A stretch of DNA of 64,000 nt from Roridomyces roridus (Eukaryota; Basidiomycota; Agaricomycetes; Agaricales; Mycenaceae): NCBI GenBank assembly GCA_029378245.1, contig JARKIF010000072.1, positions 98,949-162,948 of the forward strand, in the 5' to 3' direction. Both the position numbers and the translations under genes were made by a program. Below are positions 1 to 64,000 of the stretch, in pieces (the first letter of the stretch is position 1; each line of letters opens with the position of its first letter). The notes beneath the pieces are model-generated. The model had not been told where the DNA came from. It made no database searches and was given only the letters and a program-made list of their open reading frames with translations.

Positions 1-1299
1 GCATCTTGCGCACCTGATGGCGCATCAGACGGCGTTCGAGATGCATAGATCCGGACAAGTGGCAATTCCGCGGACATGTTGCGCACGAGGCGGACTTGTT
101 CTGATCAAGGGAACAATGTTAGCGAACCAGGAAAGGCAACTAGAAGGTGTCATACCTGAAACGAGGGGCTGACAGAGAAGTCGACGGCGAGCTCAAGTCA
201 AGACGGACGGAGAGTGGATGGAGGACGAGTCATGGCAAGAGTTGAACTAGGCAGGAGGCCGTGGAGATGATGGGTCGAGTCAGAAAGGAGCGGTGTGGCC
301 AGGAGCAACGGAGGGTCGAGGAAGTGGTGGAGAAGAAGCAAGGCCGAGGCTGTGCTGACGGCATCCGGAGTCACATGCCTGGCACGAGTCACGCGTAACT
401 TGACGATCAAACGCGTCGCGTTCAACTCGCATCCTCAACTCTATGGTCGAGTCATGCTCCAGTCATGTTGGGAGGACTTCTGGCAACGGAGAACAATGGG
501 TGGAGCCACAAGATGACTTGGTGCAGCCTGTGCAGGTAGCAACAGACAGATGAGAAGCACAATCTTGACGATAAGACGCGTTTTGGGGCAGTGGACGTGT
601 TCTGGAAGCACAAGAACCACACAACAGGATGACTCGGGCCCAGGGGCTCAATGACTCACGCAAAATAATTATCGAGACAATAGCAAGCTATTGTTCTCTC
701 GGGCCCGCGCAATAAAATATTCAAACATTGGGCGTTTCAGCGTTTCTGAACGCTTGATTGGGATGGATTTGGCTGGAATAGGAACAGGGACGTGGTTACG
801 AAGGATTTTAAATTGCAAGTTTAGCCTGGTGGGTGCATATTTGTAGGGACCAAACACTAGGGGTATATAAGGACCCAGGAAATTTTGTAGTAGGAGGCTT
901 GGCCCCCACTTTTGGGGTGTAATAAATCGCTCTCACAAGGGAACTTGGTTACGGACGGAATCGGACAACGACAGGGAACTTACGGATACGGGAACTTACG
1001 GGAACGGAACGAAACGGATTTGGAACGGCTACGGGACGGATTAGGATTAGGTTTTAGGTTTTACAGGACAACGACGACAACACAGTAACACTCTCGACTC
1101 TACCCATCACAACCATCACACACCCACACCCATCATCACAGATTCGATTTACCTTCTGAATTCGTATAGGCTCTATACGGCAGCCCGAACCCCCGAACAC
1201 AACATACTTGCCAGCGCGCGTTTCGATCACGACCAGTATCAGAACTCCCTCTCAATTAGGGTTATTGTTTTGGTTTTGGTTTTAGGGTTGAACGCACAC
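1..1299. other. Non-coding flank with a possible plus-strand LTR or promoter fragment
   Basis: No open frame here looks like a gene. A TATA-like TATATAA lies at 864-870 and an AATAAA at 921-926, an LTR-like spacing, followed by a region of imperfect short direct repeats built on GGAACTTACGG (about 940-1010). This could be a decayed solo LTR or promoter on the plus strand, but I could not find matching TG...CA ends or a target duplication. The sequence abuts the truncated 3' end of the copia element at about 1,310. Confidence 0.3.
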
Positions 1300-3261
1300 T
1301 CAGCATTTCACCATGTTGTTGGTGGGGCAGTACTGGACACTGATAACACCCTGTTTGATACATTCCCGAATAAAATGATTCTCTATACGAAAATGTTTTG
1401 ATCTTGCATGGTGCTGAGGATCGTGCGCAATGGATATGGCCGATTGATTGTCGGAATAGATCAGAGTCGAGCTCTCCGCTGGGAAATCAAATGGAAGTGC
1501 ATGGAATAAATATTGGAGCCAGATTGCATGGCGTGTCGCAGCGGTAAGAGCTGAGTATTCAGCTTCGGCGGTGCTGAGTGCAACGGTGGGCTGTTTCTTC
1601 GAGTGCCAAGCAATGGGTCCACCAGCAAGAAGGTGAATATACCCTGAGACTGATTTGCTGTCGTCGGGGTTGGATGCAAAGTTGGCGTCGCTATAAGCGC
1701 CGTAGTTGTTGAAGATCGAGTCCGAGTCGGACCGGTAGTCCGAACCTCCGAAAGTGATCCGTCGATGACGTGTGCCTTTCAGGTACCGGAACACTCTCTT
1801 CACTCCCGTCCAGTGCGTCGCGCTCGGATTGCTCGTGTACGCTCCAAGTCTCGCAACGGCATATGCGATATCCGGACGGCTGACGGTTGCGAGCCAGATC
1901 AGCGAGCCTATGTACTCGGCAAAGCTGTGGCCTCGCTCGTCGGTGGTCTTCCCTTCTGCGGGATTCTTCTCCAAGATGATGTTCGGGTCCATCGGCGTGG
2001 CAACTGGCGACATCTCCTGGTACCCGTAACGGCTCAAGACTCCGTCGATATAGTGTTCCTGCGAGATCTGGATGGTTCTCGTGGCACGGTCACGGTATAT
2101 CTCGATACCAATGAGCTTCTGTGGCTCTCCGAGGTCGTTGATTTCGACCTCCTTCTTCAAGGCAGCCTCTGTGGCTGATAGCATGGTGGTGTGATTGCTG
2201 AATAGCAGTAAGTCATCGACCCAGACCGTGATAATCGTGTAATGATCTCCGATTTGGCGTAGATACACGCCGTGGTCGATGTCGAGTCGGTGAAAGCCCA
2301 ACTTGGTGAGTATGGTGTGAAGCTTTCGATTACACTCTCGTCCTGACTGTTTCAGACCGTACAACGTCTTCCTCAGACGACACTTGCGTCCGGAGCCGTC
2401 ATCAAAACCGGGAGGCTGATCCATGAACACCTCCTCGTGTAAATCTCCGTTGAGATACGCTCCCTTCACGTCTAACTGTCTCATCTCTAGATCCTTTACA
2501 GCTGCGATGGCGAGTAGCGCTCGAAGTGATTCCAGACGGACGACGGGGGAGAATGTGTCGAAGTAGTCGACGCCGGGGACTTGTGAGTAACCCTTGGCTA
2601 CGAGTCTCGCTTTGTAGCGGACAATCTCCCCTTGCTGACCTGTCTTTAGGTCAAATACCCAACGACATCCAACGGGCTTTCTCTCTGCGGGGCACTCCTC
2701 GAGCTCCCACGTTCCCATCGTCGTCAAGTTAGCCAGTTCTGCGTCAATCGCCTCACGCCACTTGGGCCATTCGGGCGACGCGCGTGCTTCCTCAATATTA
2801 CGCGGAATATTGGGCTTAGCCTCGTCGACCTCTCCGAGTGCTGCCATGTATGCGATGTGCGCACTGGTCTCTCCGTCGTCGCCATCATCCTCGGCGTCGC
2901 GGGTACGATTCGGGCGGTCAGATTGCCCTCTGCGCGCGTCGGGGTTTCCAAGTTTCAGATAATTGTGATCTGAAGTCGGACGGGTAAGCCTCCGAAGCGG
3001 AATCGCATTCAGCTGATTTGGCTTGGGGTCAAGTTCTGTTGCAAGCTGTGGAGTGGATGGTACCGGCTGCGGCGCTGTGTGCGTCGCTTTGCTGGGCGTT
3101 GTGGGCGCGGCAGTCCCTTCGCTCTTCAGCGGTGGTGGCTTTGCGGGTGTGGACAGTGGTAGCTTTCCAGGTGCGTGCTGTGCCGTCGATCCTGGTGCTT
3201 GCTGAATCGATGCAGATGTGCTGTTCGACGCTGGCGTTGTTTTCTCCCCCTCGGATAGCAC
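1300..3261 (-). pseudogene. copia reverse transcriptase and RNase H (3' half of polyprotein)
   Basis: A 653-codon frame. After a low-complexity linker it carries the RVT_2 fold: the WVFDLK...KARLVAKGY block, FSPVV, then the catalytic VDDLLLFS (a V in place of the usual Y before the aspartates) and LYGLKQS. The RNase H part has YSDANFAS, the GYIHLLAGGPIAWHSKKQ block and STAEAEY. The frame ends early at NNMVKC, where intact copia elements usually run on as NNMVAD..LTK. The 5' edge at 3,261 is only the first methionine: the frame is open up to the SINE junction at about 3,372. Confidence 0.85.
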
Positions 3262-3372
3262 ATCAAACTCGGTGAAGGCCGTCTCGGGGTCGGTGAACGT
3301 GAAGTTGCGGGAGATTTTAACGCGGTGTGTCGTTGAATCGTAGTACCGTACTGCTTTGGGTCCATCTAGATA

Positions 3373-3742
3373 GCCGCAAAATAGGGGATGCGTGGTTGAG
3401 CGGGTGTGCCACCATCCTAACCAAAATGGTCATTTGGTTGCCTGACGGCGAAAAGCCCGGAGGTCGCAGGTTCAAGTCCTGGCAAGAACCGTAGGCGGTT
3501 TAGTGGGTATTCTTCCGGTTGAAATCCCGGTTGCCGAGTCCCACAGTACCGTGACTTGTTCAGTCACGTGTCTGCATAAATGCATTCCGACCTGGAGTTT
3601 ACAAGGCAGCTTCTACTTCCTAGAATGCCGTAAGTGGGTGTCATGCGGGAATGCTTCTGCAGACCTGAGGGCACTGCTAACACGTCATAACAAAGACGTG
3701 GGCAAACACTCCAAAAAAAAAAAAAAAAATTGCCGCAAAATA
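3373..3742 (+). mobile_element. tRNA-derived SINE with 11-bp target site duplication
   Basis: The body is about 348 bp (3,384-3,731). Its head has an A-box-like TGGTTGAGCGGG at 3,393-3,404 and a perfect B-box GGTTCAAGTCC at 3,469-3,479, the internal RNA polymerase III promoter layout. It ends with a 17-A tail (3,713-3,729). The 11-bp GCCGCAAAATA occurs at 3,373-3,383 and again at 3,732-3,742, as expected from LINE-mediated target-primed integration. It lies antisense to the copia polyprotein and shifts its frame (359 nt inserted). The tRNA of origin is not obvious, and no LINE partner is present in the window. Confidence 0.8.
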
Positions 3743-5927
3743 TATGCTTGATAGCTCTGTCATCCAGCTTTGAGTTGCTCTTGACGTCCTCGCGAAAAAT
3801 CCATACGGGCGCGCCGAACTCCTGGAAGTGAGAAACATCGGGTTTCTCCTTTGTGAATATCTCGTGCGGCGTCTTCCCATCGGGAAGCGCCTTGGTGGGC
3901 GAGCGGTTGCGAATATATGCGGCATATGTGACTGCAAACTCCCATAGACTCTTTGGTAAGTTCTTCTCTGCTAACATCGCTCTAGCCAACTCGAGTAGAG
4001 TGCGGTTGGTTCGCTCAGAAACGCCGTTCTGTGACTGGGAATAAGGTGCCGTTGGTTGCAACTCAATACCTTTCGATGCAAGTGCTGACTTGAGCTTCTC
4101 GTTCAGGTACTCGGTTCCCACGTCAACGCGAATCCACTTCGGCTTGTAGCCGTACTGCCGCTCCACCCACTCGACATACTCCAGCACCTTTGCTTTCGCC
4201 TGGTCCTTCGTCTTCAAGAACAAAATTGTTCTGCGACGGATCGCATCATCGGTAAAGGAAATATAATAATAGTTCCCCTCTGTTGACCATGTGCGCGCAG
4301 GACCCCATAGGTCGCTGTGAGTGCCTTCTCCCGGGTTCTCAGAACGGTGAAGGGCTTTGTGTGGGAATGGCTTGCGATGCATCTTGGCTTGGATGCACGC
4401 CTCGCAAATCTCGGCGTTGGATTTGCTGTCGGGTTTGATGGTGAGTCCTTCAACGGAGTTGTGGCGAATGATGAGCTCTAATGTTGAGTCAGAGACATGG
4501 CCGTATCTGCGATGCCAGGCTGCCCAGCTGTCTGGGTCCGATTTCTCGGCGTCGGCGGGATTTGCTCTATTCCCAACTCTCACTGCGCGGACGTTGTCCA
4601 ACCAGTAGAGCCGGAATTTCTTCTTTGCTTCCAAGACGAGCCGTCCCGATCTATTCCGAATCTCAGCCTTGCCCTGCTTAAACGACGTAGCTCCCCCTGC
4701 TTCGTCAATGCGGGAAACCGACAGCAAATTATTGACTGCCGTAGGTGCGTACAGTGTGTTGTACAAACTGATTGTTTCCCTCTTGCCGTTGACGATGCTC
4801 TCCAGGGTGACTGTTCCACGACCGCATGCCTGAACAGCGTTGTCGCCCAGTCCGTTTATCGTTTCGCCAGTGACAGGTGTATACTCCGTGAAGATGTCCC
4901 GATTGTTCGTGATGTGAACAGTGCAGCCCGAGTCTGCAAGCCACGCGTCTTTAGATAGACGCGTACCGAAGTGAGGTTGGTTGGAATGGAACGCCATAAA
5001 TGCGCTGTGAGGGCCAGAGTCATCTCGACTATCATTCGTGCCAAGGTGAGCTGAATTGCCCTTCCTTCCTTTCCGGATCCCTTTCCTCCCCTTCCAATCA
5101 TTGGGGCGCTGGCCTTCCTTGCCGCCTCCCTTGCTCCAACAGTCCCTAGCCATGTGCCCGGGACTTCCACAATTGAAGCATTTGCCGCTGTCGGATCCCG
5201 TCGGTGCGCGGGTTTGGTTCCTTCCGAATAACGCTGATCCCGTTGTCGATTCTCCGGCCTTCTCCTTACGACGACGATGTTCCTCAAGAATGAGGGCGAC
5301 TAACTCGTGGGATGTCACGGTAATAGTCGCGGCAGATGTGCCGGTTGTCGAGGTGGATGTGGATATGGGACTTGTGGTGAGTGCACCGTTGTTCGCAGCC
5401 AGATATGAGCTAGTGAACGTGTCCCAAGACTCGGGAAGAGAGGTGATCAAGGCGATGAGGAACTCCTGGTCCGATACCAGGCTGCTCATGGTGTTGAGCT
5501 GTTCTTGAATAGCACGCAGCTCCGTGATGTGGGCCGCAATGTCGCTGCCTTCGTCGGCAATTGTGCGATATAATCTACGCCGATACGACATGATCCCTAG
5601 CTGACCTCGCGCTTCCTTGGCCGTGCACAGCTGCGTCCACATTTGACGCGCCGTCGATGCCCCCGCAACATGTACCATCTGGGAATTACCTAAGGCGAGC
5701 TCAATCTTGCTCCTTGCCTTCCCATCCTTCTTTATCCATACCCCGATAGCCTTCGTCTCGTCCGCTGTGGGCTTTAACGGGTCAGCTGCCGTCGGGAAAA
5801 GCTCGGTGCCGTCGACATAACCCTCAAGGTCATTGTCTCGAAGAATTGCGCCGATGCGGCGCTTCCACGGCATCCAGTTGTCCTCATTGAGGAGTTCGAT
5901 CCGAGTCGTTGATGTGCTGTCGGTCAT
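3732..5927 (-). pseudogene. copia gag, protease and integrase (5' half of polyprotein)
   Basis: The frame opens with ATG at 5,927 and reads through a copia Gag region into a zinc knuckle CFNCGSPGHMARDC, the protease signature WLADSGCTVHIT, the integrase HHCC finger (WHRRYGH...CEACIQAK) and the DDE core (HSDLWGP, VDVGTEYL, QNGVSERTNRT). All three acidic positions appear to be present. The last 50 or so codons of the raw frame are SINE antisense sequence, including a run of phenylalanines from the A tail. At 3,742 the true frame continued into the RT half. Confidence 0.85.
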
Positions 5928-6092
5928 GGTAGAAGTCGGGTAGTGTGATGGTGAGATGGGCGTTGGGATGGGTCAATGGAACAATGTCGAGTGTCGCTAT
6001 ATTGATGTTTATTCGTGTATTAGTTGTATGGCGCGGGGCCCATAACCTATTGGCAGATGTTCACGTTGAATACAAGATGGGGGAAAAGTCTG

Positions 6093-6124
6093 TTTATTCT
6101 ATGAAATTTACAGGGCCTTATATA
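6093..6124 (-). promoter_or_regulatory. Putative copia 5' LTR TATA box and poly(A) signal
   Basis: On the minus strand TATATAAGG (plus 6,116-6,124) is followed about 20 nt downstream by AATAAA (plus 6,093-6,098), the compact U3-R arrangement of LTRs. It lies 170-200 bp upstream of the gag ATG at 5,927. LTR ends cannot be fixed because the 3' LTR is missing and the 5' side is cut by the neighbouring inverted-repeat element. Confidence 0.4.
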
Positions 6125-6174
6125 CTACTCAGAGCACTGCAGCGCAGTATTATTCTCACGACGGCCACCCGTAG

Positions 6175-8818
6175 CAGTGGTCCCAATGCAAAGTAAGTCG
6201 ATAACACTCCAGCGTGCCAATGCAAAGTTCACTGAGACTTGTCGGCCCACTGAAATTTAGTAGGGCCAGTTCCCCGGCAGGTGTTGGGTGACGCCGGCAT
6301 CCCTCGGTTAGTGTTGAGTTTGATGGCAAGCACATATCCGTTGGAAATGGAGAAAATGGCTGATGGCAGATGTGATAACCATAAACATTGAGTCATGCCA
6401 TCAGAACAACCCAAGGAATCATTGATACCTTTATCAATCGGTGAACACCCCCGGCATGGATCAAAAAACAATACAGGATCAAAAAATCAAAGTTGTAGAG
6501 TAAATTTCTAGCTACAGATTCACCCTATATAGTACTAGCTCAAAAAGCTTGGCTGGTTCAGGAAATGCAAAATACTTTCCAAGCCCCGGCTTCAAGAATG
6601 TGAAACCCCTTTACTATATGGTTCAAAATGTGTGGGCCACTTCTTAGGGTGTTTTGATGAAGATTTTTGGGGCACACGGCACAGGACAGGGTTAAGAGAG
6701 GTACAACATGTGCGGCCCGTGCATCGAATAGCCTCCTATGCAACAGTTATCATGGTGGCCTAGTGTAGTGGTTTCCGTGTTTCTTAATAACCTTTGGCTT
6801 ATTCATCCATTTTGCAACGGTCTGGAGTTCAAATCCCGGCACGCACATCCCTTTTTTGTAGCCTCCATATGCTGTGATGCCTCCCTTCAGATCCTTTGAG
6901 TCTCTGTATACTTACTCTAGCACTCCTCCAGATGGGCCACATGTCTTTACACCAGCCATTTATGCTCTCTAAGAGGGGCAACTACTCAATGATTCCAAAC
7001 ATTGATTCCTTGGTAGTGACTGCTATTCTTGACCAGATGTGTGATCTGTGTGTTCAAAGTCTGATCCTAACCTACAGTAGCCCATATTTGAACATGGTTC
7101 AACTAAGGACCATGATCTCAGAGAGATTATGGCTGAACTCTGGGAGCAGTAGCTGGACCCCAGTTCTCACTACAGGTAGCTACTACACTGGTTCCAACAC
7201 CACAATGGACATGACCCTTGCCATTAGAATCTAATGGATGCAAGAAACTACCCAAAATATGGGCAAAGACCTGAGATCTGAGTGCAATCATTTTCAGCTG
7301 ATCCCTCTTATTCTGCACCTAGAGAGCCATGTATCTGCATTGAGAGGTTCAAAACTATATGGAACATCTTATGATTACTCCCTCTACTCATATATGTAAA
7401 GGTTCTTGCAATATTCCTCTGGTTGAGTTGAGGTCTGTCCGTATTGAAGGGCAAGAATTTGTTCAAATGGCCAGTAGAGGTCTTGAACAGAACTCTATGG
7501 ATCCTGTACCAATCCTCAAGATCAATGACATTTTCTGGACCCCTTGAGTTCCCTCTCCATACTGGTCACTTCCAATGGGCCAGATTCAACTCCATTGGTT
7601 CCCTATTAGCAGAATGATTGGAAAATCTCTGTGCATATAACTTGCCCTTATGAGAAGATATTCAACTAGTCTTTGCTGCTACAGGCTTCATGAAGGTAAT
7701 AGAATCTGTATTTTATAGTTTGCCCAAGGAAGAAAATTGAAGAGCCTGAGCATTACAAGGAACACCTTCTCTAGTGGCATATGTCCCTTTCCCCTAGCCC
7801 ATTGAGCAGCTTTATACAATGGGACTTCAGACTCCATTCAGAATATATACTCATTCCTTGGGGCACCAGAGATCGGGTTATCCAGTGCCACTATCAATAC
7901 CTACACCTAGATCTACCTTTTATCTCATTCACTTATATTACTCTCCCAAGGGTCACATCCAGGCCGATATCTCAGATCTAGTATCCTATGTGGTACCAGA
8001 GCATGTTTCGACCACAGATCACACAATTGCAAGACAGAATGGAAATGATATCAAGGATGCAAAAATAAACACACCATTTGCACTTTTACAGCAGGTTCCT
8101 ACACCGGATATGAGGATAGGTATTGTCAGACCATGTGAAAGGCTTATTATAGCAACAATAGTTGTCTGCAAGACCAGGCAAGGTTTCAAGAGGCAAGCAC
8201 AATGGGAGTGCAAAAGCAGAAAATTGCCTATCTGGGCCAAAGGCGTAGTGGCCCAATTAGGAAGACCATCAGAAATGCCAAAGATTCTGAGATCCTGAGC
8301 TGATGGCGGCACCCCAAGGTCAGAAAAGACCACAATTGAGTGTGTAGGGAGTTGTGAGACCCAGTGGGCATCACAAGTATACCACTTAGACATAAAAGAC
8401 TCGTGTTTGAAAAAGTATTTTGCATTTTGCGGGCCAACCAGTCAGTTTGATATCAAACACTATTGACAACTCCTGTAGCCCTTGAGCGGCTCTACAACTT
8501 TGATTTTTCTGATGGCCGGATCATTCTTGATGCATGCCGCCGTTCTAAATCACTCAGGGATTAATATCACGGTTTGGCACGGCCATCAATCATTTCTACC
8601 AATCCCGAGAAGGCCAAAGTCTGCCAAACAGTAAATTATTCAGTTTCAACAGTATATAGGTTTACCATCGAATTCTGATGTGCTGCCGCGGTGTGCCGAT
8701 CAAACTGAAGGGCTGCCGGAGAGCTGCCCCTACCAAATTTTAGTGGTCCGACAAGTCTCGACGAACTTTGCATTGGCACGCTGGAGTGTTCACGGCTTGT
8801 TTTGCATTAACACTACAG
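6175..8818. mobile_element. 2.6-kb element with long terminal inverted repeats (hAT-like ends)
   Basis: The left end (from CAGTGGTCCCAATGCAAAG at 6,175) and the reverse complement of the right end (to about 8,818) match through about 110 bp, including the block CACTCCAGCGTGCCAATGC at about 6,207 and its complement at about 8,783-8,801. A second matching block, AATCAAAGTTGTAGAG, recurs inverted at about 6,485-6,500 and 8,490-8,505, so the arms reach about 320 bp with a diverged middle. CAGTG-type ends are seen in hAT elements, but I see no 8-bp target duplication and no transposase. The interior is more AT-rich than its surroundings and holds no recognisable gene. Confidence 0.55.
6756..6857 (+). 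ncRNA. tRNA-like Pol III promoter head (SINE or tRNA relic)
   Basis: An A-box-like TGGCCTAGTGTAGTGG (6,756-6,771) is followed 54 nt later by a B-box-like GAGTTCAAATCC (6,825-6,836) and a T6 terminator (6,852-6,857). Neither an acceptor stem nor a clean T-arm pairs, so this is not an intact tRNA gene. It is more likely a tRNA-derived SINE head or relic inside the inverted-repeat element. Confidence 0.4.
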
Positions 8819-9597
8819 CATGGGCTGCTACGGCGTAGTCGTCTTCTGACGGATTGACCGAGATTCCTCCGTCTCGTTCCCATATGCCAACAGATGTACT
8901 GCAGAACAGAATGAACATGAGTCCCTTTAAATAATCCAAAGTCGGTCCGAACATGTCACCCAGGATGAGTGAAATCGCCCGTGGTGCCGATGGACTGCAG
9001 GCTTGCGACCGTAAACTTTAAAGCATCAGTGAGCAACAACATTGTTTCTCCCAGGCGGTGATAGACCTGAGAATTTTCAAGCTTCTTTGAGACGTGGAAT
9101 CACCACTCTTGCGGGGGTACGAGATGAACATCGTACGCCGAGGTTCCGAGACGGACGTTGGACGGAGGGTGTACACTGCAGGATGGGGTCATGAGGTGAC
9201 TTGCATGTCTTCAATGACCATAGTACGTTACGCCGAGGTTCCGAAGCGTATGAACGGGGGGAACAGGAAGGGACTCAGCCTGAAGAAGTAGCTACCACCG
9301 ACCGCCTAGGAAAATGCAGCAAGCAGAGGTGGGGAGGATTCCTATACAGGCCTGGTCTTACACACCACCGTTAAAAATCGGTAGCGGCGGCAAGCGCCAT
9401 CCCCTACTCTGCCGGGCACGGTTGTAATGATAAATTCGGCAATGTTTCTCCGTCTACCCTCGAGTCATAAGCTCTCAATTGTTCCCTCCGCCGAGGTCAA
9501 ATCTATATAGTATCACTGCTCAAGTCTACTTCCAAAGTCGTGTTGAGATTTCGGTAGCGGGGACCGGAACCCGGGAATTGTAGAAGTAGCAGAAGAC
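8819..9597. other. Intergenic, no gene seen
   Basis: Only a short plus-strand frame (9,094-9,291, 65 codons) without recognisable motifs occurs here. It contains two copies of a CGCCGAGGTTCCGA block (about 9,137 and 9,232), suggesting a small local duplication. I see no promoter or RNA gene. Confidence 0.4.
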
Positions 9598-10634
9598 CCT
9601 CGCAAACGCGGAGTATATACGAGAACGGTGGGACTGGGACTCGCTTAAAGCTCGGCTAATTTGCTGAGCAGCTCCCGAGTCCCACCGTGATGCGACGAGT
9701 CCCACTCGGCGTTGATGTTGCCGCGACTGCGATCAGTCGGCCGTTCGGCCAGTTCCATTTCGATTACCTGCAAGTCATCTTGATAGACTGTAAAGCTGAG
9801 TACTAGTGGCTTTGTATCTGCTTCACTTAGCTATTGGAAAGTCCAGCTTTATGACAATGTAGGACCACGTTTTGTCGACAGGGGTTGGACACAGTCTACA
9901 AACATAGAGATCGGCCAGAGCGTCGGTGGTCTACTGGTTACGCACCTGCTGCTCAAATACTTATGTTATTGCCTCTGTTGGGGTTCGAACCCTTGGGTGA
10001 CCGGGTTTTTTTTGCTTTCACAGCAACAATCGAATGTCCAAATCAAACCTCCTTATCTCTTCCACAGCAGCTGCCGAGCATTACTGGAAATTTTGCTTAG
10101 TCTTTCTCCCTTCACATCCATACTTATTGCCTTCTTATGGCTGAACAACACAAGGAAGAGGCACTGAAGATTCAAGAAGACAGCCCGGGCCTGGACCCCG
10201 AATGAGAGCAATGCAATAAAACCTCATGCAGGTCCCGTCGTGTGCGCGTTCAGGCACGTTGGAGCGCGTGACCCTGTGCTCGGGACTTGGGAGACCACCC
10301 CTTACATGCGCGCGGCCCCCGATAGATAACGAGCATTGATATTTGGCGACCTCCCGGGACCGACGTGACACGTCGCGCCATGGCGCGGCGCGCGGGACGC
10401 GCTTTGCGCGCCCCTTTGTACTCTTCAATTTATTGCGTGGTTTGGCACTTAAGCTGCCTCCGGCAGCTCCACGGCATCGCTGATGGCATCAAGTGGTGGG
10501 ACTCGAGCTGTTGGGAGCCTTCAAGCTGAGTCCCACTTTGATCTCGGTTAGCCGTCCCAATTAGGAAGATAGTGGGACTGGGACCCGCTAAGCGAGTCCC
10601 AGTCCCACCGTTCTTGTTACTCCTCGCAAACGCG
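9598..10634. mobile_element. 1.0-kb inverted-repeat transposon with 13-bp direct-repeat flanks
   Basis: The element (about 9,611-10,621) carries GAACGGTGGGACTGGGACTC at its left end and the exact complement at its right end (roughly 25-35 bp arms). The same 13-bp CCTCGCAAACGCG sits immediately outside each end (9,598-9,610 and 10,622-10,634), a probable target site duplication. GAGTCCCAC or its complement recurs several times subterminally (about 9,689, 9,709, 10,497, 10,531, 10,572), a layout seen in non-autonomous DNA transposons, where such repeats are transposase sites. No transposase is encoded. A 9-13-bp duplication would suit a Mutator-like origin, but that is inference. Confidence 0.6.
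9927..10013 (+). ncRNA. tRNA-like Pol III promoter head (SINE or tRNA relic)
   Basis: An A-box-like TGGTCTACTGGTTACG (9,927-9,942), a canonical B-box GGTTCGAACCC (9,982-9,992) and a T8 run (10,006-10,013) sit in tRNA-like order. The T-arm half-pairs (TGGGG/CCCTT) but no acceptor stem forms. Probably a tRNA-derived SINE head within the 1.0-kb inverted-repeat element. Confidence 0.4.
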
Positions 10635-11109
10635 CGAGGGCATCAATTCGGGCAGTGGTAGAATAAATACAGAAGAATCTAGGTAAGCACGTGAATACGC
10701 GCCCTATGCAAGGCACGGCTGACGAAGACGATGCCCTGCCTGTACCAGGGCCAGTGAGTAAAAAACAATTAGTCCAATGATGGCGTGCGCGCGTAGCTCG
10801 TATTCCAACAAGTCGGAGCCAAGTCGAAGCTATAGCACTTTTTTGATCAAATCAAAGGGCAATCATTTTTGTTCAGCTCGTGCAGAGCTTGTTTCCTGCA
10901 ATATCCTAGTCTCGGGACCAGACTGTATATTATTACAACTGACGATCAAGTAGTTGTAGTATACAGTCTGGTAGTAAACACGGCATGCCAAAGGGCGTGC
11001 CGGACCTTATGTCAGCACGTCACATGATATCCGTGCTGTCTCCTTCCTCCTCGCTTCCCGCCTTAATCCTGCGCCAATCCACGCGTCTCTCGCGCTTCTC
11101 GTGCCATCC
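10635..11109. other. Intergenic upstream region of the helicase gene
   Basis: This stretch separates the inverted-repeat transposon from the helicase start codon. It contains the imperfect palindrome at 10,917-10,972 and otherwise no frame or RNA gene I can support. It probably includes the helicase promoter, but I see no clear TATA box. Confidence 0.4.
10917..10972. repeat. Imperfect palindrome (hairpin-forming)
   Basis: ACCAGACTGTATA...TACAACT is followed after about 10 nt by its complement, AGTTGTAGTATACAGTCTGGT. The arms are about 22 nt with a 3-nt bulge. It lies about 140 bp upstream of the helicase ATG and could be a tiny foldback element or a regulatory hairpin. Confidence 0.5.
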
Positions 11110-13613
11110 ATGTCTGCAGATACCCAGTGGAGGTCTCTGGAGGGCAGAGCGACCATCAAGAGCATCGTAACAACTCGAATACCGGCCTGGAAGGACGGCC
11201 TGCGACCCCAGCAAGAAGAGCCAATTCTGACGCTCCTGGACGGGGAGGATGTACTCCTCTGCACTGCGACTGGAGATGGGAAGTCGGCCCTCTTCATCGT
11301 CCCCATCTTGGTCCATCTGGAGGTTTCCAAACGCCCCAACGACTTCCCAGACTTTCCCGGCATTCGGGCACATCCTGTGCTGGTGGTCATCACTCCGACG
11401 AAGGGTCTTGCATCGAATATAGTGCGTCACTGAGCTGTAGATCCCATCCCTCTCTGACTTTTTTGATTCTTAGGTGGAAGGCTTGAAAAAGTACGACATC
11501 GCAGCCATTGTGTACGACCGCGAGACAGTCGCCGCCGCCCATGTCGCAGCACTCAACCTCGTGCACGAAGTCTCTTCGTGTTCGAAATACCATGTGATTT
11601 GTGTCGATCCAGAACATCTGCATTCCGACGACTGGCGCAGAATACTTTCTGTTTCTGCTTTCTGTAACAATCTCGTCGCTGTCATTGTCGAAGAAGCGCA
11701 TCTCGTTGTTGAATGGCTGTCGTTTCGTAAATCGTATGGTGGGATTGGGCCTTTCCTCCGCGGTCGGCTACCTCCAGACGTGCCCGTTGGTGCAATTTCG
11801 GCAACCGTCGAGCCTGGCGCTGTGCAGACGGCAGTCTGTCAATCTCTTGGCCTCATAGCTCCACACCTCCATGTCTTCCGCTTCAGCAACGAGCGCTTGG
11901 ATGTACAAATCATCTTTGAGCCGCTATTGCATGGCATGAAGAGTCGAGATTTTCCTCAACTCCTTCCTTTCTTGAATACCGGCCGCAGGGCCATGATCTA
12001 CGGGTATTCGTGCGAGATGGTCACGTCGATTTTCGAGTACCTGTTGCGCTGCGAGCCGCCCGGTGTTGATCACGGCCGACGTGTTCGACAATACAGCGCC
12101 CTCTGCGAACCTGACTTCAATGCAGAAACACTCCGACTGGCGGAAACCGACCCAGAACTACAGGTCATTGTCGCCACCGTCGCCCTGGCGAATGGAATAA
12201 ATGTCCTCGGCATTGACGACAGCATCTCGGTTTCAATGCCGTCCACGCTTTCTCAGATGGAACAACAAGCAGGAAGAGTAGCTCGAGCTCCAGATGCCAC
12301 GGGTAGGGCCATTGTTCTTTACCAAAAGAAAGACAAAACGGACGCCAAGAAATTTAAATCAGGTGAGCATATGTTTCCGGGTGTGTTTGTCTCTACTTAT
12401 TCTCAGTGTATCAGCAATTGCGAATGGCGCTGCGGCTCGGCCGTTGCTGGTGTCTTCCCAGAGCGCAGTCGGAAAGAAGAAGAAGAAGGATCCTATGATG
12501 ATGGATCCCGGCAAGGCCGACCTCTTGATGGAGATCCGTTGTCTGAATGCTGTTCGGAATGAGCGTTATCAGAACCCACCCCTCGAGAAGACCATGCGTG
12601 ACTGCGTTGAGGCTGACCGACCCAACAAATGCTCGCTTTGTCACCATCGTTACAAACTTCCTCTCCCCGTGCACGAACCTCCTCCAAATTTCCGCCCCTT
12701 CATTGCACCCGCCGTCACCGCACGTGTTTCTATACCCAAGGATAGGAAACTACAGAAGAAGGAGGAGCCCTTGGTTCTCGAGAAACTCAACGACTTTGCA
12801 TCCAACATATTCGACACAAATCTGTTCAAACCGGAGTACGAGAACAGGCCCGAAGCCTGGTTCTTCCCGCCTTCACTCCAATCTCGCATCTTGACCGAGA
12901 TTCTCCGAATAGATACAAAAGAGGAGCTTGCAAAAATTCTACAGAGAGCAAAGTGGCCATTCCACACTTCCCATCATTGCGACGACCTTTGGGAGCTCAT
13001 CCGAAATACCCGTCGCGAGATCCTTGGTTCTCGGCCTCCGCCCAAATCGACCAATGCACCGGCTATTGCGAGCGGGAAGAGGCAAAAGAAGCGCGCTCGA
13101 CGGAACTCCTGGGTCTCGCAGTCCGACAGCGATGACGAGGACTTGGACGATCCTTCTGCGGCTGAGTCGGAGTCCGACAAAGCCAGTATCTCTCGCTCAC
13201 CTTCGCCTCGACGCGCAAGGCGGCGTTCCATGTCATCGGAGCCACCCAGCCCTCTCTCTTTGCTTCAAGAAGCTCGACGGGAGGCGCAGCGTCGACGCGG
13301 ACGTGACCGTGGACGTGGTCGTGGTCGTGGACGTGGACGTGGACAAGCCCGGAGTGCATCTCCCTCTCACGCTCCAGCTCCGCTCTCTTTACTCCAAAAT
13401 GTTACGAATCAACCACGACGCGGGCGCGGGCGTGGGCGTGGACAGTCCTCGACTCGCGGGCGAGTTCAAGAGCCGGAATCAAACTCCGACAGTTCCACTG
13501 ATGATGGGGAGCCGACCGTCCCCGTCAAGAAACCCCCTGCTCATGTCGCGCTCATGAACGACATGGGACCTCCGAGAGCTAATCGTCGGCGCTTTCAGAC
13601 CGAGAACAATTGA
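11110..13613 (+). CDS. RecQ-like superfamily 2 DNA helicase with RG-rich tail
   Basis: Three exons (11,110-11,421; 11,474-12,362; 12,415-13,613) joined by two 52-nt GT-AG introns give 799 residues. The helicase core has Walker A ATGDGKS at about 53-59, the motif II tetrad as EEAH (about 177-180, Glu for the usual Asp), SAT motif III at about 213-215, and a C-terminal lobe ending in QQAGRVAR (motif VI). Exon 3 adds a MDPG...NPP segment and CSLC, an acidic/serine stretch and repeated RGRGRG blocks, typical of RNA or DNA contact. Proteins of this type occur in many copies in Agaricomycetes, and some travel with transposons. The third-exon acceptor at 12,414 was chosen because it keeps the CSLC/RGRG frame; the acceptor at 12,406 runs into a stop. 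Activity is uncertain given EEAH. Confidence 0.75.
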
Positions 13614-13636
13614 GTAAGATTGACGTGTTTCTAATT

Positions 13637-14683
13637 CTAGTTCTCCATTTCAAAATACTCCATGTTCTCGGCCATGCTGTCTTGCTGGTAAGTTGACCAC
13701 TCATCCCCATTACCCGCGCCCTCCTCATCCCTGATCTCTCCACCTAGCCACCCAGAGTCACTATCGTCGCTGCTGTCGTCACGGTTCCGCATTGGATCGG
13801 ACAGAGGTTCAACCGGCGGAGAAGGTTCGACATTAATTTTGCGCAGGGTGCGGAGGACGTTGGCGCGATTGGTTGAGTTGGCCTGAAACTCGTGCATCTT
13901 GCCGCCATCCAGACTTTTGTACCCCAAATTGATCATGTTCTTCGCTGTATGGCCGAAATCTCGGCCCGACTTGAAATAATGTAGTTTTTCATCTCGGTAC
14001 ATCTTCAGCAACACGCGTGTCTCGTCCTTGACATCGGGAGACGTATGTGCTTTGCCGCCTGCCTTGAGTTCAAATGTCCGATCGAATGCCTCCTTGTTGT
14101 CGAGGAAGAGTCGCACATTGGGGGAGATCGTGTTCCGGAAAAACGACTCGTCGAAGCTGTCGACGTTGCCAGACATCATGTCGGTGAGTAGGCGTATGTG
14201 ATGCTCCTGGAGATGATCATCTTCCAAGAATTTTCCGGGCTGGCCCGTGGTGTTGACGAGCCAATTGTCCAAGATGGCATTCTTCAAACTGGGAGAGGCC
14301 TCATATCTGAACATGCAATAGATCTCCATAAAGGCCGTGGTGTAGTTCTGCTTGTTTGCTCCGGCAAAAATGAAAATCAGCAGCTGGTGATATATTAGAA
14401 AGGAAGCTACACAAATGAGCAAGGCACAGACCTTTAAAGCTTCCAAGATACGACCGGTATCTCCCTCCTTGACCGCACACGTGAGTTCTCGATACAACAA
14501 AAACTGCTGCTTGAATTGAATGGAGTTTGAAAGGGACCTATCACCCGAAAATTTGTCGGACGCCATCGTGGGCCCAGCAGCCACCGGGAATTTCAGACTC
14601 TCGGAACAGGAAGTCTGACGTGCGGTGGACATTGCCGCATCGAAAGCTCGGCTGGACGCATAGCGAGTCACCAAACCATCCGC
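13637..14683 (-). pseudogene. DUF6589-domain gene, 3' part, cut by the gypsy element
   Basis: On the minus strand the frame reads from the LTR junction to a stop at 13,637. It contains the DUF6589-like blocks LLYRELTCAVKEGDTGRILEALK, AILDNWLVNTTGQPG, a LLTDMMSG helix and an acidic tail. A 48-nt intron (14,384-14,431, in frame and stop-free) follows EALK. DUF6589 proteins are abundant and poorly understood in mushrooms. The first 30 codons of the raw open frame (to 14,773) are LTR sequence. The true upstream exon lies at 32,371-32,419, on the far side of the 17.7-kb insertion, and joins in frame. Confidence 0.75.
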
Positions 14684-16149
14684 TGATGTATGTGCTCTAA
14701 ACCTACTATAGAAATCGACAACACTCGAAGAATCTAACCAGATGAGTCGAGATACAGACGAATCTATATCCAACTAACCCAATCACGAAGCTCCGGGGCG
14801 AGTGACAACTATTGAATAGCGGGAATGTGGCGAGTATAAGTCCCTAGTACAGGGCCTTGTAAAGGTTGTAGGGAATTGAATGATATAGTCTCGGATACGA
14901 TGTCGAAACAAAGTATTGCGAATAGAGATCCTTGATGTAAACCAAGAATGACGATTCTAAAGCGTTTTGTAGATGGTAAAGCTTCACAGCTAACACAAAA
15001 GATAGATTGAGTTTGGCTAAAGCCGGGGTTTTGCAATAAAGCAGGTATTTGGGTCTTTCGATCCCTTTCACACTGGTATCCCAAGACGACAGCGACCGAT
15101 ACAACACGGATTTCGTAGATTCCGACACTTCGCAACTCTGAACACACAAATAACCCTTGACAGACACACGGTACGACACAATCCAACAGATACTGATTCC
15201 AACACACTGATTCACACTCAAGTCACACACACAATAGCCAACAAACAAATGTTTAGATTTTCAATAGCGATTGCTTAACTACGCAATGCACCGTCGAAAG
15301 CCTCGGACAAAACCCTTGATCGCAGCTGGTAGCTTGCTAGTGGGGGAAGTATCCGCTGCCCTCTTGGGTAGCACTCTATCTACTTTATACAGGTCCGAGA
15401 ATCATATGATAATACAAACGAATGGCGCAATAATTAGAAATGTCCTTGGTATCTGGAATGGAAACACCCTGATTGGTTGATTAGAACCGGCATCGTGTAC
15501 GGCCGGTGTGCCAAGCCATGATTCCGCGTGGCGGACCTGTCGATCCGTGACTCCAACATTGATCCATGACTCGACTGATTTTAGTGAAGTCGTATCCGAC
15601 CTCTCCCTTGATTGTATACCCTCCAGACGTACGCCCATAGGTTGTAGGTCCAGAACGATACCCATATCTCCGACTACCTGTCCCGGATACCAGCAGATAC
15701 TTAGTTCGAAGACTAGTATCCGACCCGGATCCTCCTTGTCCCGACTGCTGATGACAACTATGTCACTCCCTTCGGACCCGCTTCGGCGGTCTACTCATGT
15801 TTCAGGCTTTTCGGCCGACCTGCCCATCATCCCGTGAACTTCCGAACCTCCGAATTGCACTCGCACCAAGGTTCGAACGGCTGACAATCGTACAACGGTT
15901 AAGAACTTGTTTAATTGGTGTATCCCATTGGTAGAGCAGGTATCCACAACTCCTACATGTTTCGGAGTGAGCCCGTCGGTCATATTCAGGTAAATACCCT
16001 TCAACCCGTACAGTACTCTTAAGTATCCACCACACTGACTGTCTCTGGGCTCAACATCAGTCTTGTACTGAGATGACTTAGCTAGGATACTACCTCTGAA
16101 ATCGTGCAAAACGCGCGTTTTCAAGGGCAGTCAACTTCCATGCTTATCA
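14684..16149 (-). repeat. 3' LTR of the gypsy element
   Basis: 1,466 bp, TGAT...ATCA, collinear with the copy at 30,906-32,370. It directly follows the polypurine tract in element orientation. Differences from the other LTR are mostly transitions plus a few one-base indels. The LTR holds an uninterrupted 134-codon minus-strand frame (14,844-15,248), also open in the other LTR, whose significance is unclear. Confidence 0.92.
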
Positions 16150-16157
16150 TCTCCCCT
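16150..16157 (-). promoter_or_regulatory. Polypurine tract
   Basis: On the minus strand AGGGGAGA abuts the TGATAAGC start of the 3' LTR, the expected plus-strand primer position for reverse transcription. Confidence 0.65.
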
Positions 16158-16643
16158 ATTTTTAAATCTTGACCGTCCCCGGTCAACTCGTTTCCTCGCG
16201 CTTTTGCAATTCGTTAATCCATGGGTTCCGTCATGATCGACTCTGTCGTGATACCGAGGAGGTGGAACCAAATTAATAGTCCCCGTCGATCCGTGTTCCG
16301 ATACACGAGGCTCGGACATTTGCTCCCGGATACAACCTCCTGACCCCAAATACACCTTTGGTAACTTCCCCACCGCTTCAAGTCCGACGAAAATAGAGTT
16401 TGCCGGCGGCTGGGACTTTCCTCGGCGGACTTTCTGGTTGCCCTGAAAATCCATGAGTCAGACCCTGCAATTAAATAGCACTGCCCGCCATCAAACTTCT
16501 AGTTCGTAATTTAGGGGCGCCTTCGATTCTCCCAGCTTGCAGATTGCAAGTCTTTCTTTAGACTTGTTTTCCAGCCAATCATTAGCCATGAAAATTTTTC
16601 AATTGGCTCGATCGCCGCACTCCCTTCTCTTTCTCCTACCACC

Positions 16644-18823
16644 ATGTCTACCAGTTCCTCGCCAGCCAAAACTCAGGCCACCAAGAAGCTCACAATCGAG
16701 TGGACACCCCCTGTTGGGCCCGTCGGCGCTCCTTCTCGATCCTTCTTCGACTTTTTCCGGGGTTCCGACTGCGTTGGCTCGGCCAACTACGTGCTCCGAG
16801 TCGCCCACAAGGAAGAGGAGGTCGGCTCCAAGATCTGGTGCCAGTCGGTCCTTGAGAAGATCACCCCTTTCGTAGTGCGTACTCTCTCTTTTTCGTTCCG
16901 AGCTCCACTCCTGATCGTTGTATCTAGCGAACCGCGCTGAACTCTTGGGAGAGCCCAAAGGCCGTTTCTGGCTCGACTTTCCTCTTCTTCCGAGGACTCA
17001 AGAGGGTCTACCAGGGAAGCGGGAAGTCCGATCCTGACTATGAGAGCTTCCCCTGGCCTCCTTCTTCGGTATGTACCCACCGTTTCTCTGCTTTCCCATT
17101 CTTCGTTCTAACGACAGCGTGTTTAGTCCGCGTCCTTTGCCAAGATCTACCAGCTCGAGACGGACCACAAATCGCCCCACACTCTGCTTAGCACGGCCAA
17201 AGCCCCGTCCTTCAAAACCATATTCCAAGGCCGCGCCCCGCCTTCTTCAGCAAAGCCTTCGCCAGTAAAGCCTCTCTCGAAACGAAAGTGAGATACCCCA
17301 TCTTCTTTTCGTTTGAACTCGGTACTGATTCCTTTTCTAGGCCCGACGATTCTGTCTCTGAGGAGGAGGAGGACGATGGGTCCGTCGCTGGATCAGTCAC
17401 ACCTCCTCCAGTTGGTAAAAAGGGTTCTGGGAAACCTGCCTCCAAGAAGGTATGTCCCTTCTTTGATTCGTTTTCATTTCCTAAACCCCTTTTCAGCGCC
17501 GCGCCAACGTCGAGGTCGAAGACGACCACTCTGAAGAGGAGGAGGGGCCCAGTTTTGCCGTGGTCGTGCCTCCTCGTCCCAAGAGTTCCCGTTCCGGCGC
17601 CAAGTCCAGACGGCCTAGTTCCACCATCCACGACCAGCAGCTTGATATCGTCCCCGAGGATCAGCCCCTGACTTGGAAAACGGTACGTCCATACCCGTAT
17701 TCTTCCATTTCTTCCACTAATCCTCCTTCCTTCAGATGAACAACGATCAGAAGGTCGAGCATCTGACCACCCAGCTTCGCAAATTGGCCAAGAAGGTCAT
17801 CATGGAGCGTGATACTTGGCATGGTGCGTGTATCTTTCTTCGTTCCCTCACCCTATCTGACCCTTTTGCTAGTGACCTCGGTTCCAGGCTCGATCCCTGG
17901 CTACGTCCTCTCGCTTAGCTTCACCCGCGCCAACGGCAACACCAAACTCCGCCTCTACGACCACATGCACGAGTCCTCGGCCCAAGCGAAGTCCGCCGCT
18001 CCCGAATCGACCATTCCTGAGCCGCTCATCCCTCATACGGCGACGGATGAGGCGGGAGGGATGCTCTCGACCTCTGTGGTCAGTTCCCATCTCTTCTCTT
18101 CTATCATGGCCTCGTACTGACCCATTTCTAGCCTCCGAATAGCTGCCTCACCTGCGCTCTTCGCGCTGCAGAACCCTGCGAACCCGCCGCGTACGGCCAA
18201 CCCTGCCACAACTGTAATCGCCTCAAGATTACGATGATTTGTGACCACGCGCTTAGCCCGGAGAGGATTCGCAAGTTGATGTGGGCCTCGGAGTCATATC
18301 GCGCGCTCCTTTTCCCATCTGGTGCGTCCTCCCTTTTCGCTCCTACCTTGTTTTTCCTAACTCTGCCCTCCCTTCAGAGCCTCCTATCAATTTGTCGCGC
18401 ATCTCTCGCCTCGTTGCTCAGATCCAGTCGTCCGAGGAAACATCCCGCCTCATTCGCGAGGACTTGCTCAACGAATTCCGCGACATGTTCCGTCGTTTCC
18501 GCTCCCTCATGGACCATGCTGGTGGAGCTGCCTTCGAGACTTTCTTCGAGCAGGTCCAAGGCAAGGATGACGACGAGATGCTGATGTTCCCCGCTCTTCA
18601 TGGGATCAACACCCTCATCCACAACTTCAACGACGTCGTCTCCAAGTCCACACGCCCTCCTGAGGCTGACGAGCTCTCTTCCCTCCTCAACGCTCTTCGG
18701 CTCGATGTCGCCCAGGTTGGCCAACTCCGTGCTTCCCTCGTCGCCAAGCCTGTCGAGGAAGCGGATGGTTCTATTCCAGCAGGGAACGATGGTGGAGCGC
18801 CGGGTGGAGATTCGTCTCAATAG
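16644..18823 (+). CDS. Cargo gene A: protein with a Zn2Cys6-like cysteine cluster
   Basis: Nine exons (16,644-16,874; 16,928-17,068; 17,127-17,287; 17,341-17,449; 17,497-17,682; 17,736-17,823; 17,873-18,078; 18,132-18,321; 18,378-18,823) with eight 47-58-nt GT-AG introns give 585 residues without a break. The start ACCATG is well placed. The middle is acidic and lysine-rich (EEEEDDG, SGKPASKK). Near residue 380 a cluster spaced C-X2-C-X7-C-X8-C-X2-C-X8-C resembles the fungal Zn(II)2Cys6 DNA-binding finger, which normally has X6 in the second gap. A helical C-terminal region follows. It lies antisense inside the retrotransposon, next to the 3' LTR. I do not recognise the full protein. DNA binding, for example to the element's own repeats, is inference. 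Confidence 0.7.
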
Positions 18824-19719
18824 GGGTTGCGTCTTCGGGCGCCGGGCGCTTTTTCGCCTTTGATTTTTGCAGATGTTCCAGTATCGGACTGCGCTCTACG
18901 CGCCAGAATATATCGAGTACTGTTCTTTTCTACACGCGTAGTTTAGATACAGTTTGTATAACACTTTCTTTGGGCCAGAGGCCAAATATCAAATGCTTTC
19001 CTGTTTCTAAACGTGCGAGCCTTCTAAGTCAAAACCTGAGATAAAAGAAAATCTTATATCAGGGATTGAACTGTCGACTTAAAGCTGGATCTGGCTTGAT
19101 ACGCTAGGCTGTCTGTCGGCTATTACTCGTTTCTAATAGAAACGAGCCCGATACACCGGTGTTTTGACACAAAAGGTCAATCATCACCTCATACTGCCGT
19201 ATCCACCATCGCGTATCACTGTAGATCCTGCTTCTTCTGTTCCTGGCTGCACATCCGCATCCCAGATAATCTTTCTCGCCGTAGAGGATTCAGTGGGCTA
19301 CCAACTTTAGTTTTTGGGAGAATATGCATCGTCTGTACTCTTGTCTTTGCCGGATACCTGAGTATCTCTGACATCGCCTAGTCCGAAACAAGTCTTTTCC
19401 TTCTTCCGCCTTCTCATTGGAAATTGTGGATACGCTGAGTCATGATGTAAGGTCCGAGCACGCTGATCATGACTCCTTGGAACGTATTCTAGAACTTCTT
19501 CTGATAGGACCCACAATATACCCCGTTTCATGACCGTATCCGGTCGAATACTCATGTATCCGGGTCTCGAGCTCGGTTTGTCTGGGTCAGAACTGGTTTG
19601 CCGTGCGGTTCATTTATCGGTAAAATTTTCCCAACCACATGGTAATACCCTTCCTCCCCCATTTGAACCTTTTGCTGTCCTCAGCAAAACGTAACAGACC
19701 GAATCGCGTAAAGTACCCG
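18824..19719. other. Cargo intergenic spacer A-B
   Basis: Non-coding by inspection. It contains several GTATCC/GGATAC motifs (19,352; 19,428; 19,536; 19,556). No Gag, Pol or RNA gene is seen. Confidence 0.45.
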
Positions 19720-20427
19720 ATGGAATATAACTTGTACACCCCATACGAGTTCCTCACCCAACTCTACCCCCGTACCGTCGACTTTGCCTCATCTCTCTAT
19801 TCCAACATGAGTCCGCTCTCTGAGGCCGCCAGCGTTACCTTCCCCGACGCCATCCAACCTGTCTGGGTCGACGCCCGTGACGAGTCCGAGAACCTCCTTG
19901 GCAACAAGAACACCAGTTCCAAAGTTTTTCGCGACTCAATGGATCGCACTGCTCAGGCTTGGGTACGTTTTCATCTCCCCTGGTCCGGATACTTGCAGCT
20001 AAACGTCTCTCAGCTGCGTCCTACGAGGATATTCGCAACGCTCTCGAGAAGGCCTCCCGGCTCTCTGAGCGTCACTCCAAGATGCTCGTTTCTGCGGACG
20101 GCCTCGTGCGGACCGATTGCGCGTATCGCACTCTCCTCACCGAGATTGGTGGTCGCCTCGCTGTCCACCTTCGCCACTACGATGGTGTCTTTAACGAGTA
20201 CGAGCACGTTCGTCGCCAGATGGAGGATCGTAACTTGACGCCGATCGACTTTCCCACAAAGTACGTATCTGGTCACCCTCATTCCCTAGGTCACTTATTC
20301 TCTTCATAGCGACAATTCCATCCCGATTCCTGGAGGCTCCAACGTTCCCCACCGTGTCTTTACTCGCCATGGAGTGCTCATCCCTGGTATCGAGTCCGCC
20401 AAGGCCAAGAACGGCCGCTCTAACTAG
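19720..20427 (+). CDS. Cargo gene B: unknown protein
   Basis: Predicted exons 19,720-19,962, 20,028-20,260 and 20,310-20,427 give 197 residues. The first intron's acceptor is the least certain: CTACGAG at 20,027 keeps the downstream frame, whereas the nearer TTGCAG and CTCAG acceptors do not. Exon 1 ends at a Trp codon (AQAW), as in genes C, D and E, so B may be a distant relative of that family. The protein has long helical stretches (RNALEKASRLSERHSKML) and a basic end. No known domain is recognised. Confidence 0.6.
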
Positions 20428-21186
20428 AGCTTTCCCCTCCTTCTTTTCCAAATCACAATTCAAGTCGTAGCTCATACGCGTCCACTCCTTATACTGCGAT
20501 TTTTCCTCGTCTAACTCCTACTTCACTCGTTTAACTCGATTCCCCTCGACCAACTCCTAGTACATTCCTTGTATCCGTCTCCCTAGAAAAGTATTCCTAG
20601 CTAGATACCAGCATACAATGCAATGTCTTCTCGCCTGGACTCATTTCACCCTGTTTCAAGGAGGGTATCCACGAGTATAGGATTCCTCAGCCGAGCTCCA
20701 CCGCCAACCGGTTGTTACGTACAGGCTGATTGTCGGATCCTGCCAAATATCCGGTGTTCACGTTAGCCCGGCACCGTCGTCGATCTTTTACGTCACTTCC
20801 ACGCGTAGATACCGACGGTCCGGCATTTCACCAGATCTTTTTGGCTTGGCACCTCAAATTCCCAGGTATCCCAGCCAGACGGCCGACTCCCCGTCCCTAC
20901 ATTGTCGTAGAAGACTTGTATCCGTCTTCTATTCCATGTATCGGGAGTAAGCAAAGTCGTATCCAGCCCCAGCAATTCCCAATTGCCAATCCTCCAATCT
21001 CCTTCAGGCACATCATTGTTTCCAGGACCCAAACCGTATGGATGGCGACTCTGCAGATCGGAATTTTCGATTGGAACTGTGGAGCGCTTGTTCAAATGGA
21101 TTTATCAGGTCAGGGAGATGGTCACAAATAGGCCGAGACCAAAAATTTCGGTATCCGCCCCATCTTTCCTTCGTCCTGCTTCACCA
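20428..21186. other. Cargo intergenic spacer B-C
   Basis: Non-coding by inspection, rich in GTATCC motifs (20,571; 20,665; 20,876; 20,928; 20,959; 21,151). It presumably holds the promoter of gene C. Confidence 0.45.
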
Positions 21187-21718
21187 ATGAGCCTCCCCAC
21201 CGTTCTTGACGAGTTCAAGCCTGCCCCTGGCTTCGAGATCCGTTGGGCCAGCGCTCGTACCGATTCTGACGCGTTGCTCAACCTCAGCCCCAACGCTCCT
21301 CTTCGTGCTACCTTCAAGCGCGCTACCGACTGCATGAGATCTTGGGTTCGTGGTCCCATCCTCTCTTTTCACAGTATTCCGGTTGAACCGTCCTTAATAC
21401 AGGAGCCTTTCCTTACGGAACCCAACCTTTCGCTCGTTATCGCCGAATACGAGCTTCAGGCTCTATTGTCGTCGGTCGAGATTCGTATTCTCCAGATCAA
21501 GTTCGAGTTCCAGCACACTGGCGTCCCTTACGATTCGAGCTTTGAGGCCGCCCTCATCACCTTCTCGTCTGGCTGCGACCGTTACCGCGCCGGAATTGAG
21601 AAGATCAAGGTCGAGCTTGGTATCTATCGATTTACCGCTGAAGGTACGTTTCACACATTCTACCCCCGGTCGACCATTGATTCTGTCCCCAGAATCGCGT
21701 ACTCCCGTCGCGGAATAG
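21187..21718 (+). CDS. Cargo gene C: small paralogous protein family, member 1
   Basis: Three exons (21,187-21,345; 21,403-21,643; 21,693-21,718) give 141 residues. Exon 1 ends at a Trp codon and exon 2 opens with EPFLTEPNLSLV; the same Trp/intron/(L)EP junction occurs in genes D and E. A shared C-terminal block reads ...LLSSVEIRILQIKFE...FSSGCDRYR, matching LLAAIEIKITQIAYD...FLVGCNRYR of gene E. The first intron (57 nt) is stop-free and in frame, so the unspliced message is also open. Probably an all-helical protein of unknown function. Confidence 0.65.
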
Positions 21719-21974
21719 AGTCGTTCAAGGACAGCCAGAGGCTCCAGTAGTAGCGCCCGGATACTTAGATTGTCATGTAAATTTAAGCAATAATCCGTTT
21801 TGGCTTCTTCTGGATCACGGCGTCCCCTCAATTTCAAACCGCCCCGTCCACGCGATCACCTAAGACGGCGATTGTCGCACACATGGCTGTTTCACAGCCC
21901 GGAATAACACTACCACCGGATTACCCTTGCCACCGCCTTATAAAGGGCCGGATACAGGCAATCCGCAATTATTC

Positions 21975-22477
21975 ATGGCCGAATTCACTTCCATCCTCGT
22001 TACCAACGCCCATAAAGCATTCATCCCCAGCCCTGGCACTGCTACCCGTGTCGCCGCGGTCTTCCTCGCCTCGGACCACCTCCTCAAGACGCCGACGGAG
22101 TACAACACTCGTCTCACGCTTGTCCGAGTAGCGACCTGCCTCAATGCCTGGGTGCGTTCCTTGTATCCGAGCTCCCCAACGTGTATCTGACCTGGCTACT
22201 AGGAACCCCTGTTGACTAACCTCAACGTCACTCACACCGCTCGTTGCCCCGAGATGGTTGTGCTTGCCGTCGAAGTCAAGGCCAAGATGGAGCGCCTCAC
22301 TTCGCTCCCGGTCGACGGCACCCTCGATAGTGGCCTTGCCCATACCATTATCTTCCCCGAGCGCGCTCAGTTTTACAATGGTTATGAGCGCCTCCTCAAC
22401 GCCGCGCCGTGAGTTCATTTGCACTCCTGCTTGCAATACGCTCATCTCTCCCTAGCGTCGACCTCAGCGGACTCTAA
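21975..22477 (+). CDS. Cargo gene D: small paralogous protein family, member 2
   Basis: Exons 21,975-22,151, 22,203-22,408 and 22,456-22,477 give 134 residues. Exon 1 ends ATCLNAW and exon 2 begins EPLLTNLNV, aligning with gene C at the same intron position. A stretch PEMVVLAVEVKAKMERL corresponds to the helical block of C and E, but the C-terminal GC(D/N)RYR motif is not conserved. No membrane segment or signal peptide. Confidence 0.6.
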
Positions 22478-22702
22478 GCTAGAATAACTCTCCGGCCGTA
22501 GATACTATCCATGTGTACCCAGCTCCGTGATAAATTGGTTATTGTTGACCCAGAAATCCCTACTTGAGACGTCCACGCGGTGATTTTCCAAGTACCTGGT
22601 TCGATACCTGGTTCAGCTGATCGAATTGTCGTATCCGGTGTTTCCGAAATGATAGGCGAGTAGTTTTTAGCGATTTTGCATTGAAATAGAGCGCCCTGGA
22701 CC

Positions 22703-23163
22703 ATGGAGTTCCCTACCCACACCCATCCCTGCGTCTTCAAAATGCTCGTCTCTCGCTTTACCCGTATCGTTCCCATGCCCGAGTTTACTCCACCCGCCGA
22801 CCTCCGCGGAGACTGGTTGCACATCATCATCGCTTCGCACGAACTGCTTCAACTCGTCGGGCTCGGAGACCACAAGGAGACGAACAAGATCATGTCCAGA
22901 TGCGCTAGACTCTGGGTGAGCTCGCTACATACTGGTATTCTCGCCGATATTCATCCTTGCAGCTCCGTTTCCTCGAGGAACCTTTGATGCTGCTCATCCT
23001 CGGCCAGGAGGGTGTCGCCACTCTCCTTGCCGCCATTGAAATCAAGATTACCCAAATCGCGTACGACCGCAAGAACCTTCATGGGCCCAATTACGTTCGC
23101 ATTCCCGAGATTGTGAACTCGTTCTTGGTTGGCTGCAACCGCTATCGACTCGCTCGCTTCTAA
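22703..23163 (+). CDS. Cargo gene E: small paralogous protein family, member 3
   Basis: Exons 22,703-22,915 and 22,963-23,163 give 137 residues; an internal ATG at 22,775 is an alternative start. Exon 1 ends RCARLW at the shared intron position and exon 2 begins LRFLEEPLM. It ends with IVNSFLVGCNRYRLARF, close to gene C. The stop lies about 120 bp from the convergent integrase stop. Confidence 0.62.
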
Positions 23164-23282
23164 ATAAGCGGTATGTCCTACGTTCTTCTTCCGTACCCTC
23201 CCTCAACTGCTTCTTTAGCCTGGTATTCCGTCCCGACCCTTGATACGTAGATTTGTAGTCCATGTATCACCGCCGTTTCTTG

Positions 23283-24851
23283 CTAAATACCACGTTGGCT
23301 TCTCTTCTTGGTGCGAGTAGAACGCCTCGGCCCTTCCTCGAGTACCAGCTCCTCATCGCCTTCCAAGGCATCCTCTTCTGCCTTTTCTTCATCGCTCAAC
23401 TCAGCAGGGTCACGCTGCTCCCAGTCCGGGTCCAAGGTGATGTCCTCAAACTGATAGTCTCGACCCGAAGTTTCGTCCCTAGGTTGTCGTCGCTCTACTA
23501 ATATGTCCAATTCTTCTTTGGTCATATCAATCAGCTCTTCGATTTTGCTCTTGAACTTGATGGTTTTGCGCGCAAAGTATGGAACCACCCGAAACGCTCC
23601 AACCTTTCCAGGATACACAGCGCCGTTCATTTCACATACAATGTACGAGCCACCTTGCGTTCTTCGCAGAATTACCATGGGGCCCAAGTACTTGGGTTCA
23701 AGTTTCGTGTTGAGCGACTTCTCAACTCGAGTATTCCGAATGAGTACCAAGTCTCCAGGCTGGAAATCATGATTCTTGATCGAATTCCCGAATTCCTCAG
23801 CATAGCGCTTGACTGCTGCCAGTTTTTCAGCATCAACACGCTGCCGCATCTCTTCTACATGTTGCCTATGTTTTGCCAGTGCCCTAGCCCTCAAGCCTAC
23901 AAGGTCTTCTGTCGGGATTATCTCTCCTGGATAATCTACTAACCAAGTCGCTTCCACAATGTCGAGTGGCACAGTGGGATGACAACCCGTCACTGCATAA
24001 TAGGGTGAACAACCCAAGCCGCGTCGGGTTGTAATCCTATCAGCCCATACTACTTGCGGTAAGAACCAGAACCATTTCCTAACATCCCCCCCAGTGGCTT
24101 TGTATACCATCTGGCGCATTTGCTTATGACCAGATTCCACGGGTCCGTTGGCTTGTGAGTTGTACGGGGAGATACGAATACCTGTTATCCCATATTTCAG
24201 ATTCAGCCATTCGAGCGCCGCTAGGAACTGTGGTGCGTTGTCTGTCACGATCTCCTTCGGACAGCCCCATCTGCAAATGATATGTTCCAGCAAGAAACGT
24301 CCCAGCGCAGCTGCGTTGTCGGCTTTAAGACCTTTAGACTCCAGCCACCGACTGAGAGAATCCCTAGCCGATACTACGTAACGACAGCCGTTCGATATAG
24401 CCCCCATAATCGCAACATTGACATGGATCTTCTGGAACAGGCTCGGCGTGAACGTTGGGACCGGAGGTATCCGCAATAACTCTTCTTTTCGAGTCTGGCA
24501 CAGATGACAACTCTGAACATACCATTTGATGTCATGTTCCATCTCTGGCCACCAGAACCTCTGCTCAATTAGAGATCTGGTTGCATATATCCCTCTATGT
24601 CCCAAACTATCGTGCGAAGCCCTCATCATGTACATTCTGTGCTCCTTTTCCACTACCAGTTTGTGAGCTGAGTCCGCTGAGCGTCGGAATAATCGTCCTT
24701 GGGGATCCAAGAAGAATTTCCTAGCGTATTGGATAAAACGCCTCAGTGCCAAAGGATTTATGTTCTTTGGCCTATTGTTTATAGGATCCAGTAGCCACTG
24801 CTTCACGTATCCGAGCTTCCAATCCTGATTCTTCGCTCCTACCGACCTCAT
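23283..24851 (-). pseudogene. gypsy integrase with an Asn at the first catalytic position
   Basis: A 522-codon frame. The N-terminal HHCC finger (HDSLGHRGIYAT...CHLCQTRK) is intact. In the DDE core the second Asp (VTDNAP) and the Glu (NGPVESGH) are present, but the first position reads KIHVNVAIM, with Asn (AAT) where related elements have Asp (HxD). That should abolish strand transfer. A chromodomain-like or GPY-type tail (PGDLVLIRNTRVEKSL...KLEPKYLGPMVI) follows, with an acidic and basic end. The ATG overlaps the RT stop as ATGA, in another frame. Confidence 0.8.
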
Positions 24852-27355
24852 GCCCTCCGGATACGTTTCCCTTTTGCAGGATCGAACTTGAAAGCGTCTG
24901 GTGGTAAGAGAGGTTCTTCCTCACGGATATGGCTCATGATAAATTGAGGTATCTCCAAGTCTTTCTCTCGGAATTTCTCTCTGATCATTCTAGCTTCCCC
25001 GCGTTCCTCCAGATACGCGTCCATACACTGATGTTCGAATTGCAGGAGCACGTCAGTCGACTCCGTAGCCTCTTCCTTCACCTCAGCGAAGTACCCACCT
25101 CTGGTATCGATCCCAGCCTTGAAGTCTTCGAAGTCAGCGGGCTGTTCGATATCATAGTCCCAGTCATCGTGTTGCTCGGGCGGCGGGTTATCATCAAATC
25201 CGTCCTCCGGGCTTGGATAGTCTGGATCACCTGGTTGTTTCTTGCGTCGAGACAGACCATCCGGTGAGAAGGTACAGCCCTTCACATGCTTCAACGTAAA
25301 GTGGAACATTAGTATCTCTTCAATCCAACGGTTGATGGTTGCGTTAGGCCCCATGCCAGGGTTGTCTAGCATCCCTTTAATGTACATGGCATCTGTTTCC
25401 ACCACCAAGCGCCGGCATCCAAGTAACCAGTATTGCATATGTTCCAGTGCACGCTTGAGCCCGTAAAGTTCGCGTTTTGGTTGTGAAAACCTAGCTTCTC
25501 GCTCGTTGAGGGGGATGGAGTCGAACTTTGCATAGTACCGCTTCTTCGGGTCATTAGGATCGACTTGATATATCTCTATACCTATAGCCATCCAAGATGT
25601 ATCCACAGCTAATACTATATCCGAGTCCCAATCGTAATTTAATGGCTTCAAGGCTTCGCAGTGCTCCACCGAATACTTCAATGTATCCATAGAGCCTTGC
25701 GCCTTATCCGTCCATTCAAACTCAATGTCCTTCCTCAGCAAACGAGTGAGCCAACGCGCCTTTGTCGAATAGTCCTTTATGAACATTCTGAGACAACCAA
25801 CTACACCTAGGAATTGTCGTACCTGAGAGACGTCCTCAAGAGGAGGCCATCTCGAGATGACACCAATCCTATCGGTGGACGGTTTTCGCCCTTCGAATGA
25901 ACACACATGCCCTACTACTGCAAATTCAGCTTTACAGATAATCACCTTGAGAGCTGAGATAGTGCCTCCGCAGTATTTCAGTCTCTGGGCAATTCTGTTC
26001 AGGTTCTGAAAGTGCTCCCATACAAAACGTCGAATCCCCCGATTCTCTGGTATAGTCTCATAAGTACCATGTTTGTCCTGATATCGCGATCCTGGCCCTT
26101 TCACCGGTACATCGTCGATATACGGGATGGTTATATGAGGTATCTCGTCTTTGAGGATAAAGGTAACGTCGTCATGGAAGATGGGTACCGAATTCGTCCA
26201 GCCCTGCGGCAATTTCACCAATCTCAGAGCTCCAAAGGGTGTTTGAAAGGTAGTATAGTCGCGAGAGGACTCGGCAATATCCCTATGGTCGTACCCAGAA
26301 TAGAGATCGAATACAGCTCCGCACGCTCTTCCTGCAAACTGACTCGCAATCTCATCTGTAGCTGGTGGAATTCCAGAATGCGCTATGGTCACCGCATTCA
26401 AAGGTTCCAGCGCATGTACCAACCGGATACTCTTCCCATCCTTCTTTAGTACTCCGAAAAACTTCGAACGGTACGAGGAGTTGGACGGCTCGTACACTCC
26501 TGCATCGATCTTCTTCTTGATCACTCGACAGAACTCATCTAGCTGACCACGAGGTATGGGTATAGATCTCTCAACCCAGACCTTATGTTCAACCGTGGGA
26601 ATTTCAACCGGTGGGAAGAATTCATGTTTCCACGATCCTCTCTCGGAATCATCCCATGCGAATGCGTCGTTGTGCTTAGATACAAAGTCATGCATGAGTT
26701 TCCGCTCCTCATCCCACAGAAAGCCTTCATCATGAAGCTTGTCTATGCCCTCCTTCCGTTCTTGGGTGTATCGTCCTGTCGGGACAAAATCCCCTGGATT
26801 AGTTGGCAACGTAGGGAGGTCCTTCAATGGGTCCCCAATAATCTGCCTCTGTATCCGGTATTTTTCGGGTAACTCGGTGAAGACTGGTTTCGTCTTCAGG
26901 GCCACAGGTTTGTACTTTTTGCCGGCAAACGCCTCCAGGACCGGGATACCAGGATCTAAGACTGAGTCCGATTCCAGTCGCGGTACATGGCCGTGTACAG
27001 AGCACTTGAAACATTCCTTGGCGGTGTCCTCTTCATGACACCGTTTCCTCCTCTTTCTGTTGGCCTTTTTGATAGAGCTTCGACTTCGTGTTCCCCCCAG
27101 ATGAGACGGTAAATGCTCATCAAAGGTAAATACTTGGTACGTAGGCCCATCAACCTTGCTTTCCTTTGTATCAACGCCACTCACAAACTCGTTTAGGAGC
27201 TGTGCAGCCGCTTGATCCTGTTTCAATGCCTCACTATCCTCAGAAGCTACCAGATACTCCGCCTTTAGCTCATCCGGATTGAACTTCCCATCGTCTCTGG
27301 GTTCTGCATACCCCTCAATCCGCAACTCTCCGTATTCATCAAAACCGAACTTCAC
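24848..27355 (-). CDS. gypsy reverse transcriptase and RNase H
   Basis: An 835-codon frame. It opens with a linker, then the RT fold: KKKIDAGVYEPSNSSYRS, FFGVLKKDG, DLYSGYDHRD, TPFGALRLVKLPQGWTNS and the catalytic YIDDVPVKG. The connection and RNase H region has the Asp-Glu-Asp positions AVDTSWMAIG, KRELYGLKRAL and VVETDAMYIKG. Before the fold is a CFKCSVHGH motif in a basic context. The ORF is long and open, but its start and end are in different frames from protease and integrase, so it is not continuous with either as sequenced. Confidence 0.82.
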   Translation of the reverse strand: MKFGFDEYGELRIEGYAEPRDDGKFNPDELKAEYLVASEDSEALKQDQAAAQLLNEFVSGVDTKESKVDGPTYQVFTFDEHLPSHLGGTRSRSSIKKANRKRRKRCHEEDTAKECFKCSVHGHVPRLESDSVLDPGIPVLEAFAGKKYKPVALKTKPVFTELPEKYRIQRQIIGDPLKDLPTLPTNPGDFVPTGRYTQERKEGIDKLHDEGFLWDEERKLMHDFVSKHNDAFAWDDSERGSWKHEFFPPVEIPTVEHKVWVERSIPIPRGQLDEFCRVIKKKIDAGVYEPSNSSYRSKFFGVLKKDGKSIRLVHALEPLNAVTIAHSGIPPATDEIASQFAGRACGAVFDLYSGYDHRDIAESSRDYTTFQTPFGALRLVKLPQGWTNSVPIFHDDVTFILKDEIPHITIPYIDDVPVKGPGSRYQDKHGTYETIPENRGIRRFVWEHFQNLNRIAQRLKYCGGTISALKVIICKAEFAVVGHVCSFEGRKPSTDRIGVISRWPPLEDVSQVRQFLGVVGCLRMFIKDYSTKARWLTRLLRKDIEFEWTDKAQGSMDTLKYSVEHCEALKPLNYDWDSDIVLAVDTSWMAIGIEIYQVDPNDPKKRYYAKFDSIPLNEREARFSQPKRELYGLKRALEHMQYWLLGCRRLVVETDAMYIKGMLDNPGMGPNATINRWIEEILMFHFTLKHVKGCTFSPDGLSRRKKQPGDPDYPSPEDGFDDNPPPEQHDDWDYDIEQPADFEDFKAGIDTRGGYFAEVKEEATESTDVLLQFEHQCMDAYLEERGEARMIREKFREKDLEIPQFIMSHIREEEPLLPPDAFKFDPAKGKRIRRA

Positions 27356-27384
27356 TGCTAACTCTCCTCCTTCGGCGCCAATGC

Positions 27385-28362
27385 CTAATTCCTCGAAGAG
27401 CCATGAAAATCCGATTGGGCCTCAACACTTGCCACCTCGGTTACGGGTGCGGATTCCTGTTTCTGCTTCGGCGGTGATGGCTCAACCAATCTCAGGTTCT
27501 TTCCATCACTTACCACCGATCCCCGCGCGAATGTAGGCATCGTGATCCTGTCACCCCCGTCTGGGTCTCTAATAGTCACCGTCTGGGACCCGTCTCTGAA
27601 GTCCTGGGTCCGAGCTTCCGTTAGAATGTCAAACGGTCGGCCCAACAGCACTTCGTATGCGGGTTGTTCTATCACATGTACTTGTAAGTACACTGTAATG
27701 TCTCCAAAAGTGAAAGGCACGTTTCTAGCCAGGCCTGCTGATTTCTTCAACTGGCCATTCGCACTCTGCATGTAGATCTGGACATCGGGTAGCCATTGTA
27801 CACCGATTTTCTCAGCAACGGACCGTGCCATCGACACAATCTGAGACCCAGTATCTCGGATACTTTCCACCCTTCCCATCTTATTCACTATAGGGAATAG
27901 AACACGAAGGGCTACCGAAGCTTCCGCTGCAAATATCTGCCTCGGAGTTTCATTTTCGTCAAGCGAGGATAGATACGCAAGTACAGGATCAATAGCGACC
28001 ATGCACCCGGGTTCTAGACCTTCGTCTTCACCTGTTGACATATAAAATGAGCTCACACCTGGCAGATCATCTACTCCTATGGCATCCATCTGCAGGAACA
28101 CAGGTATGCCTTCATCTTCCATGAACGGGAACGCCGACTGCTCTTCTATGGGATTAGACACGGTCAACGGCTTTATAGGCCGCCTAGACTTCTGTGTAAT
28201 CGCACGGAGCTGTTTCGCATATTCCCCGTTCATGGCGACTAGCTTTTCAACGGTAATGCCACGGAGTTCCAACCCCTTCGTCTGGTCCACTAGATCTGGT
28301 ATAATTTTTCGGATCATCGTATTGAGGCACCAGACGATAAGCCCTCTCCTGTCCACCACCAT
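27385..28362 (-). CDS. gypsy retropepsin-like aspartic protease region
   Basis: A 325-codon frame. The active-site signature RDTGSQIVSM lies in a hydrophobic context, and downstream VLLGRPFDIL resembles the second conserved block of Ty3 proteases (ILGRDWL-like). It would cleave the Gag-Pol polyprotein. The frame differs from both flanking segments; the RT frame is already open upstream of its first ATG, and the slip lies at about 27,400. Confidence 0.7.
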   Translation of the reverse strand: MVVDRRGLIVWCLNTMIRKIIPDLVDQTKGLELRGITVEKLVAMNGEYAKQLRAITQKSRRPIKPLTVSNPIEEQSAFPFMEDEGIPVFLQMDAIGVDDLPGVSSFYMSTGEDEGLEPGCMVAIDPVLAYLSSLDENETPRQIFAAEASVALRVLFPIVNKMGRVESIRDTGSQIVSMARSVAEKIGVQWLPDVQIYMQSANGQLKKSAGLARNVPFTFGDITVYLQVHVIEQPAYEVLLGRPFDILTEARTQDFRDGSQTVTIRDPDGGDRITMPTFARGSVVSDGKNLRLVEPSPPKQKQESAPVTEVASVEAQSDFHGSSRN

Positions 28363-28942
28363 TGTTCTTGTTTTTCAGGATACCCCCCGGTCGCTGCTGC
28401 GACGCAGGTGAATCCAACTTCTGAAAGGGTACCGGAGACTCCTCGTCATCAGTCATCTCCTCTACTGTAACCATCCTCCGCTCAGGTTGAACTGGCGTAG
28501 GTTTAGAAACCTTCTTCGTGGGTGAGCCCGTATTCTCTTTGCTCGTATCATCCATGATCTCCGAAGGAACCATGAATCCCACTCTCTTTTCTCCGCTCGT
28601 TCTGCTTCTCCAGTTTTGGTTTTTATCAGCCGGATTCTCGTTCTCAGGGGTCTTGGCAATGGGAGGTGGTGCAAGTTTCGCCCTCCTCTCAGCCCCCTTC
28701 ATTGAACTTTTGGGAAACCCGACGCTTGAGGCGGTGGGCTGGACGACGCACCAGGTTCTAGTCGAAATGAACTGACCCTGGGCCTCGTCTCCGCCCTGCG
28801 CAGGGAATAGTTCTCCTCTGCACGCCTGTACCAACTGTATAACCTGATTCAAGTCATACCCCGCACCCAGAAGAGGGCCTTGGTGAGCTGACAACCGGTT
28901 GTTGCATGAACTGCTGTTGCTGCGGTGGTTGAACACCGCCAT
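28247..28942 (-). pseudogene. gypsy Gag-Pol linker segment
   Basis: A 231-codon frame linking the end of Gag to the protease. It is low in complexity (KKVSKPTPVQPE, MTDDEESPVPF) and contains LNQVIQLVQACRGELF. It overlaps the neighbouring frames at both ends, suggesting frame slips near 28,860-28,950 and 28,310 rather than separate genes. Confidence 0.5.
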
Positions 28943-29553
28943 TGCTCTGGGAAAAAGGGTGGTTGAACACCCTGTGGCATGTGAGGAGGTGTATCCCGAG
29001 TGTCAGGTCGTTGAACGAACTGATTCCTGCTGGAATACATCTGCTGCACACGCTTTGAATGCATCTCGTCGTCCCTAGTATCGTACAAGTGATCTACACG
29101 ATCCTGATATTCGGGATAGTATTGATCTCCTGCCGCACTTGGTCCCCCAACATAAAAGGTTTGCATCATTGCCGCTTGCTGAGACCTTGCCGTTTCACGG
29201 GTTACTCCTTGCCGACGGTAATGTTCCTCCACCTTTTGAGCACGACTGACATTCTCGGGATACCGAGGAATGAGTTGACCATTCGACAATTTGACTTGTC
29301 TATCGTCAAGGATGATCCATCCCAAAGAGATGAATTCGTCCTTTACATGGCACGATCGTATCCTATGCGGTCCCCCACAGAAGAAGCACGGACCATTCCT
29401 CCCTTGGCTGATATTCCACTCTTGGTGGCGCGTACGGCTTCTGCTCCTCTTGCCTACCATGACCATCTTCCTGTCTATTACTCGATTGTTGAGGAGCGGT
29501 ATGCGACGGAGGCGCTCTGATATTTTGATTGAGAAGACGGACCGAGGATTCAA
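28849..29553 (-). pseudogene. gypsy Gag zinc-knuckle segment
   Basis: This frame carries the knuckle CFFCGGPHRIRSC (C-X2-C-X3-H-X4-C) at about 29,350-29,390 and a QQ-rich region. The main Gag frame changes into it at a GGGAGG stretch near 29,395-29,406. The function would be binding of the element's RNA. Confidence 0.65.
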
Positions 29554-30808
29554 AGGCGGTTTCGATGTTCTTCAACCCATCCTCGAACCTCTTGCTCTGG
29601 ATTTTTGTCAGATCTTTGATAGAGGCTATCTCGCTCGCAAATCCTTCCAAACGATCCTCGATTTCAGTCTTCAGGCGTACCTCTCCCGCTGTCCTAGCCG
29701 TCGGATTAACCGGTGGGTCGTACACTGGGTTCATAGGTGCCCTTGCTGGCGTCGCTCCTCCCAACAAACTCATCGCTCTCCTTCCTGACCAGTTGTCTGC
29801 AATAGAATCCGCAATCTTGAACACAGTGGAGAAGAGTAATTTGTCTCCGCGACGATTGCCCGCAATAGGTGCAGCCCCAAGAACTGGCGCTGCTGGTTGT
29901 GGACCTAGCAAAGCCCAAATGGCTTGCTGGTTCATACCCCCTTCGACTTCGGCCGCGAAGTTCTCATCAAATACTCCCAGTATCATCTCAACAAGCTGTA
30001 AGTTTGTGACCAACGCCGATCCTTTCAAGAGCTTCGTAGCTTCGTGGGTGAACGAGATCTCGAAACGGCGCAGTTTCCCGAGTTCGGAGCGGGAAATTGG
30101 TCGATTCTGACTACATATCTCCCGGAGCCTGTTCAGAGATCCCAGATCCATATCCTCGACTTCAGGATATAGGGTCAGGATTTCTTCTTTCCACTCTGCG
30201 AAGGTCCCCGGAGCCGGATACTTGCTTAACATCTTCCACTGGTCCCGAATGTTTTCATCATCAACATAGTCCAGCAACAACTCTTTCTTCCTCGTATCGT
30301 CTGTAATGCTCCCATTGGTGAACACGGTCTCGCAATGCCTGATAAACAATCTCAGGTCGCCAGCCGCCTCCCCTTTGAAATGCGGTCGATTGTTGTCATA
30401 AGACGCCGGTATTTTAAACGCGGTAGTCATTCTGACTCTTGGTATGGTGGTAATATTCGGAATAGGGTTTTGAACGACGGTGGTATTGATCGTATTCTCT
30501 TGCTCGACGCCGGTACCTGACGGTCCTGCTTCGTTTTCTAGCTGAGAGGTGGATGCAATGGTGGCACGCGGTGTTCGGGTTGAAACTCTCGGTTTGGTAA
30601 CACAAGAAGTTTCGAGAGGCTGGACTAAAGTCGCTTTTGCCTTTTGAGAGGTTTTGGTCTGCCAACCAGGAGGATGATTGACGTTAGAACGCAGAGTACC
30701 CGCGTTTAATTGCCCTTCTCCTCGAAGTAAACTGGGAAAATGCCCAGCCGACTTGTCTTGGATAGCCTTTTCCTTTCCTTTCGGTGGAATAGCGAAATCC
30801 GACAGCAA
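29363..30808 (-). CDS. gypsy Gag capsid-like protein
   Basis: A 481-codon frame starting about 98 bp inside the 5' LTR edge. After a basic, Ser/Thr-rich N-terminus comes a retrotransposon Gag fold around residues 135-300 (KIPASYDNNRPHFKGE, DLRLFIRHCE, DQWKMLSKYP, FAEWKEEILTLYPEVED). A helical coiled region follows. The last 15-20 codons are out of frame relative to the zinc knuckle, which continues in the next frame. Confidence 0.75.
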   Translation of the reverse strand: MLSDFAIPPKGKEKAIQDKSAGHFPSLLRGEGQLNAGTLRSNVNHPPGWQTKTSQKAKATLVQPLETSCVTKPRVSTRTPRATIASTSQLENEAGPSGTGVEQENTINTTVVQNPIPNITTIPRVRMTTAFKIPASYDNNRPHFKGEAAGDLRLFIRHCETVFTNGSITDDTRKKELLLDYVDDENIRDQWKMLSKYPAPGTFAEWKEEILTLYPEVEDMDLGSLNRLREICSQNRPISRSELGKLRRFEISFTHEATKLLKGSALVTNLQLVEMILGVFDENFAAEVEGGMNQQAIWALLGPQPAAPVLGAAPIAGNRRGDKLLFSTVFKIADSIADNWSGRRAMSLLGGATPARAPMNPVYDPPVNPTARTAGEVRLKTEIEDRLEGFASEIASIKDLTKIQSKRFEDGLKNIETAFESSVRLLNQNIRAPPSHTAPQQSSNRQEDGHGRQEEQKPYAPPRVEYQPREEWSVLLLWGTA

Positions 30809-30886
30809 TGATTGTCCAAGTAAGACTCAGACGTGCAACAACACAGAGTATTCGATAAATCGAAAGAGATTTTATCACTTCAACCC

Positions 30887-30903
30887 CCTCGCGGTGGGCT
30901 CCA
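30887..30903 (-). promoter_or_regulatory. Primer binding site candidate
   Basis: Two nucleotides inside the 5' LTR the minus strand reads TGGAGCCCACCGCGAGG, beginning with the TGG that pairs with a tRNA 3' CCA. The plus strand therefore resembles a tRNA 3' end. Which tRNA is used cannot be decided without the host tRNA set. Confidence 0.6.
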
Positions 30904-30905
30904 GA

Positions 30906-32370
30906 TGATGTATGTGCTCTAAACCTACTATAGAAATCGACAACACTCGAAGAATCTAACCAGATGAGTCGAGATACAGACGAATCTATATCCAACTAAC
31001 CCAATCACGAAGCTCCGGGGCGAGTGACAACTATTGAATAGCGGGAATGTGGCGAGTATAAGTCCCTAGTACAGGGCCTTGTAAAGGTTGTAGGGAATTG
31101 AGTGATATAGTCTCGGATACGATGTCGAAACAAAGTATTGCGAATAGAGATCCTTGATGTAAACCAAGAATGACGATTCTAAAGCGTTTTGTAGATGGTA
31201 AAGCTTCACAGCTAACACAAAAGATAGATTGAGTTTGGCTAAAGCCGGGGTTTTACAATAAAGCAGGTATTTGGGTCTCTCGATCCCTTTTACACTGGTA
31301 TCCGAAGACGACAGCGACCGATACAACACGGATTTTGTAGATTCCAACACTTCACAACTCTGAACACACAAATAACCCTTGACAGACACACGGTACGACA
31401 CAATCCAACAGATACTGATTCCAACACACTGATTCACACTCAAGTCACACACACAATAGCCAACAAACAAACGTTTAGATTTTCAATAGTGATTGCTTAA
31501 TCTACGCAATGCACCGTCGAAAGCCTCAGACAAAACCCTTGATCGCAGCTGGTAGCTTGCTAGTGGGGGAAGTATCCGCTGCCCTCTTGGGTAACACTCT
31601 ATCTACTTTATACAGGTCCGAGAATCATATGATAGTACAAACGAATGGCGCAACAATTAAAATATCCTTGGTATCTGGAATGGAAACACCCTGATTGGTT
31701 GATCAGAACCGGCATCGTGTACGGCCGGTGTGCCAAGCCATGATTCCGCGTGGCGGACCTGTCGATCCGTGACTCCAACATTGATCCATGACTCGACTGA
31801 TTTTAGTGAAGTCGTATCCGACCTCTCCCTTGATTGTATACCCTCCAGACGTACGCCCATAGGTTGTAGGTCCAGAGCGATACCCATATCTCCGACTACC
31901 TGTCCCGGATACCAGCAGATACTAGTTTGAAGACTAGTATCCGACCCGGATCCTCCTTGTCCCGACTGCTGATGACAACTACGTCACTCCCTTCGGACCC
32001 GTTTCGGCGGTCTACTCATGTTTCAGGCTTTTCGGCCGACTTGCCCATCATCCCGTGAACTTCCGAACCTCCGAATTGCACTCGCACCAAGGTTCGAACG
32101 GCTGACAATCGTACAACTGTTAAGAACTTGTTTAATTGGTGTATCCCATTGGTAGAGCAGGTATCCACAACTCCTACATGTTTCGGAGTGAGCCCGTCGG
32201 TCATATTCAGGTAAATACCCTTCAACCCGTACAGTACTCTTAAGTATCCACCCCACTGACTGTCTCTGGGCTCAACATCAGTCTTGTACTGAGATGACTT
32301 AGCTAGGATACTACCTCTGAAATCGTGCAAAACGCGCGTTTTCAAGGGCAGTCAATTTCCATGCTTATCA
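30906..32370 (-). repeat. 5' LTR of the gypsy element
   Basis: 1,465 bp, TGAT...ATCA, the partner of 14,684-16,149. It is flanked on the outside by CCGC (32,371-32,374), identical to the bases before the other LTR. Confidence 0.92.
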
Positions 32371-32419
32371 CCGCTCTGGGATTTCCAGCTCCGCAGCCCG
32401 CGGTGTACCTCAGAGCATA
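32371..32419 (-). pseudogene. DUF6589 gene, displaced upstream exon
   Basis: On the minus strand a splice acceptor GCACAG (just above 32,419) opens an exon beginning YALRYTAG and ending in the CCGC duplication. Joined across the 17.7-kb insertion with one CCGC copy, the frame passes directly into DGLVTRYASS at 14,679. Exons further upstream are not found: the region is taken over by a MITE, so the gene may already have been broken. Confidence 0.65.
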
Positions 32420-32470
32420 CTGTGCGGCAAGTTACACACTCTGATGAACCCTCGCGTATTCTGACCGCCG

Positions 32471-32625
32471 TTAGGCTCCATTCGGATCGCGTTACTTCCG
32501 GTTATTTTAGCGATTTTTCGTTACTTCCGCTGCCATTTTCGGTGATGGAAAGTAATCATCATTTTCTGTTTGGCGGTGAAATGCTCCAAAGTGTCAGAAA
32601 GTAACGTTATCCGAATGGAGCCTTA
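32471..32625. mobile_element. 149-bp MITE with TTA target duplication
   Basis: The ends GGCTCCATTCGGATCGCGTTACTT (32,474-32,497) and its complement (about 32,599-32,622) form 24-bp inverted repeats with two mismatches. TTA flanks both sides (32,471-32,473 and 32,623-32,625), the duplication used by PIF/Harbinger transposases. No coding capacity. Confidence 0.65.
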
Positions 32626-32716
32626 TGGAGCCTTATAGACCGAGGCCAACTGGATGGCGGTGCGTTATTCATGACGTCCATTCCCCGAACAGCTTCCAAT
32701 GTGCACAATTTTATAG

Positions 32717-33655
32717 ATTCACCAAGATACCGACTACATGAAATTGATCACCGCAGCGCAGCCGTGGGGATTCCAGTCCGAAGCCAGCGTATTCCTGTCG
32801 AACATGGTCACGAAACTCGACTCGGGTGCCAACGCCGAAACCAACATCATTATTAGGTGCGTTCAAAGTTGACGAGGCGGACCCGGTGTGGAATCCGTTG
32901 CGGATTTCACACCGGGTTTTTCACACCGGGTTTTTTCCTCGCCGACTTTTTATCCGGTGAGCGAAACCCGTTGTGGCCAAAACCCGTTGTGATGGGTTTC
33001 TGCCGAGTTCCTTCGTTGGTAATCACCGGATCAGCGGGTAGCGCTTCTTAGGCGCTGTCAAACCAGCCATCACAACAGGTTTTAACTTTGAACGCACCAT
33101 CCAAAAAACCCGGTGCGACAGTCGTTGAGAAAACCAAAAACCCGTTGCACAACCCGTTGCACACCGGGTCAAATTTTAACTTTGAACGCACCTATTGGAA
33201 TCCACAGGGCTGCTGCCGGGCTCAATCAGGATGCATTTTTCCAGGCGTTGAGCGGGGTCGCTAGTACTCTCCTTAACCTGGGGTCACCGACTCCAATCAA
33301 TGCTATGAGGCTGGTACGTCCTATTCCTCGTCATTTGCAGACGTGACTTTGAACATTCGACCAGCTGAACGGGGACGCGGATGCTTTAGCCGCAGCTGGT
33401 TTTACCTGGGCCAACCAGCCGGCCGTAATTTCCATCAAGAAATGGAAGTCGCTAACGACTGATGTAGGAGGCGCTCTTCTTTTTACTTCAAAGCCTTTTG
33501 ACTGATCTTCTCCTTTGCAGCTCAGCGGCAACCTTGAAGTGAAAGCTTTTGTAGCGCAGGCGGTCAAGACCCTCAACGGGGTCCATACTTTCTCCTCTAC
33601 CGACGTGAAGAATGTGTTTACCAGCTCCACCTTCAACGAGAATTTGGTGGGATAG
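32717..33655 (+). pseudogene. Unknown small gene, interrupted by a MITE and lacking its 5' end
   Basis: Exons inferred: 32,717-32,855, then a MITE, then 33,195-33,313, 33,365-33,463 and 33,521-33,655 with two short introns. Removing the MITE and one TA joins NIII to GIHRAAAGL in frame. The readable part ends ...KNVFTSSTFNENLVG and contains GIHRAAAGLNQDAFFQALSG and KKWKSLTTD. There is an acceptor-like TATAG at 32,716 but no supported first exon. I do not recognise the family. It is mostly helical with no transmembrane segment. Confidence 0.5.
32854..33194. mobile_element. 337-bp MITE with TA target duplication
   Basis: GGTGCGTTCAAAGTT at 32,856-32,870 is inverted at 33,178-33,192, and similarity continues inwards (GACCCGGTGTG). 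TA flanks both ends, as for Tc1/mariner-type insertion. A third copy of the terminal sequence (33,084-33,098) and repeats of CACACCGGGTTTTT suggest a nested or internally duplicated structure. Confidence 0.65.
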
Positions 33656-33844
33656 GATATGGTGCGTTCCGGTACTCAAAAAATGATTGCGTGTACGATA
33701 GTCTATGAGCTTGTGTGATCAATCATTGCCCTGAAAGTTTCAATCCAGACTCAAAGTTGAGCGCGATCCTCTGATATAGCGGAATGAAAGTATTATAATT
33801 ATGTCTTGTACACCAGGACAATCTACAATTACAGTGGGAGGTGT

Positions 33845-34737
33845 TTACTCTATATCGAACAAGAGGACTTCCGCCGTCTTGCCGCCAATATTCTCTATCG
33901 TGAGGTCACCGCCGCTCTTGTCGAAGAATAGGTACGCCCCATCTCCTTCCCTCAACTCCACCTCGGCTCCTGGTGCGCCAAGGACGCGGATCGCAGCCCC
34001 CGAAGCCGCCTCGGTGTTGTACCCGCTAGTCTGCACAACATGCAGATACCCCTTCGAGCCCTTGATCCCCTGCTTCAGGCTCTTCCCCTCAGATAACATC
34101 GTCGCGTACAAAGTCAACGGACTCTGCACGGGCGCAGGCCCCGCACCCTCCCTGCTGTCCTTCAACACGCCCTCCGCGTCAATAGGCGCCACAATGCGAG
34201 CCCAGGTATTCCGCTTCTCCTCGTCGGTGAAATGGCGCGTAAAGTACCGGGGTTGTAACCGCGAGACGGTGGGGAGGGACCAGATTTGCAGGAAATGAAC
34301 GGGTTTGGAGCCGTGCGTCTTTTCCGAGTGAGATATTCCCGTGCCCGCGGAGGTCAGTTGGACGTCGCCGCGTTTGAGGATCTCGACGTTTCCCATCGAG
34401 TCTTTGCTGGAAAGACCGTTAGAATTGGGGCATAGAAAGAGAAGTAGACATACTGCTCGAGTTGGCCCGAGACGACGTAGGAGAAAATTTCGAATTCCCG
34501 ATGTGAGTGCGTCCCAAAGCCATTGCGAGGCGAGACGCGGTCCTCGTTTATGACGCGTAGGGAGCCAAGCTGGCTGTGTTTGTGGTCTTGGTACCTGGAT
34601 GACACGGTAAGCTCATACACCGCACTGAAAACCGACAATCCTTACGTGGAAAATGAAAAGGTGTGGAAAGTCTTCAGCCATCCGTGGTCAGCGTGGCCAC
34701 GTTCTTGGCTTGGACGGGGTACGATCTTGATTCCCAT
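33845..34737 (-). CDS. Pirin-family bicupin protein
   Basis: Three exons (34,737-34,646; 34,594-34,454; 34,406-33,845) with introns of 51 and 47 nt give 264 residues. Diagnostic pirin blocks are RGHADHGWL, GSLRVINEDRV, THSHREFEI with the first metal-binding histidines, GNVEILKRGDVQ, TSAGTGISHSE with the third His and Glu, and VHFLQIWSLP. The second cupin half has a GDGAYLFF strand. Pirins are iron-binding nuclear or cytosolic proteins, and some relatives are quercetin dioxygenases. The ATG at 34,737 is preferred because a TATA box lies about 145 bp upstream; a longer in-frame start (34,938) would precede that TATA. Confidence 0.88.
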
Positions 34738-35385
34738 GTCTTTGTTGGTCGCTATGGATGAAACTGGACGGGATAGCAGGGATTGAGCTCGTTGGAGATT
34801 GGAAAAGCTTGAGTGTTTGAGGAGAGACAACAGGATGGGGGCGGAGACGAGTGGGATGTCGACTTGAAGTGCGAGGGACAGCTTATATAGTACGGTAGCA
34901 GATGGATGAGAAGGAACAACCCAGATCTGGCGGGACAAGGCGGGTCATTATTGAGTGTCCTTGGTAAGCCGTGGCGACCCACGTGATTCGCCTTTTTGGG
35001 TAGCCACAACGCCACGCCCCCGATCGGGTAATTCTTGAGTTTGTCAGCCTTCCACCCGTTATGGATTCGCGGAACCCACTGAAGTTGCATTGACAAAATT
35101 GTCCTTACCATCGCTTTGTCACAGAAATAGGAACACCGACACAGATTGCCAGAGGTCTAGATCGACGCCCAGGTAAATGAACCGAATCGCAATGTGAACT
35201 GCCTCATCGCTTCTTTGCGCACTTGGGCAGATAAGCAGAACGTACAGCATATTCGGAACTTGTCGGAATGTACAAAAGTATAAATAAGTTGAAACGAAGA
35301 GGAGGAAACATGGGCATCGCAACAGACGATGAATTTCTGAGGCCTCATTTTAGTGGAATGGATGGACCGAAGAGGCAGACTCACA
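34738..35385. other. Intergenic region between the pirin and F-box genes
   Basis: It contains the pirin TATA box (34,881-34,889). No coding frame is supported. Confidence 0.5.
34881..34889 (-). promoter_or_regulatory. TATA box of the pirin-family gene
   Basis: TATATAAGC on the minus strand, about 145 bp upstream of the chosen ATG, leaving a 5' leader of roughly 110 nt. Confidence 0.55.
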
Positions 35386-36831
35386 TCAGGCCCATTTCTG
35401 CCTGCACAACCACCGAACCATCGGCGCGAGCACGTCGTTCGTGCCGTTCACCAACGTAAAATCCAATCCGGCGTCTTGCAATTCGTCCAATTCCGTCTCC
35501 CATTCCTTCAGGCAATCGTACTCGGGATCCTGCGTCGCCTTGCCAATACAGAGCGTGACGCTTCGAAGAGCGCTGCGATGCATGTAGAACCGAGATGCGA
35601 TCATCTTCATATACGCCCGTACCGCGAGAAAAAGTTCCCCGTGAAATGCCAAGTCGATACGGGTCATCCGAGGAAAATCGCCTTGCTCGTCCCAGACAAC
35701 CAAGGCATTGATCACGGCGGAAGCCGTCTCGTAGACATTGTCTTCTCCGTCATCAAATATGAAGGCTAACTCCTCGAGGAGGGGATACGCCTTGAGAATG
35801 GCTTCGGCCACAGTCTTCTGTGGCAATCCTTGCAGACAGAGTCGGCGTACAGTGTCTGAAGAGTGGGCAAGGAACCGGTGGAGAGCGGGCAGGTCTTCGA
35901 TGCGGCATATGAGAGATTCCTGAATATTCATGGTAATCTGTTCCAGAACAGGCATCCTGAGGTGCGCCAAGATCTCGACATCGGAGACGTAGAGGCATTG
36001 GAGTTGCGGCAAATCAATGATTTCCGAGTCATCGAGCTCCGTCTCCGTCCACTCCACCACGTCGGCGACGTATATGACGGCCACGACGAGCTCGGAGGCC
36101 TGGCTCAGGATTTGCCGATGGATATCCCAAGACGCGGAAGCGCGGTAGCTGGTAAGGTGACGGGGAAGGTCGAAAGATGATACCCGAGAGCATCCGAGGG
36201 AGACGTCGACCAACGACACCGTAGTCTCGAAACAATCAACCGACTCTTCCGACTCTTCCGACTCTTCCTCCGAATCATCCGAGTCGGCGTCGTCTTTTTC
36301 CGAGCCATCCTCCCAGTAAATGCCCAGCTTGCGCAACAACGGCATCCGATCCCGAAGAGCAGGGAGGAGAGGGAGAAGGTCCTCCGTCAAGATTAGGCGG
36401 AGCTCCTCCCATCGAGCCGAATGCTCGCTGAGGCATTGAAACATCTGAATTTGGGGCGCCGCGTCGTTCTTATGCGACCCGAAAAAGTGTACTTTGAGTG
36501 CCCTTGAGCGTTGTATTTGCAGCTTGACCGCCGCAAGGGGATGGTCGTAGAACCTGAAGTCTATGACGATCAAAGACCACAAAGCCGGCGTGGAGGCGGC
36601 GGCAGCCCTCCAACGGCTGCACACATGGGTGAGAACCCAAGGGCTCTCGTCGATGTCGAAATCTTCTCGCACTGGCGCCTCGGACACGGGAGGGAGTGAC
36701 CATAGGAAGATTTCGCCGAGAATTTCGGGAGGGATGCGTGTGACTGGGGAGGGGATGGTGGAGCGCTTTTTGGTGGACCGCCCTCGTTTGGGCTTTGCAG
36801 CCGAACCCGCCTTTCGAGTGCGCGGGGGCAT
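35386..36831 (-). CDS. F-box protein, tandem copy 1 (intact)
   Basis: 481 residues in one exon from the ATG at 36,831. The longer raw frame reaches 37,113 but overlaps the downstream end of the neighbouring copy. A basic N-terminus is followed by an F-box-like domain (IPPEILGEIFLWSLPP...PWVLTHVCSRWRAAAASTPALW), then leucine-rich segments and an acidic patch (DSDDSEEESEESEES). The family recruits substrates to SCF ubiquitin ligases through SKP1. Substrates are unknown; the family is large and fast-evolving in Agaricomycetes. Confidence 0.82.
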   Translation of the reverse strand: MPPRTRKAGSAAKPKRGRSTKKRSTIPSPVTRIPPEILGEIFLWSLPPVSEAPVREDFDIDESPWVLTHVCSRWRAAAASTPALWSLIVIDFRFYDHPLAAVKLQIQRSRALKVHFFGSHKNDAAPQIQMFQCLSEHSARWEELRLILTEDLLPLLPALRDRMPLLRKLGIYWEDGSEKDDADSDDSEEESEESEESVDCFETTVSLVDVSLGCSRVSSFDLPRHLTSYRASASWDIHRQILSQASELVVAVIYVADVVEWTETELDDSEIIDLPQLQCLYVSDVEILAHLRMPVLEQITMNIQESLICRIEDLPALHRFLAHSSDTVRRLCLQGLPQKTVAEAILKAYPLLEELAFIFDDGEDNVYETASAVINALVVWDEQGDFPRMTRIDLAFHGELFLAVRAYMKMIASRFYMHRSALRSVTLCIGKATQDPEYDCLKEWETELDELQDAGLDFTLVNGTNDVLAPMVRWLCRQKWA

Positions 36832-37078
36832 TGTGGAGGCAGGAAGGAAGAGAGCGATGCCGGCGTGATGCTTACCAAATCGGATCATGAGGTAGGCGAC
36901 TGTCATATTGATCTCGGACAAGGCACTTTCTTCCAAAAACGATTTACGAGCGGAATAATTAATTTGACAACCTCGCGCGATTCGTCGCGACCAGGACATT
37001 TCCACACACTCGCATGGGCTGCGGTCATGACGCCGCTCACCTGTCAGAAGAGAATGAAATACGTTCGCTGAGACAGAT

Positions 37079-38734
37079 TCAGTGAGGCGGCAAGCTCGCG
37101 GAACAGAAAACATACCCTAGAAAATTCCACGTTTGCTTGCAGTACCAGCGCCCCAAATGCTCTTCCACATCACAGACGTGCAATGAATTACCGAGGCCGG
37201 ATCGTCGAATGGGACAGACTCGAAGACGAGGGTTCTGCTCGTAATAGAGGGTGTTTGCATGGGGTTGAAGGCGAAAACGAGATTCCAACATCTGGAGATA
37301 CGGCCCATAGTCGATGGAGAGGCCACCTTCAAATGCAACCTCGATGCGGGATAGTTGAGGGCATAGAGCAGTGTCGCTATCAGTGGTCTCCAGGATGGTG
37401 ATGATATTGTTGACACTCGAATAACATCGATCATCAAATGCGTACGAGTCCCCGTGCTCGTCCCGGTTCTGGAGTATGACGGCAAAGTCGGTGAGCGCAG
37501 GGTATCGTTGGAGTATTTTCCGCGCAAAGTCCGCGGTAGGATGGCCCCTCAGAGCAAGCCTTCGAACGGTATTCGAAGAGTCCTTCGTGAAGCGGTAGAG
37601 ACTTGGTGAAAGGTAGGCTTCAGACCAACCACTATAGATGGTGATTTGTTCCACTTTCGGCACCCTGAGGGTCGCTAGAATGCCCGAGTGCGAAACGTAA
37701 ACGCAGCGAAGATGGGGTAGTTTGATGCGTCCAAATTCACTAGGAATACTCCATTCAGCCTCTGGGTTGGCTGTAGTGATGCTGGCGACGACAAGATTGT
37801 GGCAACGACTAAGGATATCCCGATGAATCGATCAAATCGTGTCGACGCAATAACAGGTGAGCTGGTGGGTGGGGAGAAGAAATGAAGCGGGGTCGAAAAG
37901 GGGTCTGATGCGGACCTCGACCAGAGAATCTGCAGTGTGAAAGCAATCGAGAGGTTGTGCTCCTTCCTCCGCTGCTTCGTCGACCCACTGCACGGATATT
38001 TTCTGCAGCAAGGGGACTCTGTTGTGCAGAGAAGGAAGCAACTGGTGTAGGTCGCCGGTTAACGAAACAAAGAATTCCCGCCAATGGAGGGAATGCTCGA
38101 TGAGGTACGCGAGCATTTGGATTTGTGCAGCCTGGTAATGCTCATTTGATCCGTGGAAATGTATTTTGAGCCCCTGAACCTTGGAGCGCTGGACCTGGGC
38201 CTTGACTGCCTTGAGAGGATGGCGATATTTGGCGTAATCCATGGAGATGATGGACCATAATCCAGATGTGAAGGTGGCGGCCGCCCTCCAGTGGCTGCAG
38301 ACGTGCGTCAAGACCCAAGGACTCTTGCAGATGCCGAACTTGGTTGGGTGGGCGATGTCGGAAGGGGCGGGAAGCGAATGTAGGAAGATTTCGGACAACA
38401 GCTCGGGAGGCAGCCGTCTGAGCGGGTGGAGGATGACTGGGCTCCACCTCCTATAGCGAGGTAGTTCAGCGCGGCCCCTTTCCAAGCGCCAGAGCCGATC
38501 CCGCAACTGCAGAATTTCGTTGTCAATCGAGGCCAAAGACGCGTCAATTCCTGATGCGAAGGACTGAGCCAGGACGATCTCGGAGGAATCTGGAGGCTCA
38601 TTGGAGCGGAAGAGAGAATCGAGTCGATTTCCGGGAGCTGCCATCGTTTCCAGAGATTGAATGGTGGCATCCAACGAAATGGCGCCACAGTTGGAGCATG
38701 GTGAGGCGTTCATCTGGCGAAATATGAGTTTCAT
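37079..38734 (-). pseudogene. F-box protein, tandem copy 2 (one nonsense codon)
   Basis: One reading frame spans 38,734 to 37,079 except for a single TGA at 37,832-37,834. It has the family N-terminus SPCSNCG, a LASIDNEILQLRDRLWRLE coiled coil, the F-box LPPELLSEIFLHSLP...PWVLTHVCSHWRAAATF, and LRR-like segments ending VEEHLGRWYCKQTW. Aligned to copy 1, the stop falls at the Trp of SWDIHRQIL (copy 2: stop-SIHRDIL), so TGG to TGA is the simplest explanation. It could be a pseudogene, a truncated protein of about 300 residues, or readthrough. Confidence 0.72.
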
Positions 38735-39023
38735 GCGGGTGACTGGCGAGAGGGAAGCAGATGATCACGGTAGCGTTTCGTGGTGGTTCAGGACAAGATG
38801 CGAGTCAATAGAACCAAAGCCAATCAAATCACCTTTCGCAGCCCTTCTCCTCGCAGACTGCCGGCTAAGAACACGGACACTTGTGAACTGGGCCAGTTAA
38901 GAACCTGATATTCACGCGACTTGAACTAGTACATCCGATGTTTCTCTCGTCGCCCCTATGCTCGCCCTTCCTCTCTGTTCGAGGTTTTCGAGTCACATCC
39001 CGCGCTTGAACACTTCCCCGTCA

Positions 39024-40170
39024 TCACGATTCATCTGAATCATCCCATACTGGTCGACAGAACCAACGCGCCATGCTAACCTGCACATTCTCGACCTCCG
39101 CGAAAGAGTGATCCATGCCATCCTGACGAAGTAAAACAGCAGTATCCATACCTGACTCAAGATATTCGTCTCCATCCTCGGAATGCAAAACAGCCGTCTG
39201 AAGGGCAGTACCGCGACGTGAGCATCTCGATATACCTCCCATAGTCGAGCCTCAAAGCACCTTCGAAACCAAAGTGGATGTGGGCTAACCGAGGGGTTAT
39301 ATCGATGCCCCCATGACGCCAGTCTAGCATCAGCATGTCCAGCAGAGCGTTGGCCGTGCGGTAGTCAGCGTCGTGCCCCTCTGCCCGGTTAGAACCGCCC
39401 GATGGGTGCTCCAAGAGACGTCGGCATGATACATAATGAGTAAGCTGTTGTGCCGGCAGCAGAAATGTTGGAGAGATATTCCCGACAAACGGCGAAATCG
39501 ACCAGGGATTCAGCAGTCTCGAAACAATCAATCGATTGCCCAAGTTCCTCGGCTTCTTCATCAGACCACTGCATCCATATCCTCCGTAGATTGGGAATTT
39601 GGCCACAAAGCGAGGCAAGGAGGGGACCCAACGTCGGTGTTACTGATATGAAGAGTTCCTGCCACTGTGCAGAAGGCACGATGAGGTAGCCGAGCGGTTG
39701 GATCTGGGCGGCCGCGTCGCACTCCTCCGACCCATAGAAGTATATCTTGAGCGTTGGCGACCGCTGGACCTGCGTCCTGACCAGTGCTGGGTGATACTCG
39801 TGGCTTTCGTAATCCAGATGAATGAAGGACCACAACGAGGCCGCAGAAATGGCGATAGCTCTCCAACGACTGCAGACGTGGGTCAGAACCCAGGGGGTAT
39901 TGGCGAAGATGAATCTGCTTCGACTCGTGCCCGCCGCTTTGAAAATCTCTGCGAGAATTTCCGGAGGGATGCGTCGGATGGGAGAAAGAATGGACTTGGT
40001 ACGCCGGCGCAGGTCTAGCAGCGCAGTGCGACCGTCCTCCAGTCGAGCCAGTTGTTCCCGCACTCGCAAAATCTCCACATCGAAGGATGCCAATCGGCCG
40101 TCGAGTTCCGCCGTGAAGGAGTGTATGAGAGGAGTCTCTTACTCCTGGGGAGGTTCATTTTGAGCATTTG
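39024..40170 (-). pseudogene. F-box protein, tandem copy 3 (decayed)
   Basis: Homology runs from NEPPQE (near 40,155) through an in-frame TAA (40,139-40,141), a coiled coil LASFDVEILRVREQ, the F-box IPPEILAEIF...PWVLTHVCSRWRAIA and a first LRR stretch. Then about 130 residues present in copies 1 and 2 are missing (near 39,390-39,440) with a frame change. A second frame change near 39,200 leads into the family C-terminus VSMARWFCRPVW at about 39,050. It is older and more damaged than copy 2. Confidence 0.7.
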
Positions 40171-43100
40171 TTGTCAGGGTGCATCTTGAAAGAAGCTGAA
40201 TACGTTCCATCAGGACGGAAGTGAAAGAAAATTAACCGGGATTTCGACTCCGAATTCCGAGTCAACCAAAGGAAGGGGGAGGAAGGAGCAAGGAAGGAGT
40301 CAAGGATAAATTGATCATCAATCACTAATAAACATCAACACTCCTTTCCTCCTAAGTACCATCATGGTCTACGTTAGAGCGACTAGTCCTGCCCTGAACT
40401 CCGCAGATATTACTCAATCCTCGAAGATATCACCTCCCGACTCGGTCACTGAAATCCACGAGCTTTACACAAACTGACTGGTCCAACCTCCACTTTCAAC
40501 GCGGAGGTTGTGGTCAAAGTTTCGGGTAAGTCGATCCGGCAAAAGTCTAGTCTCTCGGCAGACTATGTATTGCTCCGCGGCGAGCGTGCCGTCTTTCCGT
40601 ACTTGCCATGAATCTCGGTCTCAACATGCGACGCCCAAAGGCCTGCTGCTTGTGGTGACGTTGTTAACTGAATGGAATCTACCCTTCTCTCACGCGAGCT
40701 CTTTTTTAATGACCGGATTCAAGGCAAACTCCCTACTCCGGACACCATGCAAGCGACGCCAGTCGGGTATGTCCGAGATTTTCCTGCCTAGTGCTGATCG
40801 AAGCATTTTCAGCGGCGCCCCAGCTGCGGTCGGCGCCGCCGTGTTTCAGCGCTAGTCCTGGTACCCTCCTGAAAATATCCTCGAATCCAACTGCTGCATC
40901 TTATTCGTGATTCTGTTCATGGCAAGTCCAGCAGGGGCGAACTTTATCTGCGTCCTTGACACCGTGGGATTATGGTTGCGATTGCTACTCGACTTTTCTC
41001 TGCACATGGTTGGAGAACTCGGGACCACGAAACGGAGCTCTTGTCGCGTTGGAAGCTATTTTCGATCATAATTCGCTCGGACCGTAAAGCCGCGAGCAGT
41101 GTCGCGCTAGAAGCACAACGCATAGACGGAGATATCACCACTACGGAGTTTTCGCATCCCGGTCGGGGTCTCTTCTTTCTAGTTGAGCCGCGACGCATCT
41201 GGACGCGGTCTTGTATATCATGTAACCATAATCCGCTAGGTATGTCGGCGACTTTTAATTGTGCAAAATAATACATATCCACGCCACAGGTACATATACA
41301 CTTGCAAGGGATGTTCCGGGCGGGCGTGGTACGCATCCATCGGGGCTGATGGATGATCCAAGCGTAATTCATTGTTCAATGTGGCGGGATACCGACTTGA
41401 CACATCCTGCTCGAATAGTAAGATCGCATTTTGGGTTTGTGGCGCATCACTACTAAATTGCATCGTCCGCGAATTTCCGTGATCTTCTGCAATAAAGAGA
41501 CCGGTATTGTTTGCGCCTGGTTCAAGTCCGGCATTTTACGCGCGGGTTGGCAGACGGTTCTTGTCTTCAAAATTCAAACGGGCATGATTGCTCACTTGTT
41601 GCGATTGTGACCGATGTCCACGTACATGCGGGTGGCGGCGTTTTTCGCAGAATGGGCTTGTGGCTTAAATGCTCGGAGCGGGATGTTAATATTGCAAGTC
41701 CGCGAATGAGTATTCGGATCCACGGACCGGTTACAATGTCCCCACGCCGGGACGCCCGCCGCGATCAATAATGTTCTGCGACAACAACAAACCGAACACT
41801 TTCAGTGCGACAGGAGAGAATTCGGCCGCAGACCCCACTGCAGCTGCGCGCCCTGCCCTATTTTCCCCGAAAAGTGTATCTATTATCTCCGTGGGTTCTA
41901 AACTAGTTGATGAAACTCACCACGAAATTATACGGACAACATCCGAGCATTCGGTGAGGCAGGGCCATTACTAGCTCGGTTGCTATCTGAGTCCATGGAC
42001 TGGATGATTGTATTTGTCCACGGTGATTACTAGATGACGGTGTTGAAATGTTGAAACTTCCGTGTGGCTCGGTAGATACAACACAGCAGAAAGCCCCGAG
42101 GAACCCGCCTGTGCCTCTGTGTGAGTTCGAACCAAATGAATTAGCTCAAAGTCGAGACTCGGTCTCTTCGGGCGGGATGGTGCTATATGCGTTGAGAGTA
42201 ATCCACGGTGAGCGAGGAGATCAGATAAATCGCAGTAGCCCGTGTGAGTATAGCCGGACAAGAGGAACTCGGTCGTGTCGGCCCCGTAAGCCCGTGTTAT
42301 GGAGCTTAGGAGATGCCAGTAGATGTCATGTGGTACTTCTAGCCCGAGTTACTGAGCTGCACTAGCTCAGCTGAGACTGGGCTGAGTATATAACATACAC
42401 GGACATGGTTGAATTGGGGTTGTCCAGAAGTAGAACCAGTCAGGGAAACATCGTTAGCTGAACAGAGGTCGCCTAAAATCGCCCATGGGCCAAGTCAGCG
42501 TCAGGAGCATGCAATCCAAGTGCCAAAGTTTCTTCTCCAGGGAGCTTGATGGGTCGAAGGGAAACGGAAGCGAACTAGACAACGAGGCCAGCTACTCACC
42601 CACTCCCAAACAGTTCCGTGGATTCGGTCTTTGAGAGAGAAAAAGCAATGGCAGAGATCGATCGAAAGAAAATGTCCATTTGAACTTGTTCGTCCGCCAA
42701 GAGGCGCTGTGGTCCTCGAAGAGTAATATCGAAACACTTCGTGCTGATGGGCGGTGGTCATACGCCGTGTTCGAATTCCCATAACCCAGCGCAACGGAGT
42801 TGCGATACAGATATGCGGGTCGGTCGGAGGGTCACGGGTGCGCATACAGGCCAGCCTGAGAGTTTGCAGGGAAGAGGGGCTGAGGCGTAAAATATCTCGG
42901 TGTGGGAACGATGGAAATGAAATGAAAGTCAGGGGACATGAAGTGAATTTGGACTATTCTGGTGTTGGGAGTGGACGAAACGATCTCAACGGCTGGATTG
43001 TATGTAGGATCGCACCTTGCGCGTCGGCAGACGGGGGGGAATCGAGCGGTGTCTTGTTACTGTACGTGCGGCGCCGGTGGCATCGGGAAAAACTAAACAT

Positions 43101-46100
43101 GGACATTGTGTCGGGCGGACGGCAGGGATAGGACTGTGAATGTACAGCACATGCCTCACGCATCGAGTGGGAGGGATACGTGCATGAATATCGCGGTACC
43201 GCGTGTTTGATTTGAGCAAAGCAGCTGATTCCAATAGACGCTGTAAATCCGAACCAGGGTCCGCATGGGAGCGACAGATATTTTGGTTCTTATATTGCAG
43301 AAGTGGGGGAAAGGACGGAGCCTGCAGAAACAAGGCTTTCTCACTGTATGTCTTCTCCCGTTGCGTCAGTCTTCGACGGGATGCTGGTACCATTTCTTTG
43401 TTCTCATCCAGCACGATTTCCCACCGTCGGCATTGTGGCGCATGACGAAGACCCACGCCAGCTGGGAGTCCGTGGGGGGAGGACGACCCACGACAGCGCG
43501 GGGTTAAGACAGACGCGACACCAAGGACGCCGAGAATGGTTTGATGAAAGGAAATGAGGTTGTGAGGGTGGAGGACAAGGTGGCATGCGTGTGAAAATGA
43601 TGCCACATCAGACCCGCCTTTCTTCCACCCTCGTCATGCTTTCCCGCCCTCGGACGGCCCAGTCCGCTCGCTGCGCTCATGGTCTCACAGTTGTCTCTCA
43701 CCGTGACAGTCAACCTGGCAGATGTGTATCTTCAGAACTCTCTTACACGCCGAACCGCTCCACCCACTTGAAAATCCTTGTCGTCTTCTTACCGCTGGGC
43801 CTCGGCCGAAGGGTTGCAAAGCGACGAGAAATATTCCACGCTCGTTACGCCCGGATTTGAGGCGGAACGGAACGAGGGTGGATAGGGGTGGATGGCCATG
43901 CGGCTCTGATGTCGTGTTCGTCAAGCGTCGCGTCCGCATAGTGCTCATACCCACGGCCGTGATCATGGGCTTCTCGAACCCGCCTCGAACAGCCTCAAAC
44001 TTCTTGCCAATGCCCACTTGCCGAATTTCATTCTTCGCCTCCTTTTATCACGCTCAAGAATGCAGCACGCGTCCTCGAAGTCCTTGTAGGAGAGGACGAG
44101 GTCGCACGACCTGTCGCTACGAAGCGAGCAGTTTTCCACGCCCTTCACCGTTGAGTATGTATCCACCACCCCCTACCTCCCTTCGGCCGAGCTCCCTTTC
44201 CCGCCGTCGATCTCAAACAAAATGCGCAGCAGATTCGGATGTATGTCCACTGCGCCGGCTCCCGAGTTGAAAATCACGACGGGTTCCCGCGCTGCCTGGT
44301 GGTTGAAATGTAAGTCCAGCAAATTCCCATCGGCGGAGAGGTAGGTATTCATCGGGTCATGAGGCCGTGCCGATGGACCTGCATTGGCAGCCCGGCCGTC
44401 ATTTTTTAGCGTTCTGACCGATGTCCCCAAAGCATGCCCAAGTTGACTTCCGGGCAACTCCGTCCTTGAACGCACGACGACTATTCAATGGCATATGTAA
44501 ATACTACGTGATTCTGTTCCACTTCTTATGACCATTTAGACGATGATTTGGAACTCCGCGGCACACGCCGTCCGTTTCCAACTGACGGAACGGCATAGCA
44601 GCAGCAGATTCCCACGGTTAACCCACAGACATACAGTTCACATTCACACTCAGGGCGGGAATAATTCATTCGACGACCCCGTCGCCGCCCGGGTTAAAGG
44701 AGTTGTCGTTCATTTTTCTCACACTACCCGTGGGGTACTGATTTCGTTCTCGCTGTAGGGACGTGGGATGTGGATACGCGCACACGGCAGGCGGGATGAA
44801 GATCACACCAACAGGCGTCGGTAGAGAGGGCCAGCCACGCAACCCTCCGGCGTTGCACTCACCCAATAACGTTTGCTTCACACAACTGTGGAATACATTC
44901 AGCGTCGGCGTCAAGTCCAAAATGTCCGTGAGCACCGAGCATGTATCGGACTGAATCAGCGCCCGTGTGGGAGCCAGCGGCCGTCGCCCAGGCCGGCAGG
45001 GTGGGAGCATCATGTTGGAGCGACAGCACACGCGCTGTGTTGACGTCCAGTCGGGGCAGTGAGTGCTCCAAGTTGATTTTTGAACCAAATTAAGTTTCAG
45101 GTAGTGGAATCCTTGGGTATTTACCAGGACCGTCGCCGTAGGCATCGGGGCTTCATAATTCGGACTCCCGACCTCCTCCCAGCTGAAATCAAATCAGTGA
45201 GCCGCATCTCCGCGGTGATAGTTGATTCGTGGGTTGGTTTGCTTGCTCCCACATAGAAGAGCACTGAAGCACTGTTGTTTCCATACAAGTATATCGGTCA
45301 ACGTCAGTGGTCGCCATTGTCTGGGTGTGGCTGATGTGCGAGATAGCGCTGGGGGCGTTAATCTGAACATATCTGGGCCTTCCCACTCGCACGCCCCCGC
45401 GGGAAGCAGGTCAGCAATCTGTTGGCCGTCAACAACAACGGCATCACGGCCACAGAGCTTCCTTCGGTCCGACTTGCGATGCCGCGATTACCCCGCAAGG
45501 TGCGTGTCTGCCCACAGGTACATGCCCCCTGTTTCCGACAAGAGCGTGGCAATAGCGAGTGGTGGCCCTTGTCCTTTGCGCGGGCTATGCGCTCTAAACC
45601 GCTGACGGTTCCGGGCCTGCGTGCGTTTCAGTCCTTCCCCGTCGTCCATCCAAATCTGCGTTGATATGAATTTTCGCTCCTTTCGTGTTACTCGTTCTCA
45701 GCGTCGTGTAGCAATATTGGAACCACTAATTTCTGCCAAGCGCGCCCCTGCGCCTCGACTCATTCCGGCGATTCAACTTGAAAGATTCGCAGAAGATTCG
45801 GTATTCAAACTACAGCCCCCGCCGCAGAACGCTAATCCCAGGCTAGAATGGTTACAGCATCCCTTCAAGGAGATTAGAATCCGATTGAAGTTCCAACTGA
45901 TAACACATTTGGAGGCGCGCAGAATGCCGAAGTGCGCAGGCATGCAATCAGCGGAGTCCTTGTTCATTTACGCCTTTCCGCCAGCGAACTTTACCGCCGG
46001 TGAAATTAATTTTATGGCCTGGACCTGAACTCACGTTCATGCAGACGGCAAACGACGGCCATCAAAAATCAACTCTCACTCTCCTCCCATCCTGCATCCG

Positions 46101-49100
46101 CGTGATTCTGCCACTGGTTCCCCGATGCTCCGGCACCGACACGACTGGATGCATTACGGCTCTTCCACAGACAGCAGACCCTGAACTGCTCTCTCATAGG
46201 TCGATTCTTGGCTTTAAACCGGCTTCTAATCGGTTTCTAGTCAACAACCGAGTGTGGCTGGCTTCGAGGTACTGGATTCCGGCGCTTCCAAGTGCCACCC
46301 GAGGTTCATCCAGATTCCTGACCGTGAGTGATCAGGCTATCATTACTCTTCGGGGTCGAGACAAAGGCTCGCCAGGTCTTCTCCCATGGCTTCCACCTCC
46401 AATGGGGTCATCTTCACACTCATGTTTTTCCCAGGACCCTTTTTTCCTTGGGCGCCTTAAGCTTTCAATAATCGCGTTGCAACCCTGGCGGTTGCTGTGA
46501 TTTATTCGGTATTCATCAAGTTTTTGACCCAGACCCAGAGATCCACGCTTGGGTCCTTCAATAGTAATCAGCCAGCTCAAGCCCTGGCTCGGTGAAACCC
46601 CGGTGCATCGTCACCTTTTTTCTTTCTTCGAGCTGGCGTCAATTCCGCACGGCGCCGATAGGTCACCCCCACGCCTGTTGTGAGTGATATCAAATCAAGA
46701 ACAACGACGCGCCCGACCTCCCCTTTTCCAGCCCTCACGGACAAGCATCCGGTGCCCAGTCCTTGACTCCTTGGCGGCTTTACAGTTACATACGATTTCC
46801 CTCGGCACGTGTACCCGATGTCCGGATATACTACCACTCGTCGAGTAGTCGGACGGGACATATCTCAGACTCTAATCTGAGCCCTACTCAAGCTAAGGGC
46901 TCAGAATAGCGACCGGTATGCCGCACCGATGCCGATAGATCCTACTCACACGCTGCCCCGCACTCACATATGTCCGTTGGTTCCGTGTGCTTCCTGAAGT
47001 GAACAGCTACGACTTCCCAGCGTCATCCCGATTCCCTTCTTCGTGGCACTTTTTGCTCCGGTGTCCTACGTAGCAGCCCGTGACCTGCGCCGGAAAAAAA
47101 TCATGAGGATTCCGACCGAGCTGCGCAGTGCTAGTGATTACCAGCGCGTCCGCATCTCTATCTCTAACCAACCCAAGCTCCCCCGAAATTAGCATCAAAC
47201 ACCCGCTACATGCGGACGTGGCCTTTTCCAGGTATTTCTCCGTACGGGCCTTCTCACACACACGCTGCCTGGCCACGAAACGCCTTGGTGGGCTCGTCCA
47301 GGCCCTCACCGGCACGCAGGCACTGCCAATGAATCTGACCAGCCCCTTCCAAGGGTCCTCTGTCCGCCCGCCCGGCGCATCGTAGCAGCTGACCGCTGTA
47401 ACCGGCAGACCGTGTTGGGCGCTCTGCCTCGTTTTCTCATGCTCGGCAGGCGCGCCGTGTAGTCCAAGCTAAGCACTAAGCCAGTATCCTATCATACTCA
47501 TTGCCAAGTATCTCTCGATGATTGAATGAATAGACATTGCCCCTGTGGACCTGGTCGGACGCATGGCCGCGCCGCATTCGTCCCGCCACGTATTCGTATT
47601 TACCCCATATTTTATTCGCCGGGCGCCCAGGATTCCCCCGCCCCTGCGCCAAGACGGTGCGGTGCGAACTCAGACCACTGCCGGTGTGTGAGCAGGTCTT
47701 CAAATTCAACAACGAGAGAAAAAGGGTGCACCGTTGAGCTTTGATTTCACCGATGATAGATAGTCGCCATCACATTCCAGGTTCAATCTCTCGGCGCCGA
47801 CACGAGACACGACAAGAAGAAGAAGAACAAACACTGAATGTTAATTGTTTTTTCGCACCGTTATTCTTCGATTTCGCCGCTGTTGCAAAGGTTTGAAAAT
47901 TGAACCCGACCCGCCCACTCCCGGGCGGCCCGCTGTGTCGCTGTGAGTCTCGGTTTATTTCTTGTTCAGTCTCTCCTGGGTTACGCAGACAATTCGCCGT
48001 CCCAATTGTACGGCCCGGGTTTCTTTCACGCCTTTCAAATGTGTGTGTGCGCCCAGGGACCGAGACCGACCGTTTGTTCGCGGGTAGGGCAAGGCGTTGT
48101 TGGATGGATGGATGGCTATGGTACCCGGGATTACGGGTGCGGGTGCGGATAGGTCTGTCCGTCCGTCTTTCCTCTTTCCTCGGAAATTAATATTCAACCA
48201 CATCCCGTTCTCCGAACCCAATTCTTGAGGGAAGATTGCACTACCAGATAACCTTCAAAGATTGCATAAAAATCGAAGAAGGAACGGACCGAAGCCGTCG
48301 ACGCGACGTGCGCTAAAGCAAGAAAGAATAGAAAGAAAGGACGGAGAAACGTCGTGTGAACTCGACGCATCCTCCGTTGTTCACGCGTTCCGGGTCGGGC
48401 TGCGACTCTGCCTGCCTATCCATTCTGATTTCTATAGCTATGGGCTGTCGAAACTCGGAGGGAGGCGCCCCCAGTGCGGCGTACGGACCTATTAGTTAAT
48501 AGTTCTTTGCATTGCGCCATCTCGGGTCTAACACGAGTTCCATCCGTGCGCATGCCCTCGCGTGCCAGGTGCCAATATGCCAACCCAAGTAGAGTATGAG
48601 AATGCGAAGAAGCAAGAACCCTGTTGAAATTGAATTGAATCGAAATCGATGCCCCGCATACGTCGTACGGAGAACCCCGCAAAACGGTAACCCCGCAATA
48701 ATGGGAATCTACCATATCTGTCTCCATCGCTCGATCGGAGGCAGAGAGTGAGCATGAGAGTGAGAGTTATTTCAACAACCTTGGCGGCGATAGCATGTTA
48801 AGGAAGGCTGTCCGCGATCCCAAGACCATCGGCGTTCGGGACGATTCAGAGTCTTTGTTCAAAGTGGGTCTTGAGAGGCTCCGGTTGAAATTCGTTCGTG
48901 AAGCGTGATTCAGCAGATTATTCAACAACAAAGACGCTTTTTGCAAGAAAGCTCTTTGAAAGAAAGCCCTTCTTTCTTTCTTTCAACCAGGCCCACGCCC
49001 ACGGTCCACCGAACAAAGGTCGTAGTAATAGTATTAATCAACCACGACCCCAGCCTCAAGGCAACGCAACGCAACCATCGCATCTCAATCGACAATCCAA

Positions 49101-50214
49101 TCGCGCCGGACAAAGGGAATCAGTGTGTGAGAGTTTTGAATCGAGGCCTGCGTAAAAAGAGGCGTAAAAATACTCCGAGTCTTCTTTGGCTGGCAAGCGG
49201 ATGAGATGAGTACTAGTATTAGGGCAGGGGGCAAGGCAGCGAGGCAGGGCGGTGGGATCCGGCCGGCCGTACGTGGGTGAGAGAAAGTAGAGAACGACGG
49301 CGACTCGTGCTTGAGAAAAAAATCAACGAAATGTAATTCAACTCGAGTCACCGTCCGGCGTCCGCGAGTCAACACTTTTTTTTTTTTCGCAGGCCTTGCC
49401 CGCGCTTAGGGCCTAGGCGCTTACCGACTTGCCTCACTTTTTGAAGTACTTCTCTTCCGTCGGGTCGGTGAGTCTTGAGAAGAAAATTGAACTCGAGGTC
49501 AAAGAAGTCAGCACGAGTCACCATTCTTTTTTCGCAGGACATGCGCTTAGGCGCTTATTGACTCGACTCGACTTGCTTCGCGTCGGGACACGAGGCAGGT
49601 GAGGCAAGACTAAATGTAGATACCTCTGCAGGTAATCCCATGCACACCACTCGTTCGCTTTAATTTCCGCGGGTGCTGAGGGGACCCACAGTCATCTGCG
49701 GACGCATTATTCGCAACTTAGTTTCTTCGCAGCGGGACAAGAGTCAACGAACCAGTCATTATGATTTATATCCACAAGGTTAGAAGGGTACAGTAGAGAT
49801 TACAATTACTTTGAAGTACAGATTATGTTTGCGTCGTCGTACGTAGGCGGTAGCGTAGCGAGCTCGTTTCGTTGGTCGTGAATGAATATGTAAATGCAAG
49901 AAAGAAGACGAAGGAATATGCGAGTGAGAATAATTCACGCGGGCAGTGCGGGCGCGGAGCGATAGGCGGGGTCGATGTCGATGTCGATGTCGATCAAGGC
50001 CTAAACGAGGCCGCCGCCACCTGCCGCCACCGTGACAAGACACGGCGTGCAGCCTGTGCATGTGGCGAGATGTGGCGCATGCCTTCCCGTAGTCGTAGTT
50101 ACGCCTGTCGTCGGGCCACACAGGGGAACTCGCGACGACGTGGGAGTATGTGTTGGCCAAGGATCGATCCTTGGCCATGATGACGATGACGATTCTACGC
50201 CGCAGCCGTCATCT
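40171..50214. other. 10-kb gene-poor region
   Basis: Frames of 60-200 codons exist on both strands, but none shows a recognisable domain, conserved intron structure or codon pattern that would make it a gene. Noted inside: a leader-like stretch with CACTAATAAACATCAAC before ATGGTCTACG (40,364) that closes after 37 codons; a tRNA-like A/B-box pair at about 42,063-42,130; GTCGAT repeats at about 49,973; and a duplicated TTTTTTCGCAGG...GCGCTTAGG segment (49,366-49,590). It may hold decayed transposons or long non-coding RNA. Confidence 0.4.
42063..42130 (+). ncRNA. Weak tRNA-like A/B-box pair
   Basis: TGGCTCGGTAGATAC resembles an A box and GAGTTCGAACC (about 42,122) a B box at tRNA-like spacing. 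There is no acceptor stem, terminator or A tail. Very tentative: a tRNA-derived relic or chance. Confidence 0.2.
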
Positions 50215-51363
50215 TCACATGGACCTCCCGCACTCCTCCATCGAGTATGCCACAGCCGCAGTACAAGCAGCAGCACCCTCGGCATCCCCATGTCCGCCCA
50301 AGCTCGCATGCACTCTGAATGCACGCTTGCTGCTGAACCGACGATCGCAGGCGGGGCAGAGCGTATCGGCGTGGGCGGAGAAGGATAGGGCTCGTTGGTG
50401 CAGTTGTTGGTGCTGCAGCTTGAGCGCGGGAGAAGGGGAGGGCAGGTGAAGGGATGCAGAGGGTTGGTGACGCGGGGAAGTGTGGCGTCTCGCAAGGCCG
50501 GTGGGAGAAGGCGGGGCGAGGAAGTTGTTGGCAGCCGCTTTCTTTGGCTTTGCCTGCCGAGGAGTATGGTGGATAGAGGGGGCGGGGGAAGCGGATGTAC
50601 GTGATCGCTTCGAGTGCGGCGTCGAGTTGGAAGAGCAAGAAGACACGGATCGTTTGCGGGCTACACGAAAGATGAGATAAAAGAAAATGACTAGTAATTG
50701 TGAAGACGTACATAGGAAATTCATCCTCGGCGTCGTGGGCGAGGCAGGAAGAGGCGTAAACTGAGCGCGCCAGGCGAGGATACGTGTCATCTTGGTTGCC
50801 TCGACTGCACGCGCCAGAGCCAGCTCTTCATCCTCCTCGCCATCATCGTCGACGCTTGAACAATATTCGGATCCCTCCTCCTCGTCCTCGTCCATCGAAG
50901 ACGAAGACGAGGCAGATGAGGAGCAAGATGATGCTGATGCAGATGAGGGCGGGAGACGGCGGGGCTGGGGTGGGGGCGCAGGAATCTCATCGAGCTGGAT
51001 GATTCGAACGGCTGTGGGTCGCAGCAGGGCAGGGGCCTTCTCGAGGTACATTGGGTTCGACGAGAGGTCGGACGAGGAGGCGAAAGAGGGGTAGTACATT
51101 GCCAGCAGCAGTGACGAACGTCGGTCGGTCGGCACAGAAATTGGCACTGTCTCCTCCTTATATACCTTACCAGTCAGTCGCACCGCACTACCGCACTCGT
51201 CGCAAATGTCCACATCCGGCGCTACCGAAATCGGAGATCCAGATGAGATTTCGCCTTGCTCCCATATTGGGTGTGTGAACGCCTCGGTCCTAAAGGAGTA
51301 TTGTATCTTCATCCTACCAGCTCTCCCATCGCTAACTTTAGCCACAGCCTGCTGAGTCCCCAT
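50215..51363 (-). CDS. Single C2H2 zinc-finger protein
   Basis: Two exons (51,363-50,712 and 50,660-50,215) around a 51-nt intron; the intron is in frame and stop-free, so the genomic frame is open. 365 residues: an N-terminal CDECG motif, an acidic serine-rich centre (SASSCSSSASSSSSMDEDEEEG), a basic stretch (RKRSVSS...SKRSRTS) and a C-terminal finger CPACDRRFSSKRAFRVHASLGGH. A single C2H2 unit with an acidic region suggests a nuclear regulator. Overlapping minus-strand frames are shadows. Confidence 0.65.
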   Translation of the reverse strand: MGTQQAVAKVSDGRAGRMKIQYSFRTEAFTHPIWEQGEISSGSPISVAPDVDICDECGSAVRLTGKVYKEETVPISVPTDRRSSLLLAMYYPSFASSSDLSSNPMYLEKAPALLRPTAVRIIQLDEIPAPPPQPRRLPPSSASASSCSSSASSSSSMDEDEEEGSEYCSSVDDDGEEDEELALARAVEATKMTRILAWRAQFTPLPASPTTPRMNFLCTSSQLLVIFFYLIFRVARKRSVSSCSSNSTPHSKRSRTSASPAPSIHHTPRQAKPKKAAANNFLAPPSPTGLARRHTSPRHQPSASLHLPSPSPALKLQHQQLHQRALSFSAHADTLCPACDRRFSSKRAFRVHASLGGHGDAEGAAACTAAVAYSMEECGRSM

Positions 51364-51915
51364 CCAGCAGGCTACTCACGGTGGACATGTGAGTCTCCAG
51401 CCAGCCAGCATTCTCGACCCGCCCGCAGACCCACCTCCGGATGCTTTTCCTTTCATCACCAAGAATGCCGATGAATATTATTACTATTACAACCAGCTCA
51501 CTCCCTTTGTTGCTACGCCCCCCTTTATGCATGTTTCGAGAGACGGACGACGGAAATTTCACACTGCGGAGATAGCCAAGCACATAAGACGCGGTAAATT
51601 TCACAGACACTCCGAGGGAGCAGCAGGGAAAGAGTACAGGGTGCGCAGTCGGCGTATCAGCCAAGACGGACGGGTCGGGCGCGGCCAAGTAGTCTTAACA
51701 ACTCTCCAACGCTGAGCGAAATCGAATTCGATGGCAGCACACAGCAACAACAATTTTGAGGGTAAACGAAAAAGAAAAGAAAGAAAGAAACGAATCTCCC
51801 GCCAAGTCCTCCTCCTACCCTACCCCTCCCGTCCCGTCCTCCAAGCACCCGCCAAGCCGCCGAATATCCCGCGCTCCCCAATCTCCCTCTCCCAAAAAAA
51901 GTACGAGCGAGAACC
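51364..51915. other. Intergenic, C2H2 promoter region
   Basis: 552 bp between the MKT1 stop and the C2H2 start, both on the minus strand. A/G-rich runs (about 51,763-51,800) but no clear TATA box. Confidence 0.4.
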
Positions 51916-54900
51916 TCACGGCCTCATGGGCGCAAGCCAAGCCTCCGCAGCCTCAAACTGATCAATCAACTCCCTAAGCACAGCGCCCTCCGAGTGTAGC
52001 TGCCTCATCGCCGTTAGGGCCTATAGAGGTAACCAAGGTCAGTAAGGAGCGAAAGAGCGCATCAAAAATCAAAAAATCAAATCAAAACAGCGTCAGGCGT
52101 TACAGGCGATGGGAAATTCATCCCCGGAGCACGTTTTCCCGCAGGTTGCGCACGAGGAGCTCCCCATCCGCCCAACAACGCACCTGCGTCGCTGACGCGT
52201 AGACACCCAAAGCGAATCAGAGCATCACAAGGACAGCGGCACCAATTTCACACGCCCACGGAGGTCGACCCCTGCAACGGCTATAGCAACCCCCGCCTAG
52301 GACACCACCGGCGGGCAGACAAACAACACACCGCCCCAGGTTTTTGAGTACCCGCGCGGAAGCAAAAGTTCCGATTCCAGCGAGGGGTGGCCAAAATAAA
52401 ATGGGAGCCCGGACGCAAAGAAAGAGGCCGCCCAGAGAGAGAGAGAGAGGTGCGAGATAGCAAAAAAAAAGACAAAGAGAAGTGAAAAACAACGCACCAC
52501 ATCCCAGAATCGGAACCCACGTTCCACCTCCAACTTTGGGTACTTTACGCCCGGGAAAGTCTCTTCACAAATCTCAAGCGCCATCGCCTGAAATGCTCCG
52601 AGTCAGAAACCGACCAAGATGAATGTAGAAATAGGGCCCACCTTGGCCTCCTTGACACCCGGCGCATTCGGATCCCTCACCCGCGTACGGTTATTGATGT
52701 GCGTCAACGCGTCCAGATACACCTTGCCCAGGACACCAAAGCCGGTATTGACCTACATGTGAGTGAGTGAATGATAGAAAGAAAGAACCGCAACGCACCT
52801 CAGTCTGGAACGGTAAACTCAGCGCAATATCCAACAAATCATCCCTCCCACGCCGAGCATCGTTCCGCAGGAGCATATTCAACGAAGTCACCTCGAGCAG
52901 CGTGCGTAGCGCCCGCGTGAGGCTGCGCACGAACGAGTTGAATACAAGTAGCTCCCGCGAGAGCGGCGCGGACCAGGGCTGGGCCTAAAGGATTCTTAGT
53001 TAGGACGCCTAATGATGACGCGCAGACAGACCTTGAAATTCAGTGGCACGATGCTAAGCACACGCATCACCAACAGCATGCACGCCTTTTCCTCGTCTAT
53101 CATTCAATGATGAGTCGCAATAAAAGGAGCAAGCCAGGGAGGAACACCCACCCGTTCCAAAGCTAGGCCCACCACTAAACGCACGCCCGCTCCACAAATG
53201 GCCATGCATCACACCCGCACGGACAAGCTCGAGGAAGAGGTACAGCGGGTCCTGGAACTTGTCGTTCACCTTGGAGTTCTTGATCGCAGCGTACATCGCC
53301 CGCGCAAGTGGCGAGTGTGTGTGCGTGTTGAGGAGGAAGCTAAAGCAAAGTGTCAGCACTAGCTGAAAGAATGAATGAATACACACCCCCGGAGCTCCAA
53401 AAATCTCCAAATGACATTCGCCACGACCTCATCCTTCTTATCCAACGGTGCAGCACCCCCCGCCTTGACTTTGGTCCTGGCAGCAAGCCGCTCGGACGAA
53501 GTCGCACCAAGGCAGAGCGCAAAGTCAATCGTGGAGGACTACATGGTGCGCTCGTAAGCCAGCAATCCTCTTTGAGCACGTCAAACTCACATTCTGTCTC
53601 CTCAATTCCTCCTCCACAACAGCATACCCGACATTCCACCCGCCAACAGCGCTCCGCAAGCTGTACCGTCTGCTGAGGCATTATGCTGCACAACTTTTGC
53701 GCGTGCGGGCCCGGTTGCTCAAACCAGAAGAATCCATGCGACCTTCCGGTTTGCCCAGAACGGGTGCGCCACGGAGGAGAGGAGGGCAAGGGCCTGGGTG
53801 CCGTTAGGACGGAAAGAGGCGAGTCGCATACACATACCGTAGCCCGAGGCCCTGTCTGCCCATCCGTAACGACCTCCTTCACGAACCGCTTATACTCGGT
53901 CGTCTCCCCGTTGTCGAGAGGTGGGCCCTCGGTGATCTGCCCCGTCGTCAGCCATACGAGGGCTTGTGGGCCAAGGAGACCCCGGGAGAGGTAGTAGAAG
54001 ACCTATGGACTGGGTTAGAGCTGGGGCAAGACTCGAGCAGAAAGCATACCTCATCCGGCAACCGATGCGTAAACACTTCGTGCAAATCCGTAGGTACATC
54101 CGCGGCCGTCGGCACCCCGCTCCCGCCCATCGCGCCTGGGCCTCCTGGCCCCTGAGGATTGTTGTTATTGTTGTTGCCGCTGTTGTTGTTCGGCGGCGCA
54201 CCACCCGCACTAGCTGGGAGCGCGATTGGCAGGGGAATCACGACACCCTCGGCGGAGAGAATGAGCGAGTAACGGAACTACAGATTAGTCAGTCATAATG
54301 ACACGAGTAATGAGCAAAAAAAAAAAACTCACCATGCTCCGAACCCGCGCGTACTGCTCCGCATACCCCAAGCTCTTGACAACGGGGTGCTCGGCAAACG
54401 CACTAACGGCAAGATATCCGCTCTTGTAGTACTTGACCATGTCCACAGTGGCCTAGAAAGAGCGTCAAAAATCATACATACGAGGAAACGACGGGAGACG
54501 TACCTTGACAGCCGCGTCATGCATGGTCGGCGGGAACGGCGCGCTGAGGGAACACCCAACCAAAATACCCACGTCGAGGAACTGGTCGTCCGTGACGGTG
54601 AGCTCGGTCAAGAGCGAGCGTTTGGAGATGAAGGTGAATGTGGGAGTGTGGCCAGAGGTGGCCGAGGGAGAAGTAGGCCTGCATTGTAGCTTGTTAGTCG
54701 GGCAGCCGAATAGGGATGGATTGGCGCCTCGTCGGGTGTAAAGCGGCGAAAAAATAACACGCACGTCAGGGAGGTTGAGGCCGCAGCCAGGCTGCTGTTG
54801 CCCAGGTCGAAGGAGGTGATTAGCTTGTCCACGCCGGGATAGAGGAGAATATCCGTAGGCCCGTAAATGGCGTGAATATATTGTTTTGGGTGGCGGGAGA

Positions 54901-55547
54901 GGTAGATTAGCTGCACGCGCTTCAGCCTCAGACCGAATGAAAAAAAGTAAGCAACGCACCTGAGCCCAAGAGCCATAGGGAGCAACCATAAACTCGACAT
55001 TCCGATGTCTGAAAATGCGCAACACCATCCTCCACAAGTCCCACTGGGCAAACGCGCTTCGGCCCTCAAACAACCGCGTCGCAGCGTCTTCCTGGCCAGC
55101 CTCATACTTTGCCCACGCGTCGCGCCGATCCCGACACGCGTCCATTTCTGCCTGGTTGCCTACGCCTCCAGGGCCCATTCCCATGCCCATAGGACCACCA
55201 GGGCCAGCAGCACCGCCCTTCCAGCGTCTGTTGGGGCTGAGACCAGTGAAAACGAAGACGGGCTTGATACGGAGGCGTTCGAGGGTCCGCAAATCAGCCT
55301 CGACGCGTGTGGTGAGCGAGAGTGGGAGGCCACCTGTCGCAGCTAGCAAGGGCTCGCGGCTGGGTGGCAAGTCTGTGAGGGAAGAGAGGTAGTGTGAGGC
55401 GTCAATGCCGAGGCGGGTGTCTGCCAACGCAGCGAGAGGAAGCGTCGTCTGGTGGTGCCGCTCCTGCACAAAGGCTGGGGCATTTTGTGAGCACGGAGAA
55501 GGCTCGGAGAGACTTGATTACTGACTCTCAAGATGTTTAATGGCCAT
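51916..55547 (-). CDS. MKT1: MKT1-like post-transcriptional regulator
   Basis: Fifteen exon segments can be traced, with GT-AG introns mostly of 44-55 nt, one of 86 nt and a last one of 477 nt; about 822 residues, close to yeast Mkt1 (about 830). The N-terminal XPG-like region reads TTLPLAALADTRLGIDASHYL and IKPVFVFTGLSP; then VAPYGSWAQ, IYGPTDILLYPGVDKLI, FISKRSLLTEL, FLDVGILVGCSL. The C-terminal half has VFYYLSRGLLGPQALVWL, EEELRRQN, DKKDEVVANVIWRFLEL, GFRFWDV and the end AEAWLAPMRP. Mkt1 with Pbp1 regulates certain mRNAs in yeast. The 5' splice site of intron 1 is the weak GTCAGT. In segment 53,591-53,793 the frame slips twice by one base (near 53,730 and 53,625); see findings. Confidence 0.82.
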
Positions 55548-55635
55548 GCTCGCTGGAGCCTCGAAAACGGGTGTAACAGTGTCACAGTCACGTTACAAGC
55601 AAGTCACAACAAGAGCTCGCTTCACTTTCACCACC
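55548..55635. promoter_or_regulatory. 88-bp divergent promoter, MKT1 and F-box gene
   Basis: The MKT1 start (55,547, minus) and the F-box start (55,636, plus) are 88 bp apart, so 5' leaders and core promoters must share or overlap this DNA. No TATA box is evident. Confidence 0.5.
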
Positions 55636-57138
55636 ATGACAGAGCAACCGTCCGCGTTGCGTCGCAATCTAACCGACATTGAGGGACAGATTTCTGCGTT
55701 GCATTCTCAACTTGCCCGTCTCGAGACAGATCGCGAGACCATCCTCGAAAAACTCGCCTCCGTCGTGTATCTTGTCCTGACCATCCCGAGCGAGATTACA
55801 TCCGAAATCTTTCTCCATTATTTGGACCACTACCCATCCTCGACTTGTAGCCCGCTTGTACTGTCCCGCGTCTGTTCACTGTGGCGGAATGTGGCACTAT
55901 TCACCCCCGCCCTCTGGAGCCGCCTTCATTTCGGCTTCAAGAATTCACCCAAAGCAGACCAGAGTGTCCTTAGATTGTGGCTCTCGCGAGCCGCCTCGCT
56001 TCCCCTCGATATTCGCATCCATCTGCCTGAACCCAAGCGCGTGCAGATTCTGCGCCTACTCGGCGAGTTCTCTGCGCAATGCCAGAGTCTCAGCCTAAAA
56101 GCCAAAGGAGGCATATCCGTTCCCATTGGTACATTCCGAGCATTTCCTTGCCTGGAAAAGCTCGAGCTCGCCGCGTACAACGCCGAAATCTTCAATCCAG
56201 CAGCCATCACCTTTTCCACAATGCTGAATGCTCCTCGTCTCCGCGAACTGGTGCTCCATTACAGCGCCACCGTAGACACCACCCTCCCATGGAGTCAACT
56301 CACAACCCTCCGCCTACTCGACGGCCGCTCGGCCGACTGCATCCAAATCCTCCAGCATACACCGAATCTCGAGCTTTTAGAATTCACCTCCATGCCGTGT
56401 GAATGGGAGGGCCAAGTCACTGAACGCCGCTTCCTACGCCATCTTCACACTCTCATCCTGCGTCACCAAGAGGGCTATGAGATTGTGAACGGTCTCGCCC
56501 TTCCATCTCTACGCGAGCTCCGCTTCGAGTCGCAACTAGCCTCGTGCGCTGACGAGATGGCGAACATGCTCATAGATTCCGGTTGCACTTTGCAGGTGCT
56601 CGCCTTTCCAATCGAGGACGAAGCCGACGTGCAGTCCATGTCACTCCTTCTCAGAAATGCCAAACACGTAAAAAACACTGCAAGTGGACTGCGGCAACGT
56701 TCGGGAGGACAAGACTTTCCCGAAGCTGTTCGCTCGCCTATTTGACGACCCCAAGATGCTCCCCGTTCTTTCGTCCCTTTCCATCATCAACTGCAGATCC
56801 ACAATCCCATTGTCCCCGCTCGTCAAGATGCTCAAAACTGTAACAAAACGGGAGCCCGCGAAGCTGACGTCGTTCAAAATCACCTTCGCCCACGGAAGGA
56901 TTGAGGTTGACGGCGGGTACATGACCTCCGGCGGCGGACCGAGCAAGGATCGCCAGGTGGAGGATCTCCTTACCCAATTCCGCGAAATGCGCGCGGCGGG
57001 GTTGGAGGTGGACATTCAATCCAACATCAAGTGGTTTAGTGAAGAGATGAATTTGCCCATGGTACGTTGTCTACTCGTACTTGGAGTCTCATTAATTTTT
57101 TTTTTTCGCAGATTGAGGAGATTTGTCGGCCGTTGTGA
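55636..57138 (+). pseudogene. F-box/LRR-like gene with one apparent one-base frameshift
   Basis: ATG at 55,636 in a good CACCATGA context. A coiled coil (LRRNLTDIEGQISALHSQLARLE) precedes an F-box-like segment (IPSEITSEIFLHYLDH...PLVLSRVCSLWRNVALFTPALW), then LRR-like repeats (LRELVLHYSA, LTTLRLLD, LELLEFTSM). At an A6 run (56,670-56,675) the frame changes; with five As it continues as TLQVDCGNVREDKT. A 50-nt intron (57,062-57,111) precedes a last 9-codon exon. About 480 residues if the slip is a sequencing error. Not closely related to the tandem copies at 35-40 kb. Confidence 0.72.
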
Positions 57139-60100
57139 GCCGTTGGGGTGCCGCTCCATTTTTTTTCTTGAAGTTCTTGGAGTGCGACTCGTAGGGTGCA
57201 GAGTGAAAACGACGCAGTTCTTATGTACAGTATGAATTGGCATGTACAAAGTGAAAGAAGTGTGATACAAACCAAGTGTTCTTCCACTCACAGATTACCT
57301 CGAACCCATACATATCGTGGAGTTGAACTTTATCCATGAGACAAGTTCGTGATACTTTTCTTCCTCTTCCTCGGAGGAACTATATGGATTGCCGGCGTGC
57401 CGCCGCCAGGGTTTTCTCTCGGACTCGGTCCAAGCAGAAATTCCTCTCAAGAGAAGCAAGAAACTGAAATTTCCGGTGCATTTTCGGGTTCAACACACAA
57501 GTTGAACAAATCATGTGAGCCTGCAGAAGGCGGCATCGACAATTAATTATCCCAGGAGGAGCAAAAGGAAAACCGGGAGCAGAAAACCCAGGGACAGTGG
57601 AGTCTCCTTTAACCTACCGTGTGGCCTCGTGTGGCACGCATTGAACTTGGGATTACCGCTTGCGGCTCGGCAAACATCGCATCAACGGCGCCATCAGCCG
57701 CGATCCGCACACCTGCCACGGCCCACCAATGAACTCTCACCAATTCGTCTGGATAAGCCTGGATAAGCGCGTCGTTCCCGCGGCAAGTCACCGCCACCGA
57801 CGTTCGATGGCCATCCAAAGGCTCCGATCCGTGTCCCACTCCAGTATTATCTACTGCTATCTGCTCCAACTGCTTGAATTGGGTGGGGCCATGCGACAGT
57901 CGCGAGTATACTGTTCGTGGCCTTCCTCCCACCCTCGGATAGATTCAGATGACTGACTGGCATCGGTACCCATGTGGATTCTGCTCCAGGTCCGCGTCGA
58001 GACCGTGCATCTGGCTCTCAAGGCACCCACGACTGGCTTCTCCCCTCCTTTCTCGACACGGCGGAGCAGGCTGGCGTGGGAGCTCCTCGAGGACGTCTTC
58101 TACACGATCGATATCCAGGGCGCTTCTTGACTTCCAAAAGTCCCAGCCCAAAAAGGTGCATGCAGCGCCTAATGCCACCGGATCCAGACGCAGCCGAGGG
58201 AAGTTCTCTTCCCATGTTCTCTGTCCACTTCTCAACTTCGCTGATCCTCGATCGCGCATTTCCCGGAAAAGGACTACGCAACGCTAAACTTTTACAGGCG
58301 CTTTCCTCGTGCAACAACATGCAATGTGATTATTTACTGCCAAACCGGCTCCCTCCGAATCATTGCAAGCAGGGACTCTCCATGATATACTCCCAGGATC
58401 GTTGACAGACGACGCACTGTATCAGACTTTCACGCCGATGCCCATGGATATGTATCATTCTCCATCTCATCCCGAAAATTTCTCACTCCCACTGCGAGCT
58501 CCGTGCAACGCTCCTGTTGCCGCCGAAAATTTTCAGTCTGTTCAACACGAGGCGCAGTAACGGCGGAATAGGACACGGTAAACACAACCCGCCGCAAATC
58601 CGTGTCAGTTCAACTAGCCAGCGATTTCCTCCCCGGTATCACTCCAAACAAAAATACCCCTCATCATCTGAAAGTATACCACCATACCCACCTCACTCCC
58701 GCAATTCAACCGCGTTTTCCGCGAGCTGAATTGGACGTTTCCCATCGCACGGGAACCCTTTATTGGGATGGGTACCATCTCACCCTGAGCCTTACCACTG
58801 CGCAACCCAACCCACGATCCATGTTCAACTTGCGGATTGAGATTGCTCCCTGGCAGTAATATTGTAACCAATCCTCGGGGCAGCAAAGGTTCACACAACA
58901 CCAAGGTTGCAGTGCCGATGATAGTATCAGCTAAATACGAACTTGGCCTCGTCCACATAGATGGATACCTATCGTCGCATTTCGCACACAAGTATGTATG
59001 CCCTATGCATCCGCTTCTCCGGTCTTGCCCGAAGCAAAGGGTCGGGCGCGCGTGTTTTTCTCGGGTACGGGTGCCATGCCAGCGCAAAAAAAAAAAAGCC
59101 AAGGTAAAGTACAAGGGGCGTTTGACTTTCCTTTCCCAAGCCCAATAAAAGCGATTGGTACCTACCTTGTGATGAACTTGAGACTCGTGTTATACTTGAC
59201 CACTCGAACTCGCACACACACGCTCGCGCAGACGTCAGATTCCGTTTCAGCTGCCAGTCCCTAAGCCCCTTGCCTCCCTCCCTTAACTCGTTCGGGTCGG
59301 GTGTCCAAGGCGAACAAGAATGAAACAGTCTGGGTAAGTGCCTCGAATGATAGGATCCCACCCCACACTCCCTGCCGAGTCGCATAATCATTCACATCCT
59401 CTGCGGTAACCGTCAACCATGGGAGTCGTACGCCCGACATCATATGCGCACATTGCACGCACATTGCATCGCCCCATGTAGATGATGGCATATCCGAGTC
59501 GATTGCCCGCCGAGGCCCGATTCACACACCCACACCCACACCCGCCTCGAGGTAGGTAGGTGATAAATAAATTTCATATCCTGAGGCTGTAGCACAGTAT
59601 CCGTCCGCCGCACAGCACCCTCAAGCTCTTGTGCGAGAACTCGAGTCTCGAGATAGATTAACATATCTTCCATGGCCACGTCCACCGAGCGACATTCCGT
59701 GAGCAGCGGGGGGATAACAACGGGTTTGGCCCTTCATTGGAAGGTTGATATCCCCGCCCCTTGGCATGTCGACGAGCTGTCTGGCTTTGTTGCAATTGCC
59801 ACGACCTCGGAAGACTCCGACCTCCGAACACTGCAGTCTGCTGCCAGTGTACTTGTCTCCGTGAGATGTTGTGTGGTATACTGAGATCGAGTCTCGTCCA
59901 GATGAAACCCCGCCCGCCACTGAATCACCATCACAAGTGAGTATCATTGCGAAGCTCAGCAGCAGCAGCGGATCTGGAGGCTATTTAGTAGCCTATAGAT
60001 TGAATACTTACTTACTGACCATGGAGCAAGGGCCGAGTTCCGGAGACGCCGAACAAAAGTTGCGCCTCAAGTCCATTTCCACAGCGGGTTTCCCTAGTGG

Positions 60101-60388
60101 CGCCCCGAGAGAAAAATATTAATTGCAGCGCCCCAGCCAGGCCAAGTCCAGAAGCCGTTGTCATGCCTAGATGAAAAGGGTTTAGGTCCTGACACACTCA
60201 CCACCGCCCGCCCCCGGCTCAACATGAAAAAAAAGTCATTTCTCGTGCTACAAACAAAAGACTACAGGAGAGGAAACTGAAAACGTTAATATGGATAAGC
60301 TACTAGAAGGCCATGTATGCAATATGTAAAGTAATGTATGTATGTCGTGGTGAATCGTGTGGTCGTAGTGTCCTCAGAATCCCAAGCC
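57139..60388. other. Convergent intergenic region, no gene supported
   Basis: Lies between the 3' ends of the F-box gene and the Rho-GEF gene. One short stretch near 57,970-58,130 (plus frame ...SRLAWELLEDVFYTIDIQG) is weakly reminiscent of a broken F-box helix but too short to call. There is a CACACCC simple repeat at about 59,520-59,545. Confidence 0.4.
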
Positions 60389-63300
60389 TCAAGCAGCAGT
60401 CCGGCTCTGGCTATGATGCCTCCCCAGCAACTCGCTCAACCTCCCCGCAGCAACTCCCTTGCCCAGCTCCGCACCATCCCCACTGTGCGACTTGGGCACA
60501 TGCGTCGGCCTCGTCCCAAGCACAAGCGAAAACCTTTTCGTCCTCGTCCCAGGCTTCCCTCCACCACCTCCAGCACCAAACGCACTCCCCCCACCAGCCC
60601 TAACCTCCTGCACAACCTGCGTCCTCGCAGTAACGCTCGTAGTCTGCAACGCCACCGCCGCAGTCGAAAACCGCTTATTCCTCCTCGCAGTATCCTCGTT
60701 CCTCATCACCGATGGCGACGGCTCGCTCAAATCCACCACACTATCCCCAGCAACCGTACTCTCCTCATACCCCTCCTCATCGTCCTCCTCCTCCTCCACA
60801 GGTGACGTGATCGCATGATGCACAGCAGCACCCTCAAAGTCTTCTAAAATCTGGTGGTAACTCCGAGGGCGCGGCGGAGGCGAGCGGACCCTCACCCGAC
60901 TGCCGTTGTTCGTCACCTCAACAAAACCCTGCTGCTGCTGCCCATACTCCCCCGAAAGGCGCCGCAATCGACAGAAGAAGACGCCCCTCGGTTCACTCCT
61001 CTCAGCCTCTCGTACTTGCTCTGCGTGCTCTGCGGTTGGTGCCCCGGCTTGCGGTCCAAAGCCATCAGAGCTTCAGTCGTCGACGCCCCCGCGAGAGGCA
61101 GGGAGGGCATCGACAGCCACGAGGGAAAGTTGGACAGCGAGTTGGTGAGACCGTTATTCGTTGCATCGAGCATGCCATTCTGCGGCTCCCCCTCGCCCGA
61201 ATCCTCGTGCTCCGGTGGAAGAACAGGAAACACAGTCTCGTAGCACGCATTGCACGCCCTCGCAGGCTTGCTCGCGTCGTCCTTGGAATTCGGATCAGAG
61301 ATGAAAAACGTCTGTAACCTGGTGTCAGACTAAATCCGACAGATAAAGAGAAAACCCACCCGCTCCGAACAGCCCGCACAAACACACCGGCCGCAAAGCC
61401 TACAATGATGCCTCCTCCTTCGCCACCCAAACGGCCGCCCACACCGCATGCACCCCTCGGTCTTTTCGTCTGGGATCCATATCGCCGGCACCCAATGCTC
61501 CACCCTCTCCCTCCTTTCCAAATTCTTCCCCTTGGCCTTGCGCTCCCCAGACGCTGGAACAAGCCTCTCATCCGCAGGCGGGAACGGCAAAGCCTGAAGA
61601 GACCGACGGAGGTGCGCCGTGCTCGCCGACGAGGTGAGGGTCGAATCGGGGTGCGTGGCATTGAGCGAGACAAACAGCTGCGCCTTTGTCTGTCGGATCG
61701 CACCGGTCCACGCATCCCTTTCCTCCTCCGAGTCTACTTTCCAGTCAGCTTGAGATACAGACGAGAAAAACACATCCACGCACCAGCATAGAGCACAAAA
61801 CTCCCCTCGGGGCTCAACACTTCAAACCTCCTCTCCTCACCGACCTCCCTTGGCGGCGTAACAACCACCACCTCCAAATCTACCAAGGAAGCCCGGCCTT
61901 TATACACCCACCTCCCCTCCTCCGTCCCCCCAGCACTCGCATTTCTTCTCCTCTTCATCCGCGAAATAGGGTGGTGATACGCAGACTTGCGCTGCTGCGG
62001 CACCATCGCACTCCGCGTGTTATCTTCAGACACGAGTTCCCCAGCAGCATTTCGCGCAGGGAGCTCTGCTTCACTCTTACTACGCGTTCGCGCCATACTG
62101 GGGCGTATGGGACTCGGAGGCGCAGGTCCCAGTGCAGACGAGGGCGAAGATGCAGCGCTGGCTCCCCAGCCACTATTCTCCTCCGCCTCGAGCCAAAGCA
62201 GACAATCCGAGAACAAGAGAAACTCTCGATCTCGTGCTGGCGCGCTCCGCTCGACGTGTGACAGCGGCCCCACGCCGGACGAGTGTACGCCCGGGAACGA
62301 TGAGCTGGAACGTAAGCGAGGGAGTGGCGCGCTGCAGAGCTATCAACGACAATGTCTGCGCGTGGTTGTGGATGGCGGTGTTTGAGGGTCAGAGTGATCT
62401 TTGAGACCAGCGCGTGCACAGCCGAGAGCTGCGAGTGCTCGGGGTCCTCCACGTCCGTGCACGCGATGAGGTCTTTGAGCAGGAGGAGATACCGCGGGCA
62501 GCGTTGGACGATGGTGAGGAGCCAGTCACGCAGCTTGAGCTTGCCGCAACATGGGTGGGCTTCCTGCTCCAGGAGGTAGGCAGCAAACACCGGGTTGTAC
62601 AAGGGATTAGGGTGAAAGGTTGTCGGAGGAGAAACGAGGTTGGACATGGCGAAATAGTGGTGGGAAATGACGTAACAAAGGGATTGTAGAGGGAGAGGTA
62701 GGGAAAGTGCGAGAGCAGCACGGGAGATAGCGCGGGTGGGTCTAAGAGGAGGGTGGTAGAATTGGCGTCTATGGACAACTGGTCGGAAAGGGATGCAAAG
62801 AATGCGCGGTGCAAGTTCCATATGTCGACAAAGTTGGAGAATACAGACGCCAGATCTGAGCGCTGGAGGAGTGGCTGCGGTGTGTCGAGAGACGCGATGA
62901 TGGGCGCCAGAAATTGCTGCAATGTGTTAGAAAGAGGTACAGGTGAAAGGGACCAGTGACGCACCGAGTATATCATCTCGAGACCATCGACATACGCCTT
63001 TTCCGTCTGGTAAAACTCCTGGACCACTTTGCGACGCTTGTTGTCCCGGGAATCCGCCACAAGCTTGCCGGGCTTTCGGCTGGTGGAGGACATGGGTCGG
63101 ACCTTTGATTTTCTTCCTGCAGCAGTGGCGACATTGCGCGTCACGGCGGGCATCGGAGAGCTCGACGGGGAGTCTCCTTCCTCTTCGGGAAGCGAGTCAA
63201 ATGAGGCTACGCTAACAACCGATTCTCTTTGCGTGTTGCTGGGCAGCGATATTCGGCGGAAGGGGCGATGGGGAGGCACGGGGGCGTGGGCGGGTTGGTA

Positions 63301-63396
63301 GTTCTTGTCAGTGGTAGGGAAAGCGACAAAAGAGGTCTCTGTGACGAGTCATATGCATGTCATATCTTTTAAGAATGTATTACCAAGGGCCGCCAT
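60389..63396 (-). CDS. DH-PH-FYVE Rho guanine nucleotide exchange factor (FGD-like)
   Basis: Six exons (63,396-63,384; 63,338-62,965; 62,916-61,784; 61,748-61,360; 61,311-60,997; 60,946-60,389); about 926 residues. A DH domain (KVVQEFYQTEKAYVDGLEMI...KLKLRDWLLTIVQRCPRYLL) is followed by a PH domain (REFLLFSDCLLWLEAEE...DAWTGAI) and a FYVE finger (CMRCGRPFGWRRRRHHCRLCGRCVCAGCS...CNACYE) with the R-R/K-HHCR core that binds PI3P. The tail is Ser/Gly-rich. Such proteins activate Rho-type GTPases at endosomal membranes. The 35-nt intron at 61,749 is unusually short. The DH-PH part needs three one-base corrections (near 62,650, 62,382 and 62,275) to read through. Confidence 0.8.
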
Positions 63397-64000
63397 TATT
63401 TCAAATAAGGCGGTCTAGCGCCCGTGGTTCACCGCAGGTCCGAGACAATGACGATGGTCCTTGAAAGATTCGTAGCAGGAACTCTGTGGAAGCCGGGGTC
63501 GATGCAGCACCCAGGACGACAATTGCAGCCTGTTGGACACCCGCGGCCGGGAGATTCGCACAGCAAGACGTCGGTTGCACTGGTCTGGATGGAAGAGAGC
63601 AGTTGGTCGAAGCGTCGAGGATGGATTAGAGGAAGAATGGTATATAGCCCTGGTGACTGCTTCAGGGAACGAAGAGTGTTTACTCGCGCTTGTCCCGGCG
63701 CGTCATCTCTATTCCTAAACTCCCTCGACGGCGACTTCTTAGTGCCTCTAATGCCCTTGGACTCGCTGAAAACCTCTTTCTCTCGCATTATGATCCATGA
63801 CCGATGAAAAAAAAGCGAAAAAAGCGGAGGCACCACTATATCCAATTTATCAAGGCATTGAAACCCAAAGCGCACGTTGTAATTACCAACCCCTCGATCG
63901 AGTCTTCAGTTTTAAGCTCTTGTGTCTGAAGCTCGATTGGGTTCCTCGCGTTTCTGGAATGTCATGAGGGTCTTCAGAACGCCCTTGCTCGCCCCTAAAA
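63397..64000. other. Upstream region of the Rho-GEF gene, no gene supported
   Basis: Frames of 127 (plus) and 148 (minus) codons overlap here, but neither has a recognisable motif. It may hold the promoter of the Rho-GEF gene and of a neighbour beyond the window. Confidence 0.35.

What the first reader, a model, noticed from the sequence alone, without database searches (positions are those of the whole stretch)
16150..23282. A gypsy retrotransposon carrying five spliced genes in antisense between integrase and the 3' LTR
Seen: the LTR pair, target duplication, PBS and PPT define one 17.7-kb unit, and all five plus-strand genes lie inside it. All five are open across GT-AG introns, including a nine-exon gene of 585 codons, whereas gag-pol changes frame several times. 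Known: antisense extra ORFs occur in a few plant Ogre/Tat elements, but a block of intron-bearing genes is unusual, since sense genomic RNA would carry antisense introns that cannot be spliced out. That very orientation would let introns survive retrotransposition. I know of no description of this set. This is my best candidate for an undescribed system: a retroelement transporting its own gene module.
Basis: partly seen in the sequence, partly recalled or inferred. Interest (0 to 1): 0.92.

Follow-up and report, generated by a model that had tools for sequence, protein, structure and literature searches.

The report
Mushroom retrotransposon carrying antisense gene block
A 17.7-kb jumping element of a mushroom carries, on the strand opposite to its own replication genes, a block of five intron-bearing genes (one broken in this copy) whose protein sequences are largely preserved in its other copies and which likely make helper proteins for the element; I found no description of such an intron-rich block.

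Summary
Window 14684-32370 is one Ty3/gypsy element (LTR pair 98% identical, 4-bp duplication, PBS, PPT) of Roridomyces roridus. Plus-strand spliced genes A-E lie between integrase and 3' LTR; A (nine exons, 585 codons) equals NCBI's own prediction. Correction: in this copy B is a frame-shifted remnant of an eight-exon gene.

The block belongs to the element: 6 of 6 loci with close gag-pol carry it in the same order. Its reading frames are under purifying selection (pooled dN/dS A 0.18, B 0.11, C 0.32, D 0.07, E 0.32). A sister gypsy family (RT 84% identical) has homologous A, B and E, with 6 of 7 B introns at matching places and phases. A, B and E match nowhere outside such elements in the genome search. 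Of 122 intron instances none is lost, as expected if transposition uses the opposite RNA.

Antisense extra genes are known (Grande, Retand, Boty brtn); a five-gene, 20-intron block is a new variant. Expression and function are inferred: likely nuclear accessory proteins.

The parts
14684..16149 (-). 3' LTR of the element (element lies on the minus strand)
   Evidence: 98.16% identical to 30906-32370, TG...CA, flank CCGC
30906..32370 (-). 5' LTR of the element
30888..30903 (-). PBS-like stretch next to the 5' LTR; primer tRNA not identified
   Evidence: its complementary 13-mer occurs 83 times in the genome against 6 for the reversed pattern
16150..16162 (-). polypurine tract next to the 3' LTR; same motif in the sister family
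28247..30826 (-). gag region, in frame-shifted pieces in this copy
   Evidence: one 707-aa ORF in C460 and in C90
27385..28374 (-). protease ORF (PF13975)
24848..27421 (-). reverse transcriptase and RNase H ORF (RT_RNaseH above its cut-off, RVT_1 just below)
23283..24920 (-). integrase ORF (PF17921 above its cut-off; rve below)
16644..18823 (+). gene A: nine exons (16644-16874, 16928-17068, 17127-17287, 17341-17449, 17497-17682, 17736-17823, 17873-18078, 18132-18321, 18378-18823), 585 aa, six-cysteine motif
   Evidence: pooled dN/dS 0.18
19720..20427 (+). gene B, remnant: about 0.9 kb is missing at 20019 and the frame is lost; 8 exons and 427 aa in 5 other copies
   Evidence: pooled dN/dS 0.105
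21187..21718 (+). gene C: three exons (21187-21345, 21403-21643, 21693-21718), 141 aa, related to the N-terminal part of B; introns set by eye
21975..22477 (+). gene D: three exons (21975-22151, 22203-22408, 22456-22477), 134 aa, related to the N-terminal part of B
22703..23163 (+). gene E: two exons (22703-22915, 22963-23163), 137 aa, related to the N-terminal part of B

Best explanation
The window holds a Ty3/gypsy retrotransposon that carries, between integrase and 3' LTR and on the opposite strand, a resident block of five intron-bearing genes, which are predicted to be expressed as ordinary spliced nuclear mRNAs and likely encode accessory proteins that serve the element. Shown: the block lies inside the LTRs and the target duplication, sits beside gag-pol at 6 of 6 close copies, is under purifying selection at the protein level, and has a homologous counterpart in a sister gypsy family with matching intron places in gene B. 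Inferred: the genomic RNA from the LTR reads the block backwards, so its introns are no substrates for splicing and survive reverse transcription, while transcripts of the other strand (own promoters, or an antisense promoter in the 3' LTR) are spliced and translated. Inferred: A (basic and acidic tracts, helical segments, a six-cysteine zinc-cluster-like motif) and B (helical N-terminal domain, basic tract, helical C-terminal part) act in the nucleus on the element's own DNA or RNA, for example by controlling its transcription or silencing; C, D and E are stand-alone relatives of the B N-terminal domain and may bind the same partners.
For: Same block and order at 6 of 6 loci with gag-pol at 98-100% identity, plus two LTR-joined remnants without gag-pol. 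Exact 4-bp duplications CCGC, TCGC, CCGT, TCGA at 4 of 5 loci examined. One copy (C190) has LTRs differing at 4 of 1465 sites and carries the block, so it moved recently. dN/dS pooled over pairs: A 0.18, B 0.105, C 0.32, D 0.07, E 0.32. GT-AG at 121 of 122 intron instances, none precisely lost. Sister family: amino-acid identity RT 84%, IN 71-77%, PR 64%, gag 36-56% with the longest piece at 50%; B 47% (42% by BLASTP), E 39-61% by piece, A Cys plus C-terminal part 28%, alignment score 122 against 29.9 +/- 4.5 in 500 shuffles, none reaching it; 6 of 7 B introns at matching alignment places (0-4 columns apart) with the same phases, using NCBI's own gene model P0005 for the sister. In the own genome, proteins A, B and E match only inside these gypsy loci and their remnants. 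C, D, E and the B N-terminus are one domain family (hhalign probability 95.6%).
Against: No RNA data, so transcription and splicing of the block are predictions. No Pfam family at E<=1 for A, C, D, E and none at E<=10 for P0005; AlphaFold2 models too poor to use (mean pLDDT 42.6 and 33.2), so function is inference from motifs. B is broken in the window copy, A has an in-frame stop in C357 and a changed splice donor in C451, so single copies tolerate loss. dN/dS for C and E rests on few changes, several of their pairs have no synonymous change, and the pairs are not independent. No homologue in another species was found, though that search needs shared 5-residue words and scored only part of the candidates in two of three runs. 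The sister element read at C13 shows no matching 4-bp duplication at its ends, and tblastn alone missed its A gene at E<=1.
Confidence: 0.72

Rival explanations
1. A host locus lies between two independent LTR insertions or was recombined between them, so the block is not part of the element.
For: The block has a gene-like, intron-rich structure and no known family.
Against: Repeated at 8 loci with the same LTRs, 6 of them with gag-pol, and 4-bp duplications around the unit at 4 of 5 loci examined; no match of A, B or E outside gypsy loci and their remnants.
Confidence: 0.02
2. The genes are recently captured host cargo (transduction) that gives the element nothing and is carried passively.
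For: Introns and antisense orientation would fit a captured stretch of genomic DNA; the ultimate origin of the block is unknown.
Against: Purifying selection across copies; a diverged homologous block in a sister family whose gag is about 50% identical; no host homologue of A, B or E found in this genome (C and D were not searched on their own).
Confidence: 0.07
3. The antisense RNA rather than the proteins is what matters: plus-strand transcripts pair with genomic RNA and tune silencing of the element.
For: Proposed for antisense extra ORFs in plants (PMC7264820); the arrangement would give overlapping transcripts by necessity.
Against: Selection acts on codons: variable columns in A 6.5/3.2/18.9% and in B 1.9/1.9/8.6% at positions 1/2/3; intron borders are kept.
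Confidence: 0.08
4. The block is a second mobile element once nested in the gypsy element, now copied along with it.
For: Retroelements often host nested insertions; one copy has a 6.6-kb insert inside the block.
Against: No repeats of 60 bases or more bound the block (shorter terminal repeats were not tested); no transposase-like Pfam domain in A, C, D, E or P0005.
Confidence: 0.06

Closest known systems
Antisense extra ORFs between pol and 3' LTR (aORF-3R) of plant gypsy elements: maize Grande gene23, rice RIRE2, Silene Retand (PMC7264820, text parts 1-2 of 3 read; PMC11963269, passages seen)
   Same: Antisense to gag-pol, between pol and the 3' LTR, in most copies of a family, conserved, no clear known function; Grande gene23 is transcribed from a promoter upstream of it and its protein is nuclear, according to the review.
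   Different: Here five genes with 20 introns in the family (A 8, B 7, C 2, D 2, E 1; 15 of them left in the window copy). For Retand, 104 antisense ORFs were detected over all clusters, and the word intron does not occur in the paper's text. No sequence comparison with those proteins was made beyond Pfam; PF04195 was not hit by A, C, D, E or P0005.
Boty / BcGypsy1 of Botrytis cinerea with antisense gene brtn (Zhao et al. 2011 not seen; known here from PMC7264820 text and from passages of PMC8365987 and PMC4227169)
   Same: A fungal gypsy element with an additional antisense gene.
   Different: One gene, in an ascomycete element described with a chromodomain (PMC4227169 passage); no Pfam chromodomain hit in the window integrase ORF. 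Sequence of brtn not compared.
LTR elements with captured ORF3s in bdelloid rotifers (PMC5408684, two passages and the start of the abstract seen)
   Same: Extra ORFs beyond gag-pol in several families.
   Different: What I saw describes no antisense gene block; the word intron does not occur in the text.
Antisense genes of retroviruses such as HTLV (from PMC7264820 and PMC11963269 text seen, otherwise recalled)
   Same: A protein from the opposite strand at the 3' side, with a regulatory role.
   Different: A single gene from an antisense promoter in the 3' LTR; no homology claimed.
Accessory gene opposite to the transposase in the 21.5-kb Sola1 DNA transposon of Ectocarpus (PMC12477816, passages seen)
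   Same: Cargo gene on the strand opposite to the mobility gene.
   Different: A DNA transposon, where introns meet no RNA stage.

Membership tests
Ty3/gypsy LTR retrotransposon | Two LTRs, short target duplication, PBS, PPT | tested here: met
   primer tRNA not identified
Ty3/gypsy LTR retrotransposon | Domain order PR-RT-RNaseH-IN | tested here: met
   Pfam hits in ORFs lying in that order on the minus strand
Chromovirus branch of gypsy | Chromodomain at the integrase C-terminus | tested here: not met
   no Pfam chromodomain hit at E<=1 in the integrase ORF 23283-24920; other copies not scanned
Antisense additional ORF (aORF-3R) | Antisense to gag-pol, between pol and 3' LTR | tested here: met
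Antisense additional ORF (aORF-3R) | Present in most copies and conserved like other element proteins | tested here: met
   6 of 6 loci; dN/dS; sister identities similar to gag
Antisense additional ORF (aORF-3R) | Antisense transcription from an own promoter (reported for Grande gene23) | not testable with these tools
   no RNA data
Antisense additional ORF (aORF-3R) | Homology with TRP28 (PF04195), as in Retand | tested here: not met
   no PF04195 hit for A, C, D, E at E<=1 or P0005 at E<=10; Grande and RIRE2 proteins not compared
Boty brtn | Homology with the brtn protein | not tested
   sequence not at hand
Zn2Cys6 fungal zinc cluster (gene A) | CX2CX6CX5-12CX2CX6-8C spacing (pattern recalled) | tested here: inconclusive
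   window copy CX2CX7CX8CX2CX8C, sister family CX2CX6CX8CX2CX8C; a deletion changes the spacing in C357 (P0002); Pfam gives no zinc-cluster hit
Transduced host gene | Host homologue outside mobile elements | tested here: not met
   matches of A, B and E in the genome lie in gypsy loci or their remnants; C and D not searched on their own

The most novel reading that the evidence does not exclude
A whole lineage of mushroom gypsy elements has a two-sided genome: gag-pol on the unspliced strand and, on the other, a lasting set of two to five spliced genes, including a zinc-cluster-like nuclear regulator and a tandemly multiplied helical domain, whose introns are sheltered from loss because the RNA that is reverse-transcribed reads them backwards. 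The retroelement thus keeps intron-bearing regulatory genes over long evolution, and many orphan hypothetical proteins of mushroom genomes would be such genes.
Probability: 0.55. Interest if true: 0.75.

Novelty: new variant of a known kind. Interest (0 to 1): 0.64.

Why it matters
Retroelements are expected to lose introns, because they pass through RNA. A block of 20 introns with no loss among 122 instances examined, and with gene-B intron places and phases shared with a diverged sister family, suggests that antisense placement lets an RNA-copied element keep ordinary spliced genes for a long time. It also offers five conserved proteins whose expression and partners could show what antisense accessory genes of retrotransposons do, a question that the plant review leaves open (PMC7264820).

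Tried and rejected
Structure: AlphaFold2 on P0005 (one sequence) and on A4 (P0001 with P0002) gave mean pLDDT 42.6 and 33.2; no fold search was made, as matches would mean nothing. PDB sequence search gave one match of P0005 to a designed circular repeat protein (E 1.5e-7 for the whole sequence, but no single stretch passing) and one weak match of P0001 (E 0.43), both taken as chance. Other species: three protein searches found only Roridomyces roridus entries. Primer tRNA: the PBS 13-mer was sought in the genome; ARAGORN on 12 of the 83 places found two tRNA-Ser genes near one match but none overlapping a match, so the primer tRNA stays unknown. Distant gypsy locus C346 (L045): a cysteine-motif gene and a spliced gene lie where A and B would, and their proteins match at 7 loci of which 6 have a pol match next to them in the expected order and strand, the source locus C346 being one of the 6; but direct homology is weak (hhalign probability 23% for the Cys part, 0.4% for the B-like part) and the LTR check could not be made, so this is only suggestive. 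A search for a genome paper of R. roridus gave one paper on luminous fungi (listing only). Host-gene, nested-element and RNA-only readings were set aside for the reasons given under rivals.
Full report
What is there. The window lies at C472:98949-162948 of a 90.8-Mb assembly in 501 contigs; its gene A is identical to NCBI hypothetical protein FB45DRAFT_879365 of Roridomyces roridus, a mushroom. The LTRs 14684-16149 and 30906-32370 are 98.16% identical, begin TG and end CA, and are flanked by CCGC on both sides. The element runs on the minus strand: PBS-like stretch, gag, protease, RT-RNaseH and integrase from 30905 down to 23283, then 7.1 kb with five genes on the plus strand, then the polypurine tract and the 3' LTR.

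Gene models. A small dynamic-programming script with GT-AG introns gave A (nine exons, 585 aa), D (three exons, 134 aa) and E (two exons, 137 aa) from the window DNA. It read C as one unspliced 187-aa frame; I set two introns by eye (141 aa), because the first then falls after the tryptophan where D and E have theirs, and this reading is open in all six copies. Gene B is intact only elsewhere: in C460, C451, C357, C190 and C90 it has 8 exons and 427 aa with one set of borders; the script's own models of B differed among copies, and the borders chosen agree with NCBI's sister model P0005 at 6 of 7 introns. The window copy lacks 676 exon bases and is out of frame behind the gap.

The block belongs to the element. 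The 7.1-kb block matches at 14 places that fall into 8 loci. Gag-pol DNA at 98-100% identity occurs at 6 loci, and all 6 carry the block next to the integrase in the same order; C90 is truncated in gene A, the gag-pol of C451 is split by insertions, C190 has a 6.6-kb insert in the block, and the 3' LTR of C460 has an internal deletion. C13 and C456 are LTR-joined remnants with part of gene A and no gag-pol. Exact 4-bp duplications flank C472, C460, C190 and the remnant C13; C357 agrees at 3 of 4 bases; C451, C90 and C456 were not examined for this. LTR pairs differ at 24 of 1464 (C472), 36 of 1450 (C357) and 4 of 1465 (C190) sites, so at least one copy inserted recently with the block aboard. 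The LTR alone has 204 candidate places, of which 40 were scored, all 40 at 95% identity or more; how many are solo LTRs was not checked.

Selection. On alignments of the copies, GT-AG borders hold at 121 of 122 intron instances (A 55, B 37, C 12, D 12, E 6), and none is precisely missing; instances lost together with their exons (window B, truncated A copies) are not in the 122. The exception is a changed donor in gene A of C451. Gap totals within exons are multiples of three in the full-length A copies and zero in C, D and E; the B deletion of the window is not, the partial remnant C456 has a one-base insertion in A, and A has an in-frame stop in C357. Nei-Gojobori dN/dS pooled over all pairs is 0.18 (A, 8 copies, three of them partial), 0.105 (B, 6, one partial), 0.32 (C, 6), 0.07 (D, 6) and 0.32 (E, 6). 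The pairs are not independent, and C and E have few changes. D is identical in protein in four copies (C472, C460, C451, C90) although up to 12 synonymous differences separate them.

Sister family. Gag-pol at about 71% DNA identity marks a second family (C13:1132778, C473, C112, C113, C57). I read C13 and C112 in part (L029 to L032). The C13 element has its own LTRs (99.2% identical over 623 bases at one end, 95.7% over 900 bases further in), the same PBS and PPT motif, but no matching 4-bp duplication at its ends. Its plus-strand block has homologues of A, B and E and one further small gene. Identities by piece: RT 84%, IN 71-77%, PR 64%, gag 36-56% with the longest piece at 50%, B 47% (42% by BLASTP), E 39-61%. 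The A homologue was missed by tblastn at E<=1, but its cysteine and C-terminal parts align far above shuffles (0 of 500). Six of the seven B introns fall on matching alignment columns (differences 0, 0, 1, 0, 1 and 4 columns) with the same phases, although the sister model P0005 is NCBI's own. So these introns are likely older than the split of the two families and outlived repeated transposition. B or E of the sister sit next to pol in C13, C112, C473, C57:1280670 and, across a 15-kb gap, C113; a B fragment remains at C57:1257239.

No host source found. Proteins A, B (as P0005) and E match in this genome only within these gypsy loci and remnants (36 of 36, 33 of 33 and 29 of 29 first-look candidates scored). 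C and D were not searched on their own. The large protein collection gave only R. roridus proteins (4, 1 and 2 hits); two of these runs scored only the candidates sharing most words. This limits what can be said of other species.

Proteins. C, D, E and the N-terminus of B form one domain family (hhalign probability 95.6%, E 1.3e-8), with an intron after the conserved tryptophan in each window gene. A carries a six-cysteine motif spaced CX2CX7CX8CX2CX8C, in the sister CX2CX6CX8CX2CX8C, close to the fungal zinc cluster as I recall it, but Pfam gives no such hit. Basic and acidic tracts in A and B suggest nuclear proteins; this is inference.

Mechanism. Genomic RNA would start in the 5' LTR (30906-32370, minus strand) and read the block backwards; GT-AG introns then appear as CT-AC and are expected to stay. 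Plus-strand transcripts would be spliced and translated. What the proteins do is not shown; the likeliest role, by analogy with Grande gene23 and retroviral accessory proteins as reviewed in PMC7264820 (text parts 1 and 2 of 3 read), is control of the element in the nucleus. I hold the resident, selected module at about 0.9, the spliced antisense expression at about 0.85, and the nuclear regulatory role at about 0.5.

A wider clade. A third, distant locus (C346, L045) has a cysteine-motif gene and a spliced gene on the integrase side in the same orientation; their proteins match at 7 loci, 6 of them (C346 itself included) beside a pol match in the expected order and strand; C257 has none listed. 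As the proteins do not align convincingly with A and B, I count this as a lead.

Comparison with print. Searches of the open-access library gave antisense extra ORFs in plants and the single gene brtn in Botrytis Boty (Zhao et al. 2011 itself not seen); none of the titles, abstracts or passages that I saw described a multi-gene, multi-intron antisense block in a retrotransposon. Subscription papers are mostly not covered. Hence: new variant of a known kind.

Noticed in passing
window 1300-5972, minus strand: A copia-type LTR element: RVT_2, Retrotran_gag_2, zinc knuckle and integrase domains in two adjoining ORFs.
   Followed up: no
window 13637-14773, minus strand: An ORF with DUF6589 runs across the 3' LTR edge at 14684, so the element inserted in or beside a DUF6589 gene.
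   Followed up: no
C190:743618-750202 (L019, L020): A 6.6-kb insert inside the block of the copy with the most similar LTR pair of the three measured, with a 9-bp duplication ATCTAAACT and inverted ends, like a Mutator-type DNA transposon (the comparison is recalled).
   Followed up: partly
window 17500-19500 against C451, C357, C90: Divergence rises to 3-12% per 500 bases in and behind gene A while gag-pol differs by 0.2-5%: the copies look like mosaics of lineages, perhaps by template switching.
   Followed up: partly
gag-pol of C460 and C90: Three overlapping ORFs (707, 456, 1217 or 1379 aa) in different frames, which suggests programmed frameshifts; the window copy shows extra frame breaks.
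   Followed up: partly
83 places in the genome: The 13-mer complementary to the PBS is far over-represented (83 against 6 for the reversed control), likely marking a large set of gypsy elements with the same primer site.
   Followed up: partly
L045 (C346:376000-382500); C223:926197-927616; C458:1132568; C469:2250504 and 2401691; C450:101994: Distant gypsy loci with cysteine-motif or B-like genes on the integrase side in the same antisense orientation.
   Followed up: partly
L029 about 900-1282 (C13 sister element): About 380 bases more between LTR and block than in the C112 copy (L030), ending in a short repeat of the LTR end.
   Followed up: no
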